Source: Prorocentrum cordatum (lineage: Eukaryota; Sar; Dinophyceae; Prorocentrales; Prorocentraceae). Taken from it: DNA of 64,000 bases. A model generated the notes under the pieces. That model saw nothing but the letters and a program-made list of their open reading frames with translations, had not been told where the DNA came from and made no database searches. The stretch's first letter is position 1, and the number at the start of each line of letters is the position of its first letter. This document shows positions 1 to 64,000 of the stretch, piece by piece. Position numbers and translations under genes: made by a program. Where the stretch lies: the NCBI GenBank assembly GCA_963575745.1, contig CAUYUJ010002056.1:30091-94090 (forward strand), in the 5' to 3' direction.

Positions 1-121
1 AGCAGGCACCAGGGATATCAGAAAAATGAACCAGTCGCCTGTCCAGGCCTCCAGGTCGCCCCTGCTGAAGCAAACGATGATTTATTGGTTTGCCGGGGAA
101 CCGTCCGGAACAAGGCGCATG

Positions 122-292
122 GCGCGAAGCGCCAATGCAGTCTTGTGTGTATATAGATATGCGCATGTAAATGTGTACGTACGCATGCGCGCGCACACAT
201 GTATGTATGTGTATGTATGGATGGATGTATGTATGTATATATGTGTATATGTATATACAAATATACGCATGCTTGTAGGTTACGCATATGTA
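122..292. repeat. TATG/TG-rich microsatellite
   Basis: Imperfect tetranucleotide and dinucleotide runs (tgta, tatg, gcac) fill this stretch. The open frames over it encode only Tyr/Ile/His-rich low-complexity peptide, so I treat them as chance. Confidence 0.8.
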
Positions 293-642
293 GTTGGACA
301 GCAGCCTCACTCACAACCGACATCGATACTATGAACGAAAGATCTCACCGTGTATCTTTTTAGAGAAAAACCCAAAAACACATACACACAGATTGACAAA
401 CAAAGCGACCGAACTCACGATCTATGCATCGGCCTCACGACCTGTCGGTCAATATCAGGATCAATGTGTCGATATCGTGATCCATCAATCGGGACAACCA
501 TCGCGTTTCGTTCTCGAAGCTTGACCACTATCTCGAGGCGACAACGGCGCCGAGCGCGTTGCTCTGGGCCCAAATACACTGCGAAATACACCAGGACAAC
601 CTGGCGCCGAGCGCGTTGTTCTGGGCCGAAATGCAATGCGAA
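293..642. other. no gene seen
   Basis: Mixed-composition sequence with two near-repeats around 555-650 (each with gcgccgagcgcgttg followed by ctgggcc). I see no coding signal. Confidence 0.5.
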
Positions 643-890
643 ATACACCAGGACAGCCATCGGGACAGCCGTCGGGGCAACCATCGGGACAACCTTCGGG
701 ACAACCATCGAGACAACCGTCGGGACAGCCATCGGGACAACCATCGGGACAACCATCGGGACAATCACCGGGACAACCATCGGGACAACCATCGGGACAA
801 CCGTCGGAGCAACCGTCGGAACAATTGCCAGGACTGCCATCGGGACAACCACCGGGACAACCACGGGACAGACTGCGAGACAACCGAGAA
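643..890. repeat. 12-bp minisatellite (CGGGACAACCAT)
   Basis: About twenty tandem copies of a 12-mer close to CGGGACAACCAT. The unit is a multiple of three, so all frames stay open and give QPSG, DNHR or DGCP repeats. Related arrays in the opposite orientation lie at 8235-8735, 15755-15875 and 16263-16440. Confidence 0.9.
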
Positions 891-1989
891 GGGCCTCGCG
901 GTCGGCGCGCCTCGCGTGCGGTGGAGGGCCAGCCGACGCAGAGCGGTGGTGGGTCCACCTGCGCAGGCCAGCGGAGGCCAGCGGAAGCGCGGCGGGAAGC
1001 GGAGGGGGAGTGGACGTGGGACGTCAGCACTCGGAGGCGGAGAAGGTGCCCAGGCCGCTGCCCTTTCCTCGCTTCCCCTCTCGGGGGCATCCTCGGAGGA
1101 GGCCCTCGCCGCCATCCCTGGACTCGCCTCGAAGTTCTGGTCAGAACGCCCCCCGCGAGAGGTCCTTGCGAGTTTCCCCAGGCACGTTTGGCTTCAGGGT
1201 TCCCCGAGTCGGCCATGTGGGGCGCTCCAGACAGGGCCCCCCCCCTCGCTCCCGGCGGACGCCGGCGGAAGCAAAGGCGGCGGCGGGTCCGCTGGCAGAA
1301 GCTCGGCGGCGGGCGGCGGCAGTAAATGCGACACGTCAACCTCGGCCAGGCAGGACCTGCTGGGGCACGGGGGGGAGGACAGAGGAAGAGAGGGGTGGGG
1401 AAAGGGACGGAGGAGGACGGAGGAGGAAGAGGAGGAGGATGAGGAAGAGGAGGAGGAGGAGGAGGAGGAAGCGGAGGAAGAGGAGGAGACATGCTTGAAT
1501 GCAGGGCGTCTGGAGTCGGCCATGGCTCCTGCTCCACCGTGAGAGGGAGGGGTCTCGAGGGAAACGGGTCCTAAACTCCGGGGCTCTCCACAGGACCACA
1601 TCCCCTGATCTTGAGCCGTGTTCCGGCGGCCCCGAGGTCCGTGTGGAGGGCCCAGGGGCCAGCAGACGGCGAAACACCTCCGGGACTTTGTTGCTTCGGG
1701 TGCCAGTTCTCTCTTGCTACGGCAGGTCCACGTCGAGACGACGTTGATGTCTGATATTGTGGGGATCGCTCCACCTTGAACAGTGGCGGCTTTCCACTGG
1801 CGCGGATCCTTGGGTGTCGGCCGAGTCTGGGCCACGGGCGGCGTTCAACCTTGGACGCTCGCGCCGGGGTCGCAGCCGCATCGAAACGGCACGAACTGGC
1901 CGTTGCCGCGCCCCCTCCCCCCGCATCCCCCCGCCCTCCGCCGCGCGCGCCAGGTGACCTACTGCGGCTTCGCGGCGGGGCCTCCCGGG
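891..1989. other. GC-rich stretch, no convincing gene; GGA tract at 1405-1492
   Basis: Very GC-rich DNA with several overlapping open frames on both strands, none with a recognisable domain. A purine-only GGA/GGAAGA microsatellite sits at about 1405-1492. The long frames are what high GC and few stops would give by chance. Confidence 0.5.
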
Positions 1990-2157
1990 TCCGAGGGGGA
2001 TGGGTGCACGGGGCGGCGCAGGAGGCAGGGCGGCCTCAGGAGAGGTCCCAAACGGCTTCCGCCTCCCCCGCAGTCCGAGGGGGATGGGTGCACGGGGCGG
2101 CGCAGGAGGCAGGGCGGCCTCAGGAGAGGTCCCAAACGGCTTCCGCCTCCCCCGCAG
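1990..2157. repeat. 84-bp perfect tandem duplication
   Basis: Positions 1990-2073 and 2074-2157 are identical by eye. The unit is 28 codons long, so the duplication does not disturb any frame. Confidence 0.95.
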
Positions 2158-3154
2158 TCTCATCGCCCTCTCCCCGCGGGCGCGCCCCCTTGCGCCGGCT
2201 GTGCAACTGCAGGTGGAGCTGTGTGTTGCTCCGAGCTCGTCTGGCCGTGGAGCAGCGCGTGCGGGCGTCGATCAAGGGTGTCCGCGGCTCGGTGGATTCG
2301 GCTGCGTCGCAGTCGGTTGCACTCGGTCGGTGCGGTTCGGTCGGCCGCCTGGCGTTACCGCGTCGCTGCGCCCTTCTGAGGCTGCTTGCGGCCTGTCGGC
2401 TTCGGCTTCGCTGTCGGTTCGGTCGGTCTTCGGGTTGTGCCGTCGCCGTGAGGCAGGGGCGCGGAGGAGGACGGGGGCACGGGGCGGGGGGAGAGGGAGA
2501 GCGGAGGGGGGGGCCAGGGCTAGTTTCGACTCCTCCGATTCGGTTCGACTCGGTTTCGATCGATTCCGATTCCGACTCGATTCGATTTCGGATTCCGGTT
2601 CGGATTCCGACTGCCGATTTGCGGCGATCCGATTCAATTCGATCGCCGATCCGACTTATCGATTCGATTCTGGGCTCTCCTGGGGGGCAGGGGGAAGAGC
2701 CGGTCTCGCCTCCCATCCCCACCCATGGGCAAAGTCGGTGGGGGAATGGGCTCAGGGGAGACCACCTCGACCCCCGATCGCCCATTCATCGCCGATTGGG
2801 GCCCACGGAATGTGTGCCGCCTGTCCCCTCGAGCGCGTGTCCGGAGCGCCCCGCCAGCGCCCTTCCTGCCGCCGCCGCTCTGGGCATGGGCCACCGCTGG
2901 CGCCAGGTCGCCAGCCGACGCGCCGTGCGGCCTGAGCGGCCGCGGCGGCAGCGGCTGCCCAGCTGAGGTGTGCGGCGACTTCGAGGAGAGGGCTCTTCCG
3001 CAGCGTCCTGCTCCTCCTCGTCCTGTTCCTGATCATCACCATTGTCTTCATCCACCTCCACCTCCTCCCTCCTCCTCCGCCCCCGCCTCCTCTTGCCCCG
3101 CTTCCCTCCTTGTCCTCCTCTTCAACCTCGGCCTCCTCATCATCCTCCCTCACT
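2158..3154. other. GC-rich stretch with GATTCG-type degenerate repeat, no gene
   Basis: 2533-2680 carries imperfect GATTCGATTC/TCCGATTC repeats. The rest is GC-rich with overlapping open frames that show no domain. Confidence 0.5.
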
Positions 3155-3655
<501 letters not shown>

Positions 3656-4450
3656 GCGTTCGCACGGCTGCCCCTCGCCCTCGGCTCTCGTCCTCGGCCC
3701 GGCGGCACGGCGCGGCCTGGAGGGGCTTGCCCGCTGGCGTACGTTGCCCTCCTCGTTGAGGCGGCGGTCCACGACGCGGCGAAGTCGCCCAGGCGCACCG
3801 TGGCGGCGGTCGCGCGCTCCGCCATCTCCACGGCGATCTTCGCCTGCGGAGGTGGCTGGAGCCGCCCGCTGCAGACGACGATGCCGGGCGCGGTGCGAGT
3901 CTGTCGACATGCCTTGAGGGCCGCCCGCCACGTCCGCGGCCGCCGCGGCCAAGCGGCGGCGGCGCCGCCAGCGCCGCGCGGCGAGGTGGCGTGCAGGCGC
4001 TGGGGCCGAGGCTGAGGCTGGCGGGGAGGCTGCAGCGGCGCTGGCCGTTCGCCCGATGCTGGGGGAGGTCGAGGGTCTTGGTGCCAGGATGGACGTCGAG
4101 GACGGCGTCTTCGGTGACGATTGGCCGATGGCCTCGTGCGGCTGGCGCGCAAGCACCAGCCCATGGAGGTGGAGGCTGCGGCTGCTGCTGGTGTAACGTC
4201 GCGCCTGGGGATTCCGCGGGGGACGTCCGCACGGACGCGCTGCCAGCTCGGCGGCGGCGCCGGCGCGAGGAGCAGGCCGCTGGTCGGCTCGCGGAGCCCG
4301 CAGCTGGTGCTGCGAGCGGAGCGGGCAGGCCGGCAGCTGCGGGCGGCGCGCCACGGCCGGGGGCGCGGGCGCGGACGGCGCCGGCGCCAGGGGCGGCGGG
4401 CGGCGCGGTCACAGCCGCGGACGTCCTGGCCCTGCTCAGGGCCGATGGCA
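3656..4450. other. very GC-rich segment, possible exon on minus strand
   Basis: This block is much richer in GC than the flanking TCA arrays and is open in several frames. A minus-strand frame around 3700-3900 reads as a fairly natural protein (AKIAVEMAERATAATVRLGD). I recognise no family, and the competing frames look equally open. It could be an exon cut off by the TCA arrays, or only GC-rich DNA with few stops. Confidence 0.25.
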
Positions 4451-4536
4451 TGCTCTTAGGGCTCCAGTTCCTTTCCTTCTCTCTTTTTCCACGCCTTTCC
4501 CTTCCCTCTCTGTATATTGTCCGATCGGCGGATCTT

Positions 4537-4575
4537 CACCATCACCATCATCGTCATCATCACCACCATCATCAC

Positions 4576-4607
<32 letters not shown>

Positions 4608-4683
4608 CCACCACCACCATCACTATCACCATCACCATCACCATCACCACCATCATCATCATCATCATCATCATCATCACCAC

Positions 4684-4731
<48 letters not shown>

Positions 4732-5055
4732 AATCATCACCATTACCATCACCATCATCAGCAGCAGCATCATCACGACCACCATCACCACCACCATCAT
4801 CACCACCATCGTCATCATCACCATCATCACCATCATCATCACCATCATCAACACCATCATCACCACCATTAGCATCATCATCATCATCATCATCATCACC
4901 ACCATCACCATCAGCATCATCACCATCATGATCACCCTCTCATCATTCCTCCTCCTCCTCCTCCTCCTCCTCCTCCGCCTCCTCCTCCTCCTCTTTCTCT
5001 CCAGCCACCGTCGCTGTCTCCTCCTCGTCCTCCCTCCCTCCCTCCCTCCCTCCTT
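4537..5055. repeat. second TCA microsatellite, then TCC tract
   Basis: TCA/CAC trinucleotide repeats at 4537-4930 are followed by TCC and CCTC runs to about 5055. Confidence 0.95.
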
Positions 5056-6090
5056 CCTCTGTCATCCCTCCCTCTCTCCGCTTCGCTGTGGGGCCCGCGG
5101 TACGGAGGGGAGAACTCCACGATCTCCTCCACCCCGTTCACCTCGTCGGAGACACAAAACTGGCCGGACGTCTGCGCAGAGCTCTAAGGTCCTAACAGGG
5201 CCCGATTCCCCACACCTTTTCTCCTCGGCGCGGAGCCGCCAGCGGTGGGGGGAGGGGGTTCCAGCGCCGACCGAAGAATCCGGCGTGAATCCGAAAGATT
5301 TCCCTCTGGCGAAAATGCTTGAGGGGGAGCGGCGACGACGACGACGACTTAAACTGGAAAGCTTCTCGCACATGCTGACAGGGTCGGCGGATTTCTGTTA
5401 ACTCGATGTGGTTCAATGGCCTAGCACAGCTCACGATGCCCTTCATGAACTGAGTTCGCCAGCGTTGCGACTACGTAAAGTGTTTCGATGATCCATTCGA
5501 TGTTGGGTCATCCTGTCTCCCGCGGCTCATGCCCTCGCCCGCATTCCTGTCCCCTCTGATTATCTGGCTGATCTCGGGCACGCGCTCGAGCGCATGCTTT
5601 GCTCAATCCAAAATGGGCGCGACCACGCAAGGTGCAATTTCTGTGCTAGCGCGTCGTTTTGAAGCATCGTGTTATACGCGCTCATCACCTTCGCAAAGTA
5701 ATGACACGTACGTGGCATGACGAACAGCAGCCCAAGCATCGTCATTCAGAATCGTTTGACTATGTGATTGATCATGGCACCTACGCTCATCATCCTCATC
5801 GGCATCATCATCAGCAGCATCATCATCATCATCGTCATCATCACCATCATCACCAATATCATATTCATCTTCACAGCATCATCCCCATCACCATCATCAT
5901 CCCCATCAGAGTCATCTGAATCATCACTCGTCCTCCTGCAACTCTTCTTTTTCCATTACCGTTCTGGCCCAGGTGGTGGCATTGTGTTTCGGCGTACAGC
6001 GTCTGTATGGTACATAATTTGCCGTGCCCGTGTGGTCATCAGTTGCACGTCCCGCACTCGAGCGAAATAGCATGTACCAGTTGTAACATT
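5056..6090. other. no clear gene; third TCA array at 5780-5925
   Basis: Unassigned sequence, with a TCA/CATCAC array at about 5780-5925. The base composition drops from GC-rich to near-balanced after about 5400. 5230-5300 shares a short stretch (gggttccagcgccgacc) with 17620-17640. Confidence 0.5.
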
Positions 6091-6097
6091 ACCCAGG

Positions 6098-7549
6098 TTG
6101 CCCGATGCCATGTACCAAAAAGTAGGTGGTTGCCCTGAGGCCGATGGCCGAGGGGTGGACAAGTTGCTTAGCGACCTCGACAACAGATTGTCATTTCATG
6201 ACAACAGGTGGATGTGCCTCACCCAACCTGAGAGGGCCACCCTGTGCTTGGGACCAGTCGCACGCCTCGAAGTCACCATTGTGAAGGCGAGGAACATAAT
6301 ACCCAACGAGGCCAATGGGATGCAAAGGTTCTTGGCACCTCCGCAACCATTTGTCAGAGTGTATTTGGACGACAAGGAGGTGTACGAGGGCTTTCGCTCG
6401 AGCAATACGCGCAACCCGACGTTTCATGACAAGTGTGAGGTCGACGCTACTGCGGCGAAATCGATTGTGCGATTTCACGTGTACGACAAAGACATCGAAG
6501 ATGAGGAGGCTAAAGATGTGTTGAAGGGGAACATGACCAAGTTTTCAGTGGCGAACGGTAAGTCGTCTTCGCTGCGCCACTCCCTCGGTTTCGTAGAGAT
6601 TTGTCTCGCGGACATGCCATTCGACCAGGAAATATCAGGCTGGTTGGAGTTGCGTTTTCCCATGCACCTGCAAGGCACAAACAGGATGCGCTACCAGCAG
6701 CACTGCGAGTCACGCGAAGATGTGTTGCACGAGAGGATGATAGAAAAGTCTAAAGGGCACACTTCGGTAAACCACTCGCACAAGGCGGCTTTCGTGCAAA
6801 CGTCGAAGAAGGCCGGCAAGAAACAATCGGGGGTTAGCATGATGAAAAGCATAATGGGCAGATTCCGTGACCAACCGTCATCATCAGCGGGTGAAGGAGC
6901 TTCAGAAATGTCCCAGCTCAACGCAGGCGAATTGTTTGTCAAGATGAGGTTAGTGAGGGTCGCGCCGTCGAAATACGACGTCATGTACTCACATGCCCTT
7001 CAGCCCCCCGCGTTGTCTTTCAATCCTGTCGTTCAAGAAGATGCGCTCCCAGAGTTCGATATTCAGGAGTTGTTCGACGATGCAATAGACATCAAGTTTG
7101 CGGTCATCGACGATTTCGTGCTTTGTGCCGCCAGCTACGTATGGTATATACTCAATTGGCACAGCAGGGCCGTCTCTGGTCTTATCACATTGTGTCTCTT
7201 GCTGGCTTGTTGGAGACCATACCTCATCAACCCGTTCATGTATGGCATAATGGCAGCGCTCTTATCCGTCAGCTTGCGGCACGTCACGCCACCTTCCCAA
7301 TTCAGTAGATTGGGTGGCGATTGTGCGAGGGGCGCACACGAAATTGTAGCGTGCGACACCTTGTGCCCCAGGCATGGGAGAGCCGTAGTACGTGGCCCAC
7401 TCTTCCGCGTCATGTCGGTGTGCCTCCCCTCGGCGTCGACCTCGTCCAGTCCTAGCGTTCCCTTTATCTCCACATTCCTTCTGCACCAGCTCCTCGCCGT
7501 CTGTCTTCGTTTCTCCTGCCCATCCTTTGTGTGGCGACGGTTGGAATAA
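6098..7549 (+). CDS. C2-domain protein with C-terminal membrane segments (partial or single exon)
   Basis: This is the best candidate for a host gene. The frame opens after a TAG at 6068. 6098 is TTG and the first ATG in frame is at 6110. A splice acceptor before gttgcc at about 6097 is also possible, so the true start is uncertain. Residues about 50-190 form a C2-like module: LEVTIVKARNI, then FVRVYLDD, RNPTFHD, FHVYDKD and GWLELRFPM. Such domains bind phospholipid, often with Ca2+; acidic residues are present but I cannot assign ligands. Residues about 335-395 are hydrophobic (ASYVWYILN, LITLCLLLACWRP, MYGIMAALLSVSL), suggesting two or three membrane helices. The order C2 then C-terminal membrane anchor recalls plant MCTP-type proteins. 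The last 80 residues (Ser/Cys/Arg-rich) look like intron or 3' untranslated sequence read as protein. It is less GC-rich than its neighbours. Confidence 0.6.
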   Translation: MPDAMYQKVGGCPEADGRGVDKLLSDLDNRLSFHDNRWMCLTQPERATLCLGPVARLEVTIVKARNIIPNEANGMQRFLAPPQPFVRVYLDDKEVYEGFRSSNTRNPTFHDKCEVDATAAKSIVRFHVYDKDIEDEEAKDVLKGNMTKFSVANGKSSSLRHSLGFVEICLADMPFDQEISGWLELRFPMHLQGTNRMRYQQHCESREDVLHERMIEKSKGHTSVNHSHKAAFVQTSKKAGKKQSGVSMMKSIMGRFRDQPSSSAGEGASEMSQLNAGELFVKMRLVRVAPSKYDVMYSHALQPPALSFNPVVQEDALPEFDIQELFDDAIDIKFAVIDDFVLCAASYVWYILNWHSRAVSGLITLCLLLACWRPYLINPFMYGIMAALLSVSLRHVTPPSQFSRLGGDCARGAHEIVACDTLCPRHGRAVVRGPLFRVMSVCLPSASTSSSPSVPFISTFLLHQLLAVCLRFSCPSFVWRRLE

Positions 7550-8234
7550 AGCCCTAACGGAAGTAACATGTGACACTTCGACCGTCTTTGGGCTGTTTTG
7601 GGATTCGTTGAGGCAATCATAGGTCATGGGGAGAGGCGGGGAGGATGAGGAGGATGAGGGGAATGGTGGTGATGTTGGTAACGATGGGGAGGAGAAAGAG
7701 GAAGGACGTAACATGTGAAACTTAGTTTCCCGAGTCCACTTGACGATCGCAAGCGGTTACCTCCCGAGTGGCTGACCAGCCCGAGGAAGCAGCGGCTCTC
7801 GAGCCAGCGCAGCACTCAGTGAGGCGGTGGTTCGAGCGACGCCAGGAGGCTGCAACATGTAACAGATTCGTCTCTAGTCTTGAAGCGGTTGTTCTGCGTG
7901 TTGTTTCGGTTGCCTTGGGGTCGTATTGGGCTGCAGTGAGACAGTCTGGGACGGGGCAGCAGATGAGGAAAATGCTGATGAGGAGGAGGAGCCAGGAGGA
8001 GAAGATGGAAGAGGAAGGTGGTAACGTGTGGCCCATTTTGTCGGCAATCCCCGATAAATACGTCGTAGGTTTGGGGGGCGAGATCGAAGTGAACCAGAAT
8101 CTCCCAACCAGGAATTCTGTTTCGGTTTCACTTCGTGTCGTGTGTGGCGCGCTTGCGGGCGAGGCGAAGTTGCGCAAGGGCGAAGCAGGTCCCAAGCCTG
8201 ATCAGGGCAGGTTGCCATCAGATTGTTCCACCGC
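7550..8234. other. no gene seen
   Basis: Contains GGA/GATGAG low-complexity patches (7625-7700, 7965-8020). 8120-8180 resembles 35390-35430 and 8990-9040 (gtgtgtggcgcgcttgcggg-like). Possibly the 3' flank of the C2 gene. Confidence 0.4.
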
Positions 8235-8735
8235 TCCGCTCCGGCGGGCGGTGGCTTCCAGGCTGTCCCGCGGTTGTGCCGTGATTGTCCCGCGGATGGC
8301 CCGCGGTTGTACCCATGATTGTCCCGTTGTTGTCCCAATGGTTGCATTGTGATTCTCTCATGGTTGCCCCGATGGTTGTCCCGTCATTGCCCCGTAGTTG
8401 TCCCGTGGTTGCTTTTGAGTTGTCCGACAGTTGCCCCTTGGTTGCCTTGTGGTTGCCCCGTTGTCCCGTGGTTATCCCATGATTATCTCGTGGTGGTCCC
8501 TTGATTGTCTTGTGGCTGTCCCGCGGTTATCCCATGGTTATTCCATGTTTGTTTTGTGGTTGTCCTGTGGTTGTCCCATGGTTGTCCCGCAGTGGACCCG
8601 TGGTGGTCCCGTGGTTGTCCTGTGTTGTTTTGTTGTGGTTGTCCCGTGGTTGTCTCGTGGTTGCCCCGTGGTTGTCCCATGTTTGCCCCGCGGTTGTCCC
8701 GTGGGTGCCCCGTCGATGTACCAGGTTTTACAAGG
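8235..8735. repeat. TTGTCCCGTGG minisatellite
   Basis: Imperfect tandem copies of an approximately 11-12-bp unit TTGTCCCGTGGT. It is the reverse-complement relative of the 643-890 array. All three plus-strand frames stay open. Confidence 0.9.
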
Positions 8736-8934
8736 AGACCGATTGGCCTACATATATGTACATACATATGTCCGGAAACATGTATAGTGAGATCGATAGA
8801 GCGACTGATGTAGGAGAGCGGCAGACCCGATAGATGGACAGTGAGATCGATACATAGTGCGATCAATATATAGGTCGGCACCGAGATCGATGCATAAGTT
8901 GTCAACACGGTAGATCGGAGGCTGGGGTGCGAGA
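8736..8934. repeat. GAGATCGATA-type degenerate repeat
   Basis: Short imperfect repeats of gagatcgata with ATAT spacers. The same family occurs at 15876-16262 and, interleaved with GTGTCCCG, at 35727-36212. Confidence 0.75.
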
Positions 8935-9121
8935 TCGAAGTGAAACGGAGACCCCCGCCGGAAATCGGTGTCGGCCTCGTGTTCATGCCGTGCGCGCGGG
9001 CGAGATGAGGTTGCGTGCGCGGGGCGAGAGCAGTGATCCCGCCGTTGCCGCTGGGGCGAAGTCAGAGCAGATGTGTCTCCCCCTTCCCGCCCGCGGATTT
9101 GAGGAGAGGGTTGTCCCGTGG
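8935..9121. repeat. dispersed repeat shared with 35370-35500
   Basis: The sequence around 8990-9080 (cgtgcgcgcgggcgag, cccgccgttgc, gggcgaagtca) aligns by eye with 35390-35480. It forms the left flank of element 1 and predates its insertion. Confidence 0.6.
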
Positions 9122-9126
9122 TTGTT

Positions 9127-9229
9127 TGCAGAGATCGGGCACCGTCGGATTCTGTGTACGAAGCCTTTTGGCCCGAGAGGCTTTCGGCTTGGAACGGACT
9201 GAGAAAAGGTTCATCAGTTTCTCTCTTCA
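9127..9229 (+). repeat. 5' LTR of element 1
   Basis: 103 bp, begins TGCAGAGATC and ends CTCTTCA, so it has TG...CA termini. Identical to 15647-15749. Confidence 0.95.
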
Positions 9230-9247
9230 TGGTATTGCGGAGCCTGG
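9230..9247 (+). promoter_or_regulatory. primer-binding site of element 1
   Basis: TGGTATTGCGGAGCC starts directly after the LTR. TGGTA fits a tRNA ending in CCA, and the start is similar to initiator-Met primer sites (TGGTATCAGAGC in plants). The dinoflagellate tRNA was not checked. Confidence 0.7.
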
Positions 9248-9307
9248 TTGGATCCTCGGTCTGAGAGACCGCCAGGGAGATCGCTGGCTGGCTAGACGCG
9301 GCACGAG

Positions 9308-11200
9308 ATGGCTACCAACGAAGAGCTGTTTCGACAGATGCAGGCCCTGACCGCGGAGGTGCAGAGGCTGAGCGAGGAGAACGCTCGACTGCAGCGCGAG
9401 CAGCAAGGCGGGCTCCAGGCCATCCCGGCCCTCGTGGATGCGGTGACCCGCCTGACGGGTAGGCCCGACCAGTTCCAGAGGCTCGTCGACACGAAAGGGA
9501 TCGGCAAGCCCTCGGTGTTCGACGGGTCGGAGGCCAAGTACCGCGAATGGGCTGCCAAGTTCGAGTCTTTCGTAGTCGGAGTCTTCGGCGAGCAGTTCAG
9601 GGCGGTGTTGGAGTGGAGCGTTGAGCGGCACGACTCGATCGATCGCGGGCTCTGGCAGGCGGCTTTCGGGCCGCACAGTGAAGGCGAGATCGACCACATC
9701 GACGAGATGGTGGCGCAGCTGCACACGGCGATCCAGCAGCTCGTGACAGGCGAACCCTTCGACATCACTCAGAACGTCGACAAGGGCAACGGGCTCGAGT
9801 GCTGGAGGCGCCTCGCGAGGAGGTTCGACCCTTCCACCGGCGGGCGGAAGCGGAACTTGTTGAAGCTGGTCCTCTCGCCCGGGCGCTGCAAGCTCGAGGA
9901 GCTCGCGGGTGCCCTGGAGAGGTGGGAGGAGGCCGTGAAACGGTACGAGTCCAGGAGGGACGACGACGGCAACCGCGAGCGGCTCTCGGACAGCGTGCGG
10001 ATGTCTGCCTTGGAGAGCCTGCTACCAGCTGAGCTCGAAGAACACGTTCTTCTCAACCAGAGCCGCCTGAACACCTACGAGCTGCTCAGGAGGGAGATCG
10101 CGTCGCACCTGGAGGCCAGGACCGGTGCTCGACTTCGAGACGCCCCGGTGCTCACCAAGACGCAGCGCGACCCCAACGCCATGGACATCGGCGCCCTGGT
10201 CCGCGCGTACCAGGGCGGGAAGGCCGGCAAGGACAAGGGCGGCAAGAGCAAAACGGGCACTGGCAAAGGCAAGGACGACAAAGTCAAGAAAGGAGGTAAG
10301 GGCTCAGGCCCGGGCTCAGGCAAGGGGTCTGACACGTCCCACCTCATCTGCTGGAACTGCGGGCGTTCGGGGCACAAGAGCTCGGACTGCTGGAGACCGT
10401 CGGCCTCGGCGGAGGTGATCGCCAAGGCTAAGGCTAAAGCCAAGGGCAAGCAGAAGCCGAAGGGCGGCGGCAAGCACGACGCGGGCGCGCTGGACGTCGG
10501 GAAGTCCGAGGAGGAGGCCCCGGGCAACTGGGAGCCAGAGGACCACATGTTCTTGGAGCTGTTCTCCGCCGAGCGCGAGGAGAGCGCGAAGGAGGTGAAC
10601 AGGAGGATCGTGGACGACAAGGGCTGGGTGAAGGTCAACTTCGACAGTGGATGCGCGAGCTCGGTGATCCCCCGCGAATGGACTCCAGCGACTTCGGCCC
10701 CTTCGAGTCAGAGGTTCAAGACGGCGAGTGGTGGTATCATCTCAGACGAGGGCGGCGGGGTGCTGGAGGGCATCAACGAGAATGGCGCTAGGATGCGCAT
10801 CGCCGGGCGCAGGGCTGCCGTTACCAAACCCCTCGTCTCGGCCAGCGAGATGCTCAAGAAGAGGATCGGCATCCTGGACGAGAGCTGCGGCATGGTGATT
10901 GAGAAGGGTTCCACTGCCGGACGGGCGATCATGAAGCTGGTCGCTAAGCTCAAGGAGACGGGAGCGCTGGAGGACAACATCAGGTTGAACCAGGAGCGCG
11001 GGGTGTACAACGCCTACCTGAAGTTGCCGGAGGAGAAGGCCAGGGAGCTGGAGCAGTTGCCGCTGAACACGATCGAGTCGGAGCTGGCCCATCGCCGAGC
11101 CGAGGCGGATCTACTCGCTCGAGCACGTGCAGGGCTTGCTTCGCCGGCCCGTCCTCCCGCCTTGCAGGCGTCGGGGGGCAGCTGGCGGGTACCACCGTAA
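9308..11200 (+). CDS. gag: gag polyprotein with zinc knuckle and protease motif, element 1
   Basis: 630 residues from an ATG 78 bp after the LTR. Order: N-terminal coiled-coil-like stretch (MQALTAEVQRLSEENARLQR, 11-30); capsid-like helical region, about 70-275 (FDGSEAKYREW, ECWRRLARRFDP); a Gly/Lys-rich linker; a CCHC zinc knuckle C348-C361 (CWNCGRSGHKSSDC, spacing 2-4-4); a Lys/Ala-rich basic stretch; then NFDSGCASSVIP near 444-455, where DSG is the likely aspartic-protease active site, placing the protease in this ORF. It ends with a TAA at 11198 just after a slippery G run. Function: forms the particle, binds element RNA through the knuckle, and probably self-cleaves. Confidence 0.93.
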   Translation: MATNEELFRQMQALTAEVQRLSEENARLQREQQGGLQAIPALVDAVTRLTGRPDQFQRLVDTKGIGKPSVFDGSEAKYREWAAKFESFVVGVFGEQFRAVLEWSVERHDSIDRGLWQAAFGPHSEGEIDHIDEMVAQLHTAIQQLVTGEPFDITQNVDKGNGLECWRRLARRFDPSTGGRKRNLLKLVLSPGRCKLEELAGALERWEEAVKRYESRRDDDGNRERLSDSVRMSALESLLPAELEEHVLLNQSRLNTYELLRREIASHLEARTGARLRDAPVLTKTQRDPNAMDIGALVRAYQGGKAGKDKGGKSKTGTGKGKDDKVKKGGKGSGPGSGKGSDTSHLICWNCGRSGHKSSDCWRPSASAEVIAKAKAKAKGKQKPKGGGKHDAGALDVGKSEEEAPGNWEPEDHMFLELFSAEREESAKEVNRRIVDDKGWVKVNFDSGCASSVIPREWTPATSAPSSQRFKTASGGIISDEGGGVLEGINENGARMRIAGRRAAVTKPLVSASEMLKKRIGILDESCGMVIEKGSTAGRAIMKLVAKLKETGALEDNIRLNQERGVYNAYLKLPEEKARELEQLPLNTIESELAHRRAEADLLARARAGLASPARPPALQASGGSWRVPP

Positions 11201-11219
11201 GCCCGAGCGCGCCGCCAGC
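11173..11219 (+). promoter_or_regulatory. candidate -1 ribosomal frameshift site between gag and pol
   Basis: GGGGGGC at 11173-11179 sits in the gag frame exactly as X XXY YYZ (codons ggg, ggc). A -1 slip enters the pol frame, which is open from there to 15489. One base later an 8-bp perfect stem can form: GCTGGCGG (11181-11188) with CCGCCAGC (11212-11219). The gag stop lies 19 bases after the heptamer. The short spacer is atypical (5-8 nt is usual). Confidence 0.55.
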
Positions 11220-14200
11220 AGCCGGGCAGCTGGCAGGAGGCGCGGAAGCCCCGGTGGAGCAGCGAGGAGGACCGCTGCCCCAGGAGGAGGAGGCTCGAGA
11301 GCAGCGCGGCAGGCCGCCGCGGGTTCGGCTAGCTAGGAGCCCCGCCCAGCCGACCGCTCTCGAGATCGAGGAGCACGAGGCGCAGGGCCACGTTCACTTC
11401 AGGTCCTGGTGCCCTTCGTGCTGTGCGTCGCGTGGGACTGGCCAAGCGCATCGTGGACATCAACCTGCTGAGGGAGAGGCCCCTACGGTCGTCACCGACT
11501 ACGGCTACCTCAACGCTAGCGAGTCGGACAGCAGAGGCCGCGACGTCAGCTCTGCGATCACGGTGTTGGTGATGCACGACTGCTTGCCGAGCGGGACGGG
11601 CTGCTACGGCGCGAGCTCGGCCCCGGCCAAGGGGAAGGGCGACTTCAGCTCGAGCGTGGCGGTCGACTTCTTCACTCACATCGGCCACAAGAGGTGCATC
11701 TACCAGTCGGACGGCGAGAACCCGCTGCTGGCGCTCAAGAGGGACGTCTGCAGCAAGGCCGAGGGGGAGGAGCTGCTGCTTCGCGAGAGCCCGGTGGGAG
11801 AGCACCAGGCGAATGGAGCAGCCGAGAACGCGGTGAAGGTCATCAAGGGCGTCGTCAGGACGGTGCTGGTGTCGGCCCAGGCCAAGTGGAAGCAGCGTCT
11901 GCCGTTCGGGCACCCGCTGATGCTGTGGGCCCCCACCTATGCGGCCCAGATGCTGAATAGGTTCAAGATCGGCGACGACGGCAAGACGAGTGAGCAGAGG
12001 AGGTCTGGCAAGCGCTGGGAGAAGGTGACGGTTCCCTTCGGCGAGCGCATCCAGGTGAAGAAGCTGGTGAAGGACTCGCTCAAGCGCGACCTGGAACCCC
12101 GCTGGGTCACGGGCTACTACGTGGGCCACACCAGCAGGAGCGGCACGGCGCTGGCGCTCACCTCGAAGGGGGTGCAGCGCGGCACGGCGATCTCACGCCT
12201 GCCGCCCGCCGAGCGCTGGGCCTGGAACGAGGAAGAGGTCCTCGGGCTCAAAGGCAAGCCTTGGGACTGGAAGGGCGGCGAGGAGCGCTACGCGGCAGCT
12301 CCGGCGGACGTCGCCCCGAGAGCCGGGCGCATGGATGCGCCAGTGGTGGTGGCGCTGCCAGCAGCCGCCGAGCCTCGAGACGTGGGCTTCTACGTCACCA
12401 GGGCCAACATCCTGGACGCGGGCATCGGGCCGACCGAGGGCTGCGTCGCCTGCGAGAACCTGGCGGCTACTGGGCGCGCAGGAGTTGCCCACTCTGAGCT
12501 GTGCCGACAGCGCGTGATCGAGGCGCTGGCGGCTCGAGGTGATGAGCGACTTCGCCGGTTCAGGGAGGCGAAGGCAGCTGAGGAGGAGCAGGCGAGAGGA
12601 GGCGAGGCAGGCCGAGCGGCGCCAGGAGCCGCCGCCGCCGCGCCGCCTCCCCCACCAGCCCCGAGAGACCTCGAGGGCAGGAGAGGCGCGAAGCAGGCGC
12701 GGGCGGATCCGCCGCCCGTGGGGTCTTCGGCGCCGCGCGTCAGGAGGCGCGAGGAGGAGCAGCCGCCCCAGGAGGCGCGTGCAGCCCCCCAGCCTATGGC
12801 GGTGGACCTTCGGGGCGCGGCCCCAAGGCCATCAGGAGGAGGTGCTGGAGAGCCACTCGCGCTCCCTACGCCGGCCGCGGGCCCTGGAGGCCCAGCGCCA
12901 GCATCCGCGGCGGCTTCGGGCTCAGGAGGCCCGGCGCCGGCGGCGGCAGCACCAGGCCCAGGAGGCGCTGGACCTGCTGCCATGGAGACGGGTGGACTCG
13001 AGGAGGTGCCGCTCGAGTTGCAGGCGCTCGCGTTCTCGGAGTACTGCAACCCGGGATGCTTCACTGAGCTGGCTGGGGAGTTTGGCATGCTCCCAGGGCT
13101 AGCGGCGGACATCAGCCTCAAGGACCGGGAGTCCCAGGAGGCGCTGGACATGAGGAAGGTCGTGAACCAGCAGAGGTACATGCAGGCGCTCGAGGACCAG
13201 GACCCCTACTTGGTCATCGGGGCGCCGCCCTGCACGCGCGTCTCGAAGCTGACGAGCTTGAACCGCGGCAAGCACAAGGACCCGGAGGCGCACGCCAAGG
13301 CCGAGGAGGACGATCGTGCGTCGCTTCGCTTCGGGATGGAGGTCTACAAGGATAGGCACGCCAAGGGCAGGTGGTTCTTGCACGAGCACCCTTGGGACGC
13401 CAAGTCGTGGGACGACGAGGCGGTGAAGGGGGTGGTCTCGCTCCCGGGGGTGTACCTCGCGCGAGGGGACATGCGCGCCTGGGGCCTAGAGCTCAAGGGC
13501 GACGACGGGAAGGTCGGGCCGGTCAAGAAGAGCACCGGCTGGCTGACCAACAACGAGCGCCTTGCTAAGGTGCTAGCAGTCTGTTGTCCTGGAGGACATC
13601 GACACGTACCGCTACTTGGCGGAGGCCGTGCTAGGAAGGCGCAGGCCTACACGCATTCGCTACGCCGCGCGATCTTGCAGGGGCTCAAGGAGGAGCTCGA
13701 GATCGCGGGCGAGATCAACTCGTTCGAGGGCGTCGGGCCGGTGCCAGACGAGGAGGCGCAGTACTTCAAGCCAGACGCCCCTCCAGGTGCAGCGGAGTCG
13801 GACAAGTGGTACTGGGACGACGTCAACGGGGGCTGGCTCGACCCTGCGGGAGTACGGGCCGCGCGCCAGGAGGAGCTGGCCTGGATGAAGCATCGCGAGG
13901 TGTTCGAGCCGAGCGACGAGGAGACCTGCAGGCGCCTGACCGGTCGGGCGCCGCTACGGACGCGCTGGGTCGACACCAACAAGGGCGACGAGCAGAGGCC
14001 AAAGTACCGCTCCAGACTGGTCGCGATGGAGATCAAGGCTGCGAAGAAGGCGTCCGAGCAGATGAGCGCGAGCGAGCTCTTCAGCAGTACGCCGCCGCTG
14101 GAGGCGGTCAAGCTCCTGTGCTCGCTCACGGTCTCGATGGGCCGCTCGCCCCGAGGACTCCCCCTCAAGATCGGCTTCTGGGACGTCAGCCGGGCGCACC

Positions 14201-15489
14201 TATACGGGGACGCCCAGAGGGTCTTGTTCGTTCGTCTTCCGGAAGAGGAAGGAGGAGGAGTCGCTCGGCTGCTACGTTCCATGTATGGTACTCAGGACGC
14301 GGCTTCAGTGTGGCAGAGCGACTGGAGTCGACAGCTCTTGGAAGATTCGTGGCGCATGGGCGTGGCAAGCCCAGCTGTGTTCTATCGTTCCAGTGATGAA
14401 GGCCGCGGGTTGGCTCACGGCGACGACTTCATGGTGCTCGGCGACGAGATCACGCTGAAGGAGATCGAGACGAAGCTGACCGAGCGCTACGACATCAAGT
14501 GCACCGGGATCTTGGGTCCCGACAGCGGGGACGCGAAGGAGGTCGTGTTCCTCAACAGGGTGTTGCGGTACGTTGACGGCTCCACCCCGGCGGCGGAGAT
14601 CGAGTCGGACCAGAGACACGTGGAGCTGCTGATCAAGGAGCTTGGCCTCGAGAACGAGTCGAAGGGCTTAGACGTGCCGTCGGTCAAGAAGACGGAGGCG
14701 GACATCGACTACGAGGCGAAGCTCAGCACGTTGCCCCTGGACGAGGTTCGCCGGTATCGAAGCGTGGTGATGCGTGCTGCCTACCTCACCTTGGACAGGC
14801 CAGACATCGTCGACGCGGTCAAGCAGTGTTCGAGGCGCATGCAGGCGCCGACGTCAGCAGACATGATGATGGTCAAGAGGCTTGGGAGGTACCTCGTCAA
14901 GCACCCGTGCCTAGTCGCGAGGTTCAACAAGCAGAAGATGCCGGACAGGATCACGGCCACCTGCGACTCGGATTATGCGGGCTGCCTCATCACCAGGAAG
15001 TCGACCAGCGGGACCGTCCTGGCGCTCGGGGAGCACACTCTGTCGGCCACGGGATTGCTGCAGAGCACGGTGTCCCTTTCGAGCGGTGAGGCCGAGTACT
15101 ACGGCATCCTCCGTGCGGCTGCTGCCGCGCTCAAGGTTGCTGCCATCGCCGTGGACCTCGGGCTCGAGAAGAGCGTCGAGGTCGTCTGCAAGCACGGAGA
15201 GTTCCCGATAGAGGTCTGCGGGGACTCGACGGCGGCGATCGCGTTCGCATCGCGCCAGGGCCTGGGTCGTCAGAAGCATGTGATGACGAGATACCTGTGG
15301 CTTCAGAGCGCGGTCAAGGCCAAGAGGATCATGCTCAAGAAGGTCGACACACGGGAGAACGTGGCCGACTCCTTGACCAAGCCGTTGTCGGCGAAGGTGG
15401 TCCAGAAGCATCTCAAGAGGATGGGGTACCACTTCAGGTCGAGGTGGAGCGCCCTGCACCGGACGATCGCCAAGAGATCGGCGACGTGA
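11173..15489 (+). CDS. pol: pol polyprotein of element 1 (integrase, methyltransferase-like module, RT, RNase H)
   Basis: The frame has no ATG near its start; the first initiator-like codon is GTG at 11254, so entry by frameshift from gag is expected. Numbering from 11254: integrase zinc-binding HHCC-like motif about 41-56 (HEAQGHVHF, CPSCC); integrase core D82, D153 (QSDGEN), E191 (ANGAAENA). A Cys/His motif at 397-417 (GCVACE...HSELC). An Ala/Pro/Gly-rich spacer about 450-580. A methyltransferase-like module 593-815 (FSEYCNPG, VIGAPPCTRVSKL, FLHEHPW, CCPGGHRHV). Reverse transcriptase about 900-1150 with FWDVSRAHLYG and the catalytic HGDDF (YVDD equivalent). RNase H about 1235-1385 (CDSDYAG, SSGEAEYYG, CGDSTAAI, ADSLTKP). 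The inserted PPC-type module between integrase and RT is not standard for Copia. Confidence 0.95.
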   Translation, partial: GGQLAGTTVSPSAPPAAGQLAGGAEAPVEQRGGPLPQEEEAREQRGRPPRVRLARSPAQPTALEIEEHEAQGHVHFRSWCPSCCASRGTGQAHRGHQPAEGEAPTVVTDYGYLNASESDSRGRDVSSAITVLVMHDCLPSGTGCYGASSAPAKGKGDFSSSVAVDFFTHIGHKRCIYQSDGENPLLALKRDVCSKAEGEELLLRESPVGEHQANGAAENAVKVIKGVVRTVLVSAQAKWKQRLPFGHPLMLWAPTYAAQMLNRFKIGDDGKTSEQRRSGKRWEKVTVPFGERIQVKKLVKDSLKRDLEPRWVTGYYVGHTSRSGTALALTSKGVQRGTAISRLPPAERWAWNEEEVLGLKGKPWDWKGGEERYAAAPADVAPRAGRMDAPVVVALPAAAEPRDVGFYVTRANILDAGIGPTEGCVACENLAATGRAGVAHSELCRQRVIEALAARGDERLRRFREAKAAEEEQARGGEAGRAAPGAAAAAPPPPPAPRDLEGRRGAKQARADPPPVGSSAPRVRRREEEQPPQEARAAPQPMAVDLRGAAPRPSGGGAGEPLALPTPAAGPGGPAPASAAASGSGGPAPAAAAPGPGGAGPAAMETGGLEEVPLELQALAFSEYCNPGCFTELAGEFGMLPGLAADISLKDRESQEALDMRKVVNQQRYMQALEDQDPYLVIGAPPCTRVSKLTSLNRGKHKDPEAHAKAEEDDRASLRFGMEVYKDRHAKGRWFLHEHPWDAKSWDDEAVKGVVSLPGVYLARGDMRAWGLELKGDDGKVGPVKKSTGWLTNNERLAKVLAVCCPGGHRHVPLLGGGRARKAQAYTHSLRRAILQGLKEELEIAGEINSFEGVGPVPDEEAQYFKPDAPPGAAESDKWYWDDVNGGWLDPAGVRAARQEELAWMKHREVFEPSDEETCRRLTGRAPLRTRWVDTNKGDEQRPKYRSRLVAMEIKAAKKASEQMSASELFSSTPPLEAVKLLCSLTVSMGRSPRGLPLKIGFWDVSRAHLYGDAQRVLFVRLPEEEGGGVARLLRSMYGTQDAASVWQSDWSRQLLEDSWRMGVASPAVFYRSSDEGRGLAHGDDFMVLGDEITLKEIETKLTERYDIKCTGILGPDSGDAKEVVFLNRVLRYVDGSTPAAEIESDQRHVELLIKELGLENESKGLDVPSVKKTEADIDYEAKLSTLPLDEVRRYRSVVMRAAYLTLDRPDIVDAVKQCSRRMQAPTSADMMMVKRLGRYLVKHPCLVARFNKQKMPDRITATCDSDYAGCLITRKSTSGTVLALGEHTLSATGLLQSTVSLSSGEAEYYGILRAAAAALKVAAIAVDLGLEKSVEVVCKHGEFPIEVCGDSTAAIAFASRQGLGRQKHVMTRYLWLQSAVKAKRIMLKKVDTRENVADSLTKPLSAKVVQKHLKRMGYHFRSRWSALHRTIAKRSAT

Positions 15490-15637
15490 GGTTCATGAGC
15501 GGGGTGCTGTGCCAGCTTTTCGTGACGGGCACGTTGCCCGTCCCACCATTTTCCTGTCGCTTCGCGACGCTTTCACGACCGGCCTGTGCGGCGAGACGGT
15601 GCCTGGTGGTGGCTGCCTAGCTTAGGGGCTAGTTGCC

Positions 15638-15646
15638 AAGGAGGAG
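15638..15646 (+). promoter_or_regulatory. polypurine tract of element 1
   Basis: AAGGAGGAG lies directly before the 3' LTR, the expected place for plus-strand priming. Confidence 0.75.
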
Positions 15647-15749
15647 TGCAGAGATCGGGCACCGTCGGATTCTGTGTACGAAGCCTTTTGGCCCGAGAGG
15701 CTTTCGGCTTGGAACGGACTGAGAAAAGGTTCATCAGTTTCTCTCTTCA
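15647..15749 (+). repeat. 3' LTR of element 1
   Basis: Identical to 9127-9229. Followed at once by the TTGTT duplication (15750-15754). Confidence 0.95.
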
Positions 15750-15754
15750 TTGTT

Positions 15755-15875
15755 CCATGGCTGTCCCGTGATTGTCCTGATGGTCGTCCCGATGGTCGTC
15801 CCGATGGTCGTCCCGATGGTTGTCCCGATGATTGTCCCGACGACTGTCCCGATGGTTGCCCCGACGGTAGGTTGA
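15755..15875. repeat. GTCCCGATGG minisatellite (right flank of element 1)
   Basis: Copies of CCCGATGGTCGT/TTGTCCCGATGG continue the array interrupted by element 1. Confidence 0.85.
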
Positions 15876-16262
15876 TAGATTGATCGTGAAACCAATAAGT
15901 AGGTAGCGAGGCCAGATATATCGACAAATAGATTTACAGTGACACCGATAGCTATACAGCGATATCGATATATAGACAGCGAGACCGATAGATGAACTGT
16001 TATATCGATCGATGTATATAGATAGCGGCATTCATAGATATATAGTGTTACTGATTGGTAGACAGATCAGTAGATCTTGTTCGATGGGTGGAGGCAGTTG
16101 CCCCGATGGTGTGTGCCATCTTCCGTTCCACACATATCTGTGTATATACATATGTATATATACATGTATCCTGATCGGCCCTCGGCTGGCCTTGTAGATG
16201 TCGATATCGACCGATTGATCGATCATGAGATGTGTATGTTGGCAGTGAGACGGGTAGATGTT
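15876..16262. repeat. GATCGATA / ATATAGACAG degenerate repeat
   Basis: A/T-richer imperfect repeats of gatcgata, atatagacagcgag and similar units. No gene. Confidence 0.7.
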
Positions 16263-16440
16263 TAGATCGACGGCCCCTGGCTGTCCCTTGGTTGTGCCGT
16301 GATTGTCCCGCGGTTGTCCCGTGGTTGTTGTCCCGCGGTTGTCCCGTGGTTGATCCGTGGTTGTCCCGTCGTTGGCCCGTGATTGTCGCGTGGTTATCCG
16401 TGGTTGTCCCGCGGTTGTCCCGACGATTGTCCCGAGAATG
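16263..16440. repeat. GTTGTCCCGTG minisatellite
   Basis: The same unit family as 8235-8735, about 14 imperfect copies. Confidence 0.85.
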
Positions 16441-16719
16441 CCTCTTTCGGGCCGCCTTGGAGCCCAGGAGTTGTCCTGAGCCGTCGGGGGGGCTTCTGGA
16501 GGCTCCCAATCAACTCCGTGAGACTCTTTGGTTATCCCCAGGTTCTTGGAAACCATCTTGTGTCGAGAGCCCCAGGAAACGCAACATATTCCAAGACAAG
16601 CGATGGTTGCTCGAGCAAGCTTGACATTCCTGGAGGGCATCATGACTTTCTCTAGGACCCTAGGATGTGTTTGAAGCCTCTTGGGGCCCCTTTGCCAACT
16701 CTTGGGGTCGTCTTGAGAT

Positions 16720-17823
16720 ATGTTGGGTGCCTCCTGGCGCAATGTTGAGCCATCTTGGCGTCCTTTGTGGCCTTCCCAGGCAATTCTTGGAGGGACGTGG
16801 AGAGCCCCAGGAAAGCTTCGGGCTCCCTGGAAGTCTCAGGAGAGGGGGATGCACGCGGGTCAGTGCGTCGAAGAGGGGTGGAGGGGGAGCGCGGCCCAGA
16901 AATTACCATACCTGACAGCATTTGGCACTCTGCCAAGCCTGGCGCGATGGGGATGCCACGCATTCGAATGTGCCAGGGGGCACGGTGGCAGATTGATGAA
17001 TATCCGACAGGCCCAGAGGCAGCTCATGACGACCTCGGGGCTGAACGCACCACTGACCAATGAGGGCTTCCTGACCGTGGCAAGATGGAACAGCATCTTC
17101 CAGATGGAGGCGTTCCTGTACAGAGTGATTACGCACCAGGGTGGCCAGGTGGTGTCCGAGCGTCACCTCCACGATTTCGTGGCCAGAGGGTTCGGGGACC
17201 TGCTCGACCCGACCAGAGGCTTCGAGGAGGACGACACCTCGCTGACGCTCCAGGATGTTGTGGGCGTCATGAAGACAATGAAGCACATGGTCGCAGTGCA
17301 GGGAAAGGACGTGGATGATGCCGTGATCAAGCGGGGGAGCATAGTGAGAATCCACGAGAGGCGGCGCGCGACGGTCGGCGCTGTCCTCCCAGCGGAGGGC
17401 GAGAACGGGCAGACGCGTTACGTCGTCCACTACGACGAGATGTACCCGACCGAGGAGCAAGATGAGGAGGTCCTGTACGAAGAGCAGCTGCACATCTCAG
17501 GAGACCCGACACGGCCTGAGCATAAGCGTGTCGGAGGTCCGCGCGGAGTGCTTGGGTCGGCGTCGGGCAACTTTCGCCACCCTGAGGCGACGCTTGCGGT
17601 CAGCCCCCAGCGAGTGAGGGGAGCAGGTTCCAGCGCCGACCCCGGAAGTCCGCGCGGACGTTCGAGATTGTGTGTTTCTGTCGTCTCGCGTCTTCTGCAT
17701 CCGCACCGAGATGCCCAGGATTCCGACAATCCTCCTCCCTGGCAAGGTCAAGGAGACCATTCGATTTGTTGCTTGGCAGATAGATTATTCTCGCTTCGCG
17801 AGATGTACTTCCAGAGCACGTAA
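16720..17823 (+). CDS. unrecognised ORF, protein-like in its middle part
   Basis: I do not recognise a family. The first 60 codons fall in TTGG/GGCC-type degenerate sequence and are probably not translated. From about 16926, and more surely from the ATG at 16996 (MNIRQAQRQLMTTSGL) to about 17520, the composition is balanced and globular: SERHLHDFVARGFGDLLD, TLQDVVGVMKTMKHMV, then VKRGSIVRI-like strands ending GQTRYVVHYDEMYP. The last part (about 17340-17480) resembles a small beta-barrel, SH3- or Tudor-like, but this is a guess. The 3' 300 bases become Ser/Arg/Pro-rich and share a short repeat with 5236-5265, so the real exon may end near 17540 at a GT. It may be one exon of a host gene. Confidence 0.4.
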   Translation: MLGASWRNVEPSWRPLWPSQAILGGTWRAPGKLRAPWKSQERGMHAGQCVEEGWRGSAAQKLPYLTAFGTLPSLARWGCHAFECARGHGGRLMNIRQAQRQLMTTSGLNAPLTNEGFLTVARWNSIFQMEAFLYRVITHQGGQVVSERHLHDFVARGFGDLLDPTRGFEEDDTSLTLQDVVGVMKTMKHMVAVQGKDVDDAVIKRGSIVRIHERRRATVGAVLPAEGENGQTRYVVHYDEMYPTEEQDEEVLYEEQLHISGDPTRPEHKRVGGPRGVLGSASGNFRHPEATLAVSPQRVRGAGSSADPGSPRGRSRLCVSVVSRLLHPHRDAQDSDNPPPWQGQGDHSICCLADRLFSLREMYFQST

Positions 17824-17824
17824 A

Positions 17825-18430
17825 GACCAATCGTTGTGAGGCCTCCTGGGAACCTCTTGGGAGCTTCTTGGAGGCCTCTTGGGCCCCCTGGGGGCCTCTT
17901 GGGGGCCTCTTGGGCAGTCTTGGGGCGCTCTTGCGCCGTCTGGCCTCTCCAGAAGCCGTTTGGTAGGCCTTTTTGGGCCGCCTTGGGTCTCTTGGTTTCC
18001 ACTTGGGCCGTGTCGGGGGCCTCTTGGACCGTCTTGGGGCCTGTTTGGGGCTCTCTCGGGGCCCTCTGCGGTCGTTGTGGGCAGTCATGGGCTTCTGAAA
18101 GTTGGAAAAAGCGAGAACGCTAAAATCCTTCCACAACTTATAGAAAATAATTGATTTGGGCCTTTGGAGGCGCTCTTGGGGCTGCTCCTTGGGCCCTCTT
18201 GGGCCGTCTTGGGTGCGTTTTTTGGCTCTTGGAGTAATCTTCGACTGTCTTGGGGCCGCTCTGGCCCCTGACGAGGCAATCTTGAGCCATCTTGACGCCC
18301 TCTTCGACCCCCAAGAGGCCAAAGGCCCAAATCACTGATTGTCCTTCGGTTTTTGTAAGTCTGGAGGCCCAGAAGGGGTTCTCCATTTCTGGGTCGGCGG
18401 AAGTTGCCCGGCCTCTGGGCGGGGCCGGGG
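17825..18430. repeat. G-rich orientation of the CCAAGA/GGCC dispersed repeat, copy 1
   Basis: Built from TCTTGGGGCC, GCCTCTTGGGCCGT and close variants. Ends with a less repetitive tail (18345-18430: ggcccagaagg, gggtcggcggaag) that is repeated at 19130-19205. Confidence 0.85.
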
Positions 18431-18604
18431 GGGTACATTACAATGACACGCTACACAAGATGTAGCTCTTCTACAGTGCTTGCATGCGTTGGATACGCTG
18501 CAGTACAGTATCCGCAGAAAACGCGGACGCTCAGCACGTCTCCTCCGCACGTGGGTTCCACTCGCTTCGCGGGGTGCGCGTCCGGAGTACGTACAGTCTA
18601 GCCG

Positions 18605-19205
18605 TTGCTGGGCCTGGTGGGAGCCCGTTTGGGGCCTCTTGGGGACTTTTTGGGCACTCTTGCGGTCTCCAGTGGGCCCTCCTCGGGGGTCTTGGGCCGG
18701 CTTGGGGCGCTTTGGCGCCGTTTGGCCCCTTCAGGTCTTGGGGGCCTCTTGCGGCCGCCTTGGGGCTCTGTTGAGGTCATCTTGGGCCGTCTTGGGGGCC
18801 TCTTGGACCTTCTAGGTGGCCTGTTTTGGCCGTCTTCGAGCTTTCCTGGGCCGTCTTGGGGCCCCCTTGGAAACCTCTTGGGCTTTCTTGGAGGCTTATT
18901 GGGCCGTCCTCGCTTTCTGAGAGCGGAAAAAGGCGAGGACCTTGGAGGCGCTTTTGGGGGTCCTCTCAGGGCTATCTTGAGCTGTTTGGGGGGCCTCTTG
19001 GGCCCTTTCGGGGCCATCCTGGGCCGTTTGGGGGACGTCTTGGCGCGTTTCGAGGCCATCTTGAACCATCTCTCGGCCCTCGTGAGCTTCCAAGAGGCCC
19101 AAGAGGCCGAAATAATGAATGTTCCAACGGTTGAGTATGTTTGGGGGACCCAGAAGGGTCCTCCATCTTTGGGTCGACGGAAGTGGCGTGGCCTCGGGGG
19201 ATCAG
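18605..19205. repeat. G-rich orientation of the CCAAGA/GGCC repeat, copy 2
   Basis: Same architecture and same tail as 17825-18430, offset by about 780 bp. The two form a large diverged tandem pair. The strand carries many GGG runs. Confidence 0.85.
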
Positions 19206-19369
19206 GGTTAGGGGGGGAGACAAAATAATGTGACATAGTAGAATGTGTAGCAATTATGTTGCCACAATTTGTTGAAGGTAGCAACTTTGTAATTGTTGGA
19301 AACATCGTAATTAAGTAAGAAGTAGATACATAGGATATGCCTCGGGGAGCACGTCACTTCAGGACGCCA

Positions 19370-19700
19370 CGATCCTCGTGAAGGGTGTGCGGACATGGGG
19401 GTGTCGGACGCATGCGGGCTGCGCCCTTGGGACCTTCGGTGGAGCTCCATGTGGGGCCACGATCCTCGTGAGGGGAGTACCGAAATGAGCGAGCGGGTCG
19501 GACGCATGCGTGTTGCGCCCGAGCCCCCTATGGGTCCACGGTCCTCGTGAGGGGTGTGCCGACAGGGGTGGGTCGGACGCGTGCGGGCGGCGCTTTTGGG
19601 GGACCTTCGGTGGGCCCCCCTATCGGGCCGCGATCCTCGGGAGGGGTGTGCCGACGTGGGCGGGTCGGACGCATGCGTGTTGCGCCCCTGGGACCTGTGG
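19370..19700. repeat. inverted, degenerate relatives of the satellite monomer
   Basis: Three or four copies containing ccacggtcctcgtgaggggtgtgccgaca and ggtcggacgcatgcg in variant form. They are the reverse complement of the older monomer at 26905-27600, so they face the array that follows. Confidence 0.7.
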
Positions 19701-19737
19701 AGGATCGTGAGGGGTGTGTGTGTGTTTTTGTTTTGTT

Positions 19738-21590
19738 CCCAACCATCCTGTGGTGTTGGGTCCTCGTTTTGAAGAGACGGTGCCCGCGTCCTCTCCTCTC
19801 CTCCTCTTCCCCCTCCTCCCTCCTCCCCCTCCTTGCCTCTGCTCTCGGCACACCTCTCACGCGTTTCGTAGCCCCATAGGGAGCTCCACCGAAGGCCCCA
19901 GTGGGGGTGTCCACATGCGGTTCCCCCACCCAGGGCAGCGTTTCGTGGCCCCATAGGGAGCTCCACCGAAGGCCCCAGTGGGGGTGTCCACATGCGGTTC
20001 CCCCACCCAGGGCAGCGTTTCGTGGCCCCATAGGGAGCTCCACCGAAGGCCCCAGTGGGGGTGTCCACATGCGGTTCCCCCACCCAGGGCAGCGTTTCGT
20101 GGCCCCATAGGGAGCTCCACCGAAGGCCCCAGTGGGGGTGTCCACATGCGGTTCCCCCACCCAGGGCAGCGTTTCGTAGCCCCATAGGGAGCTCCACCGA
20201 AGGCCCCAGTGGGGGTGTCCACATGCGGTTCCCCCACCCAGGGCAGCGTTTCGTGGCCCCATAGGGAGCTCCACCGAAGGCCCCAGTGGGGGTGTCCACA
20301 TGCGGTTCCCCCACCCAGGGCAGCGTTTCGTGGCCCCATAGGGAGCTCCACCGAAGGCCCCAGTGGGGGTGTCCACATGCGGTTCCCCCACCCAGGGCAG
20401 CGTTTCGTAGCCCCATAGGGAGCTCCACCGAAGGCCCCAGTGGGGGTGTCCACATGCGGTTCCCCCACCCAGGGCAGCGTTTCGTGGCCCCATAGGGAGC
20501 TCCACCGAAGGCCCCAGTGGGGGTGTCCACATGCGGTTCCCCCACCCAGGGCAGCGTTTCGTGGCCCCATAGGGAGCTCCACCGAAGGCCCCAGTGGGGG
20601 TGTCGCATGCGGTTCCCCCACCCAGGGCAGCGTTTCGTGGCCCCATAGGGAGCTCCACCGAAGGCCCCAGTGGGGGTGTCCACATGCGGTTCCCCCACCC
20701 AGGGCAGCGTTTCGTAGCCCCATAGGGAGCTCCACCGAAGGCCCCAGTGGGGGTGTCGCATGCGGTTCCCCCACCAGGGCAGCGTTTCGTGGCCCCAGGG
20801 AGCTCCACCGAAGGCCCCAGTGGGGGTGTCCATGCGGTTCCCCCACCCAGGGCAGCGTTTCGTGGCCCCATAGGGAGCTCCACCGAAGGCCCCAGTGGGG
20901 GTGTCCACATGCGGTTCCCCACCCAGGGCAGCGTTTCGTGAAGGCCCCATTCCCCACCCAGGGCGTTTCGTGGCCCCATAGGGAGCTCCACCGAAGGCCC
21001 CAGTGGGGTGTCCACATGCGGTTCCCCCACCCAGGGCAGCGTTTCGTGGCCCCATAGGGAGCTCCACCGAAGGCCCCAGTGGGGGTCCACATGCGGTTCC
21101 CCCACCCAGGGCAGCGTTCCCCCACCCCCCCAGGGGGCAGCGTTTCGTAGCCCCTCCACCGAAGGCCCCAGTGGGGGTGTCCACATGCGGTTCCCCCACC
21201 CAGGGCAGCGTTTCGTAGCCCCAGAGGGAGCTCCACCGAAGGCCCCAGTGGGGGTGTCCGCATGCGGTTCCCCACCCAGGGCAGCGTTTCGTAGCCCCAG
21301 AGGGAGCTCCACCGAAGGCCCCAGTGGGGGTGCCCGCATGCGGTTCCCCCACCAAGGGCAGCGTTTCGTGGCCCCACAGGGAGCTTCACCGAAGGCCCCA
21401 GTGGGGCTGCCTGCATGCGGTTCCCCCACCCAGGGCAGCGTTTCGTAGCCCCATAGGGAGCTCCACCGAAGGCCCCAGTGGGGGTGTTCGCATGCGTCTC
21501 CACTACCCAGAGGTAGCGCCGCCGAAAACGATATTCACACTTGCGGTATTCACAGTTGCATATGGTTGGGTCCTTCGCCAGGCTAATTTT
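19738..21590. repeat. 77-bp satellite array, block 1
   Basis: Opens with a unique head (cccaaccatcctgtggtg ... ctcggcacacctctcacgcg, 19738-19870). About 21 monomers of 77 bp follow (period visible at 19901, 19978, 20055, 20209, 20286). Monomers from 20600 to 21180 carry small deletions. It closes with a unique tail (about 21485-21590, containing agaggtagcgccgccgaaaa). The monomer contains the short palindrome CCCCAGTGGGG. Most copies are identical, so homogenisation is recent. Confidence 0.95.
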
Positions 21591-22938
21591 TTTCCCAACC
21601 ATCCTGTGGTGTTGGGTCCTCGTTTTGAAGAGACGGTGCCCCGCGTTTCTCCTCCTCCTCGCCCTCCTCCCCCTCCTTGCCTCTGCTCTCGGCACACCTC
21701 TCACGCGTTTCGTAGCCCCATAGGGAGCTCCACCGAAGGCCCCAGTGGGGGTGTCCACATGCGGTTCCCCCACCCAGGGCAGCGTTTCGTGGCCCCATAG
21801 GGAGCTCCACCGAAGGCCCCAGTGGGGGTGTTCGCATGCGGTTCCCCCACCCAGGGCAGCGTATCGTAGCCCCATAGGGAGCTCCACCGAAGGCCCCAGT
21901 GGGGGTGTTCGCATGCGGTTCCCCCACCCAGGGCAGCGTTTCGTGGCCCCATAGGGAGCTCCACCGAAGGCCCCAGTGGGGGTGTTCGCATGCGGTTCCC
22001 CCACCCAGGGCCGCGATTCGTGGCCCCATAGGGAGCTCCACCGAAGGCCCCAGTGGGGGTGTTCGCATGCGGTTCCCCCACCCAGGGCAACGTTTCGTGG
22101 CCCCATAGGGAGCTCCACCGAAGGCCCCAGTGGGGGTGTTCGCATGCGGTTCCCCCACCCAGGGCAGCGTTTCGTGGCCCCATATGGAGCTCCACCGAAG
22201 GCCCCAGTGGGGTGTTCGCATGCGGTTCCCCCACCCAGGGCAGCGTTTCGTAGCCCCATAGGGAGCTCCACCGAAGGCCCCAGTGGGGGTGTTCGCATGC
22301 GGTTCCCCCACTCAGGGCAGCGTTTCGTGGCTCCATAGGGAGCTCCACCGAAGGCCCCAGTGGGGGTGTTCGCATGCGGTTCCCCCACCCATGGCAGCGT
22401 TTCGTAGCCCCATAGGGAGCTCCACCGAAGGCCCCAGTGGGGGTGTCCACATGCGGTTCCCCCACCCAGGGCAGTGTTTTGTAGCCCCATAGGGAGCTCC
22501 ACCGAAGGCCCCAGTGGGGGTGTCCACATGCGGTTCCCCCACCCAGGGCAACGTTTCGTGGCCCCATAGGGAGCTCCACCGTAGGCCCCAGTGGGCCTGC
22601 CGCATGCGGTCCCCCCCCCCCACACAGGGCAGCGTTTCGTAGCCCCATAGGGAGCTCCACCGAAGGCCCCAGTTGGGGTGCCCGCGTGCGGTTCCCCCAC
22701 CCAGGGCAGCGTTTCGTGGCCCCATAGGGAGCTCCACCGAAGGCCCCAGTGGGGGTGCCCGCATGCGGTTCCCCCACCCAGGGCAGCTTTTCGTAGCCCC
22801 ATAGGGAGCTCCACCGAAGGCCCCAGTGGGGGTATTCGCATGCGTCTCCCCTACCCAGAGGTAGCGCCACCGAAAACGATATTCATATTTGCAATATTCA
22901 CAACTGCATATGGTTGGGTCCTTCGCCAGGCTAATTTG
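21591..22938. repeat. 77-bp satellite array, block 2 (truncated by gap)
   Basis: Repeats the whole head-array-tail plan of block 1: head 21594-21715, about 14 monomers, tail 22830-22938. Here most monomers read gtgttcgcatgc rather than gtgtccacatgc, a block-specific variant. The tail breaks into the N gap exactly where block 1 passes into the next head. Confidence 0.93.
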
Positions 22939-23038
22939 NNNNNNNNNNNNNNNNNNNNNNNNNNNNNNNNNNNNNNNNNNNNNNNNNNNNNNNNNNNNNN
23001 NNNNNNNNNNNNNNNNNNNNNNNNNNNNNNNNNNNNNN
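22939..23038. other. assembly gap (100 N)
   Basis: One hundred undetermined bases. The flanking satellite makes it likely that further array copies are missing; 100 N is probably a placeholder and not a measured length. Confidence 0.99.
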
Positions 23039-23164
23039 CAAAACCTCCGTCCGCGCGAACCTGCCGAACCAACTCCACAGGGATTTGATATTTTTGAATG
23101 AGATACACCAATGTTTCTGGACCGCGACATATTTGCCACAGTATTGCGACAATCAAAGAAAGGT

Positions 23165-25562
23165 CTCAATGCTGGTTTATGGGGATGGCGATACGAGTAC
23201 TTCAAACTATTTTGGAGGGTGATCGGGCATTTGAAGCATTGTGTGACGCGGCGGAAAAAATAGCCAGGGCAAATGTGCCGAGTGAAATACGGGATACAAT
23301 GAAGATTTTCGCACTGACAGCACTGACGAAACCCAACAACAGGATCCGGGGTATTGCATCTGGAGACACCTTTCGAAGACTGGTTTCAAAAACTCTAGCC
23401 TGACAGTTCCAGGAAGAATTACGGAATGCAGTATGGCCGCACAATTTCGGACTTGCGAATCGAAGTGGGACGGATTCTGCAATCCACTTTTTACGATTCG
23501 TTACAGACAACTTTCCCCAGAAAGTGGTGGTCAGCATTGATGGCGTGGGGGCCTTCGCCCACGTGTGCCGGACACGCATGTTCGAAGAGCTCCAGCGGAA
23601 CCCATCCCTCCACCATCTCATACTCTTTGTGCGCCAATGGTATGGCGGGATATCTCAGTTCAAATGGCGGGACAATCAGGGAAATGCGCGGGATATATAC
23701 CAAGGTGACGGAAGAGAGCAATGCGACGCATTGATGCCAGCGCTATTTTGCATGGCCCTCCACCCCGCATTACTGCGCATTGGAGATCGTCTTCCACCGG
23801 GGGCGGAAGTATTAGCCTACCTTGACGACGTGTACCTCGTATGTGATCCAGATGAGGTGTCCTACGTACTACAACTCACGGAACAAACACTGCGCGATGT
23901 GTGCCACATCGATACGAATGTCGGCAAACTGGCTATCTGGGGCAATACACCAACACCATGCCCAGACGATCTAGTAGGTCCGGTTGCTCTTGCGTGGAGA
24001 TGCGACAAACCGCTTGAAGAAAGAAGCATCAAAATCTTGGGAGCGCCATTCGGCACTGCGGAGTACATCAACAACTTCTGGGCGACCATGGCTGGCGAGA
24101 GGGCGAAGCTGCTCAACTTCTTTACGAAACTCCCCTCGCGCCAGGCATCGTGGCTTTTGTTATACTTCTGCGCAGTACCACGAATGAACTTCCTACTCCG
24201 CACACTCCCACCGCAAGACGTGCGACCGCTCGCTGAGGAACACGATGCTACTATCTTGTCTGCATTCCGGGACATATTTACAATACCTACGGAACAAGAT
24301 TGGGATACAACATTGCATGGTGTTTCGTATTCTACGTGGGTGGCTCAATCCAGATTGCCCCTCCGTTTGGCCGGCATGGGCCTTCGGGACTCGGTGCGCA
24401 CGTCCAGCGGTGCATACTGGGCAAGTTGGGCAGACGCTGTACCGGAGATCATCGCGAGGTTCCCGGCTCTGGGAAATCGCATACTGTACTACTTAGCCGA
24501 CCTCGGGGCTACACCAATACCACGCTGCCTCGTGGCAGCTGAAGCAGCGGGACGACAATGTGATGCGGCAGGTTGGGTTGAACGCCCTACTTGGGCTGAC
24601 ATCGGAGCTGGGCTCAGACCACCACAACCAAATCTGGCAGAAATGGTCCTTGGAGAATGGCAACACGGGTGCCAATACCATGCATCACTTCACATCGAGA
24701 AGACGGCACGTGCGAAATTACTGCGTGACCTTGCACTGCCTAATGTTCGGGCTAATGCCGCTTCCGTCGGAAAGGCACGCGTATTTTCAACTATGGGGCG
24801 GTTTGCTTCGGGGTGGTTGCTGGTCTCCTACAACAGACGAGCTCACTATTACGGATTCCTACTTTGTGTGCGCCGTCCGGCGACGATTGGGAATAGCATG
24901 CGTACACGACGGGCCTGATCAACATGGTCACGGACGATTGGCTGATGACACAGGCGGCGGCTGGCAGGGGCGACACACTGACTTGGTGGCTGCGTGACAG
25001 CAGGTGTTCAGAGAAGCTGGGGGGCAAGTCCCAGATCGCAACATGGAACGGCTTCTCAATACTACGAACATCCCTGTCCGACCAGATGATATGCGTCGGG
25101 TTGACATTGTGGTAACGTGCACAAAAGTGGATAGAGGGTTGCCATTGTTTTGTGATGTCACAGTGGTGAGCCCTATTACGGGGAGGGGCCTACCAAGAGG
25201 AGGGACAAGTAACAGAGGTGGGGCACTCTTGGAACATGCGCAGAACGACAACAACAACACCTACGCCGAAGTGATCTCGAGTGGGTTAGGTAGTCTGCAG
25301 TGCCTAGGGGCGGAAGGAAGTGTACGGCAGATGGGGGGCACAAAGTGTCGCCCTGGTGCCTGCCTTAGCTCACGAGCGGACTCGGGACTTGCACAGGCGA
25401 GTCCGTCATGGGGCCGCACTGGGATTGCAGCACCGGTGGTGGGGCGTTCTGGGCCTCGCTTTGCAACGAGCTGTTGCTAGGTGCGCATTAGGGCCAGGAG
25501 GCGACCTGGCCTATACGCCCCAGAGGCCTGCATGCCCACTCGCCGACTTGGAGGTGATTTGA
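23165..25562 (+). pseudogene. decayed non-LTR-type reverse transcriptase
   Basis: A broken RT polyprotein with at least four lesions. Frame 1 from about 23165 reads FALTALTKP, RGIASGDTFRRLV, then a TGA at 23401-23403 (probably from CGA), then FGLANRSGTDSAIHFL and VVSIDGVGAF (motif A), GDGREQCDALMPALF (motif B) and AYLDDVYLV (motif C, catalytic YLDD). Near 24825 the frame shifts by +1 into PTTDELTITD and AVRRRLGIA. A second TGA lies at 24995. REAGGQVPDRNMERLL and RRVDIVV...FCDVTVVSPITG follow; this C-terminal part resembles a restriction-like nuclease domain (low confidence). Near 25315 it shifts again into MYGRWGAQSV and HRWWGVLGLALQRAVARC, ending at 25562. The 5' end is lost beside the gap. 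It is near-balanced in GC, unlike element 1. Confidence 0.8.
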
Positions 25563-26904
25563 TCCTCCTCCTCCTCCTCCTCCTTTGACGCTGCTTAGCG
25601 CGCGTGTGGCGTCACCTCTGTTTCACCGCGCCTTGGTTTTCAAGCGTGTCTTGCACCTGTGGTTCGTGCCTGATGTGGCTAAATGACACAATAATACAAT
25701 GCATTGAACGGCGAAAATGCATGTGATTCCGCGGGTAAACGCCTGCCGGAAAATAAACACCAGAAATCTTGCGAAACAATGTAGTCGTTGCAAAATCCTA
25801 GTATTTCGATTAGATTTCTCAGCATGTATATATATATACGCATAATGCACACGTATATTAATTATTATTTGTGTGCCGTGTTTGGAGTAAGTGTTTGAGT
25901 CGGAAGCTAGAATCGGACGGCAAAAAAACGGTCCGGATCGGAAGCACGGAAAGGATCCGGCGTTTAGTCGGAAACCGGGGTTGGTGTTGAATATATACAT
26001 CTGTCCCCGTACGATTTTCGGCGCTGCTTGCTACGTGTGTGGTGGGTTCGACCAGCCTCTGCACCGTATGATGCCCATGACGACCCTCAACACAAACTTG
26101 CAATAACCCACCCCCAAGCCAATTGAAACGGGCCGAATCCTGAAATACTTTCATATTGGGGTCCATATCCAACACGCACTAAGACAACAATATGCGCTGT
26201 ACATGGTAGCGTTCACTCCTCATTTGGCTTGTATGGCCAACCTCCCAGGGTAATCAATGCATCCCATGATGCTTGTCCTACCCGGATCGGTCGTCGTCGT
26301 GTGCGCGGCGAGATCTAGCGCCCAGAAGATGAGATCGAGAATGTGGTTCACCCCAACATGAGCCTACCATGAGACATCATGGCATCAGTCTTGTGGGCCT
26401 ACGTGGGGCCTCTGACGGCCGGGCAGAGAGGGCGGCGCAGGAGCGAAAACGGGAAAGAACCATCATGTTTGAATGTAATATATATTTATTCCCGGTACGC
26501 CATTGGCATCGAAGTCAAAGGTGGTCGTGTTCTAGCCGTCGGAATATCCCGAATCGATGCCTGATAACGGGGATTGGTCGATAACCCGCAATGCCAATAC
26601 TAATTCGGGTACGAATTTAATGATTACCGTCGTAAGTGTTGATAAGATCGCCGTATTTGTCCTGCCATCGCATCCACAGGTTGAATGTCCACCGTTATAA
26701 TACCACCATTGATCACAAATCCACGGCGCGCCATATCCGAAGACCACTGGCATTCGCGTCGGCGCTGACGCCAGCGTCGACGGTTGAAAATCAGTAGGCA
26801 GATGCTCGGCGCCTCCCCCTGCCAGCCCGGACGGCGAATGGAGCGTCGGGGCCGTGGGTGGTAATCCAACCAATCGGCATAGGAATTCCGTTTCGGATAC
26901 TCTT
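25563..26904. other. AT-richer intergenic stretch, no gene seen
   Basis: Starts with a short TCC tract (25562-25586). Has small TATA/ATAT patches (25825-25870, 26475-26490). Open frames are short and show no domain. Confidence 0.5.
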
Positions 26905-27600
26905 TTGCATTTCGGCACACCCCTGACACGCTTCGTGGCCTCGTAGGGGACGCTGCCGAAAGCTCTAGTTGCTGTGGCCACATGCGTCCCCGCCACTGAT
27001 TTCGGCACACCCCTCACACTTTCGTGGCCCCGTAGGGAGCTCCACCGAATACACCAGCGGTTGTGACCCCATGCGCTCCCATCGAAGGCTCCAATGGTGG
27101 TGACCTCATGTTCCCCGCCACCCATTTCGGAACACCCCTCACACGTTTCGTGGCCAGGTAAGGAGCTCCACCGAAGGTCCGTGTAACTGCGACCTCATGC
27201 GTCCCCGCCACCCATGCCGTTACACTCCTTACACGTTTCACGGCTCCATAGGAGCTTCAGCGAAGGCCTCTGTGATTGTGACCACATGAGTCCCCACCAC
27301 CCATTTCAACACACATCTCACACGCTCCGGGGGCGCCACCGAAAGCCCGAGTGGCGGTGACCACATGCGTCCCCGCCACCGATTCGCCACACCCCTCACA
27401 CGTTTCGTGGCCCCGTGGGGAGCTTCACCGAAAGCTCCAGTTGCCCTGACCACACGCGTCTCCGCTACTCATTTCGGCGCACCCCTCACACGCTTCGTGG
27501 CCTCACAAGGAGCTCTGCGGAAAACCCCAATGGTTATGAACACATGCGTCCCGGCCACTCATGTTGGCACACCCCTCACTAGTTTCAATGCGGCACACTC
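26905..27600. repeat. old, diverged relatives of the satellite, about 89-bp period
   Basis: About eight diverged units of the form TTCGGCACACCCCTCACACG, then tttcgtggccccgtaggg, agctccaccgaa and accacatgcgtccccgcc. They share the agctccaccgaaggc and catgcg blocks with the 77-mer but keep a TTCGGCACACC segment that the 77-mer has lost, except in the head of each block. Confidence 0.8.
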
Positions 27601-28340
27601 ATATTGGCACACCCCTGTGCTGTCGCGGCTTACATATGCGGCAATTTATCTCCTCACCGAAACGGGTTCTAAAAATACGGCGGAGCTCCTTACTGAAACG
27701 GTGGCATTCTGCTATGAACTATTGGCGTTCACTCCTTCTCTTCCTCGTTCTCCTCCTCCTCCGCCTCGACTTTCATTCCTTCTCCTTCTCCTCCTCCTCA
27801 ACATCATCACCATCCTCGACCTTTCTCCTCCTCCTCCTCCTCCTCCTCAACCGTTCTCCACCTCCTCCTCCTCCTTCTCCTCTTCCCCCTCGGCCGCCTC
27901 GAGGGATGACGAAGCGAGTGCCCCTCTTTCTCGAACGCCCTGAACCGCGCGACGGTGCCTCTTTCTAGTTCTGCGCCCCGAAGCCGTCGGACCGCGGAGG
28001 AGGAGGAGGAGGACGAGGAGGAGGAGGAGGAGGTGCCTCTTGCCAGCTCTGCGGCCCGAGGCCCAAGCCGTCGGGCCGCGCTCGCGCGGCGGCGAGTGGA
28101 GAGACGGAGAGGCCCAGGGGAGCCACCGAGCCCTCGCCCTTCTTCGGCCTCCCTCCGCCCCCCTAACCAACGAAACAAAAACAACAACGAAAACACCAAC
28201 GAAAAGACAACTCTCTAGTACATAGAGAAGACAGAAGAACCAGACAATGACACAAGAACGTCTCTCCGCCGCCCGCCCCCCGCCACAGCCCTTGCGAAGG
28301 GGCCCAGGGACGCACAGATCAATAGACACACATCCTCGGA
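27601..28340. other. no gene; pyrimidine and purine tracts
   Basis: 27735-27900 is TCC/CTC-rich. 27995-28035 is GGA-rich and roughly complementary to it, so the two could fold back. 28040-28330 is GC-rich then A-rich, without a recognisable gene. Confidence 0.5.
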
Positions 28341-28344
28341 TTCC

Positions 28345-28445
28345 CCATATATATATATATATACATATACATTTACATGTGCAGATACAGATGTATATGC
28401 AGATGCATATTTATACATATATATACACAAATATGTGTATATTAT
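28345..28445. repeat. AT/TG microsatellite
   Basis: Runs of ATAT, ACAT and GCAGATACA-like units. Confidence 0.8.
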
Positions 28446-28559
28446 GGGTTTTCGTCTTTTCCCACATTTCCTTCATTTTCCGTATTTGCTGGGAGATCGA
28501 CGATTAATTGTGCCTCTATGCTTCTTTCCCTCCTGACCCTACTATGTTGTCCAATGGAA

Positions 28560-28740
28560 AATAAACCGATCAAACAACATCCTTGGACAGCCCGGGGAAA
28601 ACCGGACAACCCATGCTGATTCCATGACGACAAAACGACCTACCCTGGACAACGACCCGTCGGACAACCCGGCGGGGATCCCGACAACCCCACTGGACAA
28701 CCCAGCGGGGATCTGGACAAACCTCCCCGACAATTCTCTT
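28560..28740. repeat. GGACAACCC minisatellite (degenerate)
   Basis: Imperfect repeats of ggacaacccngcggggatc, related to the 643-890 family. Confidence 0.7.
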
Positions 28741-28929
28741 GCATTCGATCCGCCGCCGTGCCGTAAGGCACGGATTGGGCGTGTCTTCAGGTCCGAGGCG
28801 AAATCCTCTAAGCCTCACTCCTGGCTCCCGAGGCGGTTTCAAGGGCCCAGACCCCTCGCTCTCAAATCTTCTTGGGCGCGGCGCGCTTTCTCGCGTGACT
28901 CCTTCGGGCCCATGAGGGCCCGAACCTAC

Positions 28930-29100
28930 AAGACAAGCACGGTGGCGGGATGGGCCGAAGGCCACTGGATCCGCCGCCCCCTTTTGCTTTAGCAAAAGGG
29001 TGCCTGGCGTGCTAGATCCTCTCGGTTTTGGTTTTGGTTTTTTCCAAAAAAAAACTCCCCCTGGGGCTTCGGCCCGTCCCGCCGGCCACCCGGAAACTGC
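28930..29100. repeat. T-module copy with perfect 9-bp hairpin
   Basis: Begins cacggtggcgggatgggcc and continues gatccgccgcc, hairpin, gtgcctggcgtgct, a TTTTGG/CCAAAA stretch and ctggggcttcggcccgtcc. The hairpin is CCCTTTTGC (28979-28987) with GCAAAAGGG (28992-29000), loop TTTA. Other copies of this module use a different stem sequence. Confidence 0.75.
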
Positions 29101-29104
29101 ATAA

Positions 29105-30960
29105 GTCAATGCCTGTTCCGCCCCAAGATGGCCCAAGATGGTCCCAATACGGCCAACAAGAATGGCCTCCAAGATGCCTCCAAGACAGCCAAGATGGCCT
29201 CCAAGACGGCTAAAATGGTCTCAGAATGCAGCCAAAACGGCCCAAGATGGCCCCAAAATGCTCTCAGACGGCCCAAAAGGCCCGCAAGAGGCCTCCAAGA
29301 CAGCCCAAGAGGCTTCCAAGAGGTCCGCCAGGAAGGCCCGTAGAGGCCAAACTCATTGATTAGTCTTAGGTTTGTGAAGGATTTTAGAATTTCCGCCTTT
29401 TCGGCTTTCCGACGGCCCAAAAGGCCCGCAAGAGGCCTCCAAGACGGCCCAAGAGGCTTCCAAGAGGTCCGCCAGGAAAGCCCGTAGAGGCCAAACTCAT
29501 TGATTAGTCTTAGGTTTGTGAAAGATTTTGGAATTTCCGCCTTTTCGGCTTTCCGACGGCCTAAAAGGCCCGCAAGAGGCCTCCAAGACGGCCCAAGAGG
29601 CTTCCAAGAGGTCCGCCAGGAAGGCCCGTAGAGGCCAAACTCATTGATTAGTCTTAGGTTTGTGAAGGATTTTGGAATTTCCGCCTTTCGGCTTTCCGAC
29701 GGCCCAAGATGGCCCCAGAGGCCCCCAAGATCGCCCGAGAGGCCTCCAAGATGGCCCCACGACGGCCCAAGAGGCTCCCACGACGGCCCCAACAGGGCCC
29801 GAAGACGGCCCAAGAGGCCCCCAAGATGCCTCCAAAACGCCCATGATGGTCTCCAAGACGGCCCTGAAGCGCCCCAAAATGGTCCCCAAGATGCCTCCAA
29901 AACGCCCAAGATGGCCTCCAAGACGGCCCTGAAGCGCCCCAAGAGGGCCCCAAGTCGGTTCAGAGAGGCCCCCCAAGGCGGCTTTCGACGGCGGCAGACG
30001 GGCCAGGAAACCCCGAAGAAATCGAAGAGGCCCCCAAGAAGCCTCGAAGACGGCCCAAGAGGCTCCCAAGAGGTCCTCCAGGAAGGCCCGAAGAGGCCAA
30101 AATCATTGATTTGTCATGGATTTTTGATGGATTTTTGAATTTCCGCCTTTTCGGCTTTCCGATGGCCCAAGACGGCCCAAGAGGCCCCCAAGATCGCTCA
30201 AGAGGCCTCCAAGATGGCCCCACGACGGCCCAAGAGGCTCCCACGACGGCCCGAAGACGGCCCAATAAGCATCCAAGACGCCCACGATGGCCTCCAAGAC
30301 GGCCAAGATGGTCTCCAAGATGGCCCTGAAGCGCCCCAATATGGCCTCCAAAATGCCCCCAAGACTCTCAAGATGGCCTCCAAGACGGCCCTGAGGCGCC
30401 CCAAGAGGGCCCCAAGTCGGTTCAGAAAGGCCCCCAAGGCGGATTCCGACGGCTTCAGGCGGGCCAGGACAACACGACGACGGCCAAAGAGGCCCCCAAG
30501 AAGCCTCGAAGACGGCCCAAGAGGCTTCCAAGAGGTCCTTCAGGAAGGCCCGAAGAGGCCCAAATCATTGATGGGCCTGAGGTTCGTGAAGGATTTTTGA
30601 GTTTCCGCTTATCGGCTTCCCGACGGCCCAAGACGGCCCCGATGACGGTCCAAGAGGCTCCCACGACGGCCCCAACAGGGCCCGAAAACGGCCCAAGAGG
30701 CCTCCAAGATGCCTTCAAGACGCCCAAGATGGTCTCCAAGACGGCCCTGAAACGCTCCGAGAGGGCCCCAAATCGGTCCAGAGAGGTCCCCAATACGGCT
30801 CTCGACGGCGTCAGACGGACCAGGGAGACCCGACAGCCAATGAGGCCCCCGAGAACCCCCCCAAAGTCACCCAGCAGGCGCAAGGAGGCACCCCAAGAGG
30901 CCCCCAGGAGGCTTCAGCAGGCCCCGAGGAATACCCCAAGAGGCTCCCTAAACGCGTCCT
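29105..30960. repeat. C-rich CCAAGA/GGCC dispersed repeat block
   Basis: Degenerate 10-12-bp units such as GGCCTCCAAGAC and GGCCCAAGAG. Embedded at intervals is a conserved A/T-rich segment (gaggccaaa-tcattgatt, ttgaaggattttgg, tttccgccttttcggc). At 29267-29700 a unit of about 144 bp including that segment is tandemly triplicated. Long open frames in both strands follow from the lack of stops in the units. Confidence 0.9.
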
Positions 30961-31009
30961 CCTCATACCCGTCCTCTTCCTCATCCTCTTCCTCTTTGCG
31001 TTAATTCTC

Positions 31010-31110
31010 CCCCGCGTGCTCCCCGAAGACTTTCCCAATCGACTTGGGGAACTCGCGGTCCGATACCTTGGCCAAGCTCTAGCCCAAATGTCGGCCACGT
31101 CGGCGTTTCC
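31010..31110. repeat. diverged M-module copy
   Basis: Reads gctccccgaagactttccc, gacttggggaactcg, tcggccacgtcggcgtttcc. Recognisably the module described at 33936, with a weakened stem. Confidence 0.6.
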
Positions 31111-31574
31111 AAGAAGGCAAAGCAGGCTCCCAAGAGGCCTCGATGAGGCCCACAGGAAACTCCCAGGACGCCCAAAGAGGCCCCAAGGGTGTCCCAAGAG
31201 GCCCTCCAGGGGCCTCCTCCTCCCCTTCCAGTGGCTCATACACGGTGGGAGAACACGTTGGCGAATATCTCCGTCGCGCGCCAACCTAGCGTTGGATCGC
31301 ACCTGCGATACCTGAAAACAGAGGACAGCTTGCACTCGCAAGTGCGTGACTCACGCCGCCCATGAACATTTGATTTTGCAGACATCTCACATGCAAATCA
31401 ATCTCGGCCCTGCTAGGCACTCTATCAGCACAGCAAAAGGTGCTTCGGTGAAACTGCTGGGCATGGCCCTGCTGGCTGGCGCGCCTTCTTTGGGCGCACC
31501 ATGGCGCGCTGACAGCAGCGCAAAAACCTTCGGCGAAATCCTGGGCATGGCCCTGCTGGCTGATGAATATCATC
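31111..31574. other. no gene; 85-bp spaced duplication at 31431-31566
   Basis: ctgggcatggccctgctggc occurs at about 31459 and 31544 with related flanks (ggtgcttcggtgaaa / accttcggcgaaa). The rest is unassigned. Confidence 0.55.
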
Positions 31575-32470
31575 GCCTCTTCGTCGGGCCCACGTCTTTC
31601 TTCTGATTGTCCGTCTTCTCGCACTGATCGCAAAGAGGCGCTGGGTCGTTCGCCTTTGACTTAGGTTTCCAAATGCTCTCTCTTCTCGCGCCGCACTTTG
31701 AGCAGATCGGGTGCTGGCGCGCCTTGCACACGTCGCGACGATTGCGACGCCCCATTATGTCGAAGAAATATTGTGGCAAGTCGTCCTTGCATCGCTTGCA
31801 CTTCTTCTTCTTCTTGTCTTTTGGTCGCCCGTCCTCCTCCGCCTTCTCGCACTTCCTGCGCTTCGGCTTCGGGTGGTAGCCGTTGTATTTATCGAAGTTG
31901 CCCTTGGGTGCTCGGTCTTTGCGTCCAGGGCAATACTTCGTGTCTCTCTCTTCGCTCCAGCCTCGCACTCTCTGCACCTCTTCATCAAGTCGCCGGTCTC
32001 TGTCTGGTGGAAGTCCCCATTCGGCAACCATCTCTTGCAAATGCCCTCGCACTTCTGGCACTCCCGCGGCTTGCGCGCGTCACGGAAAGACCTCTCGCCA
32101 ACGTCCTATGTAGCCTTCGGGTTGGGCCGCTTCTCTCCGCAAAACATGTGGTCGTGGCACAGGTACCCCCCCTCGACCAACTCGGAGATGCCACCAGGTA
32201 GCGCCGTGGATGGTGACGGATAGAGCAAGAACTGACCACCATAGGCCAGCTCCGCTACCAAGTTTGAGGGGGGCTGCTGGGCCCGTCCAGAAACTACGCC
32301 TTAGGCGAAGCACAGCTCCTGCTCTGTTGTATCGTAGCAACGATTGTCCCAGTCGAAGGAGGTCGTCGCGGGAGCGACGGGCCATCTCAAGCGAATGATG
32401 TTTTCGGTCTCGATGGCAAGCCGTCTGCCTCGCAATGGGGCGCCGTCGAATGTTGGCGGCCGGCCGCTTG
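31575..32470 (-). pseudogene. broken relative of element 2: LTR-coded leader, membrane segment, zinc-finger-like repeats
   Basis: Read from high to low coordinates. 32400-32260 resembles the LTR-encoded start of element 2 (LLRY, RLRR). LGSGAG follows at the primer site GCCAGCTCCGCTACCA (32245-32260, complement). Next is a hydrophobic stretch with VTIHGATWW, matching VIHGTTWW of element 2. An extra G in a G run (32166-32172) breaks the frame. The restored reading gives YLCHDHMFCGEK, a TAG, then CQKCEGICKRW and CRECEAGAK. A two-base slip in a GAGAGA run (about 31940) leads into KCKRCKDDLPQYFFD, CKARQHPICSKCG and LCDQCEK, ending at about 31575. The CxxC pairs suggest two or three zinc-binding repeats. 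Element 2 has none at this place, so this is a different lineage with a degraded gene. Confidence 0.65.
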
Positions 32471-32587
32471 AGCACAAACGGCCGCGGACAAACGCTCGCT
32501 ATCTCTCGCCCCTGTCCCAGCTGATTTAGAGTCAAGAGGCCTCCGAGAGGTCCTCCAGAAGGGCCCGACGAGGCCAAAATCATTATT

Positions 32588-32825
32588 TTTCCATTCTGTT
32601 ATTATTAGTATTGTTATTATTATGTTTATTATTATTCTTATTCTTACTATTATTATTATTATTATTATTATGAGTATGATTATTACCATTGCTATTCGTA
32701 TTATTACTATTTTTATGTTTTATTATTATTCTTATTGCTACTATTGTCCTTATTACTATTATCAACCGTATTATTTTCATTAATCGTATTATTCTTATTC
32801 TTATTAATATTATTATTATTACTAC
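32588..32825. repeat. TTA/ATT trinucleotide microsatellite
   Basis: TTATTA runs with CTT/GTT interruptions. Confidence 0.95.
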
Positions 32826-32862
32826 TACTTCTACTACTACTACTACTACTACTACGACTACG

Positions 32863-32897
<35 letters not shown>

Positions 32898-32904
32898 GAC
32901 TACG

Positions 32905-32942
<38 letters not shown>

Positions 32943-32990
32943 GACTACTACGACTACTACGACTACTACTACTACTACTGCTACTACTAC
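32826..32990. repeat. CTA trinucleotide microsatellite
   Basis: Near-pure CTACTA with regular CGACTA interruptions, directly adjoining the TTA array. Confidence 0.95.
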
Positions 32991-32999
32991 TTTTTTCCA

Positions 33000-33935
33000 A
33001 GACGGCCCAAGAGGCTCCCGATATCGCCCCCACAGCGCCCGAGAGGCCTCCAAGATGGCCTCAGGACTGCCCAAGAGGCCCCCAAGACGGCCCCAAGAGG
33101 GCACAAACACGACCCACGAGGCATCCAAGACGACCAACATGGCCTGTAAGACAGCCCTGGAGCACCCCAAAAGGGCCCCAAGTCGGCCCAGAAAGGCCCC
33201 CCGAACGGCTTCCGACGGCATCAGGCGGGCCAGGAGCCCACAAATGGCCGAAGTTGGCTCGAAGCTGGCCCAAAACGGCCCCAGAGGCCTCCAAGAGGGC
33301 CTCCAGGAAGGCCAGAAAAACGCCAAAAACAATGATTCTCCTTAGGGTTTTGAAGGATTTTGAAATTTCCTTGGTTTCGGCCTTCTGACGGCCCGATACG
33401 GCCCAAGAGCCCCCAAAGATCGCCCAAGAGGCATCCAAAATGGCCCCAGAACGGCCCAAGAGGCCCCCAAGACGGCCCAGGAGGCTTTTAAGACGCCCAA
33501 GATGGCCTCCAAGACGGCCCTGGAGCATTCCAAGAGGGCCCCAAGTCGGCTCAGAGAGGCCTCCCCAATTGCTTCCGACGGCGTCGGACGGGCCAGGGGC
33601 CCACCAAGACGGCAGAAGATGGCACTAAGATGGCCCAAGACGGCCCAAGAGGCCTCCAAGAGGGCCTCCAGGAAAATCAAAAAAGGCCAAAATTATTGAT
33701 GTCCCATGAGTTTTTGAAGGATTGTGGCATTTGCTCTTTGTTCGGCCTTCCGACTGCCCGAAACGGCCCAAGTGCCCCCAGAGATCGCCCAAGAGGTCCC
33801 CAAGACGGCCCAAGAGGCCTCCAAGACGCTCAATATGGCCTCCAAGACGGCCCAAGAACCCTCCAAGACGTCCTCCAAGAAGGCCCGAAAGGGTGAACAT
33901 GGCCTCCGGGCGGTCAAGATGACTTTCAAGATGCC
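33000..33935. repeat. C-rich CCAAGA/GGCC repeat block
   Basis: Continues the family with the conserved A/T-rich segment at 33320-33385 and 33680-33750. The sequence attgtggcatttgc at about 33721 is the unoccupied counterpart of the left edge of element 3. Confidence 0.9.
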
Positions 33936-34073
33936 CACGTGTTCCCCGAAGGCTTTCCAAACCGATTCGGGGAACACATGGTCCGATAGCTTGGCAGGTC
34001 TGGCCTCAACGTTCGGCCACATAGGCGCTTCCAAAAAGGCAGGGGGCGGCGGTGATTCGCCGTAGGCGTCTTA
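33936..34073. repeat. M-module: perfect 12-bp hairpin plus conserved tail
   Basis: GTGTTCCCCGAA and TTCGGGGAACAC form a perfect 12-bp stem around a 15-base loop (ggctttccaaaccga). A conserved tail follows: tggtccgatagcttgg, ttcggccacataggcgc and gcggcggtgattcgcc. Other copies at 31010, 34656, 40067, 57168, 61113 and 62376. I see no coding frame conserved between copies. It could be a small mobile or structured element. Confidence 0.8.
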
Positions 34074-34655
34074 AGAAGGCCTCCAAGACGGCCCGAGAGA
34101 GTCCACGATGCCTTCAAGCTCGTTCAAGAAGCCTCCAAGACGGCCCTAGATGGCTCCAAGATGGCCTAAGACTGGCCAACAGGCCCCCAAGAGGCCTCCA
34201 AAACGTCCTCCAGGAAGGCCCAAAAGGGCAAACATCATTGTATCCTTAGGTTTTTGCAGGATTTTGGTATTTTCTTCTTATCAGCTCTCCGACGGCCAAA
34301 GACGGCCCAAGAGTCCCCCAACATCTTCCCAAGAGCGCCCAAGAGGCCTCCAAGATGGCCCCATGACGGCCCCAGAGGCCTCCAAGAGGGCCCCAAGAAG
34401 ACCCCGAGACGGCCCCGAAAACGCCCAAGATGGCCTCCAAGACGGCCAGGATGGCCTCCAAGGTGCCTCCAAAACAGCCAAGAAGGCCTCCAAGACAGCG
34501 AATACTGCCCCAAGATGCACCCAAGACGGTCGCAAATGGCCTGAAGATAGCCTTAGACTAGCCAAAAGGCCCGTGAGGCCTCCAAGACGGCCCAAGCACT
34601 TCCAAGACGTCCTCCAGGAAACCCGAAAACTCGGAAACCACCTGGTCCGATAGCT
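34074..34655. repeat. C-rich CCAAGA/GGCC repeat block
   Basis: Same units, with the A/T-rich segment at 34225-34280 (tgtatccttaggttttt). Confidence 0.9.
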
Positions 34656-34800
34656 CGCCCGACTCTGTGTTCCCCGAAAGCTTTCGAAACCCACTCGGGA
34701 AACGCGTGGCCCGATAGTTTGGCCAAGCTCAAACCCAGCTTTCGGCCACGCAGGCGCTTCCAGAAAGGCAGGAGGCGGCGGTGATTCGCCGTAGGCGTCT
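34656..34800. repeat. M-module copy, stem partly decayed
   Basis: gtgttccccgaaagctttcg and cactcgggaaacgcg; the tail with ttcggccacgcaggcgc and gattcgccgtaggcg is intact. Confidence 0.8.
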
Positions 34801-34920
34801 TCGATCCGCCGCCCCCTGAGGTCTTGCCACAGGAGTGCTCGGTGTGGTTTGGTTTTGGGTCTTTTTCCAAAAAAAACTCCTCCTGGGGCTTCGGCCTGTC
34901 CCGCTGGCCACCCGGAAGGG
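34801..34920. repeat. T-module copy joined to the preceding M-module
   Basis: gatccgccgccccctgagg, then ggtttggttttgggtc, ttttccaaaaaaaactcc and ctggggcttcggcctgtcc. Confidence 0.75.
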
Positions 34921-35447
34921 ACCGGAAACAACCTCAACGTCCGGAAAGAATCACCGACCCAAGATGGCCTGCAAGAGGGCCATTGCTGGAGAGTTGCTCT
35001 CGAAGAAATACGACGGCGAACGGAAAGAAGGGTGGAAACCGGCCCTGCCAGGAGCTCGCCATTGCTCGGACGTCCATTCCCCGTGCATTTGTGGGTTTCG
35101 TGCGTGTTTCTTTTTGCTGCGCGATGATTCAGGATGCTCCTCGATGGTCCTCGCCGAGAACAAGCACACACGTCCGAGCGATGCCAAGGAAGCGGCGCGT
35201 CTGGGGCTCCACCCCCGACGTCATCTGGCACGCTCAGACCCACGGAGGAGGGAGGGCGACGGACCTCCCACTCAATGATTAGATGCTATCCCCTCCTCCC
35301 CCTTCTCCTCCTCCGCCTCCTCCTCCTCCTCCTCTCCCCTCCATACTCCATGGGACGGGGACCCCCAACCGGGGAATCGTTTCGTTTCGTTCATGTCGTG
35401 CGTGCGGCCGAGGCGAAGCTGCGTGGGCGCGCGAGAGGAATGAACCC
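34921..35447. other. no gene seen; TCC tract at 35290-35340
   Basis: Unassigned sequence. 35370-35447 aligns with the left flank of element 1 (about 8960-9050). Confidence 0.5.
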
Positions 35448-35726
35448 GCCGTTGCTAGGGCGAAGTCAAGACAAATGATTCTCCTCCGTCCGTCCGTTCG
35501 GCGGTGGCCCTAGCGGTGTCCCGCGGTGTCCCGTGGTGTCCGCCGTTGCTAGGGCGAAGTCAAGACAAATGATTCTCCTCCGTCCGTCCGTCCGGCGGTG
35601 GCCCTAGCGGTGTCCGTGGTGTCCCATGGTGCCCGCCGTTGCTAGCGCGAAATCAAGACAAATGATTCTCCTCCATCCGTCCGTGCGGCAGTGGCCCGCG
35701 GTGTCCCGCGGTGTCCTGTGGTGTCC
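35448..35726. repeat. 93-bp tandem repeat, three copies
   Basis: CGCCGTTGCTAG starts at 35448, 35541 and 35634, each followed by aagacaaatgattctcctcc and cgtccgtccg. Confidence 0.9.
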
Positions 35727-36212
35727 GGTGGTGTCCCGTGCTGTCCCGTTGAGTGAGATTGATAGTGAGATCGACAGTGAGATCGATAGTGAGATCGATA
35801 CTGAGGTCGATGTGGTGCCCCGAGTCCCGTGGTGTCCCAAAAAGTGAGATCGATAGTGAAATCGACAATGAGATCGACAGGTGTCCCGTGGTGTCCCGTT
35901 GAGTGAGATCGATTGTGAGATCGATGTGGTGCCCCGAGGTGTCCCGTGGTCTCCAGTTGAGTGAGATCGATAATGAGATCGATCGTGAGATCGTTGTGGT
36001 GTCCCGTGGTGTCCCGTTGAGTGAGATCGATCGTGAGATCGATAGTGAGACCGATAATGAGATCGAGAGGTGTCCCGCGGTGTCCCGCGGTGTCCCGTGG
36101 TGTCCCGTTGAGTGAGATCGATAGTGAGATCGATAATGAGATAGACAAATGTCCAGCGGTGTCCCGTGCTGTCCCGTTGAGTGAGATCGATAGTGAGATC
36201 GATTGAGTAAGA
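35727..36212. repeat. composite GTGTCCCGYGGT + GAGATCGATAGT repeat
   Basis: Blocks of gtgtcccgtggt alternate with gttgagtgagatcgat and tagtgagatcgata units. It unites the two repeat families seen separately around element 1. Confidence 0.9.
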
Positions 36213-36289
36213 TGTTGGTTCCCCCCCTCTCCCCCCCATCTCCTTATCACTCGAAGGGTGGTCGTTTAGGTCAATATAGAGATATAGAT

Positions 36290-36495
36290 GTGTGTAGGCA
36301 TGCATGCATGCATGTATGCATGCATGCATGTATGTATGCATGTATGCATGTATGCAAATGTGTGCATGCGCTGTGCATGCGTGCATGTGCGCATGTATGC
36401 ATCCATGCATGTATGCATGCATGTATGCATGTATGCATGCATGTGTGCATGCATGCATGCATGTATGTATGCGTGTATGTATGTATTTATGCACG
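36290..36495. repeat. ATGC/ATGT tetranucleotide microsatellite
   Basis: Runs of gcatgcatgtat. The tract is rich in self-complementary GCATGC. Confidence 0.95.
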
Positions 36496-36935
36496 TATGA
36501 GAGAGCGCGTTTCACGGGCGCTTGCCTTGGGAACATTCGGCGGCGCGTCTCGATCTGGGGGGACTCCCCTCCCCCCTAACACCCCCCCCTCCCCCCCCTC
36601 CCAGAGGGGGAGGATCCAAACCCCCCCCTGGCGCCGGTGCTGGCGGCCGCCGCAGCGCCAACACAGCCACGAGAGGGCCCAGGAGGCGGGGGGCGGGGGT
36701 TTCAAACCCCCCCCTCGCGCCGGCGCTGGCGGCGGTCAGCCGCGCCGACGGCGGGGACGCAGCGACGATGGCAGAGAGGGCCCAGAGGCCGCAGAGGGAA
36801 CACACAAATCGCCATATCGAGCCCTCCCATGCTCCTCAGACGCCCCCGAAATCCTCCTGACGAGACCTCAAGAGGCATACATTAGAACTCTGACCCTTTG
36901 CCAAAACACAGTGGCGGGAAGAGCGGAAGGCAACC
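36496..36935. other. GC-rich stretch, no gene
   Basis: Contains C runs (ccccccctccc) and two related patches (caaacccccccctggcgc at 36619 and caaacccccccctcgcgc at 36703). Confidence 0.5.
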
Positions 36936-37745
36936 ACACCACCACCACCACCGCCACCACAGACCCCCATACCACCACCACCACCGCCACCACCACAACC
37001 CACCACCACAACCACCACAACCCACCCTCACCACAACCACCACCAGCACCACAAACCACCTCACCACCACCACCACCACCACCAAAAACGCCACCACCGC
37101 CAGCACCACCACAACCCACCACAATCCACCACAACCACCACCACCACAAACCACCACACCATTACCGCCACCATCACAACCACCGCCACAACCACCACCA
37201 TCACCACAACCCACCACCACCAACAACCCACCACCACGACCACCACCATCACCACCTCAACCCACCACCACACACCACCACAACCACCACCACCACCAAC
37301 CCACCCACCACCACCACCCACCACCCACCCCACCCACCACCACCACAACCCAACCAACCACCACACTACCAGCAGCAGCACCACCACCACCAACACCACA
37401 ACCCACCACCAACACCACCACCACGACAAACCACCACTCCACCACCACCACCGCCACCACCACGACCACCACCATCACCACCTCAACCCACCACCACTAC
37501 CAAACCACCACACAACCACCACCACCACAGCCACCACTACCACTTCCACAACAGCTCACTACCACCATCAATACCACCACCACCAATACAACAACCCACC
37601 ACCACTACCACCATCACCACAATTTACCACACCACCAGCACCACCACCGCCGCTACCACCAGCAGTACAACCCACCACCACCACCACCACAACCACTACA
37701 AACCACCTCACCACTACCACCACCGCCACTACCACCACCACCAGC
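36936..37745. repeat. CCA/ACCACA microsatellite
   Basis: About 800 bp of CACCAC, CACAAC and close variants, nearly free of G on the plus strand. Confidence 0.95.
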
Positions 37746-37907
37746 ACCCCCGCCGCCGCCGCCAGCCGCGTCCGACGCCGGCGCTGGCCCGAGGAGAGGG
37801 AGAGAGGAGAAGTAGGGGAGGGGGGGGGTCGAACCCCCCCCTCCATCCAGTGAGGGGTTGTGGTCTGGTTCCAACCCCCCCCCAAGCGACTGCAGGATGC
37901 GCTCTTT

Positions 37908-38240
37908 CGTATGTATGGATGTATGTGTATGTCTGTAGGTACGTATGTACGTACGCATGTATGCATATATGCATGTACGCATGTATGCCTGTATGTATCT
38001 ATGTATGTATGTATGTAGGTAGGTAGGTAGGTAGGTAGGTGGGTAGGTAGGTAGGTAGGTATGTAGGTAGGTAGGTAGGTTTGTATTTATGTATGTATGT
38101 ATGCATGTGTGTATGCATGTATGCATGCATGTATAGATGTATGTCTGTATCTAGGTAAGTATGTATGTCTGTGTGTACGTATGTATGGGTGCATTCATGT
38201 ATGTTTGTTTGCATGTGTATTTGTATTTCATATATAGATC
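37908..38240. repeat. GTAT/GTAG tetranucleotide microsatellite
   Basis: GTATGTAT grades into a pure GTAG run (about 38015-38080) and back. Confidence 0.95.
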
Positions 38241-38520
38241 TGTGTACACGTCGTCGCGGGCACTTCTTCGCAAAGCACGCTGACCGATCCTGCTGGGGTT
38301 GACGCCTCACCAGAGCGGCTCCGATTAGAGCGCCTTCTTCCTCATCCTTCTAATGTTCTTCCCTTCATCCCCTCCCCCTCCTCGTTCGCCTGCTACTGGG
38401 GGTGGCACTTCTGGGGGTCAGAAACAGCGAAAGGCAAACTGAGGAACAAATCCGCCGACCCCCGCTTGCTGGGGGTGGAAAGGCGTGTGACACATCGGCA
38501 TTTTGGACCCCAGGGGAGGG

Positions 38521-39125
38521 GGACATGGGCCCAGACAGAGCGCCTAGACAGTCAAAGAGAGCGTCGAGACGGCCCAGAGTAACCCCACGACGACCCAAGA
38601 TGACTTCAAGATGGCCTGCAAGGCCTCCAAGACGGCCCAACAGTGTTCCAAGAGGACCGCCGAGACGGCCCCAAGAAACAAACGTTGTCCCATTCCCCGT
38701 CGGAAAACGTACATTTCTAGCACGCCCGCCTCTTTCGTCCTGACAGCTTCTAAGACTGCCCAAAGAACCCCAAAGATCGTGACAAGACTGCCCTGAGGCC
38801 CCGAACAGGGCCCCAGGACGCCCAAGAGGGCCCTGAGACAGCCCCAGGGCCCCCCAAGACTGCCCAAGAAAGCTCCTAGGGGGCACCGAGAGAGCCCAAG
38901 GGGGGGAAAACGAACTGACATTTCGAGCCTTTCTCCTCAAGATGGCCCCAAGAGCTTACGAGACGGCCACCGAGGTGCCCCCAAGGGGTCCCAAGAGACA
39001 TCCAATACGCCCCCCAACGGCCCGCCCCCAGCCTCCCAAATGCATCCAAGAGCCCTCCAAGAGGCCCCTGAGAGGCATCACGATATACCCTCACATTCAT
39101 CCAAGATGTTCCTGACCCACAGCCC
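38521..39125. repeat. C-rich CCAAGA/GGCC repeat, diverged block
   Basis: Units are recognisable (acggcccaag, agatggcctgcaag) but more diverged than elsewhere. Confidence 0.75.
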
Positions 39126-39290
39126 AGGCACGGTGGCTGGTTGGGCCGAAGGCCACTAGATCCGCCGCCCCCTGCTTGCAGGGGTGCCAGGCGTGCCGAA
39201 CCCTATCGGTTTTGGCTTTGTCTCTTTTTCCAAAAGAACTCTCCCAATGAGTTTCGGCCCGTCCCGCCGGGGTGCCGGGATTTTTCCACG
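39126..39290. repeat. T-module copy with CCCCTGC/GCAGGGG hairpin
   Basis: Preceded by cacggtggctggttgggcc as at 28940. The stem CCCCTGC/GCAGGGG lies at about 39169-39184. ctttttccaaaagaactc follows. Confidence 0.75.
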
Positions 39291-39299
39291 GACCTCGCT

Positions 39300-40200
39300 T
39301 CCCCAATTTTCTGCCCCAGAAGGCTCCGAGATGGCCTCCAAGATGGCTAAGATGGCCTCCAAGATGGCCTCCAAGTCCGCCCAAGATGGTCCAAGGCGGC
39401 CTCCAAGACGGCCCAAGAGAGTCCAAGAGGGCCCCAGACGAGCCAAGAGGCCCCTCAGAGGCCTCCCAGACGGCCCAAGAGGCCTCCAAGAGGTCCTCCC
39501 GAAGAGGCCAAAATCATTGATTTTCCTTTGGTTTTGGAAGGATTTGGGAATTTGCTTCTTCTCAGCATTCCGACGGCTCCAGACGGCCCAAGAGGCCCCC
39601 AAGATCGCCCAAGAGGCCCCCAAGAGAGCCCCAGGACGGCCCAAGTGGCCTCCCAGATGGCCCCAAGAGGGCCCCGAGACGGCCCAAGAGGCCTCCAACA
39701 CGCCCAAGATGGCCTCCAAGACGCCCAAGATGGCCTCCAAGACGGCCCCGAAGCGCCCAAAGAGGGGCCCCCGTGGGCCCAGAAAGGCCCCCAAGACGGC
39801 TCCCGACGGCGCCAGACGTGCCAGCAACCCACCAAGATGGCCGAACTTGGGTCGAAGCTGGCCCAAAAGGGCCCAAGAGGCCCCCAAGAGGGCCTCCAGG
39901 AAGGCCAGAAGAGGCCAAACATATTGATTGTCCTTAGGTTTTTGACGGATTTTGGCATTTCCTTCTTTTCGGCCTTCCGACGGCCCGAGACGGCCCAAGA
40001 GCCCCCAGAGATCGCCGAAAGATCGCCCAAGAGGCTTCCAAGACGGCCGAGATGACCTTCAAAACGCCCATGTGTTCCCCGAAGGCTTTCCAAACCGATT
40101 CGGGGAACACATGGTCCGATGGCTTGGTGGCCAAGATGGCCCAGGATGGCCTCCAAGATGGTCCAAGATGGTCTCCAAGTCCGCCCAAGATGGTCCAAGG
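39300..40200. repeat. C-rich repeat block with M-module hairpin, left flank of element 2
   Basis: Two A/T-rich segments (39505-39560, 39915-39970). The M-module hairpin at 40073-40113 is extended here to 14 bp (ATGTGTTCCCCGAA / TTCGGGGAACACAT). Element 2 interrupts the block right after tggtccaagg; the sequence resumes at 56577 as cggcctcca. Confidence 0.9.
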
Positions 40201-40486
40201 AGTCGAAAACAAGCTGGTAAGCTTAGGTATACAGTCCGCCTTAGGCGCTTCCATATCCCAGGCTTAGGCTCATAGCGCATGAGCAAGAGAGCGAGACGAA
40301 GCATGGGATCTGGAGTAAAGAGTAGGATGGGCATCGTCAATGGAAAAGGATGTTTTCCGATCTCGGATGCAAGTAGTGCGCCTCAGTGAGGCACAGTCAC
40401 ATATCTGGCCGGGCCCGGCTTGAGCCAGGCACGGCAGCGGTACATGCTCGATTTATATCTCGCCTTTAACCTTCTCCGTTTAAAGT
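40201..40486 (-). repeat. 3' LTR of element 2
   Basis: Plus strand begins AGTCGAAAACAAGC and ends CCGTTTAAAGT. The one difference from the other LTR is an A in gaggcacagtcac (G in the 5' LTR), which breaks the inverted repeat GCGCCTCA/TGAGGCGC present in the other copy. Confidence 0.93.
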
Positions 40487-40589
40487 CGGAGGGGGAGGAG
40501 ACGAGCAGGTACCGCACTACTATTATGCGGAAAAACAGTGCTAAGCAGCAGCGGCTGCCTACAAGGAAAGGGGCGCGCGAGTAGCCTCG

Positions 40590-43500
40590 CTACCGGCGAG
40601 TTTCCTCGCTGCTAAAGCGCACCTGCCCGCGGGTTTCCCCGCTGGCTCGGGAGGCAGGGCCGTCCTGAGACGACCTGCCCGCCCTATACGGCGTATGTTT
40701 CTTCAGCTCGTGCTTGAAGGATTGCTGGCCGGCCATTACTTGTAGGAGCAACGCGCGGTCAATGCTACCTTTGGTATGACCATCGGCAGTCATATCCCGC
40801 GTGTCACACCATTGGACGCTTTCCACGATTCCACGTTCCATCATCTGGCGAATCCAGCTGATGTGCCCAAGCAGAGTACACTCTGTGGGCTTCTTCAGAT
40901 CCTTGCTAGACAAAGATTTGAAGACAGACTCGGCATCAATAGTCAGAGTGACTTTGATACATAGACCTCCCATTTCCAATATGTTCTTCAGCTGTGTGGG
41001 GGTCAATGGTCCCGAGTGTAGCTCGTGGAGCGTTACAATGGTCGGGTAGCAGTCTTCCAAGTTGTGGGCTGCTGCCAGTGTTTCCGCAGAGTAGCTCGAA
41101 CGCACTTGCAGTCGATGAGACTTGCAGTATGCGTCCACCAGGTGCACGACGGGTTTCCCCGCTTGCGTGTGGCCACGCCTCAGCAGGTTAGCCCCGCGGA
41201 TACCATAGCCTTTGACTTCGTCGTCTTCATCTCCGTTGAGACGACGATAGCCAGAATCGCTATGCAGGTCGACTTCTCCTGTTGGAGTCATAGCATGATA
41301 CACGATCTTCTTCGGACCTGCCTGCAATTTTCTGGTAACCGCGTTTAGTCGTCGTACCTGGATGTTTGTCGGTTCTTGGATACGTTGTAGTGAGACAACA
41401 TAGACCATTAGCCATACCTGCGTGATCAACGCATAGGCTAGAGCGCCACGAAGACTGACGAACATATCAGAAATTGTCTTCGTCGCCTTGCTTTCAGGAT
41501 CAGCTCCTGTGAGTTCTGGATGTGTGATAGGACGAAGCTGTTTGATGTATTCGTCCTGGTCGAGAGTGACGCTCCCATCATCGGTCTTGTTGTACCGAAC
41601 AGCACAGTTCGTGTATGTGTGCTTGTTCAGTTTGCACTTCCCAAACGTATCTTCAACACACTTGACATACTTGTCGATAGCCTCTTCCTTCCCAGTCATA
41701 TTGATGTCATCAACGTGCTTGGCTGTCAAGAGGTTTGGGCTCATCTCGAATTCTTCGTCGTATGAAGTAGGCTGTAGCCCAAAGCTCCTAGTGATGGACC
41801 TGAGCTTCAGCGAGAATGCCCTGGGAGCATCCTTCGTGCCTGTCCCCGGTTTCAGACACCGGAGACAATGCTTTGATTCGTCATATGACTCAAAGCCTGG
41901 CAGTGTGCGAAGGACAGCTGCTGATCCAGGTGGTAGTGTGAAACACACCACACGTTCTTTCTCGCCCGTTGCCGCGGCGAGCTCGCCATAGGTCAGTCCC
42001 TTCAAGAAAGCCATGTTGATGTCCAGGGAAGCGATGATCCAAGCTTTGTTGCATGCAGCAGAACTTGCGAGCAGTCTCTGGCTTGACCTCCTTGCCGTGC
42101 CGGAGAAGGTTTCGACATCAAAGGCTTCGAGGTCCATGAAGCCACGGAGTACCAAGCGTAACCGGATCGTCCTTTCCATTTCGCCCTTTTCGTTCTTGAC
42201 AAACTTCCATTTGTATACGTAGCGTGACGTCATGATGTTAGACGCCTTGCTTAAGTCAGTCATCTGGAAGCATTTGTTGTCAAGCCAAGTCTTCAGCTCT
42301 GTGTAGAGGGCTTTGGAGACTTTGACCGGATTTGCTTGGATGTCGGCCTTCGTGAGTAGATCGTCTTCCTTGACGACCACGGCACGTTTGGAGGCAGCGC
42401 TAACGTATACTCGCATAGTTGTGACGCTGCTGTCATCCAACAGTCGGTGTTGCTGCTCGGACAGGACGACTTTGGACATGTCTGCAGTGAAGCAGAGCTC
42501 GATATACTTCCCGTGCTCATCGGAGTCCAGATCATATTTGCTATCCGGTTCCGTGGAGCATAAAGGAACGTAGTAAGAAGTGTCCATGTCGTATCCTGGC
42601 GGGTGACCCCGCTCCGGCAAGTGGCCTTGCACATCTTCACAGGTCGTAGAGACTAATACACACTGTGTGTCTGTCATGTATGTAGGAACTGTATGCATGA
42701 CTTCCTCTGTGTCAGCTTCAAGGAGTGTTCTGTCATCCATCAGTTCAGCATACCACGACTTCAAGACAAAAGCATCCAGATCTTCTTCTGTCTCCTCTAT
42801 GATGGTCGGAAGCCGACCATCGTTGTCCGTAGGAGGCTCCTCAGGAGCAGCTGCTGGAGGTGATTCGCTTGGTGGTGGACCATCAGCGAGTTCCTCAAAC
42901 TTAGTGAGATCTTGGTCAAACCCAGCAGACGGCTTCCTGGATTTAAGACACTGGATGATGCGTGAGTGTGTAGATCCTGTGATGTCATAGATGTTCAAGG
43001 CAGTGCCATCAGCTTCGTAGTAATGAAACCCAGGGGTCACATCGTTATCATAGTGCACTAGTGTACAGCTGTCTGCATAGGGTGCAGCAGGCAGCTTCGT
43101 CAGGCTCTTGGCGAGTCGTACAGCAATAACGTTTTCAATACGAAAGTAGTTGCGTATGAGGTACTGAAGAGCCAAGTGCACCTTAGGTGAAAGTCGGCTC
43201 GCAGCAGTCATCTGCAGCCGACCCTGTTTCGTTGGTAGATATCCGAAAGTCATGGCGGGTTTCCCCGCTGGCAGACCGGCAATAAAGGCCAATACTGTTC
43301 GAAGGGCCGTATTGTCCGATCCTATCTCGCGGACCATAAGTGCTTCGATGTACAGTGTGTGTCGTGTGTCAGGATACTGTACTCGTACTTCGCGATTGCC
43401 GACCTTCACGATGACCTGGCCTCGGTCAGGTTCGTTGCGGATGACCGGGTATGGACCACTCCATCCACCCCAGTCGTCTTTCGTGGTGGTCGGACGGTGA

Positions 43501-46500
43501 TAGTCCACGAGATCTCCTTCTTTATAGTGAAATTCACCCGTAGCAGTAGTCTTTGTACGGAGAGCCCTGTTCGTCTTGGCAACCGCAGTGGCCTGCGTGA
43601 TTGCCTCCAGACTAACCCTCCTGATTGTTTCCTCCCTTGAGTGATCTGATGATTCAGTGGGCTGATCATGATCCAAGACAGGGAAATCAGGAAGCATAGC
43701 TGGCTGTCTACCATACAGCGCATTGTACGGAGACACTTCATTGTAGAAGGTAAATGCGTTGCTGGCAAACAAGGCTTCATGTAAGAGACGAGTGAAATTG
43801 AGAGGGATATGTAATCTATTCAATTCTTCTCCCATCACGTGTAGGAGGTGTCGAAGGATGCCGTTCCTAGCTTCGATAGTTGTAGCGTGTTGGCCACGCG
43901 CTCGAATACGAAGCTCTGTTCCCTTAGCCTTAAGGATGGCTTTTGCTGTATCATTATTCAGTGCTCCTTCCCCATCGGAGTATAGAATTTTAGCAGGGCC
44001 ATGCTGCATCCAAGTCGTATGATAGGCATCGAGAACAGTATGCATAGCTTTATCAGGAATCTCTGTGCCAGCTGCCCAGCGAATACAACGGTCGATGATG
44101 TGAAAAACAATATGTTCCTGTTTATAAAAGAAGAGATCACATTCGACTTCTTCGTTGAAACGTCCTGGCAGTGACACGGAAGGCATCACCGTGTTGCCTG
44201 GTTTATCCCAGGCTCGACATTCTCTACACGAGTCACAAATGCCTTTGATCAGACTCAAACGGGTTTCACCCAGACCAACCTTGGTTAGAATCATCCGCAT
44301 TTTTGGCTCCTTGGCATGAAACCATCTCAGGTGGAGTTTGCGGAGTTCTCGCTGCACTACAGCTGGGTCGAAGCTGCGCAGGTTTTGGAGGCTGAGCTGA
44401 ACGTCGAAGCGAGTCCAATCAGGGAGCCTTGGCCTTGGCCTCGGCTCTGCTTGAGGCTGCGGCGGTGGTGGAGGATCTCCTCCCTCCATGCGTCCGCGCC
44501 TTGCTGCAACTTGTGGCAGTCTACGGTGATCGTCAGAGCTGCCAGCGCCACTGTTGCCACCATTAGCCCCGTCGGCTCTGGTGATGTCATGGCTGCTGGC
44601 GCCTGCGGTTGGATCGCCCTCACCAGGCCGTGGCGGCCTAGGCGCGCGTATGCGCGCTCTCGCGGCCGGCGCCGCTTTTGCGGCTGGCGCCGCTTCTGCG
44701 GCTGGAGCCGCTTCCGCGGCTGGCGCCGCAGGAGCGGCTTGTCCCGCCGGACGCGGCTGGCCAAAGTTATCTGGCAGTTTCCATTTTTCGGCAAATCTGC
44801 ATTGGCCAGATATCTTGGTGTGGTGAGGATTGCTCTTCTGATATTCCTTCTTACAGCTTGGACAGTCCCAGTAATACGGTTCAACATCATACCACCGACA
44901 CATCTTCGGATCCCTACTGTGCTTTGGTGATTGCTTGTAGTTGTTGTCCACACAGCCAGGGCACCCAAGACCGCCAGGTGGTGGTCGACAGATTTCTCCG
45001 TTTGGGTGTCTCCGGATTGTTGGGTCGTCCAAGTCGTAGCCAGCACTGTTTGTTACGAACGCATAGCTGCGTTCACGATTCGCGAATGGATCGCGACCAT
45101 AAGCAAACAGGTCTTTGGCGATTTGCACCGCATCAACGATCAATGACTGCATTCTGTAGGTATACTGTGCCGCCCTTGCTAACTCTTTGTTACAAGCATT
45201 GGCGTGCACATGATTTCCTGGACAACGCTTGCCTTTGAAAGGTGCCAACAACTCTTCTTTATTTGCCATTATCTGTGTTGGCTTGCGGATATATTGTCCA
45301 AATGAATCTTTGAGACCAGTCGTGCACTGATCAATGATTGTTTGGCAAGTGACCTTGCGTTGTGCCAGTTCTTTCCATGGCTGGATCTCATCCACCCACG
45401 TGCCCATTGGTTGTTCCCTGAGAAAGAAACGTCTTAGGTCGTCTTGTAGTAGAGCGACTGTTCCACAGAACGTGATATGAGGCAGGTCCTCTTTGTGGTG
45501 TTTAAGCCACGTATCATGATTGACCTGTGCGTTGAAGTAGGAAGGGAGTCCAGTAGTTCTGCAGCTTGGCTGCAGAATCGTGATCTTGACAAAGCAAGTC
45601 TTGAGGTAGTGGAGGACTGCTCTTTGTACTTCCGAGTTTCCGAGGTCAACCATAGATATCTTGTCAAGGTTCCCGCCTGACGAGAGTCCCCTCTTGAAGG
45701 CTAATATGGATATACCACCCTTGCCCCCACATAATTCAAGCATGTCCACTTGATTGTTTCTGCCGTAGCATAACGACTGGACTATCGAGAAGACATCAGC
45801 ATGTGAGTCAGCGGGTTGCCCCGCCGGTAACATCATGAAGATGTCCTCTGATTCGCTGTCCGAGTCCGAGTCGTCAAGAGGAACGTCGTTGAAATATGTG
45901 GAGCAGTCAAGCCCTTTGAGGTCCTCTCCACAGTCGTCGTTACCGTCTTCCACTTTCTTCGGGACTTTCTTCGGTTTGATGCCGGCTTCTTTGTCAGCTT
46001 TCTGCTTTTCTTTCTGTTTTATCCTGGCATCAGTGGGCAACGCAGTTTCCGCGGAGAGATCCGCTGCGGAGGAATCCGCTGTAAAATCAGGAAATGGCGG
46101 AATTTCAGGAAGGTCGTTGGTGGGTCGCGTTTGGCAACGCTCAATCGAAGGGGGAGGAGATCGATCGTCATCGACGATCGTCACACGCTTTGGGCGTGGC
46201 CTTCGCGACTCACCATTGCCATGAAGAACTGGAGCCGGAGGCTCCCAGTATAGCCGAGTACTGATGTTTGTAACCCCATCAGGTAATGGAGCTACATAAT
46301 TGTACCCAGTTGGCTGATCCTGGATCCTAATGTCTTGAACAATCTTGTTCGTGTCCAGGTCGGTCGTGACCCTACGAACCACATGGTCCCATTGAGGGCC
46401 CTTCTGTGGACATTGAACGTAGTGTCTGACCTTTTTGTCAACGCGTGTACACACACTGAGGTGTACCGCACTCCGCTCATTCCTGATCATGTTGGCTTTA

Positions 46501-47189
46501 TCGAGTTGATCAAGGAAGCGTGCAATAATAGTAGCCAAAGTTTTATACCGAAACTCGGCATGTTGTTGATCTTGGCCATACCAATCCAAATCATGGTCCT
46601 TGTGTGATCCACAAGTACATCTCCATAAGTTAACCGGTATATGAGGACAAGATGTAGCAACTTGTATATAAGAACCACTGGGATATTTACTGGATCGGTC
46701 AAACTTAATGCCGAAATGACAGAGTCTGATTCGTATAACGCTTAGCTTCAAATCTTCAATAACATCTTTGATCGGACCCTGTTTCCAGAAATACCCGGGT
46801 GGCCCCAGGATAACTATCTGCATCCTCAGAGCACGCGCTTTGATCAGGAGATTTTGTATACGTTGATAGTGTGGTCCCGCCCTCTTTCCTGGAGTACGCA
46901 CGTACCAATCAGAGGGTGTGGCCACCCACAACATATTGTAGTCTCCTGCCAACAAATTTCCCAAATACTGTGTTCCAGTTGAAGTCATTACCTCATTATG
47001 GGTAATCCGGTCGCATATATATCCACGGGATCGGAGTTCAGCGCAAGCTGTACGAATATCTTCGATGACGAGGCATTTTGAATGGTATTTTTCTTCTCGG
47101 GCCTCAGCGCGGCCAACGTATGTCGCGAGGAGGCCGGTATTCGGCTTCTCTTCGCAAGCGAGCGCCGCCGGCGCGCCCGCCTGCCCCCG
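40590..47189 (-). CDS. pol: ORF-C: Pol of element 2 (methyltransferase-like modules, integrase, RT, RNase H)
   Basis: Open from the base after the UGA at 47190-47192 to 40590; the first ATG is at 46988. It is in frame with ORF-B, so readthrough would give one polyprotein. A partial methyltransferase-like stretch lies at about 47010-46690 (DYNMLWVATPSDWYVRTPGK, LGPPGYFWK). A fuller module lies at about 45790-45120 (MLELCGGKGGIS, ILQPSCRTTG, EQPMGTWVDE, CPGNHVHANAC). Integrase: HHCC at 44335-44215 (HLRWFHAKEP, CDSCREC) and catalytic D, D, E at about 44145 (VECDLF), 43975 (YSDGEGA) and 43880 (TIEARNG). RT: SLDINMAFLKG near 42010 and HVDDINM near 41705. RNase H: HSDSGYRR near 41260, SSYSAETLAA near 41090, TIDAESVF near 40930 and ADGHTKG near 40775. 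All catalytic residues are present. Confidence 0.92.
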   Translation of the reverse strand, partial: RGQAGAPAALACEEKPNTGLLATYVGRAEAREEKYHSKCLVIEDIRTACAELRSRGYICDRITHNEVMTSTGTQYLGNLLAGDYNMLWVATPSDWYVRTPGKRAGPHYQRIQNLLIKARALRMQIVILGPPGYFWKQGPIKDVIEDLKLSVIRIRLCHFGIKFDRSSKYPSGSYIQVATSCPHIPVNLWRCTCGSHKDHDLDWYGQDQQHAEFRYKTLATIIARFLDQLDKANMIRNERSAVHLSVCTRVDKKVRHYVQCPQKGPQWDHVVRRVTTDLDTNKIVQDIRIQDQPTGYNYVAPLPDGVTNISTRLYWEPPAPVLHGNGESRRPRPKRVTIVDDDRSPPPSIERCQTRPTNDLPEIPPFPDFTADSSAADLSAETALPTDARIKQKEKQKADKEAGIKPKKVPKKVEDGNDDCGEDLKGLDCSTYFNDVPLDDSDSDSESEDIFMMLPAGQPADSHADVFSIVQSLCYGRNNQVDMLELCGGKGGISILAFKRGLSSGGNLDKISMVDLGNSEVQRAVLHYLKTCFVKITILQPSCRTTGLPSYFNAQVNHDTWLKHHKEDLPHITFCGTVALLQDDLRRFFLREQPMGTWVDEIQPWKELAQRKVTCQTIIDQCTTGLKDSFGQYIRKPTQIMANKEELLAPFKGKRCPGNHVHANACNKELARAAQYTYRMQSLIVDAVQIAKDLFAYGRDPFANRERSYAFVTNSAGYDLDDPTIRRHPNGEICRPPPGGLGCPGCVDNNYKQSPKHSRDPKMCRWYDVEPYYWDCPSCKKEYQKSNPHHTKISGQCRFAEKWKLPDNFGQPRPAGQAAPAAPAAEAAPAAEAAPAAKAAPAARARIRAPRPPRPGEGDPTAGASSHDITRADGANGGNSGAGSSDDHRRLPQVAARRGRMEGGDPPPPPQPQAEPRPRPRLPDWTRFDVQLSLQNLRSFDPAVVQRELRKLHLRWFHAKEPKMRMILTKVGLGETRLSLIKGICDSCRECRAWDKPGNTVMPSVSLPGRFNEEVECDLFFYKQEHIVFHIIDRCIRWAAGTEIPDKAMHTVLDAYHTTWMQHGPAKILYSDGEGALNNDTAKAILKAKGTELRIRARGQHATTIEARNGILRHLLHVMGEELNRLHIPLNFTRLLHEALFASNAFTFYNEVSPYNALYGRQPAMLPDFPVLDHDQPTESSDHSREETIRRVSLEAITQATAVAKTNRALRTKTTATGEFHYKEGDLVDYHRPTTTKDDWGGWSGPYPVIRNEPDRGQVIVKVGNREVRVQYPDTRHTLYIEALMVREIGSDNTALRTVLAFIAGLPAGKPAMTFGYLPTKQGRLQMTAASRLSPKVHLALQYLIRNYFRIENVIAVRLAKSLTKLPAAPYADSCTLVHYDNDVTPGFHYYEADGTALNIYDITGSTHSRIIQCLKSRKPSAGFDQDLTKFEELADGPPPSESPPAAAPEEPPTDNDGRLPTIIEETEEDLDAFVLKSWYAELMDDRTLLEADTEEVMHTVPTYMTDTQCVLVSTTCEDVQGHLPERGHPPGYDMDTSYYVPLCSTEPDSKYDLDSDEHGKYIELCFTADMSKVVLSEQQHRLLDDSSVTTMRVYVSAASKRAVVVKEDDLLTKADIQANPVKVSKALYTELKTWLDNKCFQMTDLSKASNIMTSRYVYKWKFVKNEKGEMERTIRLRLVLRGFMDLEAFDVETFSGTARRSSQRLLASSAACNKAWIIASLDINMAFLKGLTYGELAAATGEKERVVCFTLPPGSAAVLRTLPGFESYDESKHCLRCLKPGTGTKDAPRAFSLKLRSITRSFGLQPTSYDEEFEMSPNLLTAKHVDDINMTGKEEAIDKYVKCVEDTFGKCKLNKHTYTNCAVRYNKTDDGSVTLDQDEYIKQLRPITHPELTGADPESKATKTISDMFVSLRGALAYALITQVWLMVYVVSLQRIQEPTNIQVRRLNAVTRKLQAGPKKIVYHAMTPTGEVDLHSDSGYRRLNGDEDDEVKGYGIRGANLLRRGHTQAGKPVVHLVDAYCKSHRLQVRSSYSAETLAAAHNLEDCYPTIVTLHELHSGPLTPTQLKNILEMGGLCIKVTLTIDAESVFKSLSSKDLKKPTECTLLGHISWIRQMMERGIVESVQWCDTRDMTADGHTKGSIDRALLLQVMAGQQSFKHELKKHTPYRAGRSSQDGPASRASGETRGQVRFSSEETRR

Positions 47190-47192
47190 TCA
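47190..47192 (-). promoter_or_regulatory. candidate stop-codon readthrough site (UGA-CGG) between ORF-B and ORF-C
   Basis: ORF-B ends in TGA followed directly by CGG. The same frame stays open for the whole of ORF-C. UGA followed by CGG is a known leaky context in some plant RNA viruses. The next 40 bases are GC-rich and hairpin-prone (gcgggcgcgccggcggcgc). One of the GC hairpins (47209-47222) lies just before the stop. Confidence 0.6.
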
Positions 47193-50100
47193 GAGGGGCA
47201 TGCTGTTAGCGGATGACTCCGCAGGCGTCACTGGTGCGGCTGCGCTCACGATCTCCACGCGGGTTGGCCCCGCAAGGTCCGTCGAACCTCCGCCCGTGCA
47301 GCTTGGTGGTGGTGGCGGTGTCGCGGGTGGCCCCGCTTGGTTCTCAGGCGACCAATTATTCACCGCCTCCTGGACTTCCCAGAAAATCTTAGACTTCAGG
47401 GCATCCTTCATGTGTGGCCAGGTCCCTTCAGGACACTGTTGGCCTTTCCACCAGCTGTCGAGCGTCCTGTCTACGATCGCACGGGTCGTGTCCTTCAGGA
47501 GCTGCTTGTCGAGATACGGCTCGACAATGAACGTATCAGTCGTAACGGTCATAGACTGTCCCATCGCGGGTTGCCCCGCTGTTACCCCAGCGGGTGACCC
47601 CGCACCTACACCGGCGGGTGGCCCCGCATTGACGGAGTCCTCGTCGTTCTCCGTCTCGGTGTAGCCGTCATGACTACTGCGGATTGTGAAGGTGTTGGTG
47701 ACCGTCTGGCTTTTAGCCCCGTCATACAATCCGCAGGGAATGGCTAGGTGTCCTGAGGGGGTCTTCTTTGCCCTCAGGACTTTGGCGCCCTTCCCCAGCT
47801 TAAGAGTATACTCTCCGCTGGGAAAGATCACCTTCTGGAAGCCTGGCTTTAGCACGATAATTGTGTCACGTGCTTCCATGGCACTCAGGCCCCAGATGGC
47901 TGGGAGGTTTACACCTGAGCCCTCTGCGATGTTGGAAGCATACTCCTCGATGCGGGGGCTTGCCTCATTGGCGTATTGCACCCCGATCTTGAAGTTGCCC
48001 ATTTTCCGACAGATCGCAGCACCCTCACCTACACCATTGATGTAGAGGGTTTTGCTCAGTGTGCATATGGCCGGTCTGTGATTGTACCTGGCCATAACCT
48101 CCTGAAAGGTTCGTGCTGTATTAGCTCCGATGATGTTCACGTTGGAGCCAATGTCTAGCATGAACGATATGCAGGGCATTCCGTCTTCGTCGGGGAAGAA
48201 TGTCCCTGTCCGCGCCGCCAGAGCCATCGTACCGTGGTCATCACTATGGTACGTAATCTGTGAACCGAGCGTGCCTTTCAGTAGGCGTTGTTCCAGCACC
48301 CACTGGCTCATTGTTAGCTCGGTGCACCATATTTGCTCATATTGGCGGCGCTCCTCCACGGTGATTGGTTCCTGTTCAAGGACCCAGTAATTCGCGGAGA
48401 GTGTGGAGGTCCACTCACCTCCTGGCGGAAGCGTATCCGTGATGTCACGTGTGTAAGTCAGCCCTTCCGTGTTGATCATGAAGGTATTGTGGAATTGGGC
48501 TGCTTCAGCGCTTTCCGCACTGGCCCGGCTCCTAGCACTCACCGGGCTCTCTGCACGTGAGGTTCTGGATACACCTCCGCTCCTGCCGCTCCGCCTGATA
48601 TTGGCCTCCATTGCTCTCAGGAATCCTGGATTCGGAGGCCCCGTTGCGGGTGACCCCGCTTTGGCGGCGGGAGCCGCTTCGGCGGGTGGCCCCGCTGCTG
48701 GGGGCCCCTGTGCTCGAAGCGTAGGCAGGATTGGCATCTGGATGCCTTGCTCTGGCGCTGGCCATGGGTGTGTCTGTGCAGCTGGGGCACGTGCGGATGG
48801 CTCCGCCGAGGCGGCTCGAGCCTCTAGTGCCTCCACTGCTTCCCGCAGCCGGCGCAGTTCCCGAGCATCCACCACATACCTTTCCTGCTGGCGCGCCTGT
48901 TCTGACTCAGCGTCGCGCTGTCCAGCATACGGAAAGTGTGCTGTGATTATGCCCGGCCCACGACATACAGCGCAAGGTGCCTCGTTTGGCGTACCTGGCC
49001 GCTGATTGCGGACGTGCTGCTGTGCAACACGATCCCAGCATATATCGTGGAAGAAATGTCCACATGCCAGTCTCCACACCGTGGTGCCCGTCTCGTAGGG
49101 GTCCATACAGATCGGGCACTGTGTGAAATTGTAGTCAGAAATGACTGGCGTGGGCACGTCGGGGCGAGTCCGAGCCTGACGCTCGAAAGTAGTTTCGCCC
49201 TCCCGATATGGCGTCGGTGGTGGCAGTCTGTCTGTATGTTCAGCGGGTGGCCCCGCACCTGCGGGTGTCTCCGCTTGGTTCTCACGCTCGATCCTTCTCT
49301 GGATCGCGCGCTGCTGGCGCAGCCTGGCGTTGTCCCGAACCTGCTGCCTAGATGCCAGTATCGCTTGCTGCGTGTTGTGCACGTCGCGAATGTAGTCTGG
49401 CATTCTGCCCAGAGCGGCTGGCACCGCGAGACCAGCTGGCTGAACTATGGTCTCGGGGTCCGTCGGCGTGGGCATATAGGCGTAGTGCGGCAAAGACTGC
49501 GCATCGACTGCCCGTGTAAACTGCAAACGATACATCTCATTGGCCAAATTCCAAGTGTATTCGTTCGCAGGTGGCCCCGCAATCATAGGAGTGTTATTTA
49601 CTTGCGCGTAGTACTCCGGGTACATCGGCGCGTCCATGGCCGGTGCCTCTGCTGGTCCATGATTGTCCCATCCATATATTGGGTGTGATGCTATTCCTGG
49701 AATAAACACCTGTCGATATGGATTCGTGGGATCAACATTCGGAGCATCATCGGAAGTCCAGCTCCAGAGAGGCCGAAAGTCGCCATGGTTCGTAACATCT
49801 ATGTTGCGGTTCCGCAACAGGCTGGGCACTCTATCAGCTTGTTGCTGTAAGAAGGTAGCCTGTGCTCTCAAAGTGGCCGCCCGACGTTCGTAGTCTGGGC
49901 CCTGCTGACCGTCAGCGGGTGGCCCCGCATGTGCGGATGACTCCGCAGGCGTTCTCTCAGCGGGTGACCCCGCAGCCACTCCTCCTTCACTACCCCTCGG
50001 TGTGCCGAAGGGAGTGGTCGCCTGGAGTGCCGCTGCGAGCGTCGGATTCCCGCGAATCGCCTGGAGTCGTTGCCACAAGCTGTTTTCGCTCGTTTCGGAC

Positions 50101-50501
50101 GGCGGGGTCCGATACGGCGAGCCACCATCTGATCCGTTCATGGGGACAAACCTCGCACCTCCAGCTTGCTGTGGAGGGCGTTGTGGTTGTGTCCCTAGGA
50201 TGCCGGGTGGCCCCGCAGGAGGGCGCAGGTTCCTCTGCTGTGCATCTTGGATACCTGCGTGCACCGCCCACGGGTCAGCTCTGTAGAGCTGATCGGTCAG
50301 CCCAGAGACGTCGGCTGATGTCAATTGACTGTTGAGGGCGTGGACCCATGACTGTTGGTCCTGCCGCCACGGGGATGCTACCGTCGTCACCGGTGTGACT
50401 ACTTGCTGCCACGAACCGTCTGAAGTGTCTACTGCGGGTGTCCCCGCACCTGCGGGTGGCCCCGCTTCAGGCATGGCCTCGTCCTCCTGGGCATTCATCA
50501 T
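47190..50501 (-). CDS. ORF-B: RING-H2 finger and aspartic protease polyprotein of element 2
   Basis: About 1103 residues from the ATG at 50501, which overlaps the ORF-A stop as ATGA. The frame is open further upstream to 50588, so frameshift entry is not excluded. The N-terminal 400 residues are Pro/Ala/Gln-rich with several AGPPAG-type inserts. A C3H2C3 RING-H2 finger lies at 49118-48963 (CPICMD, LACGHFFHDIC, CAVCR), followed by a coiled-coil-like ELRRLREAVEALEARAA. The protease is at about 48150 (FMLDIGSNVNIIG, so D-I-G-S replaces the usual D-T/S-G), with a second strand near 47890 (AIWGLSAMEARDTIIV). RING-H2 domains usually act as ubiquitin E3 ligases; here it could target host factors or Gag. 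I know of no standard Copia polyprotein with a RING finger, but that would need a database check. Confidence 0.85.
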   Translation of the reverse strand: MMNAQEDEAMPEAGPPAGAGTPAVDTSDGSWQQVVTPVTTVASPWRQDQQSWVHALNSQLTSADVSGLTDQLYRADPWAVHAGIQDAQQRNLRPPAGPPGILGTQPQRPPQQAGGARFVPMNGSDGGSPYRTPPSETSENSLWQRLQAIRGNPTLAAALQATTPFGTPRGSEGGVAAGSPAERTPAESSAHAGPPADGQQGPDYERRAATLRAQATFLQQQADRVPSLLRNRNIDVTNHGDFRPLWSWTSDDAPNVDPTNPYRQVFIPGIASHPIYGWDNHGPAEAPAMDAPMYPEYYAQVNNTPMIAGPPANEYTWNLANEMYRLQFTRAVDAQSLPHYAYMPTPTDPETIVQPAGLAVPAALGRMPDYIRDVHNTQQAILASRQQVRDNARLRQQRAIQRRIERENQAETPAGAGPPAEHTDRLPPPTPYREGETTFERQARTRPDVPTPVISDYNFTQCPICMDPYETGTTVWRLACGHFFHDICWDRVAQQHVRNQRPGTPNEAPCAVCRGPGIITAHFPYAGQRDAESEQARQQERYVVDARELRRLREAVEALEARAASAEPSARAPAAQTHPWPAPEQGIQMPILPTLRAQGPPAAGPPAEAAPAAKAGSPATGPPNPGFLRAMEANIRRSGRSGGVSRTSRAESPVSARSRASAESAEAAQFHNTFMINTEGLTYTRDITDTLPPGGEWTSTLSANYWVLEQEPITVEERRQYEQIWCTELTMSQWVLEQRLLKGTLGSQITYHSDDHGTMALAARTGTFFPDEDGMPCISFMLDIGSNVNIIGANTARTFQEVMARYNHRPAICTLSKTLYINGVGEGAAICRKMGNFKIGVQYANEASPRIEEYASNIAEGSGVNLPAIWGLSAMEARDTIIVLKPGFQKVIFPSGEYTLKLGKGAKVLRAKKTPSGHLAIPCGLYDGAKSQTVTNTFTIRSSHDGYTETENDEDSVNAGPPAGVGAGSPAGVTAGQPAMGQSMTVTTDTFIVEPYLDKQLLKDTTRAIVDRTLDSWWKGQQCPEGTWPHMKDALKSKIFWEVQEAVNNWSPENQAGPPATPPPPPSCTGGGSTDLAGPTRVEIVSAAAPVTPAESSANSMPL
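50498..50501 (-). promoter_or_regulatory. ATGA stop/start overlap between ORF-A and ORF-B
   Basis: The sense strand reads TCATGATGAATG. The ORF-A stop TGA (50500-50498) overlaps the ORF-B ATG (50501-50499); a second ATG follows at once. This arrangement is typical of coupled termination-reinitiation. A -1 or +1 shift within the 91-base overlap (50498-50588) is the alternative. Confidence 0.6.
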
Positions 50502-53500
50502 GAGGACTGCCTGGTTTCGAACGGTCGTGGAGCAACATCTTGCTCGGTCATGACCAAATTGAATGGACGACCGTCCGTCTTCGTCCAACCCTTGAGGTAC
50601 ATGGCGTGATCTTCCATTACAGCCAGAGTTCTGTCACACATTTTAAGTGGCAGGTAGTCGTCAGTGCGAATCCTGTCTGCGGGTTGGCCCCGCTTCCGCG
50701 TCTTGTCATAAAACAGCGGATTGCTCCAGGCTTCGCCGACCCGATACTTCGCAATGCTCACGATCTGCATGATATGATCGGGCGGTATACGTCCATCGTG
50801 GCCCCTTGTCATGACTATGTCATTTGCTGATCTCCATAGAGAGAAGCCACTGGACAGCATTTTGTTGATGCTGCAGAATATGAGCACCTCCGAGTCAGGA
50901 CGGATACCCGATTGTATCCTCTTGTCGCCCGGGAGGTAGGGGCAGCCATGCACAAATTGGCGCCCCCCCTTCCTCTTCGGGTTGTCCTGTGCGAGGCACG
51001 AAAGGCCATTGTCCAGAATGCTCTTGACATACTCCCACTTTGTCCCGTGGATGAAATATACCGGGTCGTCCGGTTCTTTCGCCCATGTTGTGATCGGCCT
51101 GAACAACGACTCGGGACAGTGGACGCCTGGACTGCTGTGGCCATTCGTAGCTCTGATGAAGTACTGTGGCCTGCGGTTCGTTGGTCGAAACCTTTGCGGC
51201 AGCAGCAGGCTATCATCAACGCACTTCATCTGGAGCCTGCCCTTCTGCATGCCGTGATGATCAATTATCTCACAGCAGTTTAGCAGCACCCAGTACACGA
51301 ATGACGTGTGGGGCCTGCCCTTGATCAGCACTTCGTGCATGTCACGATAGTGTTTATACTGATCATTTTCCTTCCAGTTTGTCAGCAGATCGTCGATGAC
51401 AACCCAGCCGTCGTACGGATCGAAAGTGCTGACCTTCTCGAAGTATCGATTGTGTTTGTCCTTATAATATGGACTGTGGCGCAAAGCCGTCGAAAACCAG
51501 ATCGATATCTTGGTCATCTGCTCCTTACTCGGCAGGGTCGGATCAGCGCCATTCTGTTGCATGACCTTCAGGAGCGATTCTCTATGCTGCGCAACACGTA
51601 GTGGCGGCCTGTCTCGCAGCATGTTTCCCACTTTCTGTTGTTCGCGCTCCCAGTCATTCTGGCACTTGAAATTCCGACGAACCGGACAGTTGATGACTTC
51701 ATATCGGTCCGTGTCGTCTGGAGTGACTCGTGGGTTGATGGGCTGCCTCGGGCCTTTGTCTACAATGCCTTGCCAATACAACTTGCATTCCAAAGGAATG
51801 ACCCTCAGAACAGACATTATTGGCTGCCCGCTTGCGGGTGACCCCGCTAATGCAGCCGGCGGCGCCTTGACGGGTGGCCCCGCTAATGCAGCTGGCGCCG
51901 CTTTAATGGGTGGCCCTGCAGAACCTGCGGCTGACGAGGCAGCTCCTGCGGATGACTCCGCGCCAGGGTTCGGGTGACCTTTGTTAGTAGCTGCATCATC
52001 GGTTAACTTTTGTTGGTCGCCAAACTCTTTGAGGACTCTGAAACGCTCTTCTCTTGAGAGAGTACTTTCTGCGGGTGTCCCCGCTGTTGCGGCTGGCGCC
52101 GCTTTAGCGGGTGGCCCCGCAGAGCCTTTGTCCTCCTTGGCCTTGGCGGCCTCTTCTGCCCGCACCGACCTCATCCCGGCTTCGGGCTTCGGCTGCGCTT
52201 TCATTCGTGCCGAGCCGGGTTGTGGTGTAAGGCGTGGCTGATGCAGCGTTGGAGTCCAGTCACCTCGGAAAGCTGCTTTAGGCTTGTCACGAACTTCGTC
52301 CTTGACATCGCCTTGGGTCGCTGGAGGCATCGGAGTCGATGGTCCAGCAAAGACCTTCTTCCTCTCTGTCACAGATGGACCAGGAGGATCTGCCGGCTCA
52401 GGGTCGTCCGTCTTGGCGATCGCTCTGACCTTCGCCCGCCCCTGCGTGTCTTCGGGGCTCTTGGACGAGTGCCTTTTTGCAGGAGTCGGTGACGACGAGG
52501 AGTCGGCTTTAGGTCTTGGAGGTGGTCTGCTGCCCTTGCCTGGTCGTGGACCAGGAGGGTCTCTCGGAGGGCCTTCTGGCTGGCCATGATCATGGATAAC
52601 CTGCCTCATCTTGTCGATGTCGGCAACACCCTTTATGGCCAGCTTGTATTTGCCATTCTCATGGCGGTAGAGTACCCTCGTGCAGAACCACTTCTGCGCC
52701 GTAGAGCTGTAGTACCAGCAGGCGCTTCCGTCAGGGAACGGATTTTCCGAGCCGTCTTCTGCCGCCCATTCCTCATTTAGTTCGGTTCGGTCAGTGCCGG
52801 CGGCAGAGGCGACATCTATCCATTCATCCTCCGCAGTTCCAGCGGCTGGTGGTGCTTCTGCGGGTGATCCCGCTTCCTTGCTGGATTCTGCGGGTGACCC
52901 CGCTTCCCCACTGGGTTCTGCGGGTGACCCCGCTTCCCCACTGGATTCTGCGGGTGACCCCGCCTCCTTATGGAATCGGCGGTTCCACTCCTTGAGGCGG
53001 TGGTCATTGGGGAGCTTTGCCCAATTTTCCCTGACGGTGTTGGCCACTTCTTCGGTCATAGGGACGCGATCGGCCTCAGTGATGCGCTTCCCCCCTCCAG
53101 GAACCTCTTTGTTTGGGTCATGGACGTTGCCAGCATCGTCTCCATGAGACCAATTCCACGGGGTCTCTCCGTGGTGAGGGCTCCTGGAAGGGCGGTCCAT
53201 AGGACACCTGCGCATGTGGCCTTTGAAGGGCTCACACTGACACACCTGTTTTCTGTACGTTTTGCGGTCAGTGATGATCTCCTGCTTTTTCGCCCTTTTG
53301 TCCCAGGCCTCTGGCGTCTTGGTCTTGCCGCCCTTGGTACGGATTATTGCGCCAGTCTCGTCCCTTTTGGTGCAGTATTCCTTAGAATACCAATGCCGAA
53401 GAGTCTCCATAGAGTAGTCGGGGTACCATCTTATGTACCAATCCGGCACCTGCTGAGCAGATACTCCAACGGAGTGCTCAGTGCTGTATGGGTAGCCCGA

Positions 53501-56425
53501 TTCGTCGTGCGTAGGGCGTCTAGGAGCAGAGCGGCTCCTTCCGCGGGCTGGCCCCGCTGACGCACTTCCGCGGGATGGCCCCGCCGACGCACTATCACGT
53601 GTCACTGGCCTTTGATCGTCCTGCTCGGAGTCTCGGGGAGGCGACGGTCGCCTGTCCCTCTTGTCGTACCGCATGTCATCCGAGTCCTCTGAGCTGTCCT
53701 GGGCCATGAACACGTTTTGATACGGGCTTCTGAAGTATCCGATGTCATTTAACTGCTCCATCGAGAGGTCGTTAATGTTCATTTGATCGCAACCTTGCAT
53801 GAATACATCCATAGACCAAGCGGGTGGCCCCGCTGTTGCGTCTAGCATTTCTTCGGCGGGTGACCCCGCTAGAGCTTGGAGTGCTGTGAGCATCTGAGAT
53901 GCTGACATGTTCGAATCCAAGTATGGACGTAGACGTGCAACTCCTGGGTGTGACAGCAGTTCATTCATCGTCATCTGCTGCTGTGCTGGCGCACTCAAGA
54001 GTCGGATTGCTTCGGAAACCTGCTCTTGGAGCATGTCGTTGTAATCTTCTTCGGATTCTTCGGAATCGGAATACGCGGGATGGCCCCGCATTTCGTCATC
54101 GGCGTCTCCCATCTCCGAACCAGCCCCCGATGGATTTGGCAGCAACGGCATACCAATCACTTGTGGGGCCAGCGCGGCGGTGAGTTCTTCCTCTGTTGCC
54201 GGGACGGTCTCGGCTTCGGAGACCTCGTCACCGGCGGGTGGCCCCGCTGGAAGACCGAACCAAGCGTTGTACGCAATCTCATCGACCTCGTCCCAGCCGT
54301 GGAACTCGTCGAAGAGGGTCACTGCGTAGTCTTCCAGGGCCACAGTTGCTTCAGCATAGCGGGCCATCACGTAGTACGTGGAGGAGCCCGCAGCGGGAGC
54401 CGCTTCTGGATTGACGTAAAACTCGTAGTCAATGTAATCTATGTCATCCATAAAAGAGTTTTGAGCCAAATGTACGGATCCCTTTCCTTTCCCCTTCGGG
54501 CATTGATCGCGCAAATGCTCTGTGCTACCGCATGTATGACACTTCATAGTATTACCAGAAGCGTCCCTAGGGTTGCCCCTCCGCCCCTTTCCCTTACCGG
54601 AGGTCCGCCTGTGACCTCGACCTTTGCCTCCGATAAGAACTTCTTCAAAAGCCATATCAGTTAAGGACGTGAGGAAAGCAGTAATACCCCTACCATGCAT
54701 ACGGCGCCTGCGACCCCCTTTACCACGACCCTTTCCAAATTGTTTGAAATGTCGGCGTACTGCACGTCTCACCTTTCTGACTGGTTTCTTCATAAAGCGC
54801 CTCCAACGGCGTTTTGATTTGCGATAAGCCATAAAGGCGGCCTCCGCCCTTTGTTGTTCAGAGAGGTGAGTGTCATCCGCTGGATAGTCATTGCCAGCAG
54901 AGACTATGCCATTGTGCTCATCGTCAGATGAGGTATCTGTGTCAGTGCCAGATTCAAACGGTGAGGGTGGCTGAGACCATTGAGCGGATGACTCCGCTTG
55001 GCCCCAGAGGGTTGTGCCCGAGGGCGGGCCTGCAGTGTAGGCGGCGCCCGGCGAGTAGCTCGACCAGGCGTTCGCCTCAGCTGCCTCTGCCGATGCCTGG
55101 CCGGTCTGCCCTAGAAGGGCAGTGGCCTCGTTGGGCATATCGGCTGGGTCAGCCCAGGGATTTGGCTCGCCAGGACCAGCGGGTGACCCCGCAGTCGTGG
55201 CGTAGACACCTGCATGTGAGTGGTGCCCTGTGAAGATACCCGCTATGTTGCCAGGAGAGCGCTCGGCAACATGTCCGTAGTTCCTCATCCTGGTCAGCAG
55301 CCTGTCATAGTCTGCTTGTGTTCGGGGCATCTGATGATTGAAGGGCTCAAGCAGGTGTTGGGCTCGTGACGCGCCAACGCCTAACGCTCTGAAGAGAATC
55401 AGCGTTAGGATCTGAAAGTTGGGGATGACAAAGCCAACAGAGTTAGCCTCGTCACGGGCCATCTCGAATCGAGCTAATACTGAGTCGATTCGCTCGCCCC
55501 TTTCGACGCGGAAGTCGATAAGGGCAGTGCCAGAGTTGAGCTGGCGCTCATCTTCCAGATTTTCAAATTTGGTGCTCAGTAAGTACAGTATGTAGGTTAC
55601 TGCATCCGTTGGCTGTCCATTGACAGTTACACCATAATTGATGATCTGGGAGGGGACCTGCATGGCGATACGACGAGCCAGACCTTGAAGGCCTCGTTGT
55701 AGTGCTGCAGCTTGTTGTGGTGGTGTCATATTGCCACTCGTTACGTTTAGCCATGCATGTACTTCGCGAACGTATTCGCGGAAAGGCGTAGTACCGGCAG
55801 GGTCCCACGAAGGGCCAGTAGTACGCGTGTCGTCCATCCCCTGCCGCATGTATCCCACAGCACATCCCATTATTACCCACAGAATGCCGAAGATAGTTAT
55901 CTTGATCCAATGCATGTGCATTTCGGCTTCGGTGATTGGTTTAGGCTGTGGTTTGTCAGGCTCTGGCGTGGTAGCCGTGAGGCGCCTGACCGGCACGGGA
56001 TGCAGGTGGCCCCGCTGCGGGTAGCCCCGCAGGGTGACCACGTTCTCGATCGAGTTGCCGATTGGCATCTGGTGGAAGTCGGGAGTGTAGTAGCGCAGTG
56101 AAGTAGGAGAGAGCGTCTCGAGTTCGCGGGTTACCCCGCTAGCTCGATCGCGGACTGGCTCCGCTCCTCGCAGAGCCGGCGCAACATGGTATTCCACCGT
56201 AGTAGTAGTCCACCAAGTTGTGCCGTGGATTACAGGAATCAGAGCGAGAGCCAGCCACACGAGAGTGTAGCCAGCTCCGCTACCAAGTCGAAAACAAGCT
56301 GGTAAGCTTAGGTATACAGTCCGCCTTAGGCGCTTCCATATCCCAGGCTTAGGCTCATAGCGCATGAGCAAGAGAGCGAGACGAAGCATGGGATCTGGAG
56401 TAAAGAGTAGGATGGGCATCGTCAA
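50498..56425 (-). CDS. gag: ORF-A: Gag of element 2 with C-terminal Tpt1/KptA-like domain
   Basis: 1975 residues. The first ATG lies inside the 5' LTR and the frame runs through the primer site (encoding LGSGAG). Two hydrophobic stretches, about 54-72 and 172-192, could anchor the protein in a membrane. The capsid-like region is about 215-390. A strongly basic stretch (about 536-620) leads to a CCHC knuckle, 629-642 (CHTCGSTEHLRDQC). A long acidic/Pro-rich linker has many AGSPAE inserts. Residues about 1635-1890 match the RNA 2'-phosphotransferase fold: ALRHSP (R1649, H1650), GWVVIDDLL, YFIRATNGHSSPG (R1758, H1763), VYFIHGT, VHGCPY, GIRPDSEVLIF (R1842), NDIVMTRGHDGRIPPDHI. The Arg-His-Arg-Arg set used by Tpt1 to remove a splice-junction 2'-phosphate with NAD+ is present. 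Why an element carries it is unknown. Confidence 0.85.
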   Translation of the reverse strand: MTMPILLFTPDPMLRLALLLMRYEPKPGIWKRLRRTVYLSLPACFRLGSGAGYTLVWLALALIPVIHGTTWWTTTTVEYHVAPALRGAEPVRDRASGVTRELETLSPTSLRYYTPDFHQMPIGNSIENVVTLRGYPQRGHLHPVPVRRLTATTPEPDKPQPKPITEAEMHMHWIKITIFGILWVIMGCAVGYMRQGMDDTRTTGPSWDPAGTTPFREYVREVHAWLNVTSGNMTPPQQAAALQRGLQGLARRIAMQVPSQIINYGVTVNGQPTDAVTYILYLLSTKFENLEDERQLNSGTALIDFRVERGERIDSVLARFEMARDEANSVGFVIPNFQILTLILFRALGVGASRAQHLLEPFNHQMPRTQADYDRLLTRMRNYGHVAERSPGNIAGIFTGHHSHAGVYATTAGSPAGPGEPNPWADPADMPNEATALLGQTGQASAEAAEANAWSSYSPGAAYTAGPPSGTTLWGQAESSAQWSQPPSPFESGTDTDTSSDDEHNGIVSAGNDYPADDTHLSEQQRAEAAFMAYRKSKRRWRRFMKKPVRKVRRAVRRHFKQFGKGRGKGGRRRRMHGRGITAFLTSLTDMAFEEVLIGGKGRGHRRTSGKGKGRRGNPRDASGNTMKCHTCGSTEHLRDQCPKGKGKGSVHLAQNSFMDDIDYIDYEFYVNPEAAPAAGSSTYYVMARYAEATVALEDYAVTLFDEFHGWDEVDEIAYNAWFGLPAGPPAGDEVSEAETVPATEEELTAALAPQVIGMPLLPNPSGAGSEMGDADDEMRGHPAYSDSEESEEDYNDMLQEQVSEAIRLLSAPAQQQMTMNELLSHPGVARLRPYLDSNMSASQMLTALQALAGSPAEEMLDATAGPPAWSMDVFMQGCDQMNINDLSMEQLNDIGYFRSPYQNVFMAQDSSEDSDDMRYDKRDRRPSPPRDSEQDDQRPVTRDSASAGPSRGSASAGPARGRSRSAPRRPTHDESGYPYSTEHSVGVSAQQVPDWYIRWYPDYSMETLRHWYSKEYCTKRDETGAIIRTKGGKTKTPEAWDKRAKKQEIITDRKTYRKQVCQCEPFKGHMRRCPMDRPSRSPHHGETPWNWSHGDDAGNVHDPNKEVPGGGKRITEADRVPMTEEVANTVRENWAKLPNDHRLKEWNRRFHKEAGSPAESSGEAGSPAEPSGEAGSPAESSKEAGSPAEAPPAAGTAEDEWIDVASAAGTDRTELNEEWAAEDGSENPFPDGSACWYYSSTAQKWFCTRVLYRHENGKYKLAIKGVADIDKMRQVIHDHGQPEGPPRDPPGPRPGKGSRPPPRPKADSSSSPTPAKRHSSKSPEDTQGRAKVRAIAKTDDPEPADPPGPSVTERKKVFAGPSTPMPPATQGDVKDEVRDKPKAAFRGDWTPTLHQPRLTPQPGSARMKAQPKPEAGMRSVRAEEAAKAKEDKGSAGPPAKAAPAATAGTPAESTLSREERFRVLKEFGDQQKLTDDAATNKGHPNPGAESSAGAASSAAGSAGPPIKAAPAALAGPPVKAPPAALAGSPASGQPIMSVLRVIPLECKLYWQGIVDKGPRQPINPRVTPDDTDRYEVINCPVRRNFKCQNDWEREQQKVGNMLRDRPPLRVAQHRESLLKVMQQNGADPTLPSKEQMTKISIWFSTALRHSPYYKDKHNRYFEKVSTFDPYDGWVVIDDLLTNWKENDQYKHYRDMHEVLIKGRPHTSFVYWVLLNCCEIIDHHGMQKGRLQMKCVDDSLLLPQRFRPTNRRPQYFIRATNGHSSPGVHCPESLFRPITTWAKEPDDPVYFIHGTKWEYVKSILDNGLSCLAQDNPKRKGGRQFVHGCPYLPGDKRIQSGIRPDSEVLIFCSINKMLSSGFSLWRSANDIVMTRGHDGRIPPDHIMQIVSIAKYRVGEAWSNPLFYDKTRKRGQPADRIRTDDYLPLKMCDRTLAVMEDHAMYLKGWTKTDGRPFNLVMTEQDVAPRPFETRQSS
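50750..51525 (-). other. Tpt1/KptA-like RNA 2'-phosphotransferase domain (within ORF-A)
   Basis: Nucleotide span of the domain listed under ORF-A. An insert of about 60 residues lies between the GWVVIDDLL part and the IRATNGH part, longer than I recall for bacterial KptA (about 180 residues in all). The known reaction transfers an internal RNA 2'-phosphate to NAD+. Some family members act on 5'-phosphate ends by ADP-ribosylation. Confidence 0.8.
56270..56285 (-). promoter_or_regulatory. primer-binding site of element 2
   Basis: Sense TGGTAGCGGAGCTGGC begins at the base next to the 5' LTR. TGGTAGC resembles the complement of the initiator-Met tRNA 3' end (GCUACCA in animals). The same sequence survives in the relic at 32245-32260. 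Confidence 0.75.
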
Positions 56426-56571
56426 TGGAAAAGGATGTTTTCCGATCTCGGATGCAAGTAGTGCGCCTCAGTGAGGCGCAGTCACATATCTGGCCGGGCC
56501 CGGCTTGAGCCAGGCACGGCAGCGGTACATGCTCGATTTATATCTCGCCTTTAACCTTCTCCGTTTAAAGT
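56286..56571 (-). repeat. 5' LTR of element 2
   Basis: One base differs from 40201-40486. It contains the first ATG of ORF-A at 56425. Confidence 0.93.
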
Positions 56572-56576
56572 CAAGG

Positions 56577-57167
56577 CGGCCTCCACGACGGCCCAAGAGC
56601 GTCCAAGACGGCCCCCCAGAGGCCTCCCAGACGGCCCAAGAGGCCTCCAAGAGGTCCTCCAGGAGGGCCCGAAGAGGCCAACATCATTGATTTTCCTTAG
56701 GTTTTCGAAGGATTTTGGAATGTCTTTCTTCTCGGCATTCCGACGGCCCAAGACGGCCCAAGAGGCCCCCAAGATCGCCCAAGAGGCCCCCGAGAGGGCC
56801 CCAGGACGGCCCAAGTGGCCTCCCAGATGGCCCCAAGAGGGCCCCAAGACGGCCCAAGAGGCCTCCAACACACGCCCAAGATGGCCTCCAAGACGCCCAA
56901 GATGGCCTCCAAGACGGCTCCGAAGCGGTCAAAGAGGGTCCCCCGTGGGCCCAGAAAGGCCCCCAAGACGGCTCCCGACGGCGTCAGACGTGCCAGCAAC
57001 CCACCAAGATGGCCGAAATTGGCTCGAAGCTGGCCCGACAGGGCCCAAGAGGCTCCCAAGAGGGCCTCCAGGAAGGCCAGACGAGGCCAAAAACGGCCCC
57101 AGACGGCCCAGGAGCCCCCAAAGATCGCCCAAGAGGCCTCGAAGACGGCCAAGATGACATTCAAGAT
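56577..57167. repeat. C-rich CCAAGA/GGCC repeat block (right flank of element 2)
   Basis: Resumes the repeat interrupted at 40200. It closely resembles 39540-39900, including the same order of variant units, so these two stretches are paralogous copies of one larger unit. Confidence 0.9.
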
Positions 57168-57435
57168 GCCCACGTGTTCCCCGAAGGCTTTCCAAACCGA
57201 TTTGGGGAACACATGGTCCGATGGCTTGGCAGGTCAGGCCTTAACGTTCGGCCACATAGGCGCTTCCAAAAAGGCAGGGGGCGGCGGTGATTCGCCGCAG
57301 GCGTCTTAGATCCGCCGCCCCCTGTCGATTCATCGCAGGGGTGCCTGGCGTGCTGAATCGTCGAGAAAGCTTTTGGTCTTGGTTTTTTCCAAAAGAACTC
57401 CCCCTGGGGCTCCGGCGCGTCCCGCCGGGGTCCCG
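57168..57435. repeat. M-module joined to T-module
   Basis: Hairpin gtgttccccgaa / tttggggaacac with one mismatch. The T-module hairpin at about 57321-57344 is cccctg-tcgattcatcg-cagggg. ttttttccaaaagaactcc follows. Confidence 0.8.
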
Positions 57436-58461
57436 GGATTTTTTCCACGGACCTTAATTCCCTACTTTTCTGCCCCAGAAGGCTCCAAGATGGCCAAGAT
57501 GGCCCAAGATGGCCTCCAAGATGGCCTCCCAGTCCGCCCAAGATGGTCCAAGGCGGCCTCCAAAAAGGACCAAGAGAGTCCAAGACGGCCCGGGACGGCC
57601 CAAGAGGCCCCCCAGAGGCCTCCCAGACGGCCCAAGAGGCCTCCAAGAGGTCCTCCAGGAGGGCCCGAAGAGGCTAAAATCATTGATTGTCTTTGGGTTT
57701 TTGAAGGATTTGGGAATTTGCTTCTTCTCGGCATTCCAACGGCTCAGGACGGCCCAAGAGGCCCCCAAGATCGCCCAAAAGGCCCCCAAGAGGGCCCCAT
57801 GACGGCCCAAGAGGCCTCCAAGATGGCCCCAAGAGGGCCCCAAGACGGCCCAAGAGGCCTCCAACACGCCCAACATGACCTCCAAAACGCCCAAGATGGC
57901 CTCCAAGACGGCCCCGAAACGCCCCAAGAGGGCCCCCCGTTGGCCCAGAAAGGCCCCCCAGACGGCTCCCGACGGCCTCATACGTGCCAGGAACCCACCA
58001 AGAGGGCCTCCAGGAAGGCCAGAAGAGGCCAAACATATTGATTTTCCTAAGGTTTTTGACGGATTTTGACATTTGCTTCTTTTCGGCCTTCCGATTGCCC
58101 GAAACGCCCAAGAACCCCCGAAGATCGCCGAAAGATCGCCCAAGAGGCCTCCAAGATGGCCCCAGAACGGCCCAAGAGGGCCCCAAGAGACCCCCAAGAT
58201 GGCATAGGAGGCCTGTAAGACGCCCTAGGTAGGCCTCCAAGACGGCCCTGGAGCATTCCAAGAGGGCCCCAAGTCGGCCCACAGAGGCCCCCCAAATTGC
58301 TTCCGACGGCGTCAGACGGACCAAGAGCCCACCAAGGCGGTCGAACATGGCCCTAAGGTGGCCCAAGACGGCCCAAGAGGCCTTCAAGAGGGCCTCCAGG
58401 AAGGCCCGGGAATGCCAAAATCATGGATTCCCCATGGGTCTTTGAAGGATTGTGGCATTTG
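57436..58461. repeat. C-rich CCAAGA/GGCC repeat block (left flank of element 3)
   Basis: A/T-rich segments at 57675-57735, 58030-58085 and 58415-58461. The last ends attgtggcatttgc, where element 3 begins. Confidence 0.9.
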
Positions 58462-58606
58462 CATGCTTCTTTTCCTCTTGGCGGAAAACACATTCTGTTG
58501 CGAGGCGGGCCCTGAAGTTCGCCACTGAAGTATGAAGGAGCGAAACCGACTGAGGGACCCGCTCGCAGTCCAAAAATTCGAATTGCAGATCATCGACAAC
58601 CACCCC
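58462..58606 (-). repeat. B2 repeat of element 3
   Basis: 145 bp; matches B1 (58714-58858) at an offset of 252 with about eight differences. Confidence 0.85.
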
Positions 58607-58630
58607 TTAAATGCGGGCGGTGTGGGTGGG

Positions 58631-58712
58631 AGCTTGAGACCAGACGGTGGCGGGATGCAAGCATCGTTCACGACAAGCCGAGGCTATCGAAGCATTGCCG
58701 TGGTCCCCACAA
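58631..58712 (-). repeat. A2 repeat of element 3
   Basis: 82 bp starting agcttgagaccag on the plus strand; matches A1 (60829-60910) with two differences (agcattgcc against accattacc). Confidence 0.85.
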
Positions 58713-58713
58713 C

Positions 58714-58858
58714 CATGTTTCTTTTCCTCTTGGCGGAAAGCACATTCTGTTGCGAGGCGGGCCCTGAGGTTCGCCACTGGAGCATGAAAGAGCGAGACCG
58801 ACTGAGGGACCCGCTCGCAGTCCAAAAATTCGAATTGCAGATCATCGACAACCACCCC
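58714..58858 (-). repeat. B1 repeat of element 3
   Basis: Lies one base from A2. Plus strand contains cctcttggcggaaagcac and cgcagtccaaaaattcg, as in B2. Confidence 0.85.
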
Positions 58859-58953
58859 GAAGCTTTAGGACCCAGGCCGTAGTTCTCAGCCACGAAGGGC
58901 GGGCTACCGACAGGTAAACGCCTTATAACAAAAAGCGTAGGCGAACGCTACAA

Positions 58954-59715
58954 TCATACTTCTGAACGCGCTGCAAGGGAGATCCCAAATATTGGTGACA
59001 GCAGAGTTCCCGCTAACAGGCTTGCCAAATTTCTTGGATGCGCAGCGGCTTCGCGCGCGCTCCTCCCTTCCAGCGTTATATGCTTCTTACCCGAGAAGGA
59101 ACAGAACCCGTGCCGCCCCGTGCACTGGGCCGCCCCTGGGCGCCCCAAAGCCCCGAAGTCAAGGCCATCTCCTCCGAAGACAAGCCTCGTGGCCTTCCGA
59201 TGGGGCGTCCCAAAGGCACAATGACACACTACAGACGTCCTCACGTCGTTCATAGCAAGCAGGGCTGCCAGGACAGGATCATGCCACATGTAACTGCTAT
59301 GCGGGTGCTCGATGCAGAACGGGATTTTCAATCTAAAACAAAGGCGTGTTGTACGCATGCAGAAATCCAAGAGACTATTCCCGAGACGCACCTTTGTGAG
59401 CTGGGGCTCAGGTAAATCTCTGAGGCCTCGAGGGAACAGCTTGCTACGCAGGGGCGCATTGACATTTTGTACAATGGAGAACGATGCGCAGGGCGGAGCC
59501 ATCATGATTGCTGGCGCCTGCCCTCGCCGCATGCAACTGCGCAGCTCGGCTTCCACGACCGGTCGGAGCAGGTCGCCCGCCGGCCCCGCCATGACACCCC
59601 ATTCTCGCGACGAGTAGCCCAGGCGCCGTGCCGAGGCCGCCACTCGCCCTGTGCCGCTGAACAGCTCGGCGACACATGGCGCCAAGGGCGAATCGGCGGC
59701 CCCGGCAGCTGGTGC
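58954..59715 (-). CDS. methyltransferase-like protein of element 3 (Dcm-like motifs)
   Basis: The frame is open from 60060, but the upstream part is the recombinase ORF read out of frame. The credible protein starts where the recombinase frame would shift by -1, near 59710-59700. Motifs in order: CVAELFSGTGRVAAS (cofactor-binding loop, like motif I of cytosine-5 methyltransferases); IMMAPPCASFSIVQN (PPC, like the catalytic motif IV); FCIEHPHSSYMW (EHP where ENV is usual); CHCAFGTPHRKATRLV. About 250 residues, shorter than full cytosine methyltransferases and without a clear target-recognition domain. It could methylate DNA, be an inactive relative, or act on another substrate. Its order of motifs matches the modules in Pol of elements 1 and 2. 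Confidence 0.65.
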   Translation of the reverse strand, partial: APAAGAADSPLAPCVAELFSGTGRVAASARRLGYSSREWGVMAGPAGDLLRPVVEAELRSCMRRGQAPAIMMAPPCASFSIVQNVNAPLRSKLFPRGLRDLPEPQLTKVRLGNSLLDFCMRTTRLCFRLKIPFCIEHPHSSYMWHDPVLAALLAMNDVRTSVVCHCAFGTPHRKATRLVFGGDGLDFGALGRPGAAQCTGRHGFCSFSGKKHITLEGRSAREAAAHPRNLASLLAGTLLSPIFGISLAARSEV

Positions 59716-60443
59716 CCACGCACGAGGCACTCCTCGAGCAGGCGCTCGCAGACGAGGGCGTGGGTCTGCTGCACGTCGCTGAGCTCCCTCCAAGCGTCGT
59801 TCAGCCTGCCCGCCTTCTCGCACTGGGCCACGCTCTTGGCCGCTCGCCAGCGGCCCCTCTTCACGCACTCGTCCAAGGTCCTTTCTCGATGGGCCCTGTC
59901 GATCGAGACCCCGCTGTGCCGGCCCTGGTAAGGCACCATCCTGAAGCCTAGGGCCGCCGCCGCCTGCGCGAACATCTGGTAGAACTGACTGTAGTCCCAC
60001 GGGAACACGGGCTCCTCCTCGGGACCCCTGGCGAGCCGATAGAACACATAGCTCAGCCAAGGGGTGCGGCTCGAGTCCATCACCACCGCGTCGTCTGCCT
60101 CGCCTGTCTTGCTGCGCTGCAAGCCGCGGCTGCGCCGCTCCCCGCGGGCCAGGTCACGACCCTCGAGCACCATGTGGCGAAGAGCCTCGCGTCCGATCTC
60201 GCCGGGGAACCGCACCACGTCTCTGTGGAAGCCCTCGGGCCACCCGTGCAGCAAGGAGGCGTGCCAGCGCCAGTCGGCCTTCCGCTCGACATAGCGGTCG
60301 CCGTCGGGCGTCTCGATCACCCAGCATTCGTGACGCCGGTCACGATGCACTGGCCACAGCAGAACCCGCTCGTGGGTCCACTCATCGCCGGCGAACCTCA
60401 CCAGCAAGCGGGCTCCTGGGCGCCGCTCCTCGGAAGTCGACAT
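59502..60443 (-). CDS. tyrosine-recombinase-like ORF of element 3
   Basis: 313 residues from the ATG at 60443 (MSTSEERRPGARLLVRF). The N-terminal half carries WVIETPDGDRYVE. The C-terminal half resembles the catalytic domain of tyrosine recombinases: YQGRHSGVSIDR (box II-like R-H), RGRWRAAKSV (position of the second His/Trp box) and AQCEKAGRL. In relatives I recall, the last motif is RYEK, with Tyr as nucleophile; here the codon is TGC (59822-59820), a Cys, one transition away from Tyr. If so, this copy may be inactive. The N-terminal Arg box is not obvious. The frame continues 190 bases past the point where the methyltransferase-like frame opens. Confidence 0.6.
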   Translation of the reverse strand: MSTSEERRPGARLLVRFAGDEWTHERVLLWPVHRDRRHECWVIETPDGDRYVERKADWRWHASLLHGWPEGFHRDVVRFPGEIGREALRHMVLEGRDLARGERRSRGLQRSKTGEADDAVVMDSSRTPWLSYVFYRLARGPEEEPVFPWDYSQFYQMFAQAAAALGFRMVPYQGRHSGVSIDRAHRERTLDECVKRGRWRAAKSVAQCEKAGRLNDAWRELSDVQQTHALVCERLLEECLVRGHQLPGPPIRPWRHVSPSCSAAQGEWRPRHGAWATRRENGVSWRGRRATCSDRSWKPSCAVACGEGRRQQS

Positions 60444-60801
60444 TTTCGCGGGCAGCCCCTGGCCGAGGGGCGGCCGCCGCGGGCGCACTCCAGCGGCCCA
60501 GCACGAAGGACACCAGCAGCAGCACCAGCCAAAGCCAAGTCGGCGCCGCCGACGCCTCCTCCCAAGCCACGGCGCCCACCGAGGGAGGCCCCGCCTGTAG
60601 CAGCTCCCATGTCGGGCAGGGCGGGGGCGATGGGCAGCCCGGGCAGGCTGGGCAGGGCGCGGGGCGGCAGTCGGGGCAAGGGGGGCAACTCTGAGGCCCC
60701 CTGAAAAACACCCGCGCCGCTTCTGCCACCGCGCCGCGAGCCAGCTCCCGCAGCACGCTGGGCCCACCCTCCGCCAGGGCCGCGCAGAGGCTTTCCACCA
60801 T
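60382..60801 (-). CDS. small Cys/Pro-rich single-membrane-segment protein of element 3
   Basis: 139 residues from the ATG at 60801 (MVESLCAALAEGGPSVLREL). A CPPCPDC...CPACPGC stretch is followed by one hydrophobic segment (WLWLVLLLVSFVLGRW) and an Ala/Pro/Arg-rich tail. It starts just inside A1 and overlaps the recombinase ORF by about 60 bases in another frame. The function is unknown; Cys pairs could bind metal or crosslink. Confidence 0.55.
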   Translation of the reverse strand: MVESLCAALAEGGPSVLRELARGAVAEAARVFFRGPQSCPPCPDCRPAPCPACPGCPSPPPCPTWELLQAGPPSVGAVAWEEASAAPTWLWLVLLLVSFVLGRWSAPAAAAPRPGAARENVDFRGAAPRSPLAGEVRRR

Positions 60802-60828
60802 CCGCCTGGTGAGAGCCCTGCGCGCTGA

Positions 60829-60910
60829 AGCTTGAGACCAGACGGTGGCGGGATGCAAGCATCGTTCACGACAAGCCGAGGCTATCGAACCATTACCGTG
60901 GTCCCCACAA
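60829..60910 (-). repeat. A1 repeat of element 3
   Basis: 82 bp; the outer copy of A at the 5' end of the element in its own orientation. Confidence 0.85.
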
Positions 60911-61112
60911 TCAACGGCCCGAGACGGCCCAAGTGCCCCCAAAGATCGGCCAAGAGGCCCAAGACTCGGCCCCAAGAGGGCCCAAGACGGCCCAAGAGGC
61001 CTCCAAGACGCTCAAGATGGCCTCCAAGGCGGCCCAAGAGCCCTCCAAGACGTCCTCCAAGAAGGCCCGAAAGGGTCAAAATGGCCTCCAGGCGGCCACG
61101 ATGACCTTCAAG
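60911..61112. repeat. C-rich CCAAGA/GGCC repeat block
   Basis: Parallels 33760-33935 closely, including the order leading into the M-module. Confidence 0.9.
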
Positions 61113-61385
61113 ATGCCCACGTGTTCCCCGAAGGCTTTCCAAACCGATTCGGGGAACACATGGTCCGATAGCTTGGCAGGTCTGGCCTCAACGTTCGGCC
61201 ACATAGGCGCTTCCAAAAAGGCAGGGGGCGGCGGTGATTCGCCGTAGGCTTCTTCGATCCACCGGTCCCCTGTTGATTCATCACAGGGGTGCCTGGTGTG
61301 CTGAACTCTTTCGGTTTTGGTTTTGGTTCTTTTTCCAAAAGGACTCTCTCTGGGGCTCCGGCCCAACCCGCCAGGGTCACAGAAA
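61113..61385. repeat. M-module joined to T-module
   Basis: Perfect 12-bp M hairpin as at 33944. T hairpin CCCCTGT/ACAGGGG with loop tgattcatc at 61267-61289. Confidence 0.85.
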
Positions 61386-61735
61386 GGCCCGGAAAGCCCA
61401 CAAGAGGTGGTTGCAAACGGTTTTCCTGGCCCAGACGGCTCCAAGACGGCCCCAGATGGCCTCCAAGATGCGTTCAAGACGGCCAAATGGCCTCCAAAAC
61501 GGCCAAGATGGCCCCAATATGCCTCCAAGACGGCCCAAGATGCCCCCATAGGAGGCCTCCAATATGGCCCAAAAGGCCCTCCAGGAAGTCCGCCGCCCCC
61601 TGTTGATTCATCACAAGGGTGCCTGGCGTGCTGAATCCTTTCGCTTCTGATTTCGGTTCTTTTCCCAAAGGAACCCTCCCTGGGGCTTCGGCCAGTCCCA
61701 CCAGCCACCCGATAGGGACCTGAACGACCGCAAAA
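61386..61735. repeat. C-rich repeat and a further T-module (61588-61700)
   Basis: Units to about 61587, then ccgccccctgttgattcat, caagggtgcctggcgtgctg and cttttcccaaaggaaccc. Confidence 0.8.
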
Positions 61736-62375
61736 AATCATCCAAGAGGGCTCCAGATGGACTCCAAGATGGCCACGTTGGCCCAAGATGGCGTCCAAGT
61801 CGCCAACGATGGTCCAAGAAGGCCTCCAAGACGGCCCGAGAGAGTCCAAGATGCCTTCAAGTTCGTCCAAGAAGCCTCCAAGACGGCCCAAGATGGCTTA
61901 GGACTGGCCACGAGGCCCCTAAGAGGCCTCCAGGACGTCCTCGAGGAAGGCCCGAAAGGGCAAACATCATTGATTTTCCTTTGGTTTTTGAAGGACTTTG
62001 GCATCTTCTTGTTATCAGCTCTCCGACGGCGCAAGACGGCCCAAGAGGCCCCCAACATCGTCCCAAGAGCGCCCAAGAGGCCTCCAAGATGGCCCAATGA
62101 CAGCCCAAGAGGCCCCCATGAGGGCCCCAAGAAGAGCCCAAGACGGCCCAAGATGGCCCCGAAGACGCCCAATATGGCCTCCAAGACGGCCAAGACTGTC
62201 CCAAAACAGCGAAGATGGTCCCAAAATGCACCCAAGACGGCCGCAAGTGGCCTGAAGATGGCCTTTGACTGCCCAAAAGGCCCGCAAGAGGCCTCCCAGA
62301 CGGCCCAAGAGCCCTCCAGAACGTCCTCCAGGAGGCCCGAAAACTCGGAAACCACCTGGTCCGATAGCTCGCCCG
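61736..62375. repeat. C-rich CCAAGA/GGCC repeat block
   Basis: Closely parallels 34075-34650 unit by unit (for example ttatcagctctccgacgg in both), showing duplication of a segment of over 500 bp. Confidence 0.9.
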
Positions 62376-62515
62376 ACTCCGTGTTCCCCAGAGGCTTTCG
62401 AAACCCGTTCGGGGAGCGCGTGGCCCGATAGCTTGGACAAGCTCAAACCCAGCTTTCGGCCACGCAGGCGCTTCCAAAAAGGCAGGGGGCGGCGGCGATT
62501 CGCCGTAGGCGTCTT
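62376..62515. repeat. M-module copy
   Basis: gtgttccccagaggctttcg / gttcggggagcgcg, then the conserved tail. It parallels 34660-34800 and completes the duplicated segment. Confidence 0.8.
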
Positions 62516-63221
62516 CGATAACTTCCACAGCCTTCGCAAACCCTGTCTGACTCCCTGTGGGGGTCGGCGGGAAGATGCGGGCCCAAACCAAAACTGTTCC
62601 AACAAGACTACGGCAGAAGAGCAACGGCAAACATGCCCAAGAGGCCCCAAAGCGGCCTCCCAAAGGCTTCAAAACTGCCTCCCAGGGGCCCCAGAGGGGC
62701 TTCCCACGAGATTCCAACCAGCACCCTTACAACCCATAACCCAAGCACGGTGGCGGGAAGTGCCGTAGGCGGCTGGACATAGATCTCTCCGACGCTGTCT
62801 TCAGCGTAAACTTCCCACTCTCCACTCTCTATTCTCTCTCGCTCTCTCTGCTCCTTTACTTCCCATCCCCCATCCCGGCAAGAAACGTTACCTCAGGTAC
62901 AACTGTGTCGGGCACTGGGCGGTTGCTCATGCTCCACGCCCAGGCACTCCTGCAAAAAGCCTGCTCGTAGACTGGCATACTGCCCTGGAGTCCCCCGTGG
63001 GATCCGCAGCAGCAAGTGCGGGCACTCGGCACGCAGCCCTGCGCGGGAGACCAGCAACACGGAACATGATGGGCCTGACATTTAGATGCGACGACGAGCG
63101 CGAATCGCACCCCATGAGTTCCAGTAGTGAGCTGTGGGCACAGCGAACACAGCCAGATGTTTCTGGCTGGCGGGCAGAAAAACTTGACCCCGCGGCGATC
63201 GATGGGGGGGGACTGAGAAGG
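62516..63221. other. no gene seen
   Basis: 62740-62765 has gcacggtggcgggaag, related to the start of some T-modules. 62810-62860 is CTCT-rich. Open frames on both strands at 62860-63390 show no domain. Confidence 0.5.
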
Positions 63222-63336
63222 GGCGGGCCTTCTCAAAAGGCTCGGGGGTCCGTCGGCCTTCTGCGCAGTTCCCCAAGCCTTCCCGGAAGCAGCAACAACC
63301 CCACAGAAGGCGCGAGGGCTTTTGAGAAGGCCCGCC
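63222..63336. repeat. 18-bp perfect inverted repeat with nested hairpin
   Basis: GGCGGGCCTTCTCAAAAG (63222-63239) and CTTTTGAGAAGGCCCGCC (63319-63336) are exact reverse complements. Inside, GCCTTCTG (about 63258) pairs with CAGAAGGC (about 63303). It resembles a small foldback element. Confidence 0.8.
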
Positions 63337-63655
63337 GCCTTCTGACACGGCTCTCTCTTTCCCACTTCCCCTGTCTGCCCGCCGCCCATTGACTTCCAAC
63401 GTCGAATTCGCAGACCTTGATGAAGGCAGAAGCGGCGTCTCCGCTCCGCGTGTGGCGTCTGGCGGGCGCCGCGGCGCCGCCGCCCAGCGCGGCCCCGTCA
63501 GCCATGCAGCCAGAACTGACTATAAATGTGGGACCAATCGAGAGTGGCATCGGGCTGGCTGCGAGGCGAGGGTTCACCCATCATCACCGCCCGCGGATAG
63601 ATATCTGGGAACTTCGGCAGGCGGTGGATATCGAAGTACTGGCGCACCAGGAGCG
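63337..63655. other. no gene seen
   Basis: Mixed sequence with a GC-rich patch at 63440-63500. No recognisable feature. Confidence 0.5.
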
Positions 63656-63660
63656 GCCAC

Positions 63661-63729
63661 GCACATGCGCACACACACGCACGCACACGCACACGCACAC
63701 GCACACACGCACACGCACACGCACAAACG

Positions 63730-63760
<31 letters not shown>

Positions 63761-64000
63761 TCGCACACACACTCGCACACACACGCACACACACACGCAC
63801 ACACACACACACATTCACACACACACACACACACGCACACGCACACGCACACGCACACGCACACGCACACGCACACGCACACGCACACGCACACGCACAC
63901 GCACACGCACACGCACACGCACACACACGCACACCGCACACCACACACGCACACGCACACGCACACCAACACACACGCACACGCACACGCACACGCACAC
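63661..64000. repeat. CA / CACG microsatellite
   Basis: Alternating CACACA and GCACAC units to the end of the window; a near-pure CACACG hexamer run at about 63831-63930. Confidence 0.95.

Follow-up and report, generated by a model that had tools for sequence, protein, structure and literature searches.

A Tpt1/KptA-type domain lies at the end of the Gag open reading frame (ORF) of an LTR retrotransposon from Prorocentrum cordatum, ahead of a RING finger and a protease motif, with both lobes and the catalytic set of the family present. We propose that the element captured and kept this domain, and that the enzyme would act on Gag-associated RNA by NAD+-dependent removal of 2′-phosphates. We put the probability of this reading at a little under one half (about 0.47).

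Identity and active site of the domain

The domain was found in a 64-kb stretch of P. cordatum DNA, here called the window, and occupies residues 1654-1889 of ORF1 (50801..51508, minus strand). It matches PF01885 (PTS_2-RNA) at full length, over profile positions 6-177 of 177, with 63.7 bits against a cut-off of 26, a significant score that bears out the claim of an earlier note that ORF1 contains a Tpt1/KptA domain. The Pfam scan covered 12 of the 86 window ORFs of at least 200 aa (three from the element and nine others); ORF1 is the sole match among these 12 and no second PF01885 domain was found in them. NCBIfam identifies an RNA 2′-phosphotransferase (NF002014) at E=7.3e-6, with 26 bits, far under the equivalog cut-off of 239. 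Judged by sequence, the ORF1 domain is best classed as a divergent member of the superfamily and not as an NF002014 equivalog. PHROGs names the same function (E=9.2e-6). The solved structures matched by sequence (7yw3, 7yw2 and 7yw4; best E=2.6e-12) are all of tRNA 2′-phosphotransferase, and the first two, tRNA 2′-phosphotransferase 1, are enzymes that we take to be from animals. The best solved relatives by sequence give a lean, and only that, towards an origin from a eukaryotic host gene.

A profile of the element family (eight rows) was aligned by hhalign with six reference KptA sequences (E. coli, Rhizobium, Pseudomonas, archaeal and two from phages), giving a probability of 96.7 and E near 4e-10. 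The reversed control scored 0.3, and none of 50 column shuffles exceeded 6.7; with E. coli KptA as the sole reference the probability was 66.2 (E=5.5e-5). Chance similarity is ruled out by the Pfam, NCBIfam, PHROGs and PDB-sequence matches together with the shuffled and reversed controls.

The motif order of the Tpt1/KptA family, recognised in the earlier note, was confirmed by locating the named motifs in ORF1 and aligning them with the references. Along the minus strand these are TALRH (51476-51490), KGRLQMK (51224-51244), IRATNGH (51137-51157), FIHGT (51041-51055), GGRQFVHG (50945-50968), SGIRPDSE (50888-50911) and IPPDH (50774-50788). The proposed Arg-His-Arg-Arg catalytic set is likewise in place. 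By alignment (all minus strand) it comprises Arg1663-His1664 of LRH (51476..51481), Arg1744 of KGR (51236..51238) and Arg1836 of GGRQFVH (50960..50962), and R1663, H1664, R1744 and R1836 are in register with all six reference sequences. The tetrad and its roles have been described from the CthTpt1 structure (PMC6333775). Alignment also places the HGT triplet that contacts the NAD ribose at residues 1807-1809 (51041..51049) and the likely NAD-phosphate arginine at Arg1856 of SGIR (50900..50902). All nine sequences of a joint alignment share LRH, KxR, GH, HGT and the later VH histidine. Eight of the nine rows retain the fourth tetrad arginine, and eight the GxR arginine, the exception both times being the relative P0008, which has Cys at the position of R1856.

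The window domain thus has the lobe order and the LRH, KxR, GH, HGT, R-x-x-VH and GxR motifs in common with the Tpt1/KptA/TRPT1 family. Unlike that family, it is embedded in a retrotransposon protein, and unlike the six references it has insertions in both lobes. It also carries N- and C-extensions, which align with those of a distant relative, P0002, at 28.7% and 34.7% identity respectively. The region conserved with P0002, consisting of N-extension, KptA core and C-extension (50549..51814, minus strand), is wider than the extent given in the earlier note (50750..51525).

The enclosing retrotransposon

The element is 16.4 kb long, lies on the minus strand and is bounded by LTRs. The 5′ LTR (56286..56572, minus strand; 287 nt, sense ends GACT...GACT) pairs with the 3′ LTR (40201..40487, minus strand), and comparison of one LTR with the other shows identity at 286 of 287 positions, with one mismatch. 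The insertion is flanked by a 4-bp target-site duplication, AAGG on the plus strand, at 56573..56576 on the 5′ side and 40197..40200 on the 3′ side (5 bp if an adjoining G is counted). A 4-bp match is weak by itself because the insertion sits in repeat-rich DNA. Immediately after the 5′ LTR comes TGGTAGCGGAGC, a putative primer-binding site (TGGTAGCGGAGCTGG at 56271..56285, minus strand) that abuts the LTR directly. We take it to resemble the 3′ end of eukaryotic initiator tRNA-Met; no tRNA gene was found in the 64-kb window for comparison. These features, with the coding capacity set out below, indicate a young and apparently intact LTR retrotransposon of the Ty1/copia type.

ORF1 (50498..56467, minus strand) is 1989 aa from stop to stop. 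Its capsid-like part was placed approximately, by eye from the translation, at 55268..55795 (minus strand), and no capsid match to Pfam was obtained in the three ORFs of the element. A CCHC zinc knuckle of the nucleocapsid type, CHTCGSTEHLRDQC (54500..54541, minus strand), shares its open frame with KptA; the motif is exact and its spacing canonical by eye, with a Pfam score (E=0.0054, 17.2 bits) that falls short of the 20.8 cut-off. We call ORF1 Gag because the CCHC box is in frame and the ORF stands at the 5′ end of an LTR element. The KptA domain follows some 1,000 residues after the knuckle without a break in the frame.

ORF2 (47190..50633, minus strand; 1147 aa) is in the -1 frame relative to ORF1. 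By eye, the TGA stop of ORF1 overlaps an ATG in the ORF2 frame (sense TCATGA, 50498..50503, minus strand), which is a possible restart for ORF2. No obvious slippery site for a -1 shift between the two was seen by eye, and the AUG over the ORF1 stop is the simpler reading. ORF2 encodes a RING finger (48960..49121, minus strand; PF13639, E=2.3e-7, above cut-off) and the aspartic protease motif DIGSNVN (48135..48155, minus strand), assigned by motif and by alignment with P0002; Pfam returned no protease in the element's ORFs. A single TGA (47190..47192, minus strand), whose next codon is CGG, separates ORF2 from ORF3 (40590..47189, minus strand; 2199 aa), which continues in the same frame. ORF3 has integrase-like D, D and E motifs (43860..44147, minus strand), placed by motif alone at residues 1018, 1072 and 1106, upstream of an RVT_2 reverse transcriptase at residue 1638 (41499..42278, minus strand; PF07727, E=2.4e-10, 40.9 bits against a cut-off of 31.6), in copia order, and an RNase H-like motif. 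No Pfam integrase match was obtained in the three ORFs at E up to 1.

The element has in common with Ty1/copia elements the LTRs, the target duplication, a putative Gag CCHC box, the protease motif and integrase-like motifs before an RVT_2 reverse transcriptase. It differs from them in combining a length of 16.4 kb with LTRs of 286-287 nt, in its three ORFs and in carrying KptA and RING. Its LTR ends are GACT...GACT and not TG...CA, and a pyrimidine-rich stretch, CTCCTCCCCCTCC, precedes the 3′ LTR, where no purine-rich tract was found. TG...CA ends and a purine-rich tract before the 3′ LTR are usual for Ty1/copia elements without strictly defining them. Another copia-like element in the window (9296-15489, plus strand) is not a close relative (best BLASTP E of 3.8 between CCHC ORFs and 0.001 between Pol ORFs).

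Could the domain be a fragment of a host gene, or the product of misassembly, lying beside the Gag ORF, or a fortuitous resemblance? Dinoflagellate assemblies are repeat-rich, and the window does contain a 100-N gap (22939-23038), though far from the element. The element itself is free of N, near-identical LTRs enclose it, KptA and the CCHC box share one unbroken frame, and KptA, RING and protease share a frame on an independent contig, that of P0002. We consider an artefact extremely improbable.

A separate observation concerns the nucleotide sequence of the element. The pattern GCGGG-N4-CCCGC occurs 28 times within it and not once in the remaining 47.6 kb of the window; simulated sequences with the dinucleotide content of the element (n=200) had a mean of 0.03 and at most one. 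Counted more broadly, as an all-GC 5-bp stem closed by a four-base GNNA loop, the element has 31 hairpins in sense and one in antisense orientation, with one and two on the two strands in the rest of the window. The array looks like a nucleotide-level pattern because, while translation of 24 of the 28 copies gives AGxPA, four are in other frames, and three hairpin sites have the alternative stem GCGGC/GCCGC with a GCCA loop. P0002, available as protein only, has eight AGxPA peptides, compared with an average of 0.09 after shuffling. The region conserved around KptA (50549-51814) contains none of the hairpins. A fold z of -5.86 was obtained for a 131-nt stretch spanning four copies, and in its predicted fold some copies pair with one another and do not each form their own hairpin. 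No known RNA family reached gathering score in 40100-56700, and a literature search on such an array returned nothing on the topic.

Relatives and retention

One relative, P0002, is a protein of 1627 aa encoded on an ENA contig of 5678 bases that is probably of metagenomic source. KptA is N-terminal in it and is followed in the same frame by RING and a protease-like stretch. The KptA core is 50.0% identical to that of the window element (RNA lobe 40.7%, NAD lobe 57.7%), and all eight named active-site positions are the same. Identity is 51.9% for RING and, below that of the KptA core, 43.8% for the protease; elsewhere it is 39.9% over ORF2 residues 30-490, 31.9% over the linker (570-800) and 22.1% over the tail (970-1140), and the later part of P0002 aligns with ORF2 at 31% over about 1050 columns. 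P0002 gave an NCBIfam match at E=0.0016 and no match in PHROGs. That the domain is whole in so distant a relative suggests, on sequence grounds, that the element uses it.

The earlier note described KptA as fused to Gag. This is so in the window element, but in P0002 the domain heads a RING-protease ORF and does not end a Gag ORF. The shared trait is thus the place of KptA just before RING and protease, and the Gag fusion is the window element's own arrangement.

The domain is present in further relatives, so that its absence from all related copies, which the earlier note named as a refutation, does not apply. P0007 (51.4 bits on PF01885) and P0010 (25.1 bits, narrowly under the cut-off of 26) have partial domains, and both run from KptA into an SDGSW stretch common to P0002. 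P0008, a EukProt sequence named Pyramimonas sp., scores 45.9 bits on PF01885, has no NCBIfam match and lacks element context; Ile and Cys replace two of its arginines, leaving three of the four tetrad residues, so that at least one relative may be inactive. Within P. cordatum, annotated gene models on six contigs of different length (P0001, P0003, P0004, P0005, P0009 and P0011) align in part with the window, at 79-91% identity. These models suggest that the family has multiple copies in the species, though this does not imply a whole domain elsewhere: the models contain part of the RNA lobe only, the NAD lobe is missing and none of the six matches PF01885. They may be short either by truncation or by mis-modelling. 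Relatives in the protein database were few (5, 5 and 1 proteins per query), and P0002 as query returned itself alone.

These data bear on whether the domain is still an enzyme. The two arginines missing from P0008 and the P. cordatum models without an NAD lobe count against activity. They would suit a domain that has become an RNA- or NAD-binding module of Gag, serving for example in RNA packaging, and the N-terminal lobe of Tpt1 is described as resembling winged-helix RNA-binding folds (PMC6333775). The window element and P0002 nevertheless keep 8 of 8 active-site positions, and the NAD lobe is better conserved than the RNA lobe (57.7% against 40.7%) and is the best conserved part between the two proteins; a role in RNA binding alone would predict the reverse order of the lobes. 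We regard loss of enzymatic function as unlikely.

Recent capture from a phage or a bacterium was considered and is unsupported. The 422-aa region had no tblastn match at E 0.01 among 50,697 phage records, and scans of viral contigs and prokaryote genomes gave no confirmed relative; these scans used short exact peptide patterns, by which distant kin are missed.

Proposed role and comparison with known systems

We propose that KptA, made as part of Gag, would reach many copies per particle, together with the tRNA primer and the genomic RNA. Re-joining of cleaved RNA by a 5′-3′ ligase would leave 2′-phosphates; KptA would use NAD+ to strip them, releasing ADP-ribose cyclic phosphate, and damaged and repaired genomic RNA or primer tRNA could then become a stable, clean substrate again. 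We infer the location in the particle, the substrate and the benefit to the element. Abundance in particles would follow from production as part of Gag, an argument from stoichiometry that is weakened because the KptA of P0002 belongs to the protease ORF. In yeast, such 2′-phosphates form where the Trl1 ligase rejoins cut RNA (PMC6456296). That a phosphate left by ligation can harm an mRNA is indicated by yeast without Tpt1, in which ligated, 2′-phosphorylated HAC1 mRNA is cleaved again (PMC6456296). The idea of the 2′-phosphate as a simple block to reverse transcription is weakened by the same report: in primer extension the reverse transcriptase product ran past it, so the modification is no absolute block (PMC6456296).

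The main chemical rival is modification of 5′-phosphate ends, by which KptA would cap RNA or cDNA ends with ADP-ribose and hide them from exonucleases, sensors or ligases. Tpt1/TRPT1/KptA enzymes of several lineages are reported to ADP-ribosylate 5′-phosphate ends of RNA and single-stranded DNA, the DNA products so far in vitro only (PMC8883491). An active site intact by alignment and a particle containing both RNA and cDNA ends would suit such chemistry, but no feature of the sequence prefers capping over dephosphorylation, and we rate capping as rather unlikely.

A second alternative would place the enzyme in the cytosol, outside particles, where it would finish the repair of tRNA or element RNA cut by a host RNase. 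For phages that carry KptA, restoration of tRNAs has been suggested, and processing of viral RNA ends has been put forward for the KptA embedded in picorna-like and nidovirus polyproteins (PMC9503650). The ligase could come from the host; the three ORFs of the element have no Pfam match to an RNA ligase, a kinase or a 2H phosphoesterase, and a soluble role needs no fusion to Gag. We know of no host defence of the RNA-cleaving kind in dinoflagellates, which also tells against counter-defence. We judge it unlikely.

A broader version of the 2′-phosphate and capping readings would take in the hairpin array. In an algal LTR lineage, KptA borne by Gag or by the protease would erase 2′-phosphates or cap ends as a built-in step of replication, and the 31 sense-strand GNNA hairpins would be sites at which RNA is cut, joined, bound or packaged. 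This is a speculation to which we give very little credence.

If the domain is active as we propose for Gag-associated RNA, a retroelement would bring its own NAD+-dependent enzyme of RNA repair or RNA capping, and a trait of phages and a few RNA viruses would extend to LTR retroelements. The role of Tpt1 would become testable in lineages where its substrate is unknown, as would the question of whether RNA damage limits retrotransposition.

The earlier note knew of no described LTR element with KptA, and limited literature searches met none. No KptA in an LTR element or other retroelement was described in the literature searched, a scope outside which most subscription papers and bioRxiv preprints fall, and literature naming PF01885 or PTS_2-RNA included no title on retroelements. 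Both halves of the combination have precedents. KptA is reported in phages, sawfly nucleopolyhedroviruses, Bodo saltans virus and a few RNA-virus polyproteins (PMC9503650; PMC11316551); the polyproteins are those of Beihai picorna-like virus and Botrylloides leachii nidovirus (PMC9503650) and of the dicistro-like EPlV2 and PVLADV1 (PMC11316551). Among retroelements, Ty3/gypsy elements of orchids carry an AlkB-type m6A demethylase (PMC9289625) and Symbiodinium retrotransposons carry DNA methyltransferases, the Copia elements there being said to have none (PMC5890265). A screen of angiosperms reported 15 non-canonical domains, all in gypsy elements, and KptA is absent among the nine of them considered here (PMC9289625). 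Capture of enzymes by LTR elements and capture of KptA by RNA parasites are both known; the pairing of KptA with an LTR element, and its place beside Gag, appear to be new. As in the orchid and Symbiodinium elements, an enzyme that modifies nucleic acids has been captured and kept; the chemistry differs. The element resembles the RNA viruses and jumbo phages with KptA in being a genetic parasite with a captured domain, which in the RNA viruses is also embedded in a polyprotein. Unlike those RNA viruses and DNA phages, the host of the domain here is an LTR retroelement, with KptA beside Gag and protease.

Short hairpin motifs along the element

The retrotransposon (40201-56572, minus strand) carries 28 short hairpins of the form GCGGG-N4-CCCGC, all of them in the element's sense orientation, with examples at 52860-52963, 47566-47627 and 50434-50465 (minus strand). 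The remainder of the window contains none. GNNA forms the loop in nearly all copies. The frame that gives AGxPA accounts for 24 of the 28, the other frames for four. The copies look like a mini-hairpin family dispersed over the element RNA.

Reading frames and gene models

ORF2 and ORF3 share one frame, interrupted by TGA CGG (47180-47200, minus strand), and read-through of this stop is possible. Folding predicts a hairpin here whose loop contains the stop; the z of this fold is only -1.67, with 9 of 200 shuffles equally stable.

Several P. cordatum gene models leave the RNA lobe of the KptA domain at common points and then continue into protease or other sequence. Three (P0001, P0003 and P0009) exit after LLPPR and two (P0005 and P0011) after VLIKG, while P0003 and P0004 have in common a jump into the lobe. 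These shared points may reflect errors of the gene caller, deletions, or genuine splicing of the element's RNA.

The first methionine of ORF1 falls within the LTR. By eye, two hydrophobic, membrane-like stretches (55850-55909 and 56222-56269, minus strand) lie near the start of this ORF, both upstream of the capsid-like part. Within ORF3, 45549-45737 (minus strand) holds ELCGGKGGIS and PSCRTTG and by eye resembles a SAM-dependent methyltransferase; Pfam gave no match there.

RING finger, other retroelement sequences and LTR ends

A second copia-like element (9296-15489, plus strand) encodes CCHC and RVT_2, and Pfam found no PF01885 match in it. An RVT_1 ORF (23404-24918, plus strand) scores slightly under the Pfam cut-off.

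The RING finger (48960-49121, minus strand), inside the protease ORF (ORF2), is kept in the relative P0002 (51.9% in the region comparison of element and P0002); it is an E3-ligase-like domain carried by an LTR element. The tract ahead of the 3' LTR (40488-40530) is pyrimidine-rich, not purine-rich, and the LTR ends are GACT...GACT rather than TG...CA.
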